Below, piece after piece: positions 1 through 64,000 of a stretch of 64,000 bases of DNA. Positions within the stretch are counted from its first letter, which is position 1; each line of letters opens with the position of its first letter. This DNA is from Onchidella celtica (lineage: Eukaryota > Mollusca > Gastropoda > Systellommatophora > Onchidiidae): contig OZ007582.1 in the NCBI GenBank assembly GCA_963931925.1, positions 33,049,730 through 33,113,729 on the forward strand, written 5' to 3'. A model generated the notes under the pieces. The model was not told the DNA's origin. It searched no databases and saw only the letters and a program-made list of their open reading frames with translations. A program made the translations under genes and the position numbers.

Positions 1-45
1 ATCTTTTGTTTTCTCAGAGTTTCTGTCTTTTGTATTATTTTTCAG

Positions 46-96
46 TCTCGGGCTCGCAAAAATCGAACAAGTAGCCGTGTTCAAAAAGCGCAGAAG
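46..96 (+). CDS. KMT2C/D: Exon: C-terminal end of the HMG box (KMT2C/D)
   Basis: The acceptor is a T-rich tract ending in TTTTTCAG and the donor is GTAAGC. The 51 nt encode 17 residues, SRARKNRTSSRVQKAQK. These line up with the last HMG-box helix of human KMT2C, recalled as KARDNRAALRINKVQ. The basic, amphipathic DNA-binding helix end fits. The exon is a multiple of three and joins the next firm exon (14037) in frame. It is the first coding piece in the window, so upstream exons are missing. A second frame of this exon is also open, so the frame is chosen by the HMG similarity. Confidence 0.65.
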
Positions 97-3000
97 GTAA
101 GCTTGATTACGGAATTTAACCCATCTACTAAATGTAGTCCATATATTTTCCTTGATAATTGTCACAATTCTGAAATCTTAGATGCAAAGAACATAATGTA
201 GATCCATATATTACAAGTTCACATTAGTTTTAAGATATTTGGCTATTTTATTCATATTTTGAATATAATGTTTTGAAGAATAGAAATTACTTGTAAGTTT
301 GAATTCTGAAATATGTGAAACACGCAGTTTGTTTATGTCCTAACTTGTTATTTCAAAGATTACCTTGAAACAGACACCGTCAAAAGGTCTGTTGGTAAAG
401 AAAAAGGTCAGTTTTGTTGTGTTGGCTTGAAATTTAAAAAAAAATAAAGTAAGTAAATAAATAAAATGAAAGAAATAAAGAAGAAATGATGGTAATAAAA
501 AGAATTAATTGAAAAGAATATTTTGGGTACTATATTTGTCTTTCAATAGGTATCAAATCAGAGAATGAAAGTTTTAACTGGTCTGGAAATGAAAGCCAAA
601 TTTTGACTATCTACACCTGTTCATCTATTTGCATATATCTATATATAAATATTACATGTATATATACCCTGTAGCAGTGTGTCTGGTGTTTGGAGTATTT
701 TGTTTAATCTCATGTTTGTATTCCATTGGTGAAAATTGCGAATGCCACATGTCTGTACCCCTCTCCTCCCTGTGCCTCTTGGAATATATGTGTGGACCCG
801 TACGTTAAACCCCACGTGATCCATTGCTTTCTTGTGCCCAAGAGTAAAATATCCCAGAAAAACCAAAGCCTTTGGAACAGTACCCTTCCCTTTACCTTTT
901 CCCTGCTCTACACATGTGCTTCACTATTAACTAAGGATCTCCTACTTTTCATATTTTGAATAGGTTATTTTAAATTCTCCTTACTTTGTGAGTAGTTATG
1001 GACAAATGCAACTATTAAATTCTACAAAAGTTGTTGTTTTTTTAAAAAAATAATAATACTAGAAATTCTTTGTGAAGTTTTTTTATTGTCTTTTGAAGAA
1101 TTTACCTCATTGAGACTCAGAAGGATAATGAACTTTAAAACATTGGAAAATAAGAATAAATTTGAATAAAGGATATTTTTACGAAAAATATTATAACAGA
1201 AGCGTTTTGTATTATGTGAGGTGTTTCTCTTTTTGATTTTTGTAATTTCAGTAATATTAACAATGAAATTATTTTGCTGACATATATATCCATATAATTC
1301 TTATAAAGTGTTTTCAATGTTTGCAATTCCATCTGTATATTCCAGAAAAAAGCTGGCCAAAAGTCTAAAAATGTAGGTTGCATTGAAAATTTTAAAATCA
1401 GTTAACTAACAAAAGTTGAAATTTTGATATTTCTTGCTGGTTTGAAAGATGACTGTCAGTGTTGTGTTAATTCTTAAATTATGATGTGTGTATCCGATGT
1501 GAAGTACCCTTAAGAATTATAACTGTATAACTTGATGGCTGATCTCAGTGAGAAAAGAAATTTAACAATAAAAAAAATTACTTCTGGCAGAGGTATTAGG
1601 TATTAGTCAAATCAAAGGTCGAGCAGAATGTTTGCATCATAATTTAAATGGAACAGAAGGGGGGGGGGGGGGATATTTTGACCTTTTTATCTCGGGAAAT
1701 GTTAAATGACGGAAATATGTAAATATCTGTATCACAGAAAGAAAAAGGGAAAGAAGGGGGGGGGGGGGCACGACAGATTTTCCAATTAAAGAAATTCTGC
1801 ATGTAGAGATCAGAAAAATTTTAATGTATTGAAAAACATCAATTGATAGGCAAATTGTAATGCATTGGAGAACAAATAACTGCTGTTGATGATCGACATG
1901 GGCAAGGACTAGGGATATATATGCCTTAGTTCATTCCCTTTAGAATTATTCAAAATGTATATGGTTAGCTAGCTTGTGTTGACTTTGAAAAAACAGGAGT
2001 TGCATTCATCAATATGAGTGTATTGATGAATGCATCTGTAACACCTGCTTGCATCTTGGATGGGAGAAATTAATGCATTATGTAGTTGTGTAATGCTGTA
2101 GGTGTAGTGTTTGTCCCTGTGTTGTTACTTGTGAAACTAATACTGAATGTGATCTAACTGTGAATGATATAAATGTGTGCTATTAGAAAAACAGGACAAA
2201 AGTGTTGTCCCCTTTCTACATTAAAATGTTTCAAATGTGACATTTCTGCTATTCTAAAATCAGTCTTATGTTTCTTCATACATATGGGAACTCTAAATAT
2301 TCCTTTACTTTACATCTTAAAAGATGATTTTAAAGAAAAAAAGAGAAAAGATGATTTTAAAGAAAAAAAGAGAAAAGATGATTTTAAAGAAAAAAAGAGA
2401 ATGTAGGGTTGAAATTATTGTTTTTTGTTGTTTTTTTAAAACAAAACAAAAAACCTTGAAACTCTAGGAAGAAAGGGACTGTGGGAGATCTTCAAATATG
2501 TCATACTATGGTACTAGATGACCAACCGGGCATTGCCCAGAATAAGCAATAATGTGCTGCCCCCCCCCCCCCCCCCTCATATGATAAAAGTAATAAACTA
2601 CAGTCTTGCTTCAGAACTCATGCGCACCAGAACATTACGCACCAAACTGAACGCTTGATACGGTCACTTTTTATGACATGCACGGTACTATATATTACGA
2701 AACAAACATGCAAAAATACAGATGTTACTTAGTATTCAACATTGTTATTTATTAAAAATACATGCTTGAAGTAAACAACTTTTAATTATAGCCATTCATC
2801 TTCCTTATCTCAATTGCCACCTTCCTGCCAAATTTAAGACCTGAAGAGTGTATAGTTTGGTCAGTTAGTCATGCCAAAGGTTGCAAGTTACTGAAATATA
2901 TAATAGATAAAGTTTGGAAAAAATGCTACCTATAATACATCAATAGATACATTTATGTTTTGGGAAATAGCTAAAGGGTGTGGTCACAATGTTTGTTCAT

Positions 3001-6000
3001 AAGAAAAGGATTTAGGGTAGATTCATAGTAATCAAACTAAGGAGACTTGGGCAAAAGAAACTGTGGGAGAGGGAAGAGAGATTGAAATTACTTTCAGTAT
3101 TCAGCATAGCATCAGTTGATCTTGACTGGTTGACCAGTTGGGTGGTGACATTAAGTTTCAGTGAGTCTTGAGACTTCATGCACCAACCACCTAGTTTGAA
3201 ACTCTAATATCGTGGCATTACCACACAACCTAGTTGGCAGGTCAAAATTGACCGTGCCAACCTAGGCATTAAATTGTATTTTCAGTAATTCTGACGGGAT
3301 CTTAAAATGTTCTAACATTCAGTTATGAGAAGCATGCCATGTAGAAAGTTTATGACAATTGTGTAGCCGCCCGACAAACTACCCGATCTGAGAAAATCGT
3401 CAAAAAGGCATCAGAGGGTCAATTTTATCAGTTTTGCATTTTCAGTATTTTTAACCTCTTTACTATTCCTTTTCAAAATGATAATCCTGTTAGAGAAGAA
3501 TAAACGCCTCAAAACTGACTTTGAATTGAGTCGCCATCAATGATTTTGACTAAAAGCTGAAACTTTGAAAGCATTTTTCTCAAAACTGTGGTTCTGTCTT
3601 TTCCTGTTTTTGGTAAGCCATCATCTTCTCTGCTGATTAAATTACAGCAATATTTTTTTTTACCAAATGAAAGGACTTTGAATAACCTATAATATAATAT
3701 CAATATCTCCACACCGCCAAAATGCATGAAGTGCCTCATTTTGACGGGTGCCTAGGCTAGGGAAGAAATCTATAAAATCAAGATTAATTGGCAGTTGCTT
3801 GAATATAAAATTCGTAAACCTCCTGCACTGATTTTTATAGGTGGGACTGCAGATGCATTTGTGTTGCTCAATGGATGTTTTGCTGTTGTAAATTAATGGC
3901 AGTAATAAATGGGCTATTAACAGTTCATCAGCTACATGTCTGTATAACAAATTTTTAAATGAAGCAACAGGATGCGTCATTGTCTGTCTAGCATTGCTTT
4001 TTTTTTTTTTTTTTAAATTGTTAAGAATGAAAATTCTCAGAGAAAGTATGCCCAGCTTATTGGTATTCTAAAGAAACCTAACAAAATGCTGTGCAGAGTG
4101 TTAGTTCTGGATATTGATAGTGATCTCATTAAAACTTGTTTGTTCGATTGAAGTTTTTTGCCCTCAACATGCATGTCACGAGTGGAGTGAGTGCAATTAA
4201 GGGGATTGCTACAGAGCGGGTGTAGAGTAAGAAGGACTCACAGTAGACAGCAAGTTAAGCGTGCTGTTGTGAGTAGTGGGGGGGGGGGGTCTGAATGAGG
4301 CGAAAGCGCTGTATAACTATCACTGCAAGTTAGAAGGTCCTAGGGATCGGACCTGTGAATAAAAGCCCATCGGGCGGACATAAAGGGGAAGCAGTCGAGA
4401 AGACTAGTGAGAGTCTTTCCAGTTATGACTGGTATGTAGAACGTTGATTGATTATTATGATTGATGTATTATATTATATTCGTCTATTACCATGATGTGA
4501 GTAAGTATATGTGAGGAATGTGGAAGTCCTTGATATTGGATATAGCAATGTGCGCCATGAGCGATAGATGAAAGTGAGTTCATGGATTTGTAGCGCGAGT
4601 GAGTAGTGTGTACTCCGATGGAGGTGTGTTACCGTAAGATGTGTGGTGAGTGAAAGGTGAACTAGTGTGTGTACGCTTCATGGATTGTAAGGAGAGGTGG
4701 AGTGAATAGAAATGGTAGGGTATTATACCAATGTAATGTTATTCTTGTAGGTGTCGGGGACGGGCCGAAGAGCCACCTCGATGAGCACAAGTGATAGGCC
4801 AGCATAGGGCCGGAGGCCGCACATAGGCCAGAAGTGAGGCTGTCAGTGCAGGACAGTAGAGGCACATAAGTCGTGGCAGTCAGGCCACGGACAGGGACGT
4901 AGATATGAGAGTGAATGAGATACTATATTGTTGCCATGTTGATAGGCTAGTGAACTGATACTATGTTGTTGCCATGTTGATAGGCTAGTGAACTGATACT
5001 ATGGTGTCGCCATGTTGATGGCTATGGAAATAATAATGTGTTATTGCCCTGCTGAGGTGCTAGGGGAGTGCTAAGGTGTATGACAATAGGAAGGTGATAT
5101 TGAGAGACTGCGGTGCCAGTGAATCATTAATGTACTATTAAGACCCTGAGGGGAGAGGCTGAGGCCGAAGTGCCTTTAGGAGTAACTCCCGGATTGGGGA
5201 TCCGAGGGAGCGTGTGTGTGAGAATAAGGCCGTTGTACGGCAGTCATTTCAATAATATAATATATGTAATTGCGCTATTATATGTATAATTATGTTTAAT
5301 AAATGTGTGAGTCTGATGGGTTGTTTTGTTAAGTGTTAAACTTGTTTGTTCGTGATTGTCGTCCTGTCATAAACTATTACATCTCCCAGTCTGGGATTTG
5401 CGACACTGGGGGCTCGTCCGTTGTGACACTGGGGGCTCGTCCGTTGTGACACTGGGGGCTCGTCCTGTTTACCTGTGGTCATTTTGACATTGTGTATTCG
5501 TTATATCTAGTTGTTTTTCTGTTGTGCTAGGAATTCGTGCTGTTGTCCTTGTTCGTGGGATGAATGGAAATTTCATGATGGTATGATTTATGTATGTTTA
5601 TGAATTATAATATGTATTGATGCATGTATTGCTATGAATAGGTATTAATGTGTACTTAAATTTCTGCAGAGTGTGTGTGCGTGCAGCCTGAGGAGACAAG
5701 TAGCCAGAGCTCCGATTAGGTCGAGGACTTAAACTCAAAATTTGAAAGTTAAGTGAAACTGAAATTTTGTGCCCTGGATTGTGGGCTGTTCCTTTAATCT
5801 GTCTTTTTCCGCTGTTTTTCTGTTTTTGTCGTAATTGATTGTACGGGCGGTGGCGCGGGGTTGCTGTGTTGAACTTAGTTTATCCTTTTAAAAAGGTGTG
5901 GTAAACTTTGGAACTTCGTTCATCACAGTGAACAGTTCTATAGGGACCTGTATTTTTGTTTAGATTGTGCCGTTCTATCTTCCTCGTTGTTTTAGGAAGA

Positions 6001-9000
6001 CGTTTCTCTTGTCCTTCTTCTCCCTATCTGTAGATACGTTCTTTTTTTTCAGACTCTGTTCTTGTTTGTACCGTGTAGTATAATCGGCGTAGTAGGTTGC
6101 AGTTTTTTCCATTATAGTTTTTTTTGTAGAAGCTGTCCTAGTCTGGTTCGTTGTCCCTGACGTACTTGTGGTCTTTCTACTAAATTTCCTTATTCTTGTC
6201 TTTTCTATTCTTTTTATAATTAATAGTGCATACATTTTATAGATATAGAATTAGTTTTGCTGTAAAGGTAAATTTCTGAATTGTATTCTGAATTGGGTAT
6301 TGTTATATCTGGTGTGGTCTTAGGTCTCTGGTCGTGTTGCTAGTGATCATACCGACAGGTTGGTCGTCTTATAATAGATACCATAACCATAAATCTGTGA
6401 AATGGCGGAACTCCAACAACTAATGAAGTTGGGTAAGGAACTTGGCCTGGAGGGAGAAGAGCTACGCGGCTGGATTAAAGAACAGCAGGCAGAATTGCGC
6501 GATGAGCGTGCTAAGGATAGAGAGCAGGAAAAAGAGGCTCAGGAAAAGGAAAGAGAGGCTAAGGCTCAGGAGCAGGAAAGGGAGTTAAAGTTAAAGGAGA
6601 TAGAAGCCCAAGAGCGGGAGATAGAGGCTAGGGATAAGCAACAGGAGAGAGAGGCGCGAATAAGAATCGCCGAGTTGGAAATCAAAAAGAATGCGCCAAC
6701 AGAAACAGTTGAGCGGCAGGTACACAATAAGGGTGGCGTTAGGATTAAGCTCCCTACGTTCGACGACCGGAAGGACGACATAGACGCCTTCCTTTACAGG
6801 TTCGAACTGAACGCACAATTGCAATGGGGGGAAAATAAGGAATTATGGGCCACGTACCTGGCATCGCTATTGCAGGGGCGAGCGTTAACCTACTTTAAAG
6901 AGCTACAGCGCGAAGACGTGCAAGATTACGATAAGCTGAAGGCTTTGCTGCTTCGCCGATTTGCGCGTACCGAGGAATATTTCCGGGAGCAGTTTAGGCG
7001 AGCACGTGCAGATACCAGGGAGGACTTTGCTGCCTTCGTCGCGAGACTAACTGAGTATTTCGCGAACTGGGTAGACTTGGCGCATGTGGGCACGGATTTT
7101 ACTAAACTGAAAGACTTAATGATCCGTGACCAGCTGTACGCGTCGTGCCACAAAGATCTGGTGGCTTTCCTGAAAGAGAACGAACCCGCGACGGTGCAGG
7201 AGGCGTCTAAGTTGGCGGAGGCATACCGTACGGCGCATCCGTCCAAACCAGTCACCAGGGCGTACGTCCAAGATGCTGGGTACGTCGCCGTTGTCGAGGG
7301 GTCGCCGGCAGGACTTGGGGACAGGTCGCGTCAGCGTGGTGCCTATAGCGGGCAAGCCCAGGGGCAGCGTAGGGGATATCACCAACCACCGGCATATGGA
7401 TCCGGTAAGTTTGACCGAGCAGGAGGGCTAGGTCGCGGTAATGGCCGGGGGCGAGTTGTGACCTTTGCCGATGACCGACGGCATAGGGACTCTAGTTCCG
7501 GTCGCGAGGGGTCACGGGGACCCAGGCCTAGGGCAGCACAGGGAGCGGAGTGTTGGACTTGCGGACGCGTGGGTCACTTTTCGCGCGAGTGTAGGGCCGC
7601 GAAGTGTTGGAACTGCGGAAGAGCAGATCACATCAGCGTGAACTGCCCTGCAGGTAGGATAGCGGCGAACGTGGACAGTAGCTCCAGTCCATGTTCCCCA
7701 AATAAATTTCATCATGCGGCTGCGTGTGTTACATCGGACAACGGAGGCGGACAGTATTCTAAGTGTCCCAGTTGTGAGAAGTTATTATCTTCCGGTGTTT
7801 TACCTTGTGGGGGAAAGATCCCCGTTATAAATTCATGTCATACAGGAGGTGGTCTTAGGGTTTATCCGGGGTTTGTTGGGGACGAACCGGTCTCGGTTTT
7901 ACGAGATACAGGATCTACCGTTGTGGGAGTGCATAGGGACTGCATTCGGGATTCACAGCTTACAGGTGAGACTGTCCCGTGCATCCAATTTTCGGGGGCC
8001 ATTGAGAAATTACCCATGGCAAAAATAATGATAGATACACCTTTCCTTAGCGGGGAAGTCGAAGCAGTCGTTGGTTGTTTTCCAGGCGCCCAGCTCATCA
8101 TTGGGAATGTATCCCGGGTAGGTTCCCCTTCCGATGAGAACGTGCAAGCATGGTCGCAATCAAAAGGTATTGACTTTTGCGCCGCGGTCGAAACACGTCG
8201 ACGGGTAGCGGATAAAGATAAGATTAGACCTTTGGCGACGCCAGCGGTCAACCTAGATATCACGCCAGAGCGCTTGGCGAGGTTACAAAGGGAGGATCCA
8301 TCGTTAGACCAATGTTTTGGGGAAGCGCGAACCGAGAAAACGAGGAAATATAGGAACGGGTCATCTTCTTTTTTTGTCCAGGGGGGCATTCTGTTCCGTA
8401 TGTACGTCACAGTGGCTTCCGTTCAAAAGCAGGTCGTCGTGCCACGGTCGTTAATTGCTACAGTATGGCGTCTGGCCCATGATGTTCCATTAGCGGATCA
8501 TATGGGAAGTGCTAGAATCAAGCAGAGAATTCTGAAAGATTTTTATTGGCCGTCAGTATACAGAGATGTACGTTTATATTGTAAGACGTGCAGTGCGTGC
8601 CAAAAGACGACGCATAAGGGTCGTTCACCCCAGGCTCCTCGTCAAAAGATCCCCACGGTTTCGGAACCGTTTAAAAAGGTTTCAGTACCTTGTTGATTTA
8701 AGAGAAAGACTATCTTCAGCGCGCACTATAGCAGAAGAAGCTTCTGGTATCGCTTCGAAAAGAGCAAAAGACTATAAAGATAGAGGTTCCAAACTGAGAA
8801 TTTTTAAGCCAGGAGACAAGGTTCTGTTGTTGTTACCTACGGACCATAATAAGTTATTGATGACATGGAAAGGTCCTTATGTTATTGAGCGAGTTGTTTC
8901 AAAGGTAGATTACGCTATCCACATTGATGGAACGAGTAAGGTTTTCCATGTTAATATGCTACAGAGATTTCATGAGAGACCACAGTATCTGGGTGCACAG

Positions 9001-12000
9001 ACAAGACCAGAGGAGACTGTCTTCTCTACCGCTTGTACGGGGGTCGTAGACCAGTTGGACTGTGACGTAAGCGACACCGAGGCGCAGGAAGAGTTACAAA
9101 TTCAATTGCCGGAGTTAACTCCGACACAAGGTTACAGGGACGTTAAAATTAACCCTGACCTTACGAGTTCAAGGAGTAGGGAACTTGAGACCCTGTTAGC
9201 GTCATTCCCGGACGTTGTTACGGATTTGCCCGGTCGCACTACGGTGATCCAGCACCAAATAAAGTTGACTTCGGATAAGCCAGTATTTCTTAGACCGTAT
9301 CCGTTGCCTTTTTCTTCGAGAGATAGAGTCATAAAGGAAGTTGAGTCAATGTTGAAGTTAGATGTGATAGAACCATCAACATCGCCGTATTCATCACCCA
9401 TCGTCCTCGTGAAAAAACTTGATGGATCGGTGCGGTTCTGTATTGATTTTCGAAGATTGAACACTATTACGGTAGGCGATAGGGAGCCTATTCCGTTTCA
9501 GGAGGAATTAATAGCTTCATTGGCCGGGTCCACGTGGTTTTCCAAGATAGATTTAACGAAAGGTTATTGGGAAATCCCGCTTACTGAGGAGTCTAAACAA
9601 TACACGGCGTTCCAAACGCCCATGGGATTATTCCAATTTAAGGTCATGCCATTTGGGTTGGTAAACGCGCCAGCGACGTTTGCACGATTAATGAGACTAG
9701 TGTTGAAGGACATACCTAATGTCGTGTCATTCTTTGACGATATAGCATGTCATACGTCGACATGGTCTGATCATATTCAGACACTAACAGTAATTTTTCA
9801 ACGATTACGCCAGTTGGGCTAACTGCTAAACCCGCAAAGATGGATTTGGCATGTCCAGAGATAATATTCTTAGGACATATCGTGGGTAGAGGTGTTCAGA
9901 GACCTGAAGTAACAAAAATTGACAAGTTAGTAGGATTGCAAATCCCGAAAACAAAGAAACAAGTCAGAAGCTTAGTAGGAATTTTAAATTATTACAGAAA
10001 GTTCATTCCAAATTTTTCCTCCTTGTCACCTTCTCTTACTGACCTTACTAAGAAGGGACAACCCGATAAGGTCCAGTGGACGTCTGAATGTCAGACATCA
10101 TTTGATAATTTGGTGACAGCATTATCATCGTCACCCATTCTGATATTACCCGATTTTCGATCTAATTTTATCCTCAGAACGGATGCGTCGGACTCTGGTG
10201 TCGGCGCTTGTCTTCTACAGGAGAAGAACGAATGTCTCCATCCTGTATGTTATGTCAGTAGGAAGTTATTGCAGAGAGAAAGAAAGTATTCTGTGATAGA
10301 GCGTGAGTGTCTTGCCATTGTCTGGTCCGTCCAGAAACTAGGACGTTATCTCATGGGACGAGAATTTTGTATCCAGACAGACCACAAGCCACTGACATTT
10401 TTGTCGAAGAATCGTTCGTCCAGCCCACGCTTGTCTAGATGGGCATTGGCTTTGCAGCCGTATACCTTCGTTATTCAACCAATTCCAGGAACCAGCAATC
10501 ATATCGCCGACTACCTTAGTCGAGCCTAGGGGAAGAGTTCAGCAGCTTATACATCGGAGGACAGGAACATTGACAGGATCTGTGTGAATAAGGCGACTTT
10601 AAAATATTGACATTATAAATATGATATGAAGAATGGTTGATAGGTTGAATGGTTTTTGATTCTGTATTAAGTATGGTGGTTAGTTAGCTATTCATGATGT
10701 GACACATATATGCATATTTCAGGCCATATTGATCCCCATATTTTCCCCTGATTTCGGTATTTTATATACTAGGGGAACTGCTAGGTCAGTTTTTTTAGTG
10801 TAGGTATTGCTCACGCTCACTCGTTGACAGTCATCTTGATGCGATTTGAAATTAATTGCATTAATTTTTTTGGGGTGGGGGATGATGTCACGAGTGGAGT
10901 GAGTGCAATTAAGGGGATTGCTACAGAGCGGGTGTAGAGTAAGAAGGACTCACAGTAGACAGCAAGTTAAGCGTGCTGTTGTGAGTAGTGGGGGGGGGGG
11001 GTCTGAATGAGGCGAAAGCGCTGTATAACTATCACTGCAAGTTAGAAGGTCCTAGGGATCGGACCTGTGAATAAAAGCCCATCGGGCGGACATAAAGGGG
11101 AAGCAGTCGAGAAGACTAGTGAGAGTCTTTCCAGTTATGACTGGTATGTAGAACGTTGATTGATTATTATGATTGATGTATTATATTATATTCGTCTATT
11201 ACCATGATGTGAGTAAGTATATGTGAGGAATGTGGAAGTCCTTGATATTGGATATAGCAATGTGCGCCATGAGCGATAGATGAAAGTGAGTTCATGGATT
11301 TGTAGCGCGAGTGAGTAGTGTGTACTCCGATGGAGGTGTGTTACCGTAAGATGTGTGGTGAGTGAAAGGTGAACTAGTGTGTGTACGCTTCATGGATTGT
11401 AAGGAGAGGTGGAGTGAATAGAAATGGTAGGGTATTATACCAATGTAATGTTATTCTTGTAGGTGTCGGGGACGGGCCGAAGAGCCACCTCGATGAGCAC
11501 AAGTGATAGGCCAGCATAGGGCCGGAGGCCGCACATAGGCCAGAAGTGAGGCTGTCAGTGCAGGACAGTAGAGGCACATAAGTCGTGGCAGTCAGGCCAC
11601 GGACAGGGACGTAGATATGAGAGTGAATGAGATACTATATTGTTGCCATGTTGATAGGCTAGTGAACTGATACTATGTTGTTGCCATGTTGATAGGCTAG
11701 TGAACTGATACTATGGTGTCGCCATGTTGATGGCTATGGAAATAATAATGTGTTATTGCCCTGCTGAGGTGCTAGGGGAGTGCTAAGGTGTATGACAATA
11801 GGAAGGTGATATTGAGAGACTGCGGTGCCAGTGAATCATTAATGTACTATTAAGACCCTGAGGGGAGAGGCTGAGGCCGAAGTGCCTTTAGGAGTAACTC
11901 CCGGATTGGGGATCCGAGGGAGCGTGTGTGTGAGAATAAGGCCGTTGTACGGCAGTCATTTCAATAATATAATATATGTAATTGCGCTATTATATGTATA

Positions 12001-15000
12001 ATTATGTTTAATAAATGTGTGAGTCTGATTTGTTGTTTTGTTAAGTGTTAAACTTGTTTGTTCGTGATTGTCGTCCTGTCATAAACTATTACATCTCCCA
12101 GTCTGGGATTTGCGACAATGCACTCATCAGGATCTCAAATCCTTCATTTCACACTCATGTTAAAATAAATCTAAGGAATTTAATTGTGTTAACCCTCGAA
12201 TCTTTAAAAGTTATGCATGGGGTTCCTGTGCAGCCCGGGAATTCCAAGGATTCCTGGAAAGGCCCTGGAATTTAGAAATTTTTAGGAAAAGCTCTTGAAA
12301 TAGTGGATTAGGCAAATTAAATGAATGTAGGACTCCTGAATGTTAAATGGCTACCACATTATTTAAGTTAAATCCTAGGAAAAAGAGATCTGTTATCTGT
12401 CGGTCGGTCGATAATATTTAGGTTTAATGAATATAACTCTTGTTTGATGTGCAAATTCCTCAGTGTTGTTTAATCCTATTTTACATTGGGTTTGAAGATA
12501 TTTTGATGAAGAGACTGATGTTTTGGGGATCATGGTATTTTACATTACATGCCATTGCTGAACAGTGAACACAACATGGTATTTTCTCTAGTTGGCTTTG
12601 TAATCAGACTACTCGCCCCTAACAACAGATGGAAAGAGTCAGTGTCTGGGGTCTCAGTGTCTGGGCTCCGCCAGTGTCTGGGCTCTGTCAGTGTCTGGGC
12701 TCTCAGTGTCTGGGCTCTCAGTGTCTGGGCTCTGTCAGTGTCTGGGTTCTGTCAGTGTCTGGGCTCTGTCAGTGTCTGGGCTCTGTCAGTGTCTGGGCTC
12801 CGTCAGTGTCTGGGCTTCGTCAGTGTCTTGGCTTCGTCAGTGTCTTGGCTCTATCAGTGTCTGGGCTCCGTCAGTGTCTGGGCTCCGTCGGTGTCTGGGC
12901 TCTGTCGGTGTCTGGGGTCTGTCAGTGTCTGGGGTTTGTCAGACCCCGAGTGTAACAAATAAATTTCTCTTGACCCACTAACTACTGGTAGTCCCTAAAA
13001 TTTAAGGAAATGTGAAGCTCCAGTTGTAACTAAATCTGCATGCTGTAATCCTTCCTCTTTGTCAGCATATGTGTGTAGTTTGTTTATACCATTATCATCC
13101 CTTTGGAAAAATAGAATTACTGTATTTTTCCTGAATGATTTCAACAAATATTAACCAGTAGTTATCACCTGTAATGCACTTAAGTGGTTCAAAGCCAAAA
13201 CATGTCACTGATTTCAGAATTTGAAAGATCTCATATTTTTTTCCCTATTGTAACCTAATATAAAAAAAGAGAAGTTTATGTATGCATGGAGCCAAATTTG
13301 GCATGTTTACTATTGTACGGTGTGAAAATTTGTTGATGTTGTTGTTGCTGTGTAAAAATTTGTTGATGTTGTTGTTGCTATGTAAAAATTTTGTGACTTG
13401 ATGTTGTTGTTGGGGAGGAAAATGAACTGTTTTCACAGATTGAACTATACATTCAGAAAAATGTCAAGTAAATTAACTGAAATGCAAAAATTGTCAGATT
13501 GTTGCAGAAAAGAGCACAATAAATTTTTTGTTGAATATTTTGTTTAATATGCAAACATATTCATTCTTCAGACTTGTCTGAGAAAAATCCTGAAGAAGCT
13601 AAAATGCTTTATCGGACAATATATGAAATCAAACTTGGTGGGCCTGTTGCTTAGAAAAATTTGTGATAATGCGACCTTAGTTCTTGTTTCTTCCAAGTCC
13701 ACTTTTTGCTCTACTGAGAAATTTGACATTAAACGTTTGTGGTTCTAGTATTATGATAAGGAGATACAATAAATCAGAACTGTGAAACAGCTTGATAAGT
13801 GCCACGACAAATTTTAAACAAGTGTCAGAATGTGCTTTTTTTTTTTTTACACCTTTTCTACATACTGAAAGATCCCCAGTTTTTCAGAAAATGGAGATAG
13901 AACAAACAAGAACCAGACGTCAGATATTTTCCTCCTCAAGCATCAGTTGTCTTCTATTATTCTTTAAATCCTTTACTTGAAGTGTTAAGATTTTGCCTGA
14001 TAAATTGATCTAAGTGAATATTTCCTTTCTCTGCAGCAGGTTACTCAAGAACTTCAGCGGCGTCAAGAGATCCAGAAACAACAAGATAGCGAGGCTATGC
14101 CACCTCCGCCTGCACCTCCACCCCTTCCTCCTGGAGAACATTATCATGAAGGTAACTGGCACAATTGCAGTTTGGCAGGTGGCTGCTAGGGGCGTCTTGT
14201 AGGGTCTCCTGTGTCCTATCATTCTGCAGCGTATTCTGTCTGTCATTGTGCCTCTTCTTAGTATAATAGGACTGTTACCGTGTTGTCATGCTTTCTTTAA
14301 AACCCTTGCAGTGATACGAAAATCTGCTTCCCTTGGTTGATAGGCCTGCGCAAGCTCCAGGAAAACCCTGCAGCTTCAGCTCTAAAAATAGAAGACTATG
14401 TCACAAACCACGATATCCTGGGCTTATCAACTAGGCCCTGAGGAAGTTGAAGTTAAACTTGATGGAGTGTCAGAACAACTTTTTAACTCTTTAAATCTAC
14501 TCGCAGAATGTAGGAATGATAGCACGCCATCATCATTGCTTTACGATAATGGGGTATGTCAGACTTACGCCAAAAGGCAACTCACGGTTCATTGCATTCC
14601 TGAGCATGAGGGCTATCGGATAATATTACAGTAAAAGAAATGCGCCAATAGGAAAAATTTAATTATCACATAGAATCATAGTGGCATAAGTCACCAAATG
14701 ACAGGAAAAGATTAAAGTTTTTTCTTAATATCTCAGAAATGTCAAAAATGACTTATGCCATGAGTGTAGAGCAGTGATGACATGTTGTTATGAAATGTTA
14801 TGGCTTTATTTCAATTTTTGTCGGAAATGGAGACGGTATAAAGTAGTACTGGGGGATGGAGGGTGGGAGGCGATCTGTTTGCCATGTTTTTGCACAGTGA
14901 TACTTTTTAAACAAATCATCTTTTAGAGTGGCCCCCACCCCAGTGTTTGTCAGAAAAACTTGAAGTAAATTGATTGAAAAGTGGTAATTGTCAGGTTGTC

Positions 15001-18000
15001 CTGGAAAAGAGCACAATCAACATTCTTTAAAAACTTTTGTCTACTATATTAACATATTCATTCTTCAGACTTACATGGTTGAAAGGCCTAAAAAAAAATG
15101 AAATGCTTTATCCGATTATACATGAAATAAAAAATGGTGGGGTCTGTCATTTAGAAAAAAATATACAGCATTGCAACCTTAGTTCTTGTTTGTTCCAACT
15201 CCACTCTTTGCACAGCTGAGAAATTTGACAAGCATTATTCGACTACCACATCCATAGCCACAGTACGTCCTGTATTTCAGTCTGGGACAACCAATCTAAC
15301 CAGGGCAGTAATACAGGTAATATTGCCCACATTGAGAACCACTGTTATGTATTTCTGATGAAATGACAGCTTTGGAATTCTCAGAAAGTTTCAAGATTTT
15401 CCAAAAATACATACTGCAAAAAGTGCCAAATTTTATTATTTTGTGTCCTTTCCCAGGTGCTGGTCCGATGATGAGCCCTCACCCTGGGGCAAGTCCATAT
15501 CCCAGACATTCCTGGCAAGAAGAGGGAGTGGGCATCAGTAAGCCGACCACACCTGATCACCCGGCTGGACAACAAGGCGACCATGTCTTTTCTCCTCCGT
15601 CTTCGGGCAACAACGTTAGCTCTCCCGACCCTTATGCCTTTGACCAGTTTACTCCCACGCAGATCAGGCCTGGCGTGCGGCCTCAGCATAGACTTCCAGG
15701 ACTGCAGACCACTTTCGGAGCATCAAGTCCGCGAGACGAGGAAGATTTGTTCGCCGCCCCAGGGATAGGTCCTCGGGTTCGACCCAGTTCTGAAATGTTC
15801 CCCCAAGTACCGAAAACTCCAAGCCAAGAAGGCTTTATGGGTCCCAGGCGGCCACAAGGTAACTTCTGTCACTCATTAAGTGATTCAGAATGACTATTTG
15901 GATCAAGTTGCCAAAGTCGATTTTGTTTGCACAGTGAATTTTTGGAAAGCGCAAGAGTCAGAATTAGTTTGGATTACTAACCATAAAAATCTGGCGAAAC
16001 CATATATATACAAAATAGTGCATAGTATGGTTATTGGAAATTGGCCATGTTAAGGTCTTTGGAAATTGACCACAAATTGGTCCCAAAAGGGCTTGTTGGG
16101 GTATTTTTGCAACATAACCAAATAGCCTCTACATAATTTATATTTGTATCCACTACATTTCAAAAAAGCTCATGGTAATTTTTCAGTCTTTAAGTTCAGC
16201 CTGTGTTTTATTTTGCATTAATTTGGAGAGATCAGAATAACAACAATTCGTATTTCATGATCAGGATGAAAAGTGCTGTATCATAATCGGTGCTGTATGG
16301 AAAACTATCATAACTCAGTTTTTACAATTTTTTTCAGGAGAAGCAAAATGGTGACTAATTTTCTTTATCAGGCCTCATAGTTAATGTTATCAACAAAAAT
16401 CATTATTTAACTCTTTCAGGATGTCAGTGTCAGGGGCTTCGGTCAAGTCTGGATGTAATTAACTTTTTTCCACTTTGGGGAAAAACAGCATGGTTCCGAA
16501 AAATGCTTACAAAAAAAAAAAAAAGTATTGACAGTAAAGTAAAATGCTATACATCAAATAAAAGAGAATTGAATGTAGAATACAATATAAATCGGTGATA
16601 CCTCCAAGCACGTTTTTCATTGGCGCCGATAAATCGGGGATACGTCCTGAAAGAGTTAACACTTAGTTTTCAGAAGTTACTCAGGAAGTGCAGCAACTCC
16701 TTTTCAAATTGGATGAAAATATTAAAATTTGGGGGGTTTAATTTTATGTGGAATGGTTGTTATCTGCAGGTCCTGGACCACTTATGAGTTTGCCCAATCA
16801 AGCGGATGCATCCAATCCACTCGGAGACTCAAATCAACCCAGAACATCAGGCGATCCCTATGCATTCACACCGAGTGGGCCCCAAACTCCTGGTCAAACC
16901 GAAGATCCCTTCCTACCTCCAGGACCCCCAACCCCTGACTCCTATCATCCTGGTCGGCAGAGAGGTGATATGTACCCTGGAGGATCCCCACAGATGCGCC
17001 CATCAATGCCCCCGACCTCCATGGGTCCAGTCCAAGGGTCACCCTACCCTGGTTCGCCAGTACGCATGCCTGATCCCACATTTCGGTTAGTGAAACACTT
17101 TGAACAATGAGTTTCAGAAAGATTTGTTGTACAAATCATACTATGTTAATGATGTTGGAATCAGCATTTCAGTAAGTGAAATACTCTTTTAACAATAGAT
17201 TTCAGAAATATTTGTGGAGAAATGATACAATGATAATGAGGTTGGAATCAGCATTTCAGTGAGTGGAATACTTTCTATTTGTGGAGAAATGATACAATGT
17301 TAATGAGGTTGGAATCAGCATTTCAGTAAGTGAAATACTTTCTATTTGTGGAGAAATGATGCAATGTTCATGAGGTTGGAATCAGCATTTCAGTAAACGA
17401 AATACTTTCTATTTGTGGAGAAATGATACAATGTTAATGACACTGGAATCAGCATTTCAGAAAGTGAAATACTCTCTAGCAATGGTTTCAGAAAGATTTG
17501 TAGTACAGATTTTAATATGTTAATGATACAAAATTTTACAAGACATAATACTTTTGGGTGGGAGTTTTGGCAAAGGCCATTGTTTCAAATAATATGCATG
17601 GCAGTGAATTACCAGGCTTTTCCTCTTGTCTGTAGATAGTAGAGCTCCTTTCACTGGACATCAAAATTGTCGAAGTGCATAGGCCTAAAGATCATCAGTC
17701 AAATTTCAGTTATTTTGAAGGTTTCTTTGTGAGCTCTCCAGGACACTAGAGCAATGGTAGTCTTTAATATGGCTATCACCAATTGCTTACTGAAATCAAC
17801 TTTGAGCTCATTGAGGAAACAGCCTCAAATTTGGTTCCTTGAAAGAGCAAGTTTAATCGTTCTGTAGAAATAAAGTCGAACACAAATATATGACAACACA
17901 GACAACATTTATGAAAAGACTGTGATGTTATAGGCAATATAGAGTTTTTTCAACTTCCACAAGTTTTTTTATTACATTACCGGGGAAAGTTAGTTTCACC

Positions 18001-21000
18001 TCCATGTGGATGCTGCAACAGTTATCAGCAGTTTAGTATATCATTCATCATCTCAAACATATCTGTATTATAAAATGAGTTTCCCAGCATTTTAGATATG
18101 AGGACTACGTTGAGGATTTATTCAAGCATTTGGGAGTAAGATGGTGCAGAATTCTCAATCTATTAAAAACAACAAATGTGACATAGAAGTACTCTTCATT
18201 TTTCATATTTTTTACGTGGAACAGAAGTATATTCACTAACTCAGTTGTGAATTTTAGGTCCATGAAAAGTTTTTAACACTGCCAATGCCATTAGCGGATG
18301 AAATTTGATAATTTTTTTCATTGCAATCTAGGACCAGTAGAATCAGCTTTTGTGAAATTAAATGTATGCCCTGTCTGTGGTTCAGCTTTTATGAATTTAA
18401 ATGTATTCCTTGTCTAGTGTTCAACCTCAACACAAGTGTACCAGATTGTCGCCTGTATGACCAACTAGTGTATCGCCATAAATGACATTATTTTTTTATT
18501 TATTTTTTTTTATTTTTTTTTGTGAGAGCTACATGCCATTAACTTATTATCTTGAAAATCTATGTCGCAAAATTCAAAGTATTTTTTTTTTGTTGGTAAA
18601 AGAGGCGTTTGTCCAATTGGCATATCTGTGTCCTATTCCCTCCTCCCTGCATGACGTCCATGTATCATAATTATATTACTAACGGGTGTGTAGCTTGCCT
18701 GAGTACAGTATCTCTTCGCTTAGGGTTTCCGTGATTGACAAAATGACATATAGAGCTTAATGCCATTATCTTGAAGCCAGTCTGTAGTATAGATGATAAA
18801 ATATCAAATTAAGATAAGATGAAACTTCATTTTATCCAGAACTGGAAATTTGGTTACACAGCTTTACCATAACGACTCATACTCAGCGACTCCTACGCAA
18901 ATCCCAAGCAGACACATTTAGCACAGGCATGCACACAGTAATCTGCATGCGTGATTATGTACAGTTTCCAGGTACAAAGAGAATAGCATACATCATGAGG
19001 AGACGCTATTGACGAGGATTGCAGAGGGCAGAAACGATTTCCTTTATCTTTTTCTGTTAATTTTTTAACCCTTTGAACCCTAACCCCATAATTTTCTCTA
19101 CCATTTCCCTGGCCTCTTGAGCTCATGAACCTCGCCAAGTTGTCTTCCTTCCACACCACGTCTTCGTAGGATTCTCCGCATCTTTTGGCCAAACAAGATT
19201 TCTAATCAGGAACTACTAAGGCGATGCAAGCAAGAAGAAATAGCCAACATCATCACGAAGAGACGATGGAGATGGCTTGGACACGTGCTGCGAAAGGAAG
19301 CAAATTCTATAACCAAAACAGCACTTCAGTGGACACCGGAGGGACGGCGCAAGCGAGGCAAACCCAAGGCAACCTGGCGGAGAACAATCGAGGCAGAGAT
19401 GAAATCCTTCAATCACTCATGGGGAACTCTCGCAAAGATGGCCCAGGACAGACAGGGCTGGAGATCCTTTGTTGCTGCCCTAAGCACCAGTGGGTGCAAC
19501 AGGAAATAGTAGTAGTGGAGCTCATGATAACAAATTTTAGGGCACTCCACACAGGTCCACTGGTGAATAGAGATATAGACACAGCAGTGCAGTGGTTTTA
19601 ACCTTTTTTGTCCCACACCCTATTTCAATTTAAAAAAAAAAAAAAAGTGCACCCCATCTTGATTGGACAAGTCAGTATACACTATATCAAGGGGTATTTA
19701 CTATACTGTTGTATGCGACGTTTTGTCAATTCTGAAGTTTTGTCATGAAAGTGTTTCTCTCACTCCCAATTTCATTCACGGATAAGGTCATTCCAATTGG
19801 TTTAAAACTTTTTGAGATATGTGTTTGTGACGTAATGTTTTATGCATTGTGGCCCTTTTGCCAAACAAACTTCAGTCATCATTTTCTCCAAAAGGCAAAA
19901 ATGAACTTACAACAATATGGCAAATACCCATCAAAATATACAAAAAGATTTGTTTCAAATCCAGTGCCCCATTGTGATGACACATGCCCACATTGAGAAA
20001 CGCTGCTGTAGTGTGTTACCATCATACTGGCAGAGTGAGTTCATCAGTTTTGAGATCGCCATCTATAGCACTATAACTCTTGGCACAACACAGTTACAGC
20101 GGCGGTAATTTTAACCTTTTTTTGTCTTTATTTCAGACACCCACTGGCAAGATCAAACAGTATGCCAGATCCTTACAGTATGCAGATGGGCACGCCTCGA
20201 CCACCAATGGACCCCGGTATGTCTCGCTCGATGTCTGAAGTGGGCCCTGACGCAGGCCAAATGTACAGGGGGGCCAGAATGCCTCTTCAGCATCCAGAGG
20301 TAACTTTTGTTACGGTTTTCTGACTTGCCATGCCTGTATATTGCCTCCCTGATCTAATCTCAAAGACATTTATACCGCATTGTCATCTTATCCTTTTGTT
20401 TTTCTTTAAACTTTATCGTAGATGATCGGGACATGTCCATTGCTTTTATTTATAGATGGGAGTACAAGACATGAAGTAGCCAAAACTAATTTTCACAGTT
20501 TTGACAACGGAATTTATGAAAAATCATAACTGATCGATAATATTCAAGGTTAGGTATTGACATTTTTATTTTGATCCCAGCAGTCAATTGCCAGGACTGT
20601 ATATGTAGTGTTGGCTACCTGTGGCTTGCATTCCATATTTAGAAGAAAAAAAAATGAATTGGGTTTTTTTTTTTTTTTGTTCACTCTTTCCATGACACCT
20701 TGTAGTATCTTACCATAGAAATACATTTCTTAAAAGCTTCATTATCACAGAACCACTTTTTATTTCATCTGTATTATTTGTTTCAAATTTTTTTTGTTTA
20801 ATCCTCCTCATTACTATCACCGCACATTTTATATAGGATGATTTTATCTTCAACTTAGGGCTGTTGTTGGGGGCGCATAGTATTTTACATCATAAACCAT
20901 TATTGAACAATACGCACCTCTAACAACATTCTCAACTTAGTGGTCTAGAAGGCTAGCATTTTGTTCTTCTTTACATGATATTACAATTGGTGTGTGTGTG

Positions 21001-24000
21001 CCTATTTTTCTTATGGCTTTTGTAAACTTAGTCCTATCAGCTCTTTCCTGTCACAGTTATTATTGCTCTTTCCATGTTCTGTTATGTATGTACCTGTTGT
21101 CTTTGCCAGTTTGTATGTTCTTGTTGGGTTGCCCGTTTGTATTTTTTTTTTCTTATTTCATTATGAATGACTGTTGTTGAGATTGTGTGTTTTTTTTCTT
21201 CTATCTTTTGTATGTTTTTCATAACTTGAAGCCTCTGAATGGTCATTTGAGAAGTTTTTTTGTTTTGTTTTTTGGCATCATCTCATTTGAGTCAAAAATG
21301 TGACTGTCAGTTTTTTTTTCAGTCTGCAAATTTAATGACTTCAGTAAATAAGAGGGAAGTAAAGAATTCAGTAAATATCAGGGAGTTCAGTGAGGGAAAA
21401 CGGCCAAAGCGTTGACATTTGAAAAGCCAAAGCACAACATGTCTAGGAAATGACATCATTGAAATCAAAGGCCACGTGGTAAACTATCGTAACTCAGTTT
21501 TTACAAATTTTTCAAGCAAAGCAAAGAACTGAATAAATTTCTTTATGAGACTTAATAGTTATGATATTTTAAAAAACAATATTGAACCTTTCATAATTTA
21601 ACTCCCAACTTACAACACAAATCCTGCAGGTTGTCAAGGGATACCAGCATGTCAAATATCTCAGTTTTTTAAAGCTGTCCACTTCTGATAGTTTACCATG
21701 CGGCCCTCCAAATACAATAGATTACTGCCCCTTTCATCAATTTTATTTCATGGTTACCACCCTTCCACAATGTTCCCAACTTGCTCTTTAGGCAGGAGAC
21801 CAAAAAGAATCTTAGTTCATGGAAATCAATTGCAATAGCACATGCAAACTAATCCACGTTTTCTCATTTATTTTAATGGTGAAAAATCATTATAAAATCC
21901 GTGTTAAATACTACATTGTCATATATTTTCCTCTTGGAAGATCAATTTTACATTTTATCCCCTGAGTAGAATTTCACTTAGTTAATTTGGCATTAGTTTT
22001 ACAGAAAAGGAGGAAAATTTGAAGGGAAAAATGTGCATTTTGTTCAAAACAGTGCTTTAGAAGGGGATTCTTCGGAGCCTTTGCTAATTAAACAATGCAT
22101 ACACCCAAAAATCCCAAACAATCAGAAGCAGATGTACGATTTGATCTCTTTATGTATGCTGTACTACCATTTCTGTCTAACAACTAATCTAGATGTAGTT
22201 GTAATTCATCTCATGTGTGTTGCATCGAAGGGACATGTATACTTGTTTGTTCTCACTTCATAATACATGTACTACGGAGACCATTGTTGCTTTTTAATCA
22301 GAGAAATCCCACGGAACTCCTCTGTCTGGAAATTCCGTACTCGAAAAATGCAAAGAGCAGTTATTTGCATAGAGTGCCACGATCATAACACATTTGCCAA
22401 AGTCATTCTTATAACATTTTCAGCCAGCGTGAAAAAATAACACTGCTTTGCAAATCCTGTGACTTGCGCAAAAGTGGTTTTGTGTCAAAATTCATTGAAG
22501 ACTCGATACAGAACTTCATGCTTTTCAAGAAACAAAAACTTTATTTTATCTGGGACGTTAGGCCCTGCCTTAAAAATATTTAAAATGACTTAGGCAGTTG
22601 TGTTACAACTGTGATGGGAAATGTAAGGAAATCAGTTACTCTTCTAAGCATTTCACAGCTAAAACACAGCGGAAGTGAAAGTGATGTCAGGCTCAGAATA
22701 TGATATCAGTTACATCACTACAGGGTTGCCCCCCATTGCTTTGTAGATGTCACAGGCTAAATAAAAAATCCAGATGGGGTCCCAGGATGTAGTGCGACAA
22801 TCAGACATTGAAATCTTTTAGCCGGTTCACTTCTCCATGTAGGCAAAGTTGACGAGCAGATTTTCTGCACAATAATCTTGAGATCAGCCATTCCTCTGGG
22901 TATTTCACAGCCAAAACACAATGGAAAATCGTAAATATCGCAGGAAGAATGCACCCACCTCCATTGCTTTACGTATTGATTTATTTATTAACTTTATTTT
23001 TTTAATTATTTATTTACTTATTGATTGATTTATTTACTTAATTTTTAAAATTATTTATTCATTAATTTTTTTATTTGTTCTTTTATGTATTAATTGTGTT
23101 ATTTATTTATTTTTGCATTTATACCCTCCATTGGAACATATGTCAGAATTTCTTTCCTTTCCGTAAGAATTTTGACATTTGTAATGTAGTGTAATAATTA
23201 GCTTGTATAGCGCTCAAAAGCCACTAAAAATTATGTGCTCGAAGGCAGTTGTCTTTTTCCCCAATCAGCTTAACAAAATCTTAAATGTGGGCACCAGTGC
23301 CTTTTCTTTAGCACATCATCTACAAGGGAATTTTAGATTATGCGACCACTCTCACGTCCATATTTTAAACTTTCTGATTAAAAACAACAGTGGATTCCCA
23401 TGGTTTTAATTAATGTCTTAGGGTTGTGGAAATGCTAACCAAGGACTTTGTACATTCCTGAAAGAAGGACTGTGATTGGAAAATGTGGCTTATTTATTTA
23501 GAGCTGGTGGGGTCGTCTCGAATTTCCTCAACTCGATGATGGAGGAACATTTTTTTTTAGGATGGCAAGACCAATCAACTACTCCGATCTCAGTCACATG
23601 GCTATATAAATACTATTGTCATCTTTTTGTTTACGTCATTTTTTCCTATTAAAGTTTTGTGATAACCCATTAACTTGTACACCATTCTACTGAACCAATG
23701 CAGGAGATCAGTGCCATGTGAAAAAAGGGAAATCTCATTTCTTAATTTGGTTGTCAAAATTTCATGTTTAGAAATATAAAATTTAATTTCCCGAAAGAAG
23801 TGCATGTCCATAGATTATCCTATGTTTACTTCCCTTTAATTTTTGTTTCCAAATTCGGCAGTCCTCAGCACAGTGTAAAAGGTACAATGGGGAAAAAAAC
23901 AACAAAAAAAAATGCAATGCTTTTGTTCAAATCATACAAACAAAAAATGCTGTTGTATTTGCTAATTAAATAACCACATCAAGTACCTTTCTCTGGCATG

Positions 24001-27000
24001 GTGTGTTGCAAATCATGTGCAAATCACAGTCTACATCCTCACTTATTTCTCTATAGGCCCCTTGCGGATAACGGCCATTTTAGATTTTAGTTGTCAAGAC
24101 CGACGCCTCACCATGGTGATAGTAGCATTGACTTTGATTTGTTAGCTGATTTGCACCGTGAGCACTTCAGGCGTCGCGAACCAATTGGTGGCGAGCAAAA
24201 AAAAAAAGTAAACAATAACTTGTGTGTTCACGCACATGGGAGACGTTCGGTCAATTCTTTCATTTCCTTTCCCTTGTTAAACAAGTTGTTTACACAGATG
24301 GTAGGGAATCTGACCAGCTTGGATCCATCCTTTTCACCCTGCCATAACAGTCAACTGCAATGCAACCAGCAGGCATTTTAACCATTTAGACATATCTCGA
24401 AGTTACACTCGTCAGCTGATCCACCCGCCATTTTAGATGTCGGAAGTACAAAACAAAAACACTCTGTGATGTCATTCGCAATGGGCCTATAGCTATCTCC
24501 ACAAAAGAGAAAAAAAACAACAACAAAACATTGGTCTCCCCTTACCTTATCTGGCAAGCCCCCAACTTTTGCCAATTTGAGCACTTTCAAACTTGAGACA
24601 AGTTTTAGGGTCTATGCCAATTATGAAGATTTTTGTGTTAACTCTAAGTGAATAAGCTTTGAATAAGATTCAGATCTGAGACAGTTTTTCCGGTAAAGTA
24701 AACACTTGCAAAGCTTCGTTAATGCTGGAGAAAAGCAGGGGTGTAAGGCTTTGAAAATGTGTCTTTGCAACTCAGAAGAGGGACATTGAAAGAGGCTTGT
24801 TTGCACGTGGCAGTCTTGCAAATGTCATGAATGCACAAAGTCCTTTTGCACCGCCATTATGTAAATTTTCATTTTATTTATTCTGTCATTTAAAAAACTA
24901 TATTTCATTCACCACGTCTATCCTTTCCATTTTAAACATCTTTTCTTTTCTTTTAACCATAGCTAGGCTGTTCTGTTTAGGTGGTGCCATCTCTGCTCTG
25001 TCTCTCCATTTTTCATTTTCATTTGATAACTATTTCAACTTTGTATTATCTATATCTGATTTCCTGTGTGTGTGCTTGTCACTGACCATCTACCCTAGCA
25101 TCAGAGGTCACTTGATGCTGCTCTTAGGCGTAACAAACTCTTACCGCGGTCACCATGGGCTTTCCCATTCATGCTTAACTACCCGGTAAGTCTGTGGCAC
25201 CCAGTGCTAACCTTTGAACCTCCCTCCCCCCCCCGACCCTCCACTATCATAACCTCTAACCCCCATCACCTCTAACCTTAACCTCCCCACGGCTATAGCC
25301 TGCTTGCTTTGTAGTTTTTCCTAACCTGTGTAATGTGATCAACTGAACTTAAAAATGCTGGGACATTGATAATTTTGTTTGCACCTGAGTTGAAGTTACT
25401 TTAAAATTTATCTTCAGTTTGTCGTTATGGATTTTTTTTTAAGCCTGCAAAACTGTTGTTTTTCCTAAGGTGTTCTTACAGTCTATGTTTTCTTAGACTT
25501 GGAAATGGTAAGCATAAGGTTAACGCATCCTTTTCACTTGGCAACTGAAGGATAAACCAGAATAATCAGTTTCATTGAGAAGAAAAGGTTGAAAATTTGA
25601 GATGCGTTAAATATGCCTAAGAGAGAACAGTTATTTCTATTTTTGTGACTGTTCCAAGACAAAGCGATTTGTCATTTTTCAAACATTTCAACGAAACACG
25701 GACAGATAGCAAAATACTTACGACAAGAGTAAATTAACATATTTTATGAGCCATTGTAATTTCATGCCACATATGCAAGTATTCTGTATGGCTCAGGATA
25801 TCAATTTTCACAAGCTGCTTGATAAACCATTATAATTCGAATTATTTCAAAACTTGAGATATTTGGCATGCTTGTAGCCCTTGACAGCCGGCAGATTATG
25901 TTATAAGTTCGGGGTTAAATTCTGCAAACCAAGGGTTAAATCACATTTTTTCAAAGATCATAACTATAAGTCTGATAAAGAAAGTTATTCAGCATTTTGC
26001 TTGCCCTGAAAAATTTGTGAAAACTGAATTATAATAGTTTACTGCCAGGCTCTTGATTTCTTGAATGGCAGTAAAAATCTACACAGGAAACAGTAATGAA
26101 AAAGAACCATCAGAATTATCACTGATTATTTCCTCTTGAAAGGACCAATTCCCAGTTTTCTAAAATGTGATTGGCATAATGAAACTTGAAAGTATATATT
26201 TTTTTTCCCCTCTTCTCTCACATTGTATCGATGGCAATAATTAAATTGTTTTGTTGTTTTTTTTCTGTCAGAAGCTTTTTACAGGCTGATATTCTCTCCT
26301 TTTTTCAGTGAGAGGTTTACACGTAAGATGAGTCAGAAAACACAGACATGATCCCTTGTTTATTCAGTTAATGTTCAGTTGATCACATCTGTAAAGAAAC
26401 TTCCTTGTATCTTGTATAGAAGACTGTCCACAGATAACACATAGTACAGCTACATATATACCCATAAATGACGTAACTGTATTTGTACTTGTCTTATTGT
26501 AAACATATGTGAACCACACAGTCAGCACCATCGCACAAAATTTTACAGTTTGCAGCCGCAGACCAGTTTTGCCTAGATGAAAACTTTGATGCCGTGAAAA
26601 TTATTGTGTTGTTGAAAATCGTTTATAATAATATACACTATTCACTTTTTTAATTTTTAATGCTGAGCGGTCAGTCAGCTGTTTGAAGAAACTATTATCA
26701 AACGCCCTGTGAGATCACTTCAAAATTTTGATCGCAGATACTTGATGTGCTATGATAAGATGAGGTCGCTGGCGTATTTTGCATTCATAGGTTTTGCTCA
26801 TGCCATCTCGTGGTGACAATGCAAGAGATTCCGTCACTGCTCTACAGTAATCCTATATTTCAGATTTAGGCCAAAAGGCAACTGATGGTAGTATTCTTGA
26901 GCTTGAGGGCTGTCAGATAAGATTATAGAATATAGAAATGGAAATGCGCCAATAGGAAAATGTAATAATCCACTTGAATCAGAATGGCATAAGTCACCAA

Positions 27001-30000
27001 AGACAGGAAAAGAAAGCTTTTTCTTAATATCTCCGGAGTGCGAAAAATGACTTATGCACTCAGCGTAGAGCAGTGGCAACATAAACAGTGGCATATTTTA
27101 CAAGGCCGAAAAGAGAAAAGACTAAGCTGTATTCACTGTTCAACTGTCACTCTAGGCTTTGATTGAAGAATATTACTGTTGTGACAATAAGTTCAATCAC
27201 TGCGGGAAAAACTGGCCATTGTAAAAAAAAAAATTACAGTTGGACAGTAACACATGCACTTTTTCCATGAGCTCTGCCTGTGATCAGCACACCAGCTGTG
27301 TCCTCAGTATTTTTAGAGGTGTGAAAACAACACTGCTCCGTCTTATCAAAGTCGATTGTCCATTGCCTTTACTAAGCTATCTTAAGACAAGAACAATTTT
27401 CTTTTTACTCCAGTATGCTTTCGTTGAAACATACATTAAACAGACGTGATGTTCCTTCAGTGACCTATAATCTGCCAATTATCCCAGTGTACTGATTTGA
27501 CATTGCTGCCTGCTTCACTCCCTTTGAGTTCTTTTTCTTACTTCCCCTCATTTGAACCAGTTATTTTGGGGGTTGGTCACCCTTTTTTTGGTTTGTTTTG
27601 GTTGCATTTTATTTGTCAATGTTGGTTCATGTGGATGTTATTTCAAATGGAGAAAAACAAATGAGCAGAGTATACATATTTTGCCATATATTGAATAATG
27701 GTAGAATTATCACAATAATTTAAAGCTTAAGGGGGAATTCAATACATGTACTAAGATTGAAAAAAAAAATAATAATAAGTATTGCTTTCTCTTGGATAAA
27801 CTGTGCTTCATTAGTATGTAATTGCAGTCTACAATTGTTGACAAGTAAATTTGGTCATGTCATGAAATTCTTACAGCAATAGAATTCCTTATCAAAGGGG
27901 GGGGGGGGGGGATGTTAATATTAATAGAATATTATGTTTGTGCTCTATTTATTTGTTTCCCTCCTTCAAAAATGTCTGTCATCCACCATTTTAGTGTGCA
28001 CGGTGCACTTGCATTTACTGGATTCAGATCTTTGGCACCAGATTTTTACATTTTACTAATGCCTTGATGTTCAGTGCACAGTGGAGATGACTTTTTCCAA
28101 CTGCTTGCTATGCATTGTGCCTGAAAAACCTTCCTTGTCCCAATGCTTAGACTGTTTCCTTTTTAAAAATTTCTCTGTGCATATTGATATAGATTTCATG
28201 AAAAAGATTCTAAAATGTTGGTTTGGCAAAGTTCTCTTCTATTTGTCATGAACCTGAGCTCTTTCTATTTGTCATAAAGCTCATGTGTATGGAAACAGAA
28301 ACAGCCTTTCAGGTACTGGCTAGTAAAAAAAGAAAAAATGTTTTCATGGGTACAGAAACAGCGTTGCCGTACACATGGCAAAATTCTTTCTATTTCACTT
28401 CTTGATGAATTTTTGACGTTTCTGTTTCCATACATATGAAAACCCAGCTCTGTACTGATGTTTTTCTCAAGATTGGTGCCAGAATTTCAAAATGCAGCTA
28501 AAGTGAAAATACAGCATGCTGTTGGAAATTTTGTGTTATATATCAGCACAAGTGTTTGTTTTTTCATGGGAGTGTTCATTTTTGGTGTTTTTTTTGTTTT
28601 TTTTACTCCACTTTGTATATGTATTTCCTTCTTTCCAAGAGCCATGTTCCTTTCCTTAATTTTGCCGTCTTCAGTCTAAACATAGAAAGTGGCCCAGGTC
28701 TTCTGAAAACTGAAGTAGCATTTCGTCATGATCATTCCACAATTGCCAAAGTGATTTTTTTTTGTGTGTTTTTTGAAAAGCAAAGAAATCTGTTTACTTG
28801 GAATAAAAATTGGTGATTTAGGCAGATGTGGGTTTCGGCTTAAAAAAACTCGGAATAAGTCAACTAAATAAAACCAAGTAATCGTTGAACAGTGCAGTGT
28901 GATTCATGATTGTCTGATTAAGGTGAGCATTTCATCTCAAAACACAAAAGAAAAATGACGTAGGCAGTTGTGGAATGTCCGGGACGATTTAAATTTCTTT
29001 TCCAAGCATGTGAATCTTTTAGATTTTATTTCAGCTTATGAAGTGCTTGAGGTCAATGTGGAGTTTCTGTCACAAGGATCATAAATGTGCCAAATGATTT
29101 TTTTTTTTTCTGTTATGTCAATTAATTAATGTCTCTGTGATTGACCAAACATGAAAATCAAGCTATAGTAGAGTACCCCAAAAAACATGAAGGGAGAAAA
29201 GTGGCAGTTATAATGCAGATCCACGGTTGAATCCAAAAATCTGGTCTGTAGTATTTTCTGATGAGAGAGTTATCATCATCAATCGGCTGTTGGAACTTCA
29301 TTAAACCTAAACTCAAAAGTTTGCAGCCGTTACTAGGGGATCAGTGTTCCCTCTAGGGTGCGCGGCTGCACACTCACGGTATTGGTGCCACGCACATCAG
29401 AATGTTGCACAAAAGTTTGAATATCAGGAACTGGCTTCGAATTTAAAATTTTTTGCTCAACGCATCAAAAGCTCCTCTCAATAATTTGGAAAAATTAGGG
29501 GGAACATTATAGAGGACAGTAGTATTTTACATAGAATATTTTCTTTAACTCTTTCGGGACGTATCCCCGATTTATCGGTGCCAGTGAAAAATGTGTTTGG
29601 ACGTATCGCTGATTTATATTGTATCCTACATTCAATTCTATTTTATTTGGTGTGTAACATTTTACTTTACTATCAATACTATTTTTTCTGTAAGCGTTTT
29701 TCTGAACCATACTGTTTTTTTCCAAAGTGGGAAAAAATTAATTACGCCCAGACTTGACCAAAGCCCCTAACACTGACATCCTGATAGACTTAATCGGCTT
29801 TGTACTTAGACTGCCATCCCCTAATAACAGCATTGGCTGTGAGGCTAGGTTTAACAAGGTTCCAATAGCTGGCCGTTGATGTGCACATCAGAAACAAACA
29901 TATTTTTTCATTTTTAAAACTTATTAGTGCAATCGTAATTCAGTGAGAAGAGTTTGCATCAGCATCACTTTGATCTGTAGATGTGAATCAAGAAAGTCCT

Positions 30001-33000
30001 GGACTCCTTATGCTGTACAATATGACCTGCTTATTTTGTGTGCTGTGAAAAAATACAGGACAGTTCATTATCATAATCTTTCAACAGTTGTATCTTTATG
30101 AGCGAACTTAATGACAAAAAAATAAATAGATAGTTCCGTTTTTAAACATGTTTGTTAATGAATTATGCATGAATAATTAAAGGGCCAAAAAGTAATAAAT
30201 AAATTTACACTGTTAGAAAGTTTACTTGAAAAAAGTGGCTTCCAGAAAAGAAGATGAAGGTAATAGATTTCAGAGAAATACATTCATATTTACCAGTATA
30301 TGATCTTTATCTGCTAATTAATGTAGAGCACTAATTATTGCTTTTGGCTAGGAACAGCAAAGAGAAAAAGAAAGAATACTTTGTACTCTCAACATCTTTT
30401 TGCTTTAAGACACATTGTGAAGATAATTCTACTTTATTTGGGTGGAAGTTTTTAGTGAGAGTGACAACTTGAGAATAGATTTCATTTAAAGATTAAAAAA
30501 AATAAAACAATAACAAAAAGACTAGGACAGTTTGACCTCAGAGCACAGTAACAGTAGGCTCGAATCTTACAGTCATAACTTCAAATTTTGTAATTTTCAG
30601 GCAAGCATGTGTTCTCAGACATTTACTGTTTGGGCAAATTCTTTGCTTGTGGGCAGTGTCGATTTCCTGTGACAGATTCAGAGTACTATTCTTAGTTATA
30701 TATAGACATTTTTTACCCTTTTAGTGCTGAAACAATACTGTTGTGATTTTTATAATCTTTGTTACTTTTGAATTTGTAGATATTTCAGAAGGTAATTTGG
30801 AAAATCAAAACTTATGAATTGTCTGAAAGTTTGTAACTGCCTTAAACAAAAACAAATTAAGAGCTGACATACAAAAGAGTACTCTGACAATTCGCTTTGG
30901 CATTCTAGGGGTTAAGAGATTCACAAAGATCCAGGCTGTTGAAAAGTTGGATATGCAGCATGTAAGGTTTGTGGAAAATATTTCATCGTTCTATTCTTGT
31001 GCCATTCCAGGAAGGGGGAGAGAACCAGGGCAATATCCACCACCAGCAGCTGAGAGTTATCTTAGGCCAGCAGACTAAAGAACGAATGGCCAAGAAGCAG
31101 GTCCAGGAGGAGGCAGAGAGGATGATGCAAGGGCCACCACCTCCGCCACCGGCCTGGCAAGGCCCTGAAAGTGCAGGTACAGATCCTCACTGTTCCCTTA
31201 GACTAGTGACTCAAAAATTCAAGAAGTAAATTATATTCAGCTACATTCAAAAGCCACATTTAATGGTCTTGGCTGCAGACTCCAAAGGCGGAAAAAATTG
31301 AATAGCAGACCTTTAAAAATTCATTGTTATGCCCTTCCTTTCTTTAGACCACCAGAATAATATGGTAGAAAGATAGGAAATAGTAGAATTGGGAGTGCAA
31401 AACATGCTGCAACAATGTTGGCCAGTATATTGGCCTCGCTGCCTTTTTAGCATGAAACGGGCCAATATATCGGCCATATGGCAGTCTTTTGCAACATACA
31501 ATGGGCCGATATTTGGGCCCAGTGGCAACAACCGGATTAACTGTGGATAAAAGTGAGGTAAAAGCAGAGAATTTGTGCGAACATTAATTATGTAGTAAAT
31601 CTTCAATTATCAAAATTGGTCATGAGCTCATCTTCAATATAAACATTGAATGGGTGGTTCTTTTCCTTTGTATTCTTTGCTCTGGAGTTTCCTGAAGTAA
31701 GATACAGATATTTCCATTTTCTTCGACAGGAATGTTTTTTCTTAATCACTAGTAGAGAACCTGTGCCTTCATGGGCCATGGTCAAGAAATGGATTATTAC
31801 TCACCCTTAATCCCATAGTCTTGTTTTGATGGGCGTTGTTTTCTTTCTTTCTCCCTAAACTCTTTTTTTTTTCTGTCTGTGTTGTTGCCCCTCCCCCAAT
31901 TTTCAAGCTAGGCTTAGGCTTACGGAAGGAAGCCCCCCCCAAAAGTTCATCATATTTACTGTCCTAACAACATTTTTAAAAGATAACCTGAAACTTCAAT
32001 GGGCGCAGTAATTCAAGACAAAAGCGATTGAGTTAGATTATTTGACACCCAAGAAAATTTATTTTATAATTTTTGAAAGTGTTATTCAGACTGCAGAGTT
32101 GAGCAAAACAAGTGACCAAATTGCACCACAATGAAGTACTCCGGCCACTTAATTTTTTTTTATAATGAGATTTCAAAGTTTTCACTGAATTTTTAAAAAT
32201 TGTGCTTGAATACATCTGATATCTGTGGGATCCTTCTAGGACAAAATTGACAAGTTCTTTTACATGGGTGTGAAAGTTTGTTACGGTACCTTGTTGATTT
32301 GTGAATATCAATTTTCACAGAGGGCATGGACACCTTTCAGCCCCGACCACCTTTCCGAGGCCCCTCTCCTCATGGGTTCATGAGAGGACCCCACCCTGGC
32401 ATGTTGCCCCAGGGGGCACGTCCTCCATTCTACCCCGGTGGGATGCAGAGATCCCCACACCCAGATGCATTTGGTGGTCCATCACAGGTATGTCTTATTT
32501 TGTCGTTCTAAGACTTGATGTATGACAGGAGCAGGCAAATGTACATACTGCTTGACTAAAATGCAAAAATGTATAAGTGAGTCCTACAATTTATAATGAT
32601 AAGAAGTGTCTCCCTTTTTCATTCTCATTTGTAGAGCAAAGTGTAGTCTGAGCCATCAGTTTTTAGCCTCTCGTCTGCATTGTGAACAAATGCCATACAT
32701 CCTACATATGCAAGTGCATTGTGGATGCACACTGTATATCCTGAAATTGATAATGTGAGTGGGCTGTTAATGTGCACCCCCTAATACCATGTAATGTGCA
32801 CTTGAACTTTTTTTTCTTCAATATGTAGTAGGGAAAACATGAAGTAATGTAGGGCTTAAAACAGATCTGCGGTACCGGTATTTTGTTTCATGTACTGGTT
32901 GCTGGCAGTATTGGAATACACAGTCACAAGCCCAAAGTTCCCGGGAGACAGTTGCTGCCAGCAAAATGTACACCCAAGAAAAAGTGGCAGAGGCTAAGTG

Positions 33001-36000
33001 CATCTGAACGGGCTTCATGTGATAGGGTCTTCCCAGATTTACTAAGGAAATACAGAAAATTATGGTGTGCACTTCTTGTCTGCCAGCAGCTGACTGTGTC
33101 TGACCGGGCTTAGAATGACAGTATGGTACCCCCTTTATGATGTCCCTCAATAATTTAACCCAAAAAGACCGACTGGCAGGTGGCATTTATTGATATACGC
33201 ACTTGCAAGTTCTGTATTTAATACATTCACCCAAAGAATATTAGTGCAAGGCTTTAGTGTTGGCAGGATTTTTTGTTTCTGTGGACAACTGCTCTCAGGA
33301 AAAAGTAATTTGATTTCGATTTCACCCTTGACTAATGTGTCTAGGTTTTACATTCATTCATGCGGTCAATTTCCATTCTACAAGCAGGAAGGAATGGTGC
33401 CAGATCAACGTAATCAACAATTTATCCAGATGATGCAAGAGAGAATGGGCCAGTCTGCCAGTGCCCCCACCACACCATCAGGCCCTGCCCCCACCTCCCA
33501 GCAGATGGGTGCCATGCCCCCCTTCCTGCCCAGCTCCAGTGAGCCTGAGATGATGAGACCGCAACCACCACAGCACACGGCACCACCGCCAGTGACGGCT
33601 GGAGCTGCGGCCAGCACAGGAGACTCCCATCCAGGCCTGACCAGACAGCTTTCAGCACCACCAGGTAAAATAGTCAGCCTTTCTTATTATATAAAAATTA
33701 GTGGCGGGAGTGATTCATTGTTGCACAATTTCCACCCCTTTTTTGCTCAACACGACAGCCTGAATCACAGCTTTAAAAATTATAGCATTAATTTTCTCCA
33801 ATGCCAACTAATCTAACCCATTGCTTTATTCAATTTTCAAGCTCTTTTTTAAAGTTGTAAAAATGTAAAATACAATCTCTTTTTGTCCTCCCTTTGACAT
33901 GGCAAGCGTTGAATTCACTACGTGCAATCACCTGTCCCAGAAATGAGTGTGCATAGGATATCTTTGCCAAGACAGTAGATTATAGTGGGGAATTTGCTAG
34001 ATCAGCGAGGGTAAGGGTGGGAGCACGGGTTTAGCCCAGATAATGCTGGGTATCTCATCTAGTATGATATAAAAAATAAAAAAAATCACCAAGGCTAATT
34101 TCAATTTTTTGTGGTGGATTAAGTATTTCTTGTCATGCACTTTATATTGGTGAAGTGAATGAAAGAAAACAATACGAATATTTAAGAAGTGTTCATATTT
34201 TGATTCCTCCAATTTTTTCAATTTTGTTTTTTTTAGGGACTGACAGCTCACAGCCCAGCACCTCAAAAACTCTGGGTTCAGAAGATGGAACGCCAGTAGA
34301 ATCGGATACACTGCTGGAAGGAATCGATGAAAAAGCAGCCAAGCCGTCATTGTCTTCAGAAGAAGATAAAAATGAAGACGATGACTTACTTAGTAAGTTT
34401 CAAAATTTGTTAGCAATGTTGAATACATGATGCAAATTTTATGGAACCTTTAAAAAATCAAGTGGTCGCGGGCGCTCAGATTTTGCAAATTTTGTTGGAA
34501 ATGGAAATTTTTTTTTTTAAACATTGTTCAAGGTCTGCTTATGACATCTACTTTTCTCTTTGTTAAAGTCACTCCTATAGGGCTCTGCAAATTCATTTTA
34601 TGTTTTTTTTTGCCTCAGTATAATCTTGCACCTAAGCTTACAGTAACTCACAGTCTGTTTTGTCACGGCTTTTCAATAATGGCATGTGTCAGACTTATGC
34701 CAAAAGGCAACTGACGGTTCATTGCATTCCTGATCATGAGGGCTATCAGATAATATTATAGAAAAAGAAATGGGCCAAAAGGAAAATGTAATTATCCAAC
34801 AGAATCAGAGTGGCCTAAGTCACCAAATGTCTGGAAAAGAAACAATGTCAAAATTTGCTTATGCCATTAGCGAAGACCAGCGATGACTTGTGTCCATTAT
34901 TATAGCACCTCATTGTTTACTGTTTGATGGAAGACTTAATTAGTTTGCAGGATATACAATATAATAGAATAAACGGTTATACTGTAGGCTGTCTTTCCAC
35001 AGGTGCGGACGGAACATTCGACATCCTGAAATATGCTGATCCTGACCTTGATCTAGATTTGGACGACAAGATGTTTGAACATCTGGACTTCATGGAGGAC
35101 CAGGCCAATGGTCAAGGGGGTGACCCCAAAAAGTCAGATGAAGAGAAAAGTGATGATGTGTAAGTGGAAGATCCAATTATTAATATTGACATTCTGTGCT
35201 GTTCTGATCTGGCTCCCTTAATTCTTTCCAGAGTCATTGGAGCACTGCACTAGTGAGTTTTGCACCAACTGTCTCCACTTCTGGTGGTCATGGGCAAGGG
35301 CCTGAGTTGTGGCAAAAGTTTCCCCTGTCCATTCAGTAATATTGTCCGTCCATTTCTTTCTTTGTCTGCCCTGTCTCCTCGTTCCCTGAACTGTACCTTG
35401 GAGGATGGTCTTTGATAGTCCACTGGCTCTTGTCACATGTCCATATCATTTCAGCTTTCTTCTCTTTACCATGTTCTTAAGGTTCTCATAGTGATGCACA
35501 TGAGTGACAAAGTGGTGGCAGATACGTCACAAATAGTTATCAGGAAACACTCTGGGCCATGTGCCACTGGTGGTCCAGTTAATCCAGTGGCACCCAGTGT
35601 GCTGTGTTTGATGTATATAATTTGATCCCCATAGATCCAGTTATTAGTGTTGACTTTAGTGGCAAGCAAAATGGTTGCAGATACGTCACAAATAGTTATC
35701 AGAACATACTTTGGGCCATGTATTAATGTTGGCTCAATTAACCCAGTAGCACTCGGTGTTGTGTACTTGATATATATAATTTGATCCTCTTTGTTCCTGG
35801 TTTTAGAACATCTTTGAATTTATGAACAAATAATTTTTGAGGATTGATATTTGTATTTTTTATTAATTTGACTATTTTGAAACAGTTTTGCAAGTTTAAA
35901 AATATTGTGATACGGCTATTTATGTCCGGGTGCCATTTGGTTAAGTTACTGCCATTTTTCTGGGTGGAAGGCAAATGTGCGAGATTTTAAAATGTTTGCT

Positions 36001-39000
36001 GCTGAAATACTATATCTTTGAAAGGAAAAGACTTATTTCTTGTAGTAAAGACTTGATGACTTGGTTATGTGCTGTTTGATATTAAATTTGTATTTTTCCT
36101 ATTTAATGACTGCCAGAGTTTGTTTATTCATTGCTTGATTAATGACTCTTCAGTTCTCTTTGAAGTGACATGTGCATTGCTAGTATGAATGACTGTTGTG
36201 TTCTGTTGGATATAAAATTTTCATTCCTTATATTAATGCTGTTCAGTTCTATTGGACATAATATCTGCATTTGCTTACCCTAATGACGGTTCAGTTGTTT
36301 TTGACATAAAATTTGCATGTTTATATTAATGATTATCGCATTGCTTTTCATTCTATTATGTAGGAAAGATGAAGTGAAAGACGAGAAAGAAACGGAAAGT
36401 ACGTCAGCCAGAGCCGCCGCTGCCGCCGATTTCCAGGCTCAGTTTTTGGAGTTCAACCAGAGACAGAAGAACGAAGCAATGAAGAAAGAAGAGGAGAGTG
36501 ACAGCACTAGCACTGTTGATGAACGAGAGAAAGAAAAGTCAGAAGTGGGTCAGATTGCTGCCATGTTGCAAGGGACAGAAGCCATGACTGCAAGGTAAGG
36601 GGAAGTCAGTTAATTAAATCATAATATGATTACAAAATTGGGTTAGTTAATCCGTGCAAAATAAACATCACAAATTTTCTGTTTTTAATTATGTAATATA
36701 TTCTGAAATTATGTAATCCTGTAGCATTTGTACTTCAAGAGTTATGCTAGAGACAAAACATGCAATGTGTCTCAAAAAAATGTGGGCACATTTTGAATAT
36801 TTATTACTTCAAAGAAACTTCCAAGATTGTTTGGGATGTTGGATTCCTACAAGTTGAAGTAAAGAGCGAGTTATCTGATATCAAAATCCTACTCCAGGTT
36901 GACCAGCAGTGAGCCAAGCACACCAGATGTGAAACCACCAGGTTCGGAGGCAGGTATGGGTGGGGTCCCACGACCACCCTTCAACCCTAATCTAGCCTCA
37001 CCACACATGCAAATGTCCCCTTCCCAGGGCCCGCCACAGGCTGGCTCATCAGGGCTTCCCTCACCCAAGGTAAGTCCAGTGTGAAGAAAATTTTTTCTTT
37101 CCAGGCTCAGATTGAAATTGGATTTTGGGTGTGTTTCCATTGTGTACATGACCCAGTGATTTTCCTGAGGAAAATAAATAGATGGATGAATAAGTAAATT
37201 AATAAATCAGTAAGTAAACAAATGGACTGATCAGTAGGTGAATTGGCAGATAAATAAATGCATAAAATGGATTGTCACCGCTCCGTAAGACTGTAGTAAC
37301 TCAAAAATTTTTAAAAATCAATTTCTGTATACGTTCAACTACATTCAAAGCCCCTTCAAAGGATTGTGGTCCTAGATTCTAAGATGAAAAATAATAGAAT
37401 AACATTAACAATAAAAAAAACTTATGTAAAAGTATGCTTTTGGAACTGAATGTCATGTCTTATGCATCTTTTATTTCAGATTATGCATTCACCTCGTAGT
37501 GGACAACCATCCCCTCGTACACCAGGTATCCAGTCACCTTTCAATGCGCTGATAGGAGGACGTCACTCTGCATCTCCGCACAGCCAGCCAATGACACCAG
37601 GAGGTCCGCAGTTATCCCCCTTCTCTGCTGGCAGCGTTCAGATCCCATTCAGTCCCCCTTCTTCAACTGGAGGGCAGCAGCCCTATGGACAGGGTACTGG
37701 ATCAGCACCTCACTCACCTTACCCAACATCTTCTCAGCCACCATTTGCCAAGTAAGTGGGCAAAAGAATAACTTCAACATAGCACATGCAACTGCTCTAT
37801 ACGGCACAAAATTGTTGTGTCTTTAACAATCCAGAATTGCACCCACAAAGAAGGATGAGGTCCAACTCCACTTTTGTTGGAAGCTGACACAACCTTAGGA
37901 GCTTGAGAAGGACAGTTAATTGTAAAAAAAATGTATCTATTGGCCGAGGCACCCGGCCTTCCCTGGAATGAACTGTTTATTAGATTCACTTCTGGATGGT
38001 CACAATGGATTTGCTTCAACTAACCGATTTCTTTAGATCCATTATGTTGTTGTTTATTTGTGTTTTTTTTTATCTTTAGAAACGTCATTCGGTGTGTTTA
38101 TGCCTAACGCACCCTGTTAGCATTCGAGATTAAGATTGTCAGTGAGTGGCAGTAATCTGCGCATGGGGCAGTGTTTAATAGTGAACACATCACAGGAAGT
38201 GATAACGTCATGTGTTTGTGGAAAAGAGAGGATTGGGGGCGCACGAAATTAGGGCCACAAAGCAAATACAAAAAAATACTTCCCCACCATCTCAAGTCTC
38301 CAAGTCTAAAAAAGAACCTTCTACAGGTCAAAAGGAAAACACTTGTAAAATTTAACACGAATCCGAGTTGTATGAGCCGCAGTAGGTCGTGGTAAAAATT
38401 GGGTGAGTTTTTTAATTGTATAAGATAGACAAGAAATTAAAGTTTTCAGAGTTGGTTGATGACAGAGTTTGGGGTTAACATTTGTATCGGCACGATGAGG
38501 GACACAGTGAATTTTGAGACTGCTGGCCAGTGCTAGACTGGTTAATTTGATTAAATGAGATGGTTTTCAGATTGTATCAATGTTTACATGCAGAGTAGTA
38601 ACAAAATATCGAGCATGTTGCATCACTTTCATGTTTGCCTTGCTCAGTAGAAGTTGTTTGAAATTTTTTTTTTTTACTGATCAGCTCAAGATAAGATTTT
38701 GGATGTCAGTGTTCTGTGGGGTTGTAATTAATGTGTTTCAGACAAAGAAAGTCTTGTGATAATAAAGATGATCAAGATTTAGGTCTAGACCTAGTTATTG
38801 AAAAAAAAAATGGGTTAATGATTCAGAAACCCCTGTCTCAGTGTCTCTCACTGGGACACCAGGAGTGAAAATTGAGCTGCCTAGTGATTCTTATGCCTTA
38901 TTCATTTCTTCTTTCAGTTTTGATTGATAATCATGTGGTGTTGTTTTTTCTTTTACTTATCCTTTCAAATAGATTTATTATGAATTTTCAAAAGCGATGA

Positions 39001-42000
39001 CCTAAGAGTGTCCAGACCTAATATGTTTCAGCTCTTTATGTACCAATCACCGATAATATCGGTGCACAAGAATGCTGGGCTATTTTGTTTCGGGAAGAAA
39101 GTCATTCTATTACTAGGTGTTGCTGTAGTAGTCTTCATTTATCTCCCCCACTACTTTCATTCTGTATTGGCAAACGTGGAAAAATTCATTACACACATAG
39201 AGTTAATGCAGCCGGTAGATGCCTTGATACAAAACCCCTGTTAGGGGTGAAATTGACCAAGGCTGGTGCAGGCATTAAATTAAGGGTTAATTTATCAAGT
39301 AAACTTGTTCACCGTGACTAATTGAATCTATTTCAGCTTGTCGTCCCCCGGGCCACCTCATATGATGTCCCCAGGCTATCCTGGTGGGACAATGGGCCCT
39401 AGAGTCCCCGCAGGATTTAACCAAATGGCAGGCCCGAGAGGAGCGGCTGTGTATGGACAAGGACCTCATGGAATCAGGTGGGATTATGGGATATATGGAT
39501 GGTCCTAGGCATAAAACTTCCAATTCTGTACTTTTTTTTATGGGAACAGAGGACAGTCTCACTCTACTTTATTTGTAAAAAGTTCTTACCATGGAATACA
39601 ACAACAAAAAAAATGCTTTATGATCGAACTGTCTGTCTCGGTTCGTTCTCTCAAGTTTTATTTTGTTTCCCCATATGTATAGTAAGCTTGAAAGCTGCGC
39701 TTTAAAATTGCTCCTGCAGAGGGCTACTTGGGCCTTTGGCAATTATATAACTAAGGGTTTGGAATAATAAAAAAATGAATTTCAATGAGTAAGCAATTTA
39801 TTTGAGTAAACAATGAAAGCTGTGAAATTTAACCATCACAGTCAATTTGAGACCATTGTAATGCAGCGGGGTATTTGTGTGTACAAATTTTGGCTGCGAG
39901 TGTGTCGAATGGTTTAAATCAGCCAGCAGAAAGTGTTGATGTCACAGGTCATGTGTGGTCATGATGAAAAGGGATTGGAGGTGAGCAGGCAGGGACACAA
40001 AGCAAACTCAAAGAAAAATACTTCCCCACCATTTGGGAGTGTCAGATGTGGAAAGGAATTCTCTGCGGGTTGAAAGGAAGGCATCATCAAAATTTCTTGT
40101 TATTCCAAGGTGTATGAGCCAGTATTTTTTTGTGAACGCATAAACGTACTTCCTCCAAATTTAGCATGCGTGAGGGTACATATTTTAAAGCTGTTTGTGA
40201 CTCCGGAGCTAGAGAGCCCCTCCCAAAATGCTCCTTGACAACAGCCTTAATTAATTAAAATTAATTATTCTTTTAGATTTTCTTTTTGTTTACTTTCTGT
40301 TTTTTGGTTGAAAGGATAGGGGAGCAGGGCTGGGGATCCAATAAGATTGAGGGGTTGAGGATAAGGACAAGGTTAGGGATAGTTATGTATACGTATCCAC
40401 CCCTAGCGCAAAACACTTGGGGTACCTATGTACTTTTGACAACAGGCCAGTTTTTAAGCCAGTTTTAATATTGTTGAATGTATTTGTCCAGGCCTGTAGA
40501 GGGACAGCCAGGAAGATTCCCCAGACCAGTGGACACAAGCATGGAGGGTGTAGAAGGTCTGGGACCTCGCATGCCGCAGCCCATGACTCTGCCAGATGGA
40601 CGCCCTCATCCCATGTTTCAGCAGATGCAAGCAAGAGGTACAACTTTGTCCTGTTGTGATAATGCTCACAATACTGTATCAGTAGAAGCCTTTGTCATCT
40701 TCTCAAACTATTAAAAAAATTAAAAAAAAGAAGTGTTTAGAAATGTATGCCTAGTTAGTTCTCAGAAAAGGAAGAGTTAAAAAGAGAACAGACAAGTGAA
40801 TTGGGCAGGGCTTTAACCCACAACCTCTGCCGCAGCTTCAGCCACCTTTGCCAGGACAAAGGAAACCAACTCACAGTGTTGCTGTGGTGTTGCAGTGCCA
40901 TTCATTGGATTCAAACAGTTGTGTTGATGGCACAGTGACATTTTCTGTGGATTTGATCTGTTGAATTGGAATTTAGACAAACTGACTTTCAGTGTTGAAG
41001 TTAACCAGTGCTTGCACATAAAAGACGATAAAATAAGATGGTTTGTGAAGATGTCAAGTTCAGTGTGTGTGAAAAAAAAAAGAAGAAAAAAATTCTCAAT
41101 CTTTTTCACCCCCCTTTTTTAGGAATGAGAGGACCACATCCACCAACTTCTACACACCCAAGCCTACAGCAGCAACTGACCCATGCGCGACATGCTTTCC
41201 CAAATCAGCCTCCGCGGTTGTCGCACCCCCCTCAGGTGAGGGCAGGAGCCCCTCGCCAGCCTGGACCTCCGTTCTCTGGTGCACCCTCAGCTGGGGGCCC
41301 ACAGAGCCAGCCTACATTGCTGGATGATCTGTTGGCGCAGGTAAGTGTAATTTATGCTCTTTTTTGACAGTTAAAATGTGGCCACAAAAAAAACTTATCT
41401 TGCAAAACATCATGTAGCAACAAATAAAATTATTTTGCAAAACCCCACATATCGACAACTAAAAAGAAAAAATTATTTTGCAAAACCCCACATAGTAACA
41501 ATTATGAAGAAAAAAATTATTTTGCAGAACCCCATAGTGCAACAAATGAAAAGAACAATAATTTTGTAAAATCCCATATAGCAACAAATAAAAAGAAAAC
41601 TATTTTGCAAAACCTGACATTAACAACAGATAATTTAAAAATTTTTTTTAAAAATCAGTAAAATAAAGAATACTGCACTACCACAAGCACTCAGTCACTA
41701 GTACAGTCACCAGAATGAAAAAAATAAAGGAAACTTGAAAACATGGGGGTAAAAACTCTCAAAGAATCTGAAAAACACTACTGACTCTGAGGTATTTGCA
41801 ACTCAGGTGAGAAAGATATTTCGGAACACTTCTAAAGCTGTTTCACTGGCATTTAAAATTCTCAGAGCCTCTACAGGGGACATTAACATTGATTGCTTGT
41901 TTGTCTATTGACAGCTAAGTATTTAATGAGATATCAAAGGAGAAAGAAACTGATGGGTAAGAATGCAATTGTTACAATTTTCCTTCACAGGAGAAGGAAG

Positions 42001-45000
42001 ATCAGAAGAGACAAGCAGAACAACAGGTCATGATGCATAGACGTGAAGGGGCCGCAGCTCAGGGAGAACAGGGCATGCCAGTCATGTCATCAGGCCCGCC
42101 TTCCGCATCTGGAGCCCCGCCTCCCCATACTGTGGGTGGGATGCCCATGAGGATGGAACATCCAGGTATGCGGATGCCTGGACCACCTGATGGCAGTGGA
42201 CCTGGCTGGACTTCTGTGACAGAAGGAGGGGTGGGGGGACCTCCACCGCCCGGACAGTTCCAGCAAGGTATGTGTAGTGTACTGTTGCTGTGCTCCTCGT
42301 GATGGACGTTATGGTACTACTTGGTACACTAACCGAGTGACTTGGCGTTGCCCAGGATAAACTTCCATCTCTCTCCGTATCCCTCTCTTTTTCTTTTCTT
42401 TTTTCAAAATTATTTAATTTAAAAAAAAATTTTTGTTTTATTTTGTTTTGTTGAGGAAGGCCAATGTTTTAAATTCAGTTGTATGAGTTATCCCCTAACT
42501 TTGAGGTCAAGAGTGATCCAGAATGACAAGTCATTGGGCACTTTTGAAATATTGAGAAAAAACGGTTCTTTTTCTTGTTATTTGGTGACTTATGCCATCA
42601 TGATTCTATTGGATTATTGTGTTTCATATTGGCGCAATTTTTTTTTCTATAATATTATCTGATAACCCCCATGCTCAAGGTCGGTTGCCTTTTGGCACAA
42701 GTCTGACATATGCCATTATCGGAGAGCAGTGACGATATACAGTCTATGAATCAATTTTTTATACAATCAGAATTATTATGTACCACTGTTCTGTGGTTCT
42801 TACTCCTTGTGCTTTTTTTTTCAGTTCAAGGTTTCCCACCTAGAATGATGCACCAAGGGATGCCGCAGAGGCCCCCAGTACCATTCCCTGGGCCCCCAGA
42901 CATGAGGGGTCCAAATCCGGGTGGGGCAGGACCTCCTCCGGGGCAGCAGATGCCCATGGGACCCCCAACTCCAGTCAACCCACCCTCAGGTTTGTGTACT
43001 TCAAATGATCTCAACTGTGATTCACATCATTATATTTTTCACGCTAAGAATATACCTGAAGTGTATCACTCAGCCTTCTGTTTCTTCATGATTTTGAAAT
43101 GTTCCAAGTTCTATTCATCCAAAATTTATTCAGAAATTGTTATGTATGCTGAATTCCAACAGTCTGAGAAAATACACATTATATCTCATATTTTAAATTT
43201 AATATTAAACATTTTCATATTTTGAGGGGGGTAAATATCCCATATTAGTGAGCAAATAAATTAAAGGCCAAAAAGCTTGTTTGATGGGGTTCACTTCCTT
43301 TCAAGATCCCTTGTAGTATTACTATCCTAAGAGTTGTAATTTTTAAAAAAATTTTCCTATTGGAAAATACATTCAAGTAGACATGGGCCACCCACGGCCC
43401 ACCAAGCAGTTTTAACCAGCTCCTGAGATTGATCGAAAATTAGGCACTTGTCACTGAGAAATAAGAAAATAAAAATTACCCACACACACACACACACATA
43501 CACAAATCAAACAAGAAATTTGTGTTTAAAAAATACAAATAAATAACCTGTCATTTGTAGAAGGGCTTTAATAATAATAATAATAATAATAATAATGAAG
43601 ATCATTTATGTAGTGCCCAATCCAAACAATTTGCTCTAGGCGCTTTACAGAAAGTCTTGTTCTCTCCGTTTGCATCTTACTCTCTCTTTTTATCTCTCTA
43701 CCTCTGTCTCTTTCTCTCTTTCTACCTCTGTCTTTGTCTCTCTCTCTCTCTCTCTCGCTCTATCTATCTATCTCAAACACAATTTATCTTTAATATGAGA
43801 TGAGAGTGTCCAGCCTTCTGCAGACTCACATTTTTTTAAGGTCTAGCCCTTACTATTTGAAAGGTTGCCCATGCCTGCTTTGAAGGTCATATTTGTGTGT
43901 CACTGTATCCTAGGAGACATGGGGCCAGAGTACGAGAGACAAGCAGCTCAATATGAGGACTGGTTGGCGAAACAAGGAATGTATTTGGAGACGCAAGTGA
44001 AAACATTTGAAGGACAAGTCAACAAACTCAAGCGGAGCAAAAAGACCATACAAGCCAGACAGAGACTGGTAAGTGGTGGGGACAGAGGGACAGGAAGCAA
44101 TTCAGAAAATGGCAACCAGCCCAGAATGAGTTTTAAAGAAACATGTAAACAACAACAAGCAAACAGAAGTGTTCTTTGTGAAATTTAAATGATTAAAACA
44201 TAGAGGAAAAAGAGTATCATCTCTCAGAAGCAACTGGAAAGTTTTTACAAATCAAAAGTGAGTTTTGAGAAAAGAGAAATACAGAAGGTGTAGGATATGC
44301 TACCAGCTGCCATTCTTTTTTTTGTGAAATCTCTGCTTTTTACCAACATTGAGATATTGCCAAAAAAATATGGCAGAACAAAGAGTGTCCTGTTATTCCT
44401 AAAAAAAATCGTGAAAATATCTCACCATTGGGGGTAGATTTTATAGTGTTGAAAAGTTGATGGTAATCTATTGTAATTTGACTTTTTACAAAAACAGAGA
44501 TATTTGGTATGCTTGTAGCCCATGATAGCTTGCAGTTTGTGTTATAAAGTTGGGTTAAATTCTGAAAACTTAGGGTCAAAGGACCTTTTTTTAAACATCT
44601 TAAATATTTTTGTTTGATAAATTTATCAATAAAATTTTACAATATATTTTTTGTGTTGTAGAGCTAGAATAAACTAGTATTTGGGGTGAGGATTTATCAT
44701 AGATCCTGGAATACTATTTCAAGTAGTGATTATTATCTTCAGGCCAAGAAGAATGGTCAAGAACTTAACCCCGCCGACACTGCAGAACTAGAGAGAATCA
44801 GCACAGAGCAGTCTGGTCTACAGAAACAGCTGGAGGCGCAGAGAAAACTTTTACGTCAACATCAGCATTTGGTGCAGGACTACAAAAATAAACAACAGGT
44901 TGGTAGTTTTATTTTTCAGTGTCTTTCTGCAGCATTGAGGTGTTAATTGATGAAATATTGTGAAAACCACAGAAAGTCTGTTGGGTTGCAGCAAAGCTTG

Positions 45001-48000
45001 GAGCAAGGACAAAATATCGCAAAAACAAAAAGTTGTATGTTGCAAAGCCTCGCATAAGAAATAATACAGAAACAATACAATAAAACACAAAGGAAAGGGG
45101 GAGACGAACCAAGCTTTCGATATATTTACCCTTACCAAGGAAAAAAAATGTAATAGGGTGGAAAACATTTCCTTTATAAATAATCAGCTGAAGACTGTAC
45201 GGTTCTTAAACCAGTATCAACCATATGATTTTCATTCTCATAATTTCCCTTGGCAGGAGCAGTTTGGTCGCCTGTGGACTGGTGGAATGGCAGAGACTCC
45301 CATGCCTGGCCCCACCATGTCCATGCCACACCCCCGCACCCCAGGGGGGCATAACTCTGTCAGGCTTAGTCCCACAGCCAGGCAGGAGTACGAGGCATAC
45401 ATGCAGAATCGAATCCGTCAAGCCAACCAGATGCAGCAACAGAATAGAATGCGTCCTCCAACGACAATCCTCGGAGTATGTAGAATTCACTTTACCTTAA
45501 CCTTTTCACATCACTCTGCACCTGTCGGGTGCGGACTGTTTTACAGCTCATTGATACACCGGTCAGCCGCAAGCGGCCACTCCCACACCCGTTTGCGGTA
45601 CCCCACACCACCTGGGATAACACACAGTTTCATAGCACATACTGTTTTTGTTTCTTTGCATTTGTAAACATGCAGTTGTCATTATTCTTCTCTGAATTCC
45701 AATGATACCAAATATAAATCTAGCCTCATCAGAAGATTTTATACACATTTTCAAAAACACCCCCAAAATAGTACGTACACAAGTGATAGCCATTGTAAAT
45801 GGGGAAAGTAAAGTGGGCATGCCAGAGCCATGATCCCGGTGATACGAAAAGGTTAATTTTTCAGTTTATTTTAACCCATACCCCGCGCACTACCCGTAAA
45901 GCCCGCTACACGGTCCGTGACTTTACTCACGGTTCTGGGGTCACTGACCCGTGCCGCTATGCGATGACCACAAACGCTGCCCACGTGGTTCGGTTTTTAT
46001 TGATCGGTATGAAAACATTTGCTGATATGCCTTATCACGCTTGTGATGAATTAACCAGCAAAACCTTAGTCTGTCAGTCTCTAACCAATGATCTGACTTA
46101 ATATTCCAAACTGACAGCTGTAGTTTTCGTGAGAAAGAAGCATGATAACTAGCCACGCCCTCCAAAGCCCTACACAAATGGTTTCATCCTGATTGACACA
46201 TACTAATAAACCAATGTGGACATTTGGGGCAAAGATTATTTCAGAGCTTGTTTCTGATTGGTTCTTAGATACAGACAACTCCAGATGGTGGTCAGCTTGT
46301 AAGAAAATGAGATAATATTGCAAATTTGTTGAGCAACAGTTCGCATGTCGATGTTACATCTTTTGAAAGTGCGGGGAGAGCCTTTGAAAGCTTAGTCTTT
46401 GTGATTCCGACCAGTGGTTCACTGGTTAACATGTCCATGTCACAATGCGTTTGATTTAGAAGAGATACAGTGAACAATAACATGGTGGTTACGTCTCAAA
46501 AAGGTCAGTGACCTGATGCGTGAAAATATGCGTGGCGCGGTCAGCTTGACCTTCCCGACTTTTGCCGCCCATGCGGCGTGAGCACTTGCGAGTCAATACC
46601 GACAATTGCCGCCCCTCGCAGGGTGAGGGTTAATACAGGCCTGGTTACCCCTTGGATGAATGGAAAGCACAGATCTAAGCAGTGTGCCATGAACGTAGTA
46701 CCAGTATCTTCTTAAGGGGAAAAAAAAAGCTTATGGTTATTGTTATATTTCTCCAGTGGACGTTTATGATTTGGACTACTTTTAAAGATTTACAATACAA
46801 TACAATGTTTTTGTAGATGCATAAAGCACCGTCCCACCTTACAGTGCCATTGGGCTAGTCGTAGATTGGCGGTGCTTAGTTAATGGAGAATCTGATCCCT
46901 AAAAGTTTGTTCCAAAGAAGTTGGAATCTGGAATACCAATTTTACATATTATTATCTTTTCCCATATTTTACTTGAAAAGAAAAAAGTATGCGCTTATAA
47001 GGCTTTCGTTGGAGGAACCAACAAAAAAGCTGAAGTGAATACTCATTGTATGGAGCAATACATGATGGTAATTTTTTGTTTCACTGATTTATTTACAGGA
47101 TAACAACCCATTCAGTGAGGCATTCCAGCAGAGGGAGCAGATTCAGAGGGCCCCGCTACCCCCAGGAGCTGGGTCCCTCCCACCCACCCCTGGAACACCA
47201 GTGGGACCACCCCCACAGATGCCACAACCTGGACCCGGTCAGGGCCCTGGGCCCCAACAGCAACCACCCAGGCCTCCGTTCAGTATGGGGGGTTCTGGGG
47301 GCTCTGAACAGACACCAACTTCTGGGAGTGGCACCGTCGCCATGACTACAGCCGTGGTCTCCACTCCAAGCACCACAGCCGTCTCTGTCACTTCCCCAGT
47401 GGTCAGTGCTAGTGCTGGCCCACCTCATCCAACTACCAGTGGCCCGCCACACCCACCCACTAGCGGACTCCCACATGCCCAGGTCACAGTGGCACAGCAC
47501 CCTCCTGCCGGTGGTCCGCCTCACATACCAGTCTGTGGTCCCCCTCACCCTCCAGCAGCCAGCCCACAACACCCTCCTGCCGGAGGACCACCAACACATC
47601 CCCCAACTGGCCCATCACCCACTGGGCAGCCCATGACACAAGGTCCATCTGGTCCACAGATGACCACAGGACCACAAGGTCCCCCAGGTCCGCAGATGAC
47701 CACAGGACCACAAGGTCCCCCTGGCCCACAGATGACCACAGGACCACAAGGCCAGCCTATGACCACTGGCCATCCTGGAACAGCCACGGCAGGACCAAGA
47801 GGTTTGTTATTTTAGCTTTGTTAAACACTTTTCCTCATCATATTCTAATTGCGTGATGTCCATAGAGTTGAAAATGAAACATACAAAGTGTAAAGTTTTC
47901 AGTTTTGAGAAAAATGGAATTATTTGTCTTAGTTGCTTGAAATGATTGTCTAATATGATTTCATATCAAGGGCCACTTGCTAAATGTCGTAATTCAGCTT

Positions 48001-51000
48001 TTTTTAAAAATTGAGTTATCTAGCATGCTTGTCGCCCTTGACAACCTGAAGGTTGTGTTATAAGTTGGGGTTAATTTCTTAAAACTAAGGATTAAATAAC
48101 ATTTTTTTTAAAAATCCTGAGTATTAAGTCTGATGAAGAAAGTTACTGACTTTTTTGCTTCTCTGATAAATTTGTAAAAATGCAGTTACAACTGTTTACC
48201 AGACAGCCCTCAGTATGTACATTTTTCATCAATTAAGTACCTTTGAGTTTCAACATTTTGAAGTAGATGGTAGTACATGATACCAACAACTAATATGATT
48301 TTAATGGGGTTGAAAAGGAAAAAATCAGAAGCTTTCTTGAACTGAAGAAATTCCTTCAGAATCAGAGGCCTAAAAAAGATACAGATTGGAAGGTAATTTT
48401 CTATTCATTGTTCATGTTTTATCTTGATTTATGAAATATCAATAGGACCCATGGAAGGGATGGGACCCATGCAGTTTTTCCGAGAGCGGAACATCCCATT
48501 TGAGGGAGGAGCAGGTCCACGTTTTCCTAGACGTAAGTCATGTTGTAAAATTTTAGTACATGAATCGATTCAAGTTTATCAGAAGTGTTGATGAGTGTCA
48601 TTTGTCTTGATCTATTTGTTCTTCAGGAGCGATATTATGTTTAGTTGTTGTCACAATTGTGAACAGTAGTCTGAATTTGAAAGTTTGTGTTTCCAGCAAT
48701 CAGTGGTACTTTTGGGGAAAATGAATCAGAACATGCACAAATCTTGTACACCAGTAAAATTCAAATATTCCTTCAGAAAAGAGTGTGTCAGTACAAATGA
48801 GATGTGAGGATATTAGAAGCTTTCAACTTTTTCCAGCACCGGGCCCAGCAGGGTTCCAGGATGGTGCTGCACCAGTTCAGGGTCCAGCTCCCCGCCTTCC
48901 CCCTTATCCAGGAACCCCAGGGATATATCCACAGGGAGTTGGACCAGGGATGGAGCAGGGTCGGATGCCATTCCAACCACCAGGAGGGATGCCTTTTCAA
49001 CCAGGTAGGGCAGCAGACACTCTTGTTTATGTCCTGATTATGGGTGGTATTTTGCTGATACAGTCGGGAATTCTAGGTTCTGAACCTGGTCCTTGAATAC
49101 TTACTGGATGGTGGATTTCATCTTTGGAACATTCCTTTCAATACAGCAGTTGTGATCTCACTCCTGTAAATTGTCGTCGATTTTATTCATGCATAGGGAA
49201 AATAAACTGCGATACTATCTGGTGGTGATACTCCCTAATAAATATCTGGTAGAATTATTGTGCAAGTATGGAGGTCTCAGAAACCATATGAAAACAAGCT
49301 TTTAACTTTCATTCAGTGGGATTCAGGTCATGTCTCTCTATCCGAACAAGACAGATAGTTCTAATGTATTGGAAAGGGACATTTGAAAAAAATAGAGATG
49401 GCATTTATTAGTTTTTTTGTTGTTTTTTTCTGTTAATTATGTACTTATTTATTTATTTATTTATTATCTACAGTCACTGAGTCATGTACAGAATGAATAC
49501 ATGCCAAATCAAATTTCAATCTGAGACACATTGCTGATGTTCCTGTTTGCTTTTAAAATTTACAGGCATGACTCAAGCGAATCCTCAGATGTCAGATTTG
49601 CCGGCAGCGATGCAGCCGCCACCCAAGGAAAAGAAAAAACGGAAGAAGAAAAAGAAATCTGATGAGGCGGAAGGTGCACAGTCACAGCCTCTCCCTCCTT
49701 CCTTACCGAATCAGGTTATGCTAGGTAAGATGCTGACCTATGGAACGAAAGACACAAGCTTATGCAGTAGCATGATTTTGAAACATGTACTTTATAGTTC
49801 ATCCGGAAGACCTGTTGCTTTCAAAACATTTTAGCAAAATTGATCTTGTTTCCTTGCCTTGGCTCCATAAATTGGGGGGGGGGGGGTTGAAATTTTATCT
49901 TCATTTTTGTTTAGTTGTATAGTTTTCTAATGTAGTGTAATAATTAACTTATAAAATATAGTGCTCAAATCCACCAGAAAATGATATGCTCCAAGGTGCT
50001 GAAATAAGATTAAAAACAGGATTAACATAGAATCAGTTGACCATGCTCCCACTCACACACATTAACAAACACTTGAGCTCCTCTTATTATACAGGGCTGG
50101 GATTTGTCCGCGGATCCGCGAGTTTCCGCGGACCTCGCTCTTGACTCCCGCGGGGACGCCCCTTAATATTCTTTTTTTTATCTATAGTGTTGAGACTGTC
50201 ACGAGTGGAGTGAGTGCAATTAAGGGGATTGCTACAGATCGGGTGTAGAGTAAGAAGGGCTCACGGTAGGCAAGCAAGTTAAGCGTGCTGTTGTGAGTAG
50301 TGGGGGGGTCTGAAGGAGGCGAAAGCGCTGTATAACTATCACTGCAAGTTAGAAGGTCCGACGGAGCGGACCTGTGAATAAGAGCCCATCGGGCGGACAT
50401 AAAGGGAGCAGTCGAGAAGACTAGTGGAAGAGTCTTTCCAGTAATGACTGGTATGTAGAACGTTGATTGATTATTATGATTGATGTATTATATTATATTC
50501 GTCTATTACCATGATGTGAATAAGTATATGTGAGGAATGGGGAAGTCCTTGATATTGGATATAGCAATGTGCGCCATGAGCGATAGATGAAAGTGAGTTC
50601 ATGGATTTGTAGCGCGAGTGAGTAGTGTGTACTCCGATGGAGGTGTGTTACCGTAAGATGTGTGGTGAGTGAAAGGTGAACTAGTGTGTGTACGCTTCAT
50701 GGATTGTAAGGAGAGGTGGAGTGAATAGAAATGGTAGGGTATTATACCAATGTAATGTTATTCTTGTAGGTGTCGGGGACGGGCCGAAGAGCCACCTCGA
50801 TGAGCACAAGTGATAGGCCAGCATAGGGCCGGAGGCCGCACATAGGCCAGAAGTGAGGCTGTCAGTGCAGGACAGTAGAGGCACATAAAGTCGTGGCAGT
50901 CAGGCCACGGACAGGGACGTAGATATGAGAGTGAATGAGATACTATATTGTTGCCATGTTGATAGGCTAGTGAACTGATACTATGTTGTTGCCATGTTGA

Positions 51001-54000
51001 TGGCTATGGAAATAATAATGTGTTATTGTCCTGCTGAGGTGCTAGGGGAGTGCTAAGGTGTAGGACAATAGGAAGGTGATGTTGAGAGACTGCGGTGCCA
51101 GTGAATCATTAATGTACTATTAAGACCCTGAGGGGAGAGGCTGAGGCCGAAGTGCCTTTAGGAGTAACTACCGGATTGTGGATCCGAGGGAGAGTGTGTG
51201 TGAGAATAAGGCCGTTGTAGGGCAGTGCATTTCAATAATATAATGTATGTAATTGCGCTATTATATGTATAATTATGTTTAATAAATGTGTGAGTCTGAT
51301 GGGTTGTTTTGTTAAGTGTTAACTTGTTTGTTCGTGATTGTCGTCCTGTCATAAACTATTACATCTCCCAGTCTGGGATTTGTGACACTGGGGGCTCGTC
51401 CGTTGTGACACTGGGGGCTCGTCCTGTTTACCTGTGGTCATTTTGACATTGTGTATTCGTTATATCTAGTTGTTTTTCTGTTGTGCTAGGGATTTGTGCT
51501 GTTGTCCTTGTTCGTGGGATGAATGGAAATTTCATGATGGTATGATTTATGTATGTTTATGAATAATAATATGTATTGATGCATGTATTTTGATGAATAT
51601 GTATTAATGTGTATTTAAATTTCTGCAGAGTGTGCGTGCAGCCTGAGGAGACAAGCAGCCAGAGCTCCGATTATGGGGAGGAGTTAAACTCAAAATTCGA
51701 AGTTAAGTGAAACTGAAATTTTGTGCCCTGGATTGTGGGCTGTTCCTTTAATCTGTCTTTTTCCGCTGTTTTTCTGTTTTCGTTGTAATTGATTATACGG
51801 GCGGTGGCGCGGGTTTGCTGTGGTGAGCGTAGTTTATCCTCTTCGGGAGGTGGGCTAATCTAGGAACTTCGTTCATCACAGTGAACAGTTCTATAGGGAC
51901 CTGTATTTTTGTTTAGATTGTAGCGTTCTATCTTCCTCGTTGTTTAGGAAGACGTTTCTCTTGTCCCTCTCTTCCCTATCTGTAGATACGTTCTTTTTTT
52001 TCAGACTCTGTTCTTGTTCGTACCGTGTTGTGTAATCGGCGTAGTAGGTTGCATTTTTTTTTCCATTATAGTTTTTTTTTGTAGAAGCTTTGTCCTAGTC
52101 TGGTTCGTTGTCCTTGACGTACTTGTGGTCCTTCTATTATATTTCTTCATTCTTGTCGTTTCTATTTTCTTTTATAATTAATAGTGCATACATTTTGTAA
52201 ATATAGAATTAGTTAGGAAGTACGTAAATTTCTGAATTGTATTTGAGACAAGTGGGTGTTGTTATTATAGTGACATAATTTCAGGTCTCTGGTTAGTGAT
52301 CATACCGACAGGTTGGTCGTTCTCATAATAGATACCATAACCATAGATCTGTGAAATGGCGGAACTCCAACAATTAATGAAGTTGGGTAAGGAACTTGGC
52401 CTGGAGGGAGACGAGCTACGCGGCTGGATTAAAGAACAGCAGGCAGAAATGCGCGATGAGCGTGCTAAGGATAGAGAGCGAGAGGAGCAGGAGAGACAGG
52501 CTAAGGAAAGGGAGCAAGAGATAAGGTTAAAGGAGATAGAGGCGCAAGTAAAGATTGCGGAGTTAGAACTCAAGAAGAATACGCCAGCGGAAACGGCTGA
52601 GCGGCAGGTACATAATAAAGGTGGCGTTAGGATTAAGCTCCCTACGTTCGACGACCGGAAGGACGACATAGACGCCTTCCTTTACAGGTTCGAACTGAAC
52701 GCACAATTGCAATGGGGGGAAAATAAGGAATTATGGGCCACGTACCTGGCGTCGCTATTGCAGGGGCGAGCGTTAACCTACTTTACAGCGCGAAGACGTG
52801 CAAGATTACGATAAGCTGAAGGCTTTGCTGCTTCGCCGATTTGCGCGTACCGAGGAATACTTCCGGGAGCAGTTTAGGCGAGCACGTGCAGATACCAGGG
52901 AGGACTTTGCTGCCTTCGTCGCGAGACTAACTGAGTATTTCGCGAACTGGGTAGACTTGGCGCATGTGGGCACGGATTTCGCTAAACTGAAAGACCTAAT
53001 GATCCGTGACCAGCTGTACGCGTCGTGCCACAAAGATCTGGTGGCTTTCCTGAAAGAGAACGAACCCGCGACGGTGCAGGAGGCGTCTAAGTTGGCGGAG
53101 GCATACCGTACGGCACATCCGTCCAAACCAGTCGCCAGGGCGTACGTCCAAGATGCTGGGTACGTCGCCGTTGTCGAGGGGTCGCCGGCAGGACTTAGGG
53201 ACAGGTCGCGTCAGCGTGGTGCCTATAGCGGGCAAGCCCAGGGGCAGCGTAGGGGCTATCACCAATCACCGGCATATGGATCCGGTAAGTTTGACCGAGC
53301 AGGAGGGCTAGGTCGCGGTAATGGCCGGGGGCGAGTTGTGACCTTTGCCGATGACCGACGGCATAGGGACTTTAGTTCCGGTCGCGATGGGTCACGGGGA
53401 CCCAGGCCTAGTACAGCACAGGGAGCGGAGTGTTGGACTTGCGGACGCGTGGGTCACTTTTCACGCGAGTGTAGGGCCGCGAAGTGTTGGAACTGCGGAA
53501 GAGCAGATCACATCAGCGTGAACTGCCCTGCAGGTAGGATAGCGGCGAACGTGGACAGTAGCTCCAGTCCGTGTTCCCCAAATAAATTTCATCATGCGGC
53601 TGCGTGTGTTACATCGGACAACGGAGGCGGACAGTATTCTAAGTGTCCCAGTTGTGAGAAGTTATTATCTTCCGGTGTTTTACCTTGTGGGAGAAAGATC
53701 CCCGTTATAAATTCATGTCATACAGGAGGTGGTCTTAGGGTTTATCCGGGGTTTGTTGGGGACGAACCGGTCTCGGTTTTACGAGATACAGGATCTACCG
53801 TTGTGGGAGTGCATAGGGATTGCATTCGGGATTCACAGCTTACAGGTGAGACTGTCCCGTGCATCCAATTTTCGGGGGCCATTGAGAAATTGCCCATGGC
53901 AAGAATAATGATAGATACACCTTTCCTTAGCGGGGAAGTCGAAGCAGTCGTTGGTTGTTTTCCAGGCGCCCAGCTCATCATTGGGAATGTATCACGGGTG

Positions 54001-57000
54001 GTTTCCCCTTCCGATGAGAACGTGCAAGCATGGTCGCAATCAAAAGGTATTGACTTTTGCGCCGCGATCGAAACACGTCGACGGGTAGCTGATAAAGATA
54101 AGATTAGACCTTTGGCGACGCCAGCGGTCAACCTAGATATCACGCCAGAGCGCTTGGCGAGACTACAAAGGGAGGACCCATCATTAAACCCATGTTTTGG
54201 GGAAGCGCGAACCGAGAAAACGAGGAAATATAAGAACGGGTCATCTTCTTTTTTTGTCCAGGGGGGCATTCTGTTCCGTATGTACGTCACCGTGGCTTCC
54301 GTTCAAAAGCAGGTCGTCGTGCCACGGTCGTTAATTGCTACAGTATTGCGTCTGGCCCATGATGTTCCATTAGCGGGTCATATGGGAAGTGCTAGAACCA
54401 AGCAGAGAGTTCTGAAAGATTTTTATTGGCCGTCAGTATACAGAGATGTGCGGTTATATTGTAAGACGTGCAGTGCGTGCCAAAAGACGACGCATAAGGG
54501 TCGTACACCCCAGGCTCCTCTTCAAAAGATCCCCACGGTTTCGGAACCGTTTAAAAAGGTTTCGATAGACCTTGTTGATTTAAGAGAAAGATTATCTTCA
54601 GCGCGCACTATAGCAGAAGAAGCGTCTGGTATCGCTTCGAAAAGAGCAAAAGACTATAGAGATAGAGGTTCCAAACTGAGAATTTTTAAGCCAGGAGACA
54701 AGGTCCTATTGTTGTTACCTACGGACCATAATAAGTTATTGATGACATGGAAAGGTCCTTATGTTATTGAGCGAATTGTTTCGAAGGTAGATTACGCTAT
54801 CCACATTGATGGATCAGTAAAGGTTTTCCACGTTGATATGCTGCAGAGGTTTCATGAGAGACCAGAGTATCGCTATTCTCGTACTAGTGTTGAAGGACAT
54901 ACCTAATGTCGTGTCATTCTTTGACGATATAGCATGCCATACGTCGACATGGTCTGATCATATTCAGACACTAACAGTAATTTTTAAACGATTACGTCAT
55001 TTTGGGTTAACTGCTAAACCCGCAAAGATGGATTTGGCATGTCCAGAGATAATATTCTTAGGACATATTGTGGGTAGAGGTGTTCAGAGACCTGAAGTAA
55101 CAAAAATTGACAAGTTGGTAGGGTTGCAAATCCCTAAAACAAAGAAACAAGTCAGAAGCTTAGTGGGAATTTTAAATTATTACAGAAAGTTCATTCCAAA
55201 TTTTTCCTCCTTGTCATCTTCTCTTACTGACCTTACTAAGAAGGGACAACCCGATAAGGTCCAGTGGACGTCTGAATGTCAGACAGCATTTGATAATTTG
55301 GTGACAGCATTGTCATCGTCACCCATTCTGATATTACCCGATTTTTGATCTAATTTTATCCTCAGAACGGATGCGTCGGACTCTGGTGTCGGCGCTTGTC
55401 TTCTACAGGAGAAGAACGAATGTCTCCATCCTGTATGTTATGTCAGTAGGAAGTTATTGCAGAGAGAAAGAAAGTATTCTGTGATAGAGCGTGAGTGTCT
55501 TGCCATTGTCTGGTCCGTCCAGAAACTAGGACGTTATCTCATGGGACGAGAATTTTGTATCCAGACAGACCACAAGCCACTGACATTTTTGTCGAAGAAT
55601 CGTTCGTCCAGCCCACGCTTGTCTAGATGGGCATTGGCTTTGCAGCCGTATACCTTCGTTATTCAACCAATTCCAGGAACCAGCAATCATATCGCCGACT
55701 ACCTTAGTCGAGCCTAGGGCAAGATTTCAGGAGCTTATACATCGGAGGACAGGAACATTGACAGGATCTGTGTGAATAAGTCGACTTTAAAATATTGACA
55801 TTATAAATATGATATGAAGAATGGTTGATAGGTTGAATGGTTTTTGATTCTGTATTAAGTATGGTGGTTAGTTAGCTATTCATGATGTGACACATATATG
55901 CATATTTCAGACCATATTGATCCCCATATTTTCCCCTGATTTCGGTATTCTATATACTAGGGGAACTGCTAGGTCATTTTTTTTTAGAGTAGGTATTGCT
56001 CACGCTCACTCGTTGACAGTCATCTTGATGCGATTTGAAATTAATTGCATTAATTTTTTTGGGGTGGGGGATGATGTCACGAGTGGAGTGAGTGCAATTA
56101 AGGGGATTGCTACAGATCGGGTGTAGAGTAAGAAGGGCTCACGGTAGGCAAGCAAGTTAAGCGTGCTGTTGTGAGTAGTGGGGGGGTCTGAAGGAGGCGA
56201 AAGCGCTGTATAACTATCACTGCAAGTTAGAAGGTCCGACGGAGCGGACCTGTGAATAAGAGCCCATCGGGCGGACATAAAGGGAGCAGTCGAGAAGACT
56301 AGTGGAAGAGTCTTTCCAGTAATGACTGGTATGTAGAACGTTGATTGATTATTATGATTGATGTATTATATTATATTCGTCTATTACCATGATGTGAATA
56401 AGTATATGTGAGGAATGGGGAAGTCCTTGATATTGGATATAGCAATGTGCGCCATGAGCGATAGATGAAAGTGAGTTCATGGATTTGTAGCGCGAGTGAG
56501 TAGTGTGTACTCCGATGGAGGTGTGTTACCGTAAGATGTGTGGTGAGTGAAAGGTGAACTAGTGTGTGTACGCTTCATGGATTGTAAGGAGAGGTGGAGT
56601 GAATAGAAATGGTAGGGTATTATACCAATGTAATGTTATTCTTGTAGGTGTCGGGGACGGGCCGAAGAGCCACCTCGATGAGCACAAGTGATAGGCCAGC
56701 ATAGGGCCGGAGGCCGCACATAGGCCAGAAGTGAGGCTGTCAGTGCAGGACAGTAGAGGCACATAAAGTCGTGGCAGTCAGGCCACGGACAGGGACGTAG
56801 ATATGAGAGTGAATGAGATACTATATTGTTGCCATGTTGATAGGCTAGTGAACTGATACTATGTTGTTGCCATGTTGATGGCTATGGAAATAATAATGTG
56901 TTATTGTCCTGCTGAGGTGCTAGGGGAGTGCTAAGGTGTAGGACAATAGGAAGGTGATGTTGAGAGACTGCGGTGCCAGTGAATCATTAATGTACTATTA

Positions 57001-60000
57001 AGACCCTGAGGGGAGAGGCTGAGGCCGAAGTGCCTTTAGGAGTAACCACCGGATTGTGGATCCGAGGGAGAGTGTGTGTGAGAATAAGGCCGTTGTAGGG
57101 CAGTGCATTTCAATAATATAATGTATGTAATTGCGCTATTATATGTATAATTATGTTTAATAAATGTGTGAGTCTGATGGGTTGTTTTGTTAAGTGTTAA
57201 CTTGTTTGTTCGTGATTGTCGTCCTGTCATAAACTATTACATCTCCCAGTCTGGGATTTGTGACAGAGACCTGGCCTAAGTGTTATTGAACGGCTGGTCC
57301 GAGACTTGCCAGCGTGCGTGCGTAGATCGCTTGGCTTTATGCCAATAAGCTTGTTATTGGCTATTATGCCAATAAGCTTGTTATTGGCTCTAAGCCAGGA
57401 AGCTTAGGCTAGACAATACGTGAGGCTTCTTTCGAAGTAGGCCTATCGCCGTATCGGACTAAAATAATTTTGGCCGTCTTTTTAAAATCTGGGAATCTAC
57501 GGGAGTGAAATCTGCAGCGGCTAGATTAAAGTAAAAGACCAAAATAAGACAAAATTAAAATCAGCACCAGAATGGCTTGTTTTTAAGCTTAATTTTAAAA
57601 AAATTTCCGGGGGAGCATGCCCCTGGACCCCCCTAGTGTTTCTCCCGCCTGCGGCGGTCGACTGTTCCGCCTTTGGCGAAAGCTCTCTGATTTCAGCTGA
57701 GTACACTTTGGCCTGATCCCAGCCCTGATTATATTGCCTTGGTGAGAAAAAAATACTTGTAACACTGTCCCTGTTTTTGAAAATTTTTCCGTATGACCCA
57801 TATGCATCCCTTTAGAGTGATTGATTATTTCATTCAGCCACTTAAAAGAAAACAGGAAACCTTGACCCCAGCAATGGAATTCTTTGCCAAGACAATGATA
57901 ATTTTACTTCCTTATTTTCAGGACAAATGAGCACCCAGTCATCGTCAACGAGCACGTCTTTAAGCACTGCAGGGGCTGCCCCCAAACCAGCTGACCTTCC
58001 AAGACCTCAGTCTGAAACAGAACGGCGCATCTTGGAAATTTTGAACAATTCACAAAAGGAGCTGCAGAACCCTACTAGTCCAAGCAGTGCCAGAGGCGGA
58101 AAATCTCCCCGCAGTCGAAGTCCGGCACGGGCACAGCCTTCAACAACATCCGACACGGAAAAATCTCAGGTTGGAGGTGTCGGGGTACTACCTTTGCCTG
58201 TAACAGTCACCGGTGTTCCAGGGCTGGCGATGCCGGGTGATTCTCAAGTGACTTTGCAGAGCGGCCCAACGTCAGGTGTTGTGCCAGAAACGTCTGTCAC
58301 TGCCTTGTGTACTAGTGCATTTGCCGGAGATAAACCCAGTAGACCTGGAGATGGTAAAAATACTCAAGCAGGTGGTTATCCGACTACAGTGTCCTCTGTT
58401 TCGGAGGTACAAAGCAGTGCCGGTATACCATCATCCATGCCGCAGCCACATCCACACATACAGCAGCGGATGCCCATGCATGCCCAGCAACACGGAGGAC
58501 CTATGCCTCCTCCTGGTGGGTTCAGCCAGCAGCAGCATATACAACAGCTGCAAAATTTTGCTCGGCTACAGCATATGCAGCAACAACAACAGCAGCAGCA
58601 GCAACAGCAGTTTCCTGGAATGCCCGAGGGTCAGCGGATGGGCATAGATACCCAACAAATGCCACCGATGAGTGGTGCGAGATACCCACAGTTGCATCCA
58701 TATCCACAGAGACAAAGATTTCAACCTGGTGTAGGGCAGCCTCACCCTTTCCATGGACGACCACCCCACTTGAGACAAGGACATCCACAGTATGCGCCCC
58801 ATATGCAAGGCATGCCTCCAAGAATGGGACAAGACCCTCGAATGCAGGGATCTGAGTCCCCAATGATGCCCCCACATTCAGGGATGCCCCAGCGTATGCC
58901 AGTCGGTGCGACAGGCCTCCCACCCCACCTAACCCATCGTCCACCTGTATCTATGCAACAAGGACCTATGGCAAGCCAGGCTCTACCTCAAGGATCCCTC
59001 CAGCCCAGTCAGGCTCCCCCACTCAGTCATTTGCCGCCCACGTCAACCATACATCAGTATCAAGGCCCACCTCCCGGACCAGGCATGCCACCCCACTCCC
59101 TCTCGTCATCAGCGGCAGGGCCTGTACAAAACGCAGGTGCTTCATCTACCGCCTCTTCATCGTTATCTTCAGCCTCAGCCACAAGCTCAGTGACAACACC
59201 TATTACTGGCTCAGACTCTTTACCTCCCGCCACAGTGGCAGCTTCAGCATTTACACAACCACCACCTCCATCATCATCAAATCAAGGCAGCAGTTCATCA
59301 CCATCATCCTCTCAGTCATCATCATTATCATCAACAGCCGCCTCCAACATTCCAGCTGAGGTTAAAAACCAAAGCCAAACTTCAAGTGCTCATCTCGGTT
59401 CTCCGGCAGCTGCATCGTCATTGGCCACAGTCACATCTTCATTGGCCACAACCATTCCAGGGAGTAGTACGGATTCATCGGGAAGTGCAGGCGACAGTGA
59501 AAATAAAGAAGACAAATCTAAAAACGTGTGTGATGATGGGATACATTGTGGCACAGATGATGAAGATGACAATGAAAATCAGAAAAGGACAAAAAAAGTT
59601 TGTGATGATGGAATTCATTGTGGTACAGATGATGAAGATGATGAAGGGGCAAAGAAAGCTACAAAGAAAGTTTGTGATGATGGAATCCATTGTGGTACAG
59701 ACGATGAAGAAGATGAGATGGCAAAGAAAAATACAAAGAAAGTTTGTGATGATGGAATTCATTGTGGGACAGACGATGAAGAAGATGAGATGGCAAAGAA
59801 AAATACAAAGAAAGTTTGTGATGATGGAATTCATTGTGGGACAGATGAAGAAGAAGATGAGATGGCAAAGAAAAATACAAAGAAAGTTTGTGATGATGGA
59901 ATTCATTGTGGCACAGATGATGAAGAAGATAAAGTTGTAAAGAAAAGGACAAAGAAAGCTTGTGATGACGGAATTCATTGTGGGACTGATGATGAAGATG

Positions 60001-63000
60001 AGGAAATGACAAAAAGAACTGCAAAGAAAATTTGTGATGATGGAATTCATTGTGGGACTGATGATGAAGATGATACTGAAAATCAGGAAAGGACGAAAAA
60101 AGTTTGCGATGATGGAATTCATTGTGGTACAGATGATGAAGAAGATGAGATGGCAAAGAAAATCACAAAGAAAATTTGCGATGACGGAATTCACTGTGGG
60201 ACAGATGATGAAAATGATAAAATAACAAACACAAACACAAAGAAAGTTTGCGATGATGGAATTCATTGTGGGACAGACGATGAAGATGACAGTGAAAATC
60301 AGGTGAGGATGAAAAAGGTTTGTGACGACGGAATTCACTGTGGTACTGATGATGAAGATGAGGAAATGATAAAGAGAAATGCCAAGAAAGTTTGCGATGA
60401 TGGAAATCACTATGGAACTGACGATGAAGATGATGAGATGACAGGGAAAAATGCGAAGAAAGTTTGTGAAGACGGAATTCATTGTGGTACTGACGATGAG
60501 GAAGATGAGATGGCAAAGAAAAATACAAAGAAAGTTTGTGATGATGGAATTCATTGTGGTACTGACGATGAAGAAGATGAGATGGCAAAGAAAAATACAA
60601 AGAAAGTTTGTGATGATGGAATTCATTGTGGGACTGTTGACGAAGAAGATGAGATGGCAAAGAAAAATACAAAGAAAGTTTGTGATGATGGAATTCATTG
60701 TGGGACAGATGACGAAGAAGATGAGATGGCAAAGAAAAATACCAAGAAAGTTTGTGATGATGGAATTCATTGTGGGACAGATGACGAAGAAGATGAGATG
60801 GCAAAGAAAAATACAAAGAAAGTTTGTGATGATGGAATTCATTGTGGGACAGATGACGAAGAAGATGAGATGGCAAAGAAAAATACAAAGAAAGTTTGTG
60901 ATGATGGAATTCATTGTGGGACAGATGATGAAGAAGATGAGATGGCAAAGAAAAATACAAAGAAAGTTTGTGATGATGGAATTCATTGTGGCACAGATGA
61001 TGAAGAAGATGGGACAAACATGAAAAGTAGCAAAAAAGTTTGTGATGATGGAATTCATTGTGGTACAGATGATGAAGATGATAGTGAAAATCGGAAGCTG
61101 ACAAAAAAAGTTTGCGAAGACGGGTTACACTGTGGAACTGATGATGAAGATGATGAAACAGCAAAGAAACTTACAACAAAAGTTTGCGATGATGGAATTC
61201 ATTGTGGAACTGATGATGAAGATGATGAAACAGCAAAGAAAAATGCAAAGAAAGTTTGTGAAGACGGAATTCATTGTGGGACAGACGATGAAGATGATGG
61301 GACAAACATGAAAAGTAGCAAAAAAGTTTGTGACGATGGAATTCATTGTGGTACGGATGATGAAGATGACAATAAAAATCAGAATACGACAAAGAAGGTA
61401 TGTGATGATGGAATTCATTGTGGTACAGATGACGAAGATGACAATAAAAATCAGAATATGACAAAGAAAGTATGTGATGATGGAATTCATTGTGGTACAG
61501 ATGACGAAGATGACAATAAAAATCAGAATATGACAAAGAAAGTATGTAACGATGGGATTCATTGTGGTACAGATGATGAAGATGACCATAATAAACCAGC
61601 CACTGAATCCACCACTCAGCCACCACCGCCATCTTCTGCCACATCAACTTCTGCTACAACATCCACATCAGTCAATGGTGCCACTGCTGAAACTGAGGAA
61701 AAGACACAAGAAACGACAACTCACCCATCAAAAATTAGCTCTCAAAACGAAAGGCAAGAAACAGATATGGAGATTGACAACAAAGAAGCAGAGAAAAACC
61801 AGTCAGCCTCTGCTCCAGCTTCATCAACTGCAACGGCCATTACAAGTGCATCAGCTACTAGCAATAACTGTGCAGAGACTTTTGTGTCGCAGTCAGTGGC
61901 CAGCAAAACCAGTTCACTTCTTGTAAGTAAACATGAAATAACCACCAGTGCAACAAAGAGTGAAGTTCATGCCATTAACCCTCTGTCTTCTAGTGTCAGT
62001 TCAGCTGCAAGTGTCCCCATCCCAGCCAGACCTATGGTGCCTATTGACTCACAGATCTCATCTCAGCTGGCTGCAGTGTCACGTTCCTTGGCCAACTTCA
62101 AGCCACGTCTTGACCCAGATACCTCATATCCCGCAGCAGATGCTGTCAGGCCTTCCGAGACACTCTCGGCATTCACATTCTCATCATCTTTACCTTCATC
62201 ATCGTCACCATCCACCGCTACATCGACAACAACAGTAGCCTTGTCAGGCAGTGATGTGAAAGTGACTGGATCAGAAAGAGAGACGATGACACAGAATAAC
62301 ACGTCATCAACATCAGATCCTGAAACAATTAATGATAACAATATCGATAATGAAAAAGCTGAAACTATATCAGAACACAAGGCTGAAATTGGCCACCCCT
62401 CTGAAAACATCAGTGATAGTGGGAGTGTACCAACTCTGCAAACAGAACAAAAGATCTCAGAACAAACAGCAAAACCTATTTCAGAAGCCGATGGGGGCGT
62501 GGCCAATTCTTTAACAAACCTAATAGTAAGTAAGTCCGCCGATCAGACTCAATCGCCTATCCAATCAGCTGAACTTTCAAAATCTGTGGTACAAACACTG
62601 GGCCCGCTAACATTGACGTCTTCACCTTCTTCATTAACAACGTCATCGACTGCATCTGCCAGTACAGCGGCTCAGACATCTGTTTCTAGTGCTAGTCCTA
62701 CAGTCGCTGCATCTTCATTGCCTGGAGCTGTGGCAGCTTCTATGTCGACATTTACGTCATCAACGTCTGCAGCTTCAGCACCACCCAAAGTACAATCTAC
62801 CATCATACCATCCTCTGTAACGTCATCTCAGCCCCTGCAGACATCATCACCAGGGTCCAAAACAGGGTCAGCAACAACAACAACAGCACCATTATCCCAG
62901 CCTGTCACTACCGCTACTACGAACTCCACAGTCACTTCAGCTGACAGTGCCATGGAAACATCTGCCAACACAACATCAACCACAGCTGCCACTGCCAATA

Positions 63001-63899
63001 ACATTTTCCGAAGTGGAGGGATAGAATCTCGCCCAGTTGTCCCCCCCTTGCGTATTCGCATGGACAGCCAATCACAGCCTCAGGTATATGAAAGCAGTGC
63101 CCCACAGTACCACCGATCGTCTCCCGCTGAGTTTTCCAGTGCTCCCATGAGGACTAAAGCAGAAGGAGACCTCAAGCTGGTCCTTAGGAAGTCTTCAGAC
63201 GGAACTGCAGAACTTATTTCCGGGCCATCGTTCAGAGAGAAGGCTAAACGTACATCGTCGGTAGTAGATGCTGAATCTTCAATGCCAGCATCTCGGATGG
63301 ACTCGGACTACAAGCAAATAACCTCACAGTCGACACCTACGACTCCCTCCTCAGCCCCAGTCTCAGTGCTGCCATCATCTTCATCATCATCATCAGTAGC
63401 CCCTGTAGGCATGCACAGAACATTCACACCACCATCATCATCATCTATCTCCACCTACAACATGGACAACCTTCCACACTCAACTGCAGGAATCCCTGCA
63501 CCAGGTATACCTCAACCACCACATAATGTCCGAACTTTAGACCCGCCCCCTTCCACTCTGACACATTACCCAAATATCCCCGGAACTTCTGCAGCTTTTA
63601 TGTATTCACCGCTTCCAACAACAGCTACAGCTGCATCAGCACCTTCTCATCAAATGCCACCTGTACCACCACCTCACCCGGCTTCATCAGCAGCAATGTT
63701 GCGTATGTCAGCCCCAGCATCATCGGCTGCCACTTCCGGTTTCCCAGGTGCACCGACCACTGGACGACCAGAGGCATTTACAGCCAGACCAGGATCTGGC
63801 TTTTTCAAGAACATCGGCCAGACCAGGTCACCTGACACAGAAGTTAGTGTCAAATCCAGTGGTGGGAGTACAAAGAGCAGCGGAGATGGCACTAAAAGG
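46..63899 (+). CDS. KMT2C/D: KMT2C/KMT2D-type histone H3K4 methyltransferase, central part (gene overview)
   Basis: The family writes H3K4 mono-methylation at enhancers as the catalytic subunit of the nuclear COMPASS-like complex with UTX, WDR5, RBBP5 and ASH2L. I see 26 exons: 46-96, then 25 exons starting at 14037, 15457, 16770, 20137, 31011, 32321, 33388, 34237, 35003, 36364, 36898, 37480, 39337, 40492, 41123, 41991, 42825, 43914, 44743, 45257, 47099, 48446, 48837, 49566 and 57922. All introns are GT-AG and all phases agree. The identification rests on recalled human KMT2C/D landmarks in the right order: HMG-box end, LR..ILxQQ helix, FDI..Y.DP.LD block, LLDDLL followed by E-K-rich sequence, a coiled coil with FEG.V.KL and AKK.G.E, DNNPFSE.FQ.RE, and a lysine patch. 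PHD fingers are expected upstream, and FYRN, FYRC and SET downstream. Both ends are therefore partial. Whether invertebrate-type single ortholog or a paralog cannot be told. Confidence 0.93.
359..406 (+). CDS. Possible lysine-rich micro-exon of KMT2C/D
   Basis: A 48-nt stretch lies between a TTATTTCAAAG acceptor and a GTCAGT donor. It would encode ITLKQTPSKGLLVKKK, 16 residues in phase 0, consistent with both neighbours. The basic composition suits the linker after the HMG box. Against it: the acceptor is weak (AAG) and the exon is tiny, so chance is a real alternative. Confidence 0.3.
1346..1372 (+). CDS. Possible 9-residue micro-exon of KMT2C/D
   Basis: 27 nt lie between TATATTCCAG and GTAGGT. 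They would encode KKAGQKSKN in phase 0. Human KMT2C has a basic RQKSKQQ stretch downstream of the HMG box, which makes this tempting. The short length means the match could be chance, and the pyrimidine tract is poor. Confidence 0.25.
2319..2403. repeat. 27-bp tandem repeat, three copies
   Basis: Three nearly perfect head-to-tail copies of an A-rich unit (AAAAGATGATTTTAAAG plus A-rich tail). The period is a multiple of three, so it makes a spurious repetitive reading frame. No gene is inferred. Confidence 0.85.
4174..5405 (+). repeat. 5' LTR of fossil A
   Basis: 1,232 bp, TGTCAC...GCGACA. Contains a 12-G run, a short internal tandem (TGTTGCCATGTTGATAGGC type, about 4930-5020) and AATAAA at 5298-5303, a likely polyadenylation signal. 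Its partner is 10886-12117. Confidence 0.93.
5402..5465 (+). promoter_or_regulatory. Primer-binding site of fossil A, present as three tandem 23-bp units
   Basis: TGGGGGCTCGTCCG occurs at 5407, 5430 and (one base shorter) 5453, at exactly 23-bp spacing, starting one base after the LTR. It matches the complement of the 3' end of tRNA-Pro, the primer class known from gammaretroviruses. Normally one such site is present. Confidence 0.8.
6402..10529 (+). pseudogene. gag-pol remnant of fossil A
   Basis: The remnant opens with an acidic/basic coiled-coil gag N-terminus, then a gag core. Two zinc knuckles follow (CWTCGRVGHFSREC and CWNCGRADHISVNC, about 7552-7647). After these come an aspartic-protease-like DTGS site (about 7905-7916), an HHCC integrase zinc-binding segment (about 8470-8610), a GPY-type integrase C-terminal segment (about 8810-8980), reverse transcriptase with the FDD-type active-site box (about 9280-9960) and RNase H (about 10170-10520). 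The whole region is broken in a few places and treated as a fossil. Confidence 0.85.
10530..10885 (+). other. Fossil A 3' untranslated tail with polypurine tract
   Basis: AT-rich, no gene. It ends in a T-run followed by GGGGTGGGGGATGA directly against the 3' LTR, the expected plus-strand primer site. The same tail is found in fossil B (55718-56074). Confidence 0.75.
10886..12117 (+). repeat. 3' LTR of fossil A
   Basis: Same length as the 5' LTR and almost identical to it. It is followed directly by the ATGCA target duplication. Confidence 0.93.
12640..12945. repeat. 17-bp minisatellite, about 18 copies
   Basis: The unit is GTCAGTGTCTGGGCTCT with single-base variants. Because 17 is not a multiple of three, all three forward frames stay open and give Ser/Val/Gly/Leu/Trp-rich false peptides. 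It lies within the long intron, 0.5 kb past fossil A. Confidence 0.92.
13318..13412. repeat. Short T/G-rich tandem (GTTGATGTTGTTGTTG type), three units
   Basis: Three units of about 40 bp, each GTGTAAAAATTTGTTGATGTTG-like, in the long intron. The ORF seen on the minus strand here is an artefact of the repeat. Confidence 0.7.
13450..13735 (+). repeat. Direct repeat, upstream arm flanking the 14037 exon
   Basis: About 285 bp matching 14945-15228 in the same direction. Shared stretches include AAAAGAGCACAAT, ACATATTCATTCTTCAGACTT, AAATGCTTTATC and CCTTAGTTCTTGTTT. The copies are clearly diverged. It could be a local duplication or a dispersed element. Confidence 0.75.
14037..14151 (+). CDS. KMT2C/D: Exon: Gln-rich helix then polyproline (KMT2C/D)
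   Basis: Acceptor CTCTGCAGCAG, donor GTAACT. The 115 nt encode QVTQELQRRQEIQKQQ, a Q/E/R helix comparable to the QKLEQVKNEQQ region of KMT2C, followed by MPPPPAPPPLPPGEHYHE. The exon ends one base into a codon. The acceptor is a NAGNAG site, so an extra glutamine can be included or skipped. Confidence 0.85.
14531..14782 (+). mobile_element. MITE family 'GTCACTGCTCT', copy 1
   Basis: About 250 bp. It shares CAGACTTACGCCAAAAGGCAAC and GGCATAAGTCACCAAATG blocks with copies at 26833, 34662 and 42508 (inverted). The ends are inverted repeats, best preserved in copy 2, and an internal GGCATAAGTCA ... TGACTTATGCC pair forms the end of the right arm. No coding capacity, so it depended on a transposase elsewhere. 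Superfamily not assigned. Confidence 0.75.
14945..15228 (+). repeat. Direct repeat, downstream arm flanking the 14037 exon
   Basis: Partner of 13450-13735, with the exon 14037-14151 between the arms. See that entry for shared blocks. Confidence 0.75.
15457..15858 (+). CDS. KMT2C/D: Exon: proline/serine-rich, DPYAFDQFTPTQ (KMT2C/D)
   Basis: Acceptor CCTTTCCCAG, donor GTAACT, 402 nt, phase 1 to phase 1. Encodes a disordered P/S/G-rich segment (GAGPMMSPHPGASPYPRH...). It includes SSPDPYAFDQFTPT, TTFGASSPRDEEDLFAAPG and KTPSQEGFMGPRRPQ. DPY followed by TP or PGTPRP-like strings are repeated many times in vertebrate KMT2C. A short acidic RDEEDLF patch could be a binding motif. No folded domain. 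Confidence 0.88.
16289..16720 (+). mobile_element. MITE family 'GGCC...GTAAAC', copy 1, interrupted
   Basis: The left part (GGAAAACTATCATAACTCAGTTTTTAC) matches the left arm of the intact copy at 21470. The sequence then resumes after 16659 with TTAACACTTAGTTTTCAGAA, as expected if the piggyBac-like element split it at a TTAA. The right end is degraded. Confidence 0.6.
16407..16659 (+). mobile_element. piggyBac-like MITE, copy 1
   Basis: 253 bp from TTAA to TTAA. The inverted ends read TTAACTCTTTCAGGA. A second copy lies inverted at 29545-29793. The TTAA target and the inverted ends fit a non-autonomous piggyBac relative. The interior holds no reading frame. Confidence 0.75.
16770..17085 (+). 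CDS. KMT2C/D: Exon: proline-rich, DPYAFTPSGPQTPG (KMT2C/D)
   Basis: Acceptor TTATCTGCAG, donor GTTAGT. The 316 nt go from phase 1 to phase 2. It contains GDPYAFTPSGPQTPG, EDPFLPPGPPTPDSY and SPYPGSPVRMPDPTF. These are degenerate copies of the DPYxxPPGTPRP motif that decorates KMT2C. The last codon is CG plus A from the next exon (Arg). Confidence 0.88.
17140..17500. repeat. About 67-bp tandem repeat, five copies
   Basis: Units share GGAATCAGCATTTCAGTAAG, TGAAATACTTTCTATTTGTGG and AGAAATGATACAATG. It starts about 55 bp after the splice donor of the preceding exon. Confidence 0.85.
19159..19509 (+). mobile_element. LINE (non-LTR retrotransposon) ORF2 C-terminal end
   Basis: 116 uninterrupted codons and a TAG stop. 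The peptide shows the typical tail after the reverse transcriptase of many invertebrate LINEs: KRRWRWLGHVLRK, ALQWTPEGRRKRGKPK, TWRRTIEAEMK, DRQGWRSFVAAL. The 5' part of the element is absent (5' truncation is normal for LINEs). The stop is followed by a short TAG microsatellite, which is a possible 3' tail. Intact frame over this stretch suggests modest age. The family was not assigned. Confidence 0.8.
19590..20005. mobile_element. hAT-like MITE
   Basis: The left end CAGTGGTTTTAACCTTTTTTG and the right end ...CATTGAGAAACGCTG (reverse CAGCGTTTCTCAATG) resemble the CAGTGGTTCTCAA-type termini of hAT elements. No coding sequence. A clean 8-bp target duplication is not obvious. Confidence 0.5.
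20137..20299 (+). CDS. KMT2C/D: Exon: SMPDPYSMQMGTPRPP (KMT2C/D)
   Basis: Acceptor TTTATTTCAG, donor GTAACT, 163 nt, phase 2 to phase 0. It encodes HPLARSNSMPDPYSMQMGTPRPPMDPGM and RSMSEVGPDAGQMYRGARM. The DPY....GTPRPP string is the clearest copy of the KMT2C DPYA.PPGTPRP motif in this window. Two Ser flank arginine (RSNS, RSMS), possible phosphorylation or 14-3-3-type sites by inference only. Confidence 0.9.
21470..21706 (+). mobile_element. MITE family 'GGCC...GTAAAC', copy 2, most complete
   Basis: 237 bp. The left end GGCCACGTGGTAAACTATCG pairs with the reverse of the right end, GGGCCGCATGGTAAACTATC, as terminal inverted repeats. The interior has the family signature CTTGACA/AGATATTTGRCATGCTTG (here inverted as TTGTCAAGGGATACCAGCATG). 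No ORF. Superfamily not assigned. Confidence 0.75.
22974..23112. repeat. ATTT-rich low-complexity tract
   Basis: Irregular TTAT/ATTT repeats. No coding or structural signal beyond the simple sequence. Confidence 0.8.
23181..23260. repeat. Dispersed repeat 'TATAGCGCTCAAA', copy 1
   Basis: GTAATGTAGTGTAATAATTA followed by TATAGCGCTCAAA and GCTCGAAGGCA matches 49930-50015 in the same direction. The motif resembles the 3' part of common marine-invertebrate SINE-type repeats, but no tRNA-like head was found. Confidence 0.5.
24051..24492. mobile_element. TIR element with CTATAGGCCC ends
   Basis: About 440 bp. The left end CTATAGGCCCCTTGCGGATAAC pairs with the reverse of the right end, CTATAGGCCCATTGCGAATGAC. 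No transposase frame is visible, so this is a MITE-like element. A TA target is possible. Confidence 0.65.
25812..26052 (-). mobile_element. MITE family 'GGCC...GTAAAC', copy 3
   Basis: About 240 bp, inverted relative to copy 2. Inverted ends include TAAACCATTATAATTC and TAAACTATTATAATTC. The interior contains GAGATATTTGGCATGCTTG and AGCCCTTGACAGCCGGCAG. Confidence 0.7.
26833..27080 (+). mobile_element. MITE family 'GTCACTGCTCT', copy 2
   Basis: 248 bp. The left end GTCACTGCTCTACAGTAAT pairs with the reverse of the right end, GTTGCCACTGCTCTACGC. This copy best shows the terminal inverted repeats. Confidence 0.75.
28278..28438. repeat. Inverted repeat (hairpin-like)
   Basis: ATGTGTATGGAAACAGAAAC near the left and its near-complement GTTTCTGTTTCCATACATAT near the right enclose about 120 bp. 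This could be a small MITE or a foldback. No flanking duplication checked. Confidence 0.55.
29545..29793 (-). mobile_element. piggyBac-like MITE, copy 2 (inverted)
   Basis: 249 bp, TTAA to TTAA. It matches copy 1 (16407-16659) along its length in the opposite direction, including the GATTTATCGG and TTCCAAAGTGGG blocks. Confidence 0.75.
31011..31176 (+). CDS. KMT2C/D: Exon: LR..ILxQQ basic helix (KMT2C/D)
   Basis: Acceptor GCCATTCCAG, donor GTACAG, 166 nt, phase 0 to 1. The peptide HHQQLRVILGQQTKERMAKK followed by QVQEEAERMMQG and PPPPPPAWQGPESA parallels human KMT2C, recalled as KLREIILQQQQQKKIAGRQE followed by a HWQPE tail. This is a predicted charged alpha-helix in an otherwise disordered part, a conserved anchor for the gene assignment. 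Confidence 0.93.
31177..32320 (+). other. Intron with a cluster of GGCC-ATAT-GGCC near-palindromes
   Basis: The GGCC near-palindrome cluster is at 31420-31519. Elsewhere it is AT-rich with T and C runs (31860-31945). No gene seen. Confidence 0.7.
31420..31519. repeat. Three spaced near-palindromes GGCC-n8-GGCC
   Basis: GGCCAGTATATTGGCC (31420), GGCCAATATATCGGCC (31460) and GGCCGATATTTGGGCC (31504) lie at 40-44 bp spacing. GCAACAATGTT / GCAACATACAAT repeats lie between them. Looks like a fragment of a short-period satellite or of a mobile element's internal repeats. Confidence 0.65.
32321..32487 (+). CDS. KMT2C/D: Exon: Gly/Pro/Met-rich disordered (KMT2C/D)
   Basis: Acceptor ATTTTCACAG, donor GTATGT. 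The 167 nt go from phase 1 to 0. It encodes GMDTFQPRPPFRGPSPHGFM, RGPHPGMLPQGARPPFYPGG and MQRSPHPDAFGGPSQ. It falls at the place of the GFRFGFPGG/HGTMPSQERF region of human KMT2C. No folded domain is expected. Confidence 0.9.
32488..33387 (+). other. Intron, nothing recognised
   Basis: AT-rich sequence. Short ORFs on both strands near 32820-33190 lack splice context and similarity, and I see no repeat family in it. Confidence 0.7.
33388..33664 (+). CDS. KMT2C/D: Exon: QFIQMMQERM helix plus P/S/T-rich tail (KMT2C/D)
   Basis: Acceptor CTACAAGCAG (AAG and CAG in tandem, so NAGNAG choice of one extra Gln is possible), donor GTAAAA. The 277 nt go from phase 0 to 1. A short Gln/Met helix (DQRNQQFIQMMQERMGQ) leads into a disordered S/A/P/T tract ending in GLTRQLSAPP. 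Confidence 0.9.
33665..34236 (+). other. Intron, nothing firm
   Basis: AT-rich. A GGGTTTAGCCCAGATAATGCTGGGTATCTCATCTAGTA-type block near 34025-34065 vaguely resembles, in reverse, a block near 2513-2545, so a short dispersed repeat is possible. Confidence 0.5.
34237..34392 (+). CDS. KMT2C/D: Exon: acidic linker EEDKNEDDDLL (KMT2C/D)
   Basis: The acceptor is a T-run ending TTTTAG, donor GTAAGT, 156 nt, phase 1 to 1. Ser/Thr-rich (SSQPSTSKTLGSEDGTPVES) then acidic (SSEEDKNEDDDLL). It precedes the FDI block exactly as the acidic DLDDEDLENL...DDLL segment does in human KMT2C. Confidence 0.92.
34393..35002 (+). other. Intron with MITE copy
   Basis: Contains GTCACTGCTCT MITE copy 3 (34662-34886). 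The remainder is AT-rich. Confidence 0.8.
34662..34886 (+). mobile_element. MITE family 'GTCACTGCTCT', copy 3
   Basis: About 225 bp. Contains CAGACTTATGCCAAAAGGCA, TGAGGGCTATCAGATAATAT and CTAAGTCACCAAATG. Its ends are more worn than in copy 2. Confidence 0.75.
35003..35159 (+). CDS. KMT2C/D: Exon: FDILKYADPDLD conserved acidic block (KMT2C/D)
   Basis: Acceptor CTTTCCACAG, donor GTAAGT, 157 nt, phase 1 to 2. GTFDILKYADPDLD then LDDKMFEHLDFMED matches the human KMT2C block recalled as FDIIAYTDPELDMGDKKSMF, one of the few well conserved linear motifs in the long disordered middle. Acidic and aromatic, it may be a protein-binding helix (inference). Followed by a Lys/Glu/Asp tail (PKKSDEEKSDDV). 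Confidence 0.95.
35218..35470 (-). mobile_element. LINE ORF2 C-terminal fragment, minus strand
   Basis: Translates to HVTRASGLSKTILQGTVQGT, RRQGRQRKKWTDNITEWTG and HQKWRQLVQNS, the typical end of a common invertebrate LINE. One in-frame TGA stop lies just upstream of that run (YGHV preceded by a stop, where W is usual), so the fragment is dead. It belongs to a different LINE family from the one at 19159. Confidence 0.75.
35508..35800 (+). repeat. About 155-bp segment duplicated in tandem
   Basis: Both copies contain GCAGATACGTCACAAATAGT, TATCAG, TGGGCCATGT, CCAGT.GCAC and TGATATATATAATTTGATCC-like blocks. They diverge moderately. Confidence 0.75.
36080..36350 (+). repeat. Diverged about 58-bp tandem repeat before an acceptor
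   Basis: Repeats of TTAATGACTGTTCAGTT followed by TGGACATAAAATTTGCAT, five or so worn copies. Its T-rich last copy forms part of the pyrimidine tract for the exon at 36364. Confidence 0.65.
36364..36594 (+). CDS. KMT2C/D: Exon: Lys/Glu-rich charged helix (KMT2C/D)
   Basis: Acceptor CTATTATGTAG, donor GTAAGG, 231 nt, phase 2 to 2. Reads KDEVKDEKETESTSARAAAA, then DFQAQFLEFNQRQKNEAMKK and EEESDSTSTVDEREKEKSEV, then GQIAAMLQGTEAMTAR. It is strongly charged, predicted helical, and continues the acidic/basic stretch after the FDI block. Confidence 0.9.
36595..36897 (+). other. Short intron, nothing recognised
   Basis: 303 bp of AT-rich sequence. No repeat or ORF of note. Confidence 0.85.
36898..37069 (+). 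CDS. KMT2C/D: Exon: P/S/G-rich disordered (KMT2C/D)
   Basis: Acceptor CTACTCCAG, donor GTAAGT, 172 nt, phase 2 to 0. LTSSEPSTPDVKPPGSEAG then FNPNLASPHMQMSPSQGPP and SGLPSPK. Multiple SP/TP sites are possible proline-directed phosphorylation sites (inference). Confidence 0.9.
37070..37479 (+). other. Intron, AT-rich
   Basis: Contains short AAATAAATA/GTAAATTAATAAATC-type simple sequence (37170-37260). Nothing else recognised. Confidence 0.8.
37480..37751 (+). CDS. KMT2C/D: Exon: SP-rich disordered (KMT2C/D)
   Basis: Acceptor TTTTATTTCAG, donor GTAAGT, 272 nt, phase 0 to 2. IMHSPRSGQPSPRTPGIQSP then ALIGGRHSASPHSQPMTPGG and HSPYPTSSQPPFAK. Dense SPR/TPG motifs, low complexity, no domain. Confidence 0.9.
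37752..39336 (+). other. Intron with one copy of a dispersed 250-bp repeat
   Basis: Contains a repeat at 38150-38400 related to 39880-40130. The rest is AT-rich with T and A runs. ORFs of 74-91 codons here are not supported. Confidence 0.75.
38150..38400 (+). repeat. Dispersed 250-bp repeat, copy 1
   Basis: Shares GGTCATGTG/GTCATGTG, CACAAAGCAAA, AAAAATACTTCCCCACCAT and TGTATGAGCC with 39880-40130. The copies are well diverged and the family was not recognised. Confidence 0.65.
39337..39477 (+). CDS. KMT2C/D: Exon: Gly/Pro-rich GPPHMMSPGYPGG (KMT2C/D)
   Basis: Acceptor CTATTTCAG, donor GTGGGA, 141 nt, phase 2 to 2. LSSPGPPHMMSPGYPGGTMG then PRVPAGFNQMAGPRGAAVYG. The donor GTGGGA is weaker than the others in the gene, so skipping of this 47-codon, in-frame exon is conceivable. 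Confidence 0.88.
39478..40491 (+). other. Intron with copy 2 of the 250-bp repeat
   Basis: The repeat lies at 39880-40130. A purine-rich block (40310-40380) follows. No gene seen. Confidence 0.75.
39880..40130 (+). repeat. Dispersed 250-bp repeat, copy 2
   Basis: Partner of 38150-38400, same direction. One copy lies on each side of exon 39337-39477, another direct-repeat bracket around an in-frame-compatible exon. Confidence 0.65.
40492..40637 (+). CDS. KMT2C/D: Exon: RFPRPVDTSMEGVEGLGPRM (KMT2C/D)
   Basis: Acceptor TTTGTCCAG, donor GTACAA, 146 nt, phase 2 to 1. PVEGQPGRFPRPVDTSMEGV then GLGPRMPQPMTLPDGRPHPM and FQQMQARG. Pro/Met-rich and disordered. Confidence 0.9.
40638..41122 (+). other. 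Intron, nothing recognised
   Basis: AT-rich, with an A-run near 41070 and a C/T tract before the next acceptor. Confidence 0.8.
41123..41340 (+). CDS. KMT2C/D: Exon: ends in LxxLL motif LLDDLLAQ (KMT2C/D)
   Basis: Acceptor CCCCTTTTTTAG, donor GTAAGT, 218 nt, phase 1 to 0. A P/S/Q-rich stretch leads to SQPTLLDDLLAQ, and the next exon continues EKEDQKRQAEQQ. Human KMT2C is recalled as LLLQDLLDQERQEQQQQRQM, so motif and following charged helix match. LxxLL is the classical nuclear-receptor box by which this family is recruited to receptor-bound enhancers. Confidence 0.93.
41341..41990 (+). other. Intron with A-rich tandem repeat
   Basis: An about 37-bp A-rich tandem fills 41380-41620. The rest is unremarkable. 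Confidence 0.85.
41380..41620. repeat. About 37-bp A-rich tandem repeat, six worn copies
   Basis: Units share ATTTTGCAAAACCCCACATA followed by GCAACAAATAAAAAGAAA. It starts 40 bp after a splice donor. Confidence 0.85.
41991..42267 (+). CDS. KMT2C/D: Exon: charged helix then Gly/Pro-rich (KMT2C/D)
   Basis: Acceptor TCCTTCACAG, donor GTATGT, 277 nt, phase 0 to 1. EKEDQKRQAEQQVMMHRREG (helix following the LxxLL) then SSGPPSASGAPPPHTVGGMP, RMEHPGMRMPGPPDGSGPGW and GGVGGPPPPGQFQQ. Confidence 0.92.
42268..42824 (+). other. Intron with inverted MITE copy
   Basis: GTCACTGCTCT MITE copy 4 occupies 42508-42733. T-rich stretches precede it. Confidence 0.8.
42508..42733 (-). mobile_element. MITE family 'GTCACTGCTCT', copy 4 (inverted)
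   Basis: About 226 bp. Contains GGTGACTTATGCCATCATGATTCT, shown here only in part as GTGACTTATGCCATCATGAT, plus TGCCTTTTGGCACAAGTCTG. Its right end CGATAATGGC...GAGAGCAGTGACG is the reverse of the family's left end. Confidence 0.75.
42825..42989 (+). CDS. KMT2C/D: Exon: Gly/Pro/Met-rich (KMT2C/D)
   Basis: Acceptor TTTTTTTTCAG, donor GTTTGT, 165 nt, phase 1 to 1. QGFPPRMMHQGMPQRPPVPF then PGPPDMRGPNPGGAGPPPGQ and MPMGPPTPVNPPS. Disordered. Confidence 0.9.
42990..43913 (+). other. Intron with microsatellites
   Basis: CA repeat (43482-43500), AAT repeat (43570-43597) followed by TAGTGCCC...TCTAGGCGCTTTACAG, a string often seen at the 3' end of marine SINE-type repeats, and a TC/TATC repeat (43660-43775). 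Confidence 0.75.
43482..43775. repeat. Microsatellite cluster (CA)n, (AAT)n, (TC)n/(TATC)n
   Basis: Three simple repeats in 300 bp. The AAT run adjoins a GCGCTTTACA-type segment, so it may be the tail of a decayed SINE-like copy. Confidence 0.8.
43914..44068 (+). CDS. KMT2C/D: Exon: coiled coil, first half (KMT2C/D)
   Basis: Acceptor ACTGTATCCTAG, donor GTAAGT. The 155 nt go from phase 1 to 0. YERQAAQYEDWLAKQGMYLE then TQVKTFEGQVNKLKRSKKTI and QARQRL closely match human KMT2D, recalled as QYEEYLRQQRATIEEQVKVF followed by EGRVQKLRKTKKALNAKQR. This is among the strongest similarities in the window. A long charged coiled coil, likely for dimerisation or partner binding (inference). Confidence 0.96.
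44069..44742 (+). other. Intron with MITE copy
   Basis: A worn GGCC-family MITE lies at about 44452-44640. Elsewhere AT-rich. Confidence 0.75.
44452..44640 (-). mobile_element. MITE family 'GGCC...GTAAAC', copy 4 (worn)
   Basis: Recognised by GAGATATTTGGTATGCTTGT, AGCCCATGATAGC and GTTGGGTTAAATTCTGAAAAC. The right terminus is lost. Confidence 0.6.
44743..44898 (+). CDS. KMT2C/D: Exon: coiled coil, second half (KMT2C/D)
   Basis: Acceptor ATTATCTTCAG, donor GTTGGT, 156 nt, phase 0 to 0. AKKNGQELNPADTAELERIS then TEQSGLQKQLEAQRKLLRQH and QHLVQDYKNKQQ parallel human KMT2D AKKAGKEFPEADAEKLRLVT with TEQQSKIQKQLDQVRKQQKE and EYRNKQQ. The intron falls between QRL and AKK. Confidence 0.96.
44899..45256 (+). 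other. Intron, nothing recognised
   Basis: 358 bp, AT-rich. The minus-strand ORFs here overlap the coding exon and are not supported. Confidence 0.85.
45257..45475 (+). CDS. KMT2C/D: Exon: QEYEAYMQNRIRQANQMQQQ helix (KMT2C/D)
   Basis: Acceptor TTCCCTTGGCAG, donor GTATGT, 219 nt, phase 0 to 0. P/M/T-rich stretch (GGMAETPMPGPTMSMPHPRT) then SPTARQEYEAYMQNRIRQAN and QMQQQNRMRPPTTILG, a predicted amphipathic helix. The Q-rich helix occupies the place of the QLQHQQ region in human KMT2C. Confidence 0.9.
45497..45856. mobile_element. piggyBac-like MITE, second family
   Basis: 360 bp, TTAA at both ends. Inverted ends TTAACCTTTTCACATCAC and TTAACCTTTTCGTATCACC. No reading frame of note. Confidence 0.65.
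45871..46633. mobile_element. piggyBac-like element, third family (763 bp)
   Basis: TTAACCCATACCCCGCGCA at the left and, reversed, TTAACCCTCACCCTGCGAG at the right. TTAACCC-type ends and a TTAA target are typical of piggyBac relatives. The interior is GC-richer at its ends, with no transposase domain seen. Confidence 0.6.
47099..47801 (+). CDS. KMT2C/D: Exon: DNNPFSEAFQQRE then collagen-like Pro/Gly tract (KMT2C/D)
   Basis: Acceptor ATTTATTTACAG, donor GTTTGT. The 703 nt go from phase 0 to 1. It starts DNNPFSEAFQQREQIQRAPL, matching human KMT2C DDNNPFSESFQERERKERL. It then becomes P/G/S/T-rich with HP-repeats (SGPPHPPTSGLPHAQ) and three near-exact copies of GPQMTTGPQGPP (about 47656-47750), giving short collagen-like G-X-Y runs. 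The conserved start is a firm landmark. The repeats are lineage-specific low complexity. Confidence 0.94.
47656..47762 (+). repeat. 36-bp coding tandem repeat, GPQMTTGPQGPP
   Basis: Three copies within the exon, in frame (unit 36 nt = 12 residues). Adjacent MTQGPSGPQ and GQPMTTGHPG look like decayed copies. Confidence 0.85.
47802..48445 (+). other. Intron with a MITE copy
   Basis: GGCC-family copy 5 fills 47970-48210. The remainder is AT-rich. Confidence 0.8.
47970..48210 (-). mobile_element. MITE family 'GGCC...GTAAAC', copy 5
   Basis: 241 bp from GGGCCACTTGCTAAATGTCG to ...AACTGTTTACCAGACAGCCC. Interior GCATGCTTGTCGCCCTTGAC. Its orientation was judged from this block. Confidence 0.7.
48446..48532 (+). 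CDS. KMT2C/D: Exon: MQFFRERNIPFEGG (KMT2C/D)
   Basis: Acceptor AATATCAATAG, donor GTAAGT. The 87 nt go from phase 1 to 1, 29 codons: GPMEGMGPMQFFRERNIPFE and GGAGPRFPR. Small and removable without frame change. I know no matching motif. Confidence 0.85.
48533..48836 (+). other. Short intron, nothing recognised
   Basis: 304 bp, AT-rich. Confidence 0.85.
48837..49004 (+). CDS. KMT2C/D: Exon: Gly/Pro-rich (KMT2C/D)
   Basis: Acceptor CTTTTTCCAG, donor GTAGGG, 168 nt, phase 1 to 1. PGPAGFQDGAAPVQGPAPRL then PPYPGTPGIYPQGVGPGMEQ and GRMPFQPPGGMPFQP. Disordered. Confidence 0.9.
49005..49565 (+). other. Intron, nothing recognised
   Basis: AT-rich, with a TTTA simple repeat near 49443-49466. Confidence 0.85.
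49566..49724 (+). CDS. KMT2C/D: Exon: lysine patch KEKKKRKKKKK (KMT2C/D)
   Basis: Acceptor AAAATTTACAG, donor GTAAGA, 159 nt, phase 1 to 1. MTQANPQMSDLPAAMQPPPK then EKKKRKKKKKSDEAEGAQSQ. This corresponds to the EEKGKKKRTRKKKRDDDAES patch of human KMT2C: a basic run followed by an acidic one. A nuclear-localisation signal is likely (inference). An alternative donor 11 bp upstream would shift the frame, so 49724 is preferred. Confidence 0.93.
49930..50015. repeat. Dispersed repeat 'TATAGTGCTCAAA', copy 2
   Basis: Same family as 23181-23260. Continues GATATGCTCCAAGGTGCTGA. Confidence 0.5.
50197..51387 (+). repeat. 5' LTR of fossil B
   Basis: 1,191 bp, TGTCAC...GTGACA. Differs from the LTR of fossil A by several small indels, so A and B are separate insertions of a diversified family. 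Confidence 0.93.
51384..51424 (+). promoter_or_regulatory. Primer-binding site of fossil B, two tandem 23-bp units
   Basis: TGGGGGCTCGTCCG at 51389 and a one-base-shorter copy at 51412. tRNA-Pro type. Fossil A has three units. Confidence 0.8.
52356..55717 (+). pseudogene. gag-pol remnant of fossil B
   Basis: Parts in order: gag N-terminal coiled coil and core, two CCHC knuckles (about 53432-53527), protease-like site, integrase zinc-binding segment (about 54350-54490), GPY-type segment (about 54690-54860), then reverse-transcriptase and RNase H sequence up to 55717. Nearly identical to fossil A where both are present. Broken, several breaks. Confidence 0.85.
56075..57265 (+). repeat. 3' LTR of fossil B
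   Basis: Same length as the 5' LTR, preceded by GGGGTGGGGGATGA and followed by GAGAC. Confidence 0.93.
57922..63899 (+). CDS. KMT2C/D: Giant 6-kb exon: Q/S/T-rich with a 29-unit CDDGIHCGTDDE array (KMT2C/D)
   Basis: Acceptor TTATTTTCAG, donor GTAGGC, 5,978 nt, phase 1 to 0, open throughout. Numbering from the ATG at 57927 (not a start): 1-110 S/P-rich with SETERRILEILNNSQKEL; 115-215 mixed; an 11-Gln run at 218-228 (58578-58610); 230-410 P/Q/H/M-rich; 415-530 Ser/Thr-rich; 533-1228 the 24-residue repeat array; 1229-1720 S/T/A-rich; 1700-1760 VVPPLRIRMDSQ and GDLKLVLRKSSDGTAELISG, the only segment that looks structured; then S/P-rich to the donor. Vertebrate KMT2D has Q-rich sequence here. 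The array has no counterpart that I know. It could be spliced internally, but no strong internal sites were noticed. Confidence 0.9.
59523..61610 (+). repeat. 29-unit, 72-bp coding tandem array (24-aa Cys/His/acidic repeat)
   Basis: The first Cys codon is at 59529 and the last at 61545, 2,016 nt apart = 28 x 72, so no unit has gained or lost a base. Consensus: K-V-C-D-D-G-I-H-C-G-T-D-D-E-(E/D)-D, then seven variable residues, then K. Both Cys and the His are kept in 28 of 29 units. Unit 13 reads GNHYGT. Variable tails fall in classes: EMAKKNTK (units 3-5 and 14-20), xENQxRxK, EMxKRxAK, GTNMKSSK, NKNQNxTK. Most units hold an EcoRI site (GAATTC). The array is highly acidic with periodic lysines. 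Confidence 0.97.
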
Positions 63900-64000
63900 G
63901 TAGGCACTTCATGAGCAGATGTAAAATAACATTTATAAGTCTAGGGAAGCATGGGGAACACTGTCTTATATCTTTTCAAAGGCTGCAGTTGGAACAGTTA
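63900..64000 (+). other. Start of the next intron
   Basis: Begins GTAGGC after ACT AAA AGG. The open frame would hit TGA at 63912 if not spliced, which would truncate the protein before FYRN/FYRC/SET. An intron here is therefore expected. Confidence 0.7.

Follow-up and report, generated by a model that had tools for sequence, protein, structure and literature searches.

Short motifs are repeated many times in RNA polymerase II, with up to 52 imperfect C-terminal heptads according to one account (PMC9834408), and in the nuclear protein MDC1, whose SDT repeats are described as phosphorylated by CK2 and as binding the FHA and BRCT domains of Nbs1 (PMC8079451). Among partners of the H3K4 methyltransferases, the SPOC domain of SHARP is reported to bind both KMT2D-containing and NCoR-containing complexes, with phosphorylation favoring NCoR (PMC9834408). 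The phase separation of MLL4 relies on its disordered region, as stated in a review (PMC10423695).

Here, we describe an array of 29 units of 24 residues in a 64,000-nucleotide stretch of Onchidella celtica DNA (the window). Like the RNA polymerase II heptads, the array repeats one short motif many times over in a nuclear protein region that is probably disordered, but the motif, the unit length, and the partners differ. As in MDC1 (PMC8079451), acidic Ser/Thr motifs of the CK2 type recur along the array. In contrast to MDC1, however, SD[ST]D is absent from the exon that holds the array, the period is a strict 24 residues, and every unit has Cys and His. The exon has no L[SP]DSD or LxxLL motif either. 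Human KMT2C and KMT2D (MLL3 and MLL4) have the same order of coiled coil, DNNPFSE block, Lys-rich patch, and Q-rich region as the gene described here. Their disordered region is rich in Gln, Pro, and Ser, whereas the 24-residue Cys/His/Asp array is a feature of the present gene, and we know of no such array in KMT2C/D.

Layout of the array and its exon

The array (59523..61610, plus strand) lies in a large plus-strand exon of 5978 bp, or 1992 codons plus 2 bases (57922..63899). The frame is free of stops from 57846 to 63911, and by eye we found a good acceptor (..cttattttcag) at 57921 and a possible donor (AAAAGG/GTAGGC) after 63899. Outside the array, the exon is rich in Ser, Pro, Thr, Ala, and Gln. 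Translation in 72-base steps gave one open frame of 29 × 24 residues, uninterrupted by stops or indels, which bears out the phased layout proposed in the initial annotation. The lack of indels is weak evidence by itself because unequal exchange also removes units of odd length. Tandem Repeats Finder reported a period of 72 with 28.6 copies (59529-61585). A 23-base core pattern, allowing up to 3 mismatches, gave 27 matches, all inside the array (mean expected, 0.00); it covers 27 of the 29 units and misses units 13 and 23. Rfam and tRNA scans gave no match.

Each unit comprises a core (residues 1 to 16; 59523..59570, plus strand, in unit 1, recurring every 72 bases) and a tail of fixed length and drifting sequence (residues 17 to 24; 59571..59594, plus strand, in unit 1). 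The core consensus is K-V-C-D-D-G-I-H-C-G-T-D-D-E-[DE]-[DE], in which C3, D5, G6, H8, G10, T11, and E14 are invariant in 29/29 units. C-x4-H-C had been claimed for every unit and is present in 28 of the 29; unit 13 (60387..60458, plus strand) is the only one lacking the second Cys (C9 to Y, giving C-x4-H-Y) and also has I7 replaced by N. Units 14 to 20 (60459..60962, plus strand) form a block of recent copies, each 0 to 3 nt from its nearest relative, with no DNA difference between units 18 and 19; units 3 to 5 are equally close to this type. The tail of unit 29 is divergent. The GDSENKEDKSK directly before unit 1 resembles, by eye, the decayed tail of an earlier unit. Open frames also run on the opposite strand over the array (e.g., 549 aa at 59475-61124), as is expected because the period is divisible by three.

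The probable host gene and its upstream exon pieces

Judged from its sequence, the host gene looks to be KMT2C/D-like, a large animal gene. The coiled coil and the DNNPFSE block are both present, in KMT2C/D order and on one strand; this agrees with the earlier placement of the array within an H3K4 methyltransferase. The match is strong but not independent. By BLASTP, the piece at 43916..44068 (plus strand; YEDWLAKQ...SKKTIQARQR; donor CTG/GTAAGT), corresponding to the first half of a KMT2C/D-type coiled coil, was identical to a human KMT2C fragment at 16/45 positions (E 2e-8). The next exon piece (44743..44898, plus strand; AKKNGQELN...YKNKQQ), corresponding to the second half of that coiled coil, matched the human fragment at 23/52 positions (E 3e-12). 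Neither coiled-coil piece had a Pfam match above the cut-off. A third piece (47096..47812, plus strand) opens with QDNNPFSEAFQ, as found in KMT2C, and is Pro-rich thereafter; it was identical to a human fragment at 9/14 positions (E 1e-5).

These pieces are followed by a Lys-rich piece (KEKKKRKKKKKSDEAE; 49538..49724, plus strand), whose donor, TAG/GTAAGA, was found by inspection. It leaves one base over, and by hand this fits the phase of the array exon, which has its acceptor at 57921 and lies on the same strand as the upstream pieces. Between the two is an LTR retroelement (50197..57265, plus strand) flanked by GAGAC on both sides. Its terminal repeats (50197-51387 and 56075-57265) are 99.9% identical, and it has zf-CCHC, SCAN, and Integrase_H2C2 Pfam domains above the cut-off and RVT_1 and RT_RNaseH_2 pieces below it. 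Among the pieces in the window, a domain scan covered the array exon and 10 upstream pieces other than those at 47072 and 49538. No PHD/ePHD, FYRN, FYRC, HMG, or SET domain was found in any of these, and the gene's 3′ part lies beyond the window. The 10 upstream pieces gave only matches below the Pfam cut-offs, which we took as chance.

Probable protein-level constraint on the core

We found that the core had 19 nonsynonymous and 50 synonymous changes, with ~74% expected to be nonsynonymous (ratio, 0.13; p ~1e-15), while the tail had 61 and 23 (ratio, 0.68; p 0.075); these counts assume a tree of units, though exchange among units is likely. The two differ in their proportions (Fisher p 2.5e-8), and the density of synonymous changes is alike in both (50/16 and 23/8 per codon). 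The core ratio was 0.10 to 0.16 across four trees, one of them built from the tails only, and 0.10 for a subset of 15 units separated by more than 6 nt. Diversity in the core was 0.319 at codon position 3, 0.021 at position 1, and 0.017 at position 2. As a frame control over all unit pairs, the coding frame gave a core ratio of 0.098, against 4.6 and 3.8 for the other plus-strand frames and 11.0 and 12.0 for two of the antisense frames. The remaining antisense frame gave 0.087, with 32 stops over the array; this ratio is low because the frame has its third positions in common with the coding frame. Given its nonsynonymous deficit, the core looks to be kept by purifying selection at the protein level while the tail drifts.

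The units could instead be a neutral minisatellite in a tolerant disordered exon, alike solely through recent duplication and exchange. Consistently with this, neighbors differ by a mean of 11.46 nt versus 13.15 to 16.52 nt at lags 2 to 14, two adjacent units are identical, and the tail is compatible with neutrality. Near-perfect repeats are also reported to tend toward being unstructured (PMC2954861). However, duplication and exchange are blind to the difference between synonymous and nonsynonymous changes, yet the core is short of the latter. For the core, we rejected slippage without selection from the ratios on the four trees and in the 15-unit subset, and we regard the minisatellite explanation as highly improbable. 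Thus, the proposal of selection beyond slippage stands, as does the observation that Cys and His are kept (C3 and H8 in 29/29 units, C9 in 28/29) while tails vary; the comparison of core and tail substitutions that had been called for was made here among units.

We found no sign that selection acts specifically on C-x4-H-C, as had also been suggested. The Cys/His codons had 7 synonymous and 1 nonsynonymous changes versus 43 and 18 in the other core codons (Fisher p 0.43), a comparison low in power with only 8 Cys/His changes. Asp5, Gly6, Gly10, Thr11, and Glu14 match Cys/His in invariance, and the stretch retained is ~16 residues long (C-x-D-G-x-H-C-G-T-x-x-E plus acids). Because this core is kept while the tail drifts, the array appears to be a working repeated motif and not copying noise.

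Candidate contacts of the repeated core

AlphaFold2 gave a mean pLDDT of 39.2 and 41.5, with 96/96 residues below 50 in both models; the single-sequence model has three helices, none of which reaches pLDDT 50, across the acidic and tail residues. The best reading of these predictions is that the array is without a confident fold and lies in a disordered region. Low confidence does not argue against a metal-bound fold, because AlphaFold2 places no metals. The whole ORF matched no Pfam family at E 1, and four four-unit pieces gave only sub-threshold matches; TMP-TENI (best E 0.0009), Skp1 (E 0.003), Dickkopf, and others fell below the cut-offs and were taken as chance. A PDB search gave one chance-level match, 7ue2 (E 0.83), presumably a designed protein to judge from its name, and a second sequence search gave none at E 10. 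No relatives of the array were found in phages, viral contigs, prokaryote genomes, or plasmids. The viral contigs and prokaryote genomes were queried with one sequence, units 20 to 23, and with six peptide patterns, all short; 44 stretches in prokaryote genomes fitted a pattern, and none was confirmed. Peptide strings of the array were not found printed in papers, and the repeat is undescribed in the titles and abstract starts among the matches listed.

The initial annotation named metal coordination, a redox-linked scaffold, and acidic histone/HMG-like binding as possible roles. One possible but not probable function is metal binding, in which Cys3, His8, Cys9, and Asp residues close by would hold Zn (or Cu or Fe) in each unit or neighboring pair, folding a chain of minimal knuckles. 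The retention of C3, H8, and C9, the fixed period of 24, and the concentration of 57 of the exon's 59 Cys in the array are consistent with this, and C-x4-H-C shares its residues with short zinc-binding Cys/His modules. Each unit, however, has three Cys/His ligands, one below the usual four of a metal site, and no zinc family passed the Pfam cut-off (Zn_ribbon_11, E 0.13 to 0.19; zf_VAL1_N, best E 0.076; Nab2-zf4, E 0.17, all sub-threshold). The Cys/His codons are also kept no better than other core residues, at the low power noted above. The calcium motifs of LDL-receptor class A and thrombospondin type 3 also have D-G inside a C-x5-C that is followed by acids; they are extracellular modules, and neither was among the Pfam matches of the ORF or the four-unit pieces.

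All 29 units also have a CK2-type site, Thr with an acid at +3, which is absent from the initial annotation. T11 and, at +3, E14 are invariant, and the 5 changes in the T11 codon are all synonymous; [ST][DE][DE][DE] is found 28 times within the array and nowhere else in the exon. The looser [ST]xx[DE] has 28 occurrences in the exon outside the array, among 388 Ser/Thr. Together with the MDC1 precedent, these counts fit a phospho-switch in which CK2 would phosphorylate Thr11, an FHA, BRCT, or SPOC-type reader would dock, and unit number would set valence; we consider this explanation doubtful. A motif as short as the CK2 consensus turns up often in acidic stretches, and it leaves C3, H8, C9, D5, and G6 unexplained. 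The SPOC precedent gives no support to phospho-docking by KMT2D because phosphorylation there favors NCoR over KMT2D.

It is rather unlikely that only the alternation of charge matters, with the array as an entropic or condensate-forming polyampholyte spacer. The charge of core residues 2 to 16 is -7 in 26 of the 29 units and -6 in 3, and tail plus next Lys is +3 in 23/28. In a star-like simulation, the 18 distinct tails averaged 2.89, neutral tails from one consensus averaged 1.59, and 0/2000 runs reached 2.89. We downgraded this strong claim of conserved tail charge after tree-aware simulation (residues 17 to 24 of 28 units, with four roots and 1000 runs per root), which was only suggestive: the spread of charge was as low as observed in 1.5 to 11.3% of runs, and the mean was as high in 10.9 to 45.9%. 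Charge alone also leaves the invariant C, G, H, and T unexplained.

The explanation we favor, at about even confidence, is that one short linear motif is repeated in tandem within a disordered part of a KMT2C/D-like protein. Each core would be a docking or cross-linking site and each tail a spacer, and the methyltransferase would thereby gain many copies of one weak contact, a multivalency comparable to that of the RNA polymerase II heptad tail and the MDC1 SDT repeats. The contact may be a metal ion bound by Cys3, His8, and Cys9 from a single unit or a pair, or a CK2 phosphate on Thr11, with acids at +1, +2, and +3; neither is singled out, because Cys/His and Thr are both invariant. The alternating charge (core, -7; tail, ~+3 including the next Lys) may add nonspecific self-association, as reported for human MLL4 condensates. 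A bolder version, which we think unlikely, is a lineage-specific, CTD-like functional domain of an H3K4 methyltransferase in which each of the 29 selected motifs would combine a Cys/His metal site with a phospho-threonine site for CK2; the valence with which the enzyme holds partners at enhancers would then depend jointly on kinase activity and on metal or redox state.

Poor alignment across species makes the disordered regions of chromatin enzymes difficult to interpret. Here, 29 replicates of a motif in one gene copy reveal, through silent versus amino acid changes, which residues matter, and the function of such a disordered region becomes directly testable with short peptides.

The array and its exon

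The initial annotation had described 29 phased 24-residue units free of indels, with Cys and His kept in nearly all of them. Both points are borne out by the translation of 59523 to 61610 (forward strand), where 29 units of exactly 72 bases each run without a stop or an indel, and Tandem Repeats Finder is concordant. By position within the unit, C3 and H8 occur in 29/29 units and C9 in 28/29 (Tyr in unit 13). A search with the core pattern (core, residues 1 to 16; tail, 17 to 24) gave 27 matches, all inside the array, with 0 expected. The array frame is free of stops from 57846 to 63911, and the likely exon (57922 to 63899, forward strand) has a good acceptor and a plausible donor. Beyond the array, Ser, Pro, Thr, Ala, and Gln abound in this exon, which encodes 2 Cys there versus 57 in the array. 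Preceding unit 1, GDSENKEDKSK (59490 to 59522) resembles by eye the tails of units 11 and 22 (DDSENQ.., DDSENR..) and is likely a decayed earlier unit.

We found that neighboring units differ by a mean of 11.46 nt, versus 13.15 to 16.52 at lags 2 to 14. There is no difference between units 18 and 19, and one of the tails is unique to units 21 and 25. The sequences indicate growth by local and segmental duplication, so that unit number is probably polymorphic.

Host gene and neighboring repeats

Upstream pieces on the same strand matched KMT2C/D over its coiled coil (E 2e-8 and 3e-12) and its DNNPFSE block (E 1e-5). The comparison was with human fragments, and this evidence of gene identity is good but not independent. 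The order toward the array exon (coiled coil, DNNPFSE block, Lys-rich piece) agrees with KMT2C/D, the type of gene to which the array had been assigned from the start, and we take the array-bearing gene to be KMT2C/D. The array exon had 0 Pfam matches at E 1 and 10 upstream pieces had only sub-threshold ones; thus, no SET, PHD, or FYR domain was seen in these regions, and the window ends before the 3' part of the gene. A phase calculation done by hand shows one base left over at the donor after 49724, in agreement with the acceptor at 57921; an additional small exon may intervene. The gene has another coding repeat, shorter than the array: GPQMTTGPQGPP (36 bp, in frame, 3.2 copies, 47637 to 47751), in the Pro-rich piece after DNNPFSE.

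Two LTR retroelement copies lie on the same strand at 4169 to 12117 and 50197 to 57265. Their terminal repeat pairs are 99.8% and 99.9% identical, respectively, so both are recent. GAGAC on either side of the second copy is likely a 5-bp target duplication. The first encodes an integrase zinc-binding domain ahead of reverse transcriptase (6393 to 10526), the order known from Gmr1-like elements; the three pieces scanned showed no integrase core domain. At the inner edge of each left terminal repeat, TTGTGACACTGGGGGCTCGTCCG stands in tandem (three copies at 5398 to 5465, two at 51380 to 51424). It resembles a tRNA-Pro primer binding site, and thus the primer site may be duplicated. A 17-bp minisatellite (12638 to 12942, 18.3 copies) is open in several frames.

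Tests for selection on core and tail

We counted parsimony changes on a tree relating the 29 units and took the neutral expectation from the observed spectrum. Core codons 1 to 16 had 19 nonsynonymous and 50 synonymous changes (74% nonsynonymous expected; ratio, 0.13; p about 1e-15), and tail codons 17 to 24 had 61 and 23 (80% expected; ratio, 0.68; p 0.075); the counting assumes that a tree relates the units, and exchange among units, although without preference for synonymous changes, is likely, so the p values are approximate. Synonymous changes per codon were alike (50/16 and 23/8), and mutation input was therefore about equal. Whether the tree was made from all sites, the tail alone, the core alone, or core third positions, the ratio was 0.10 to 0.16 for the core and 0.69 to 0.91 for the tail; a subset of 15 units differing from one another by more than 6 nt gave 0.10 and 0.58. 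Diversity at codon positions 1, 2, and 3 was 0.021, 0.017, and 0.319 in the core and 0.321, 0.400, and 0.453 in the tail. This separate treatment of core and tail, proposed in the initial annotation, supports the main inference, that the core is under selection.

The narrower proposal, that selection acts on C-x4-H-C in particular, was not supported: Cys/His codons had 7 synonymous and 1 nonsynonymous changes versus 43 and 18 in other core codons (Fisher p 0.43, with little power from eight changes). Because Cys/His codons were no better conserved, the selected unit is about 16 residues, not demonstrably C-x4-H-C alone. C3, D5, G6, H8, G10, T11, and E14 are invariant in 29/29 units. Thr with an acid at +3, the textbook CK2 site, occurs in 29/29 units. 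There are 28 instances of the strict form [ST][DE][DE][DE] in the array versus 0 in the remaining exon, which has 28 of the loose Thr/Ser form. The candidate roles proposed in the initial annotation should be extended by a predicted CK2-type site in each unit.

Counted with the Lys that follows, the tail carries a net charge of +3 in 23/28 cases, and residues 17 to 24 alone have a mean charge of +1.93. Under a star-like simulation this charge seemed to be under strong selection (0/2000 runs as high), but under a tree-aware simulation the signal is only suggestive.

A proposed multivalent motif array

AlphaFold2 models of four units had a mean pLDDT of 39.2 when the input was an alignment of 26 overlapping four-unit pieces and 41.5 when it was a single sequence (three low-confidence helices). 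These models suggest that the array either lacks order or needs a ligand, which AlphaFold2 does not model, to become ordered. For the array, Pfam gave no match above a cut-off, PDB gave nothing except one chance-level match, and viral, prokaryote, phage, and plasmid collections gave nothing confirmed.

The evidence best supports a multivalent array of linear motifs within a disordered region, in which each core would be a contact site and the tail a drifting spacer of fixed length. The computed basis of this reading is the units, the frame, core selection, and the absence of a confident fold. The invariant residues are consistent with putative metal binding and with putative phospho-docking, and the array may combine the two. 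Three papers offer precedents: phase separation of MLL4 depends on its disordered region (review PMC10423695); MDC1 SDT repeats are CK2-phosphorylated (PMC8079451); and SPOC domains read phosphorylated motifs, one binding KMT2D-containing complexes, where phosphorylation favors the competitor NCoR (PMC9834408). We file the array among the multivalent repeats of disordered chromatin proteins.
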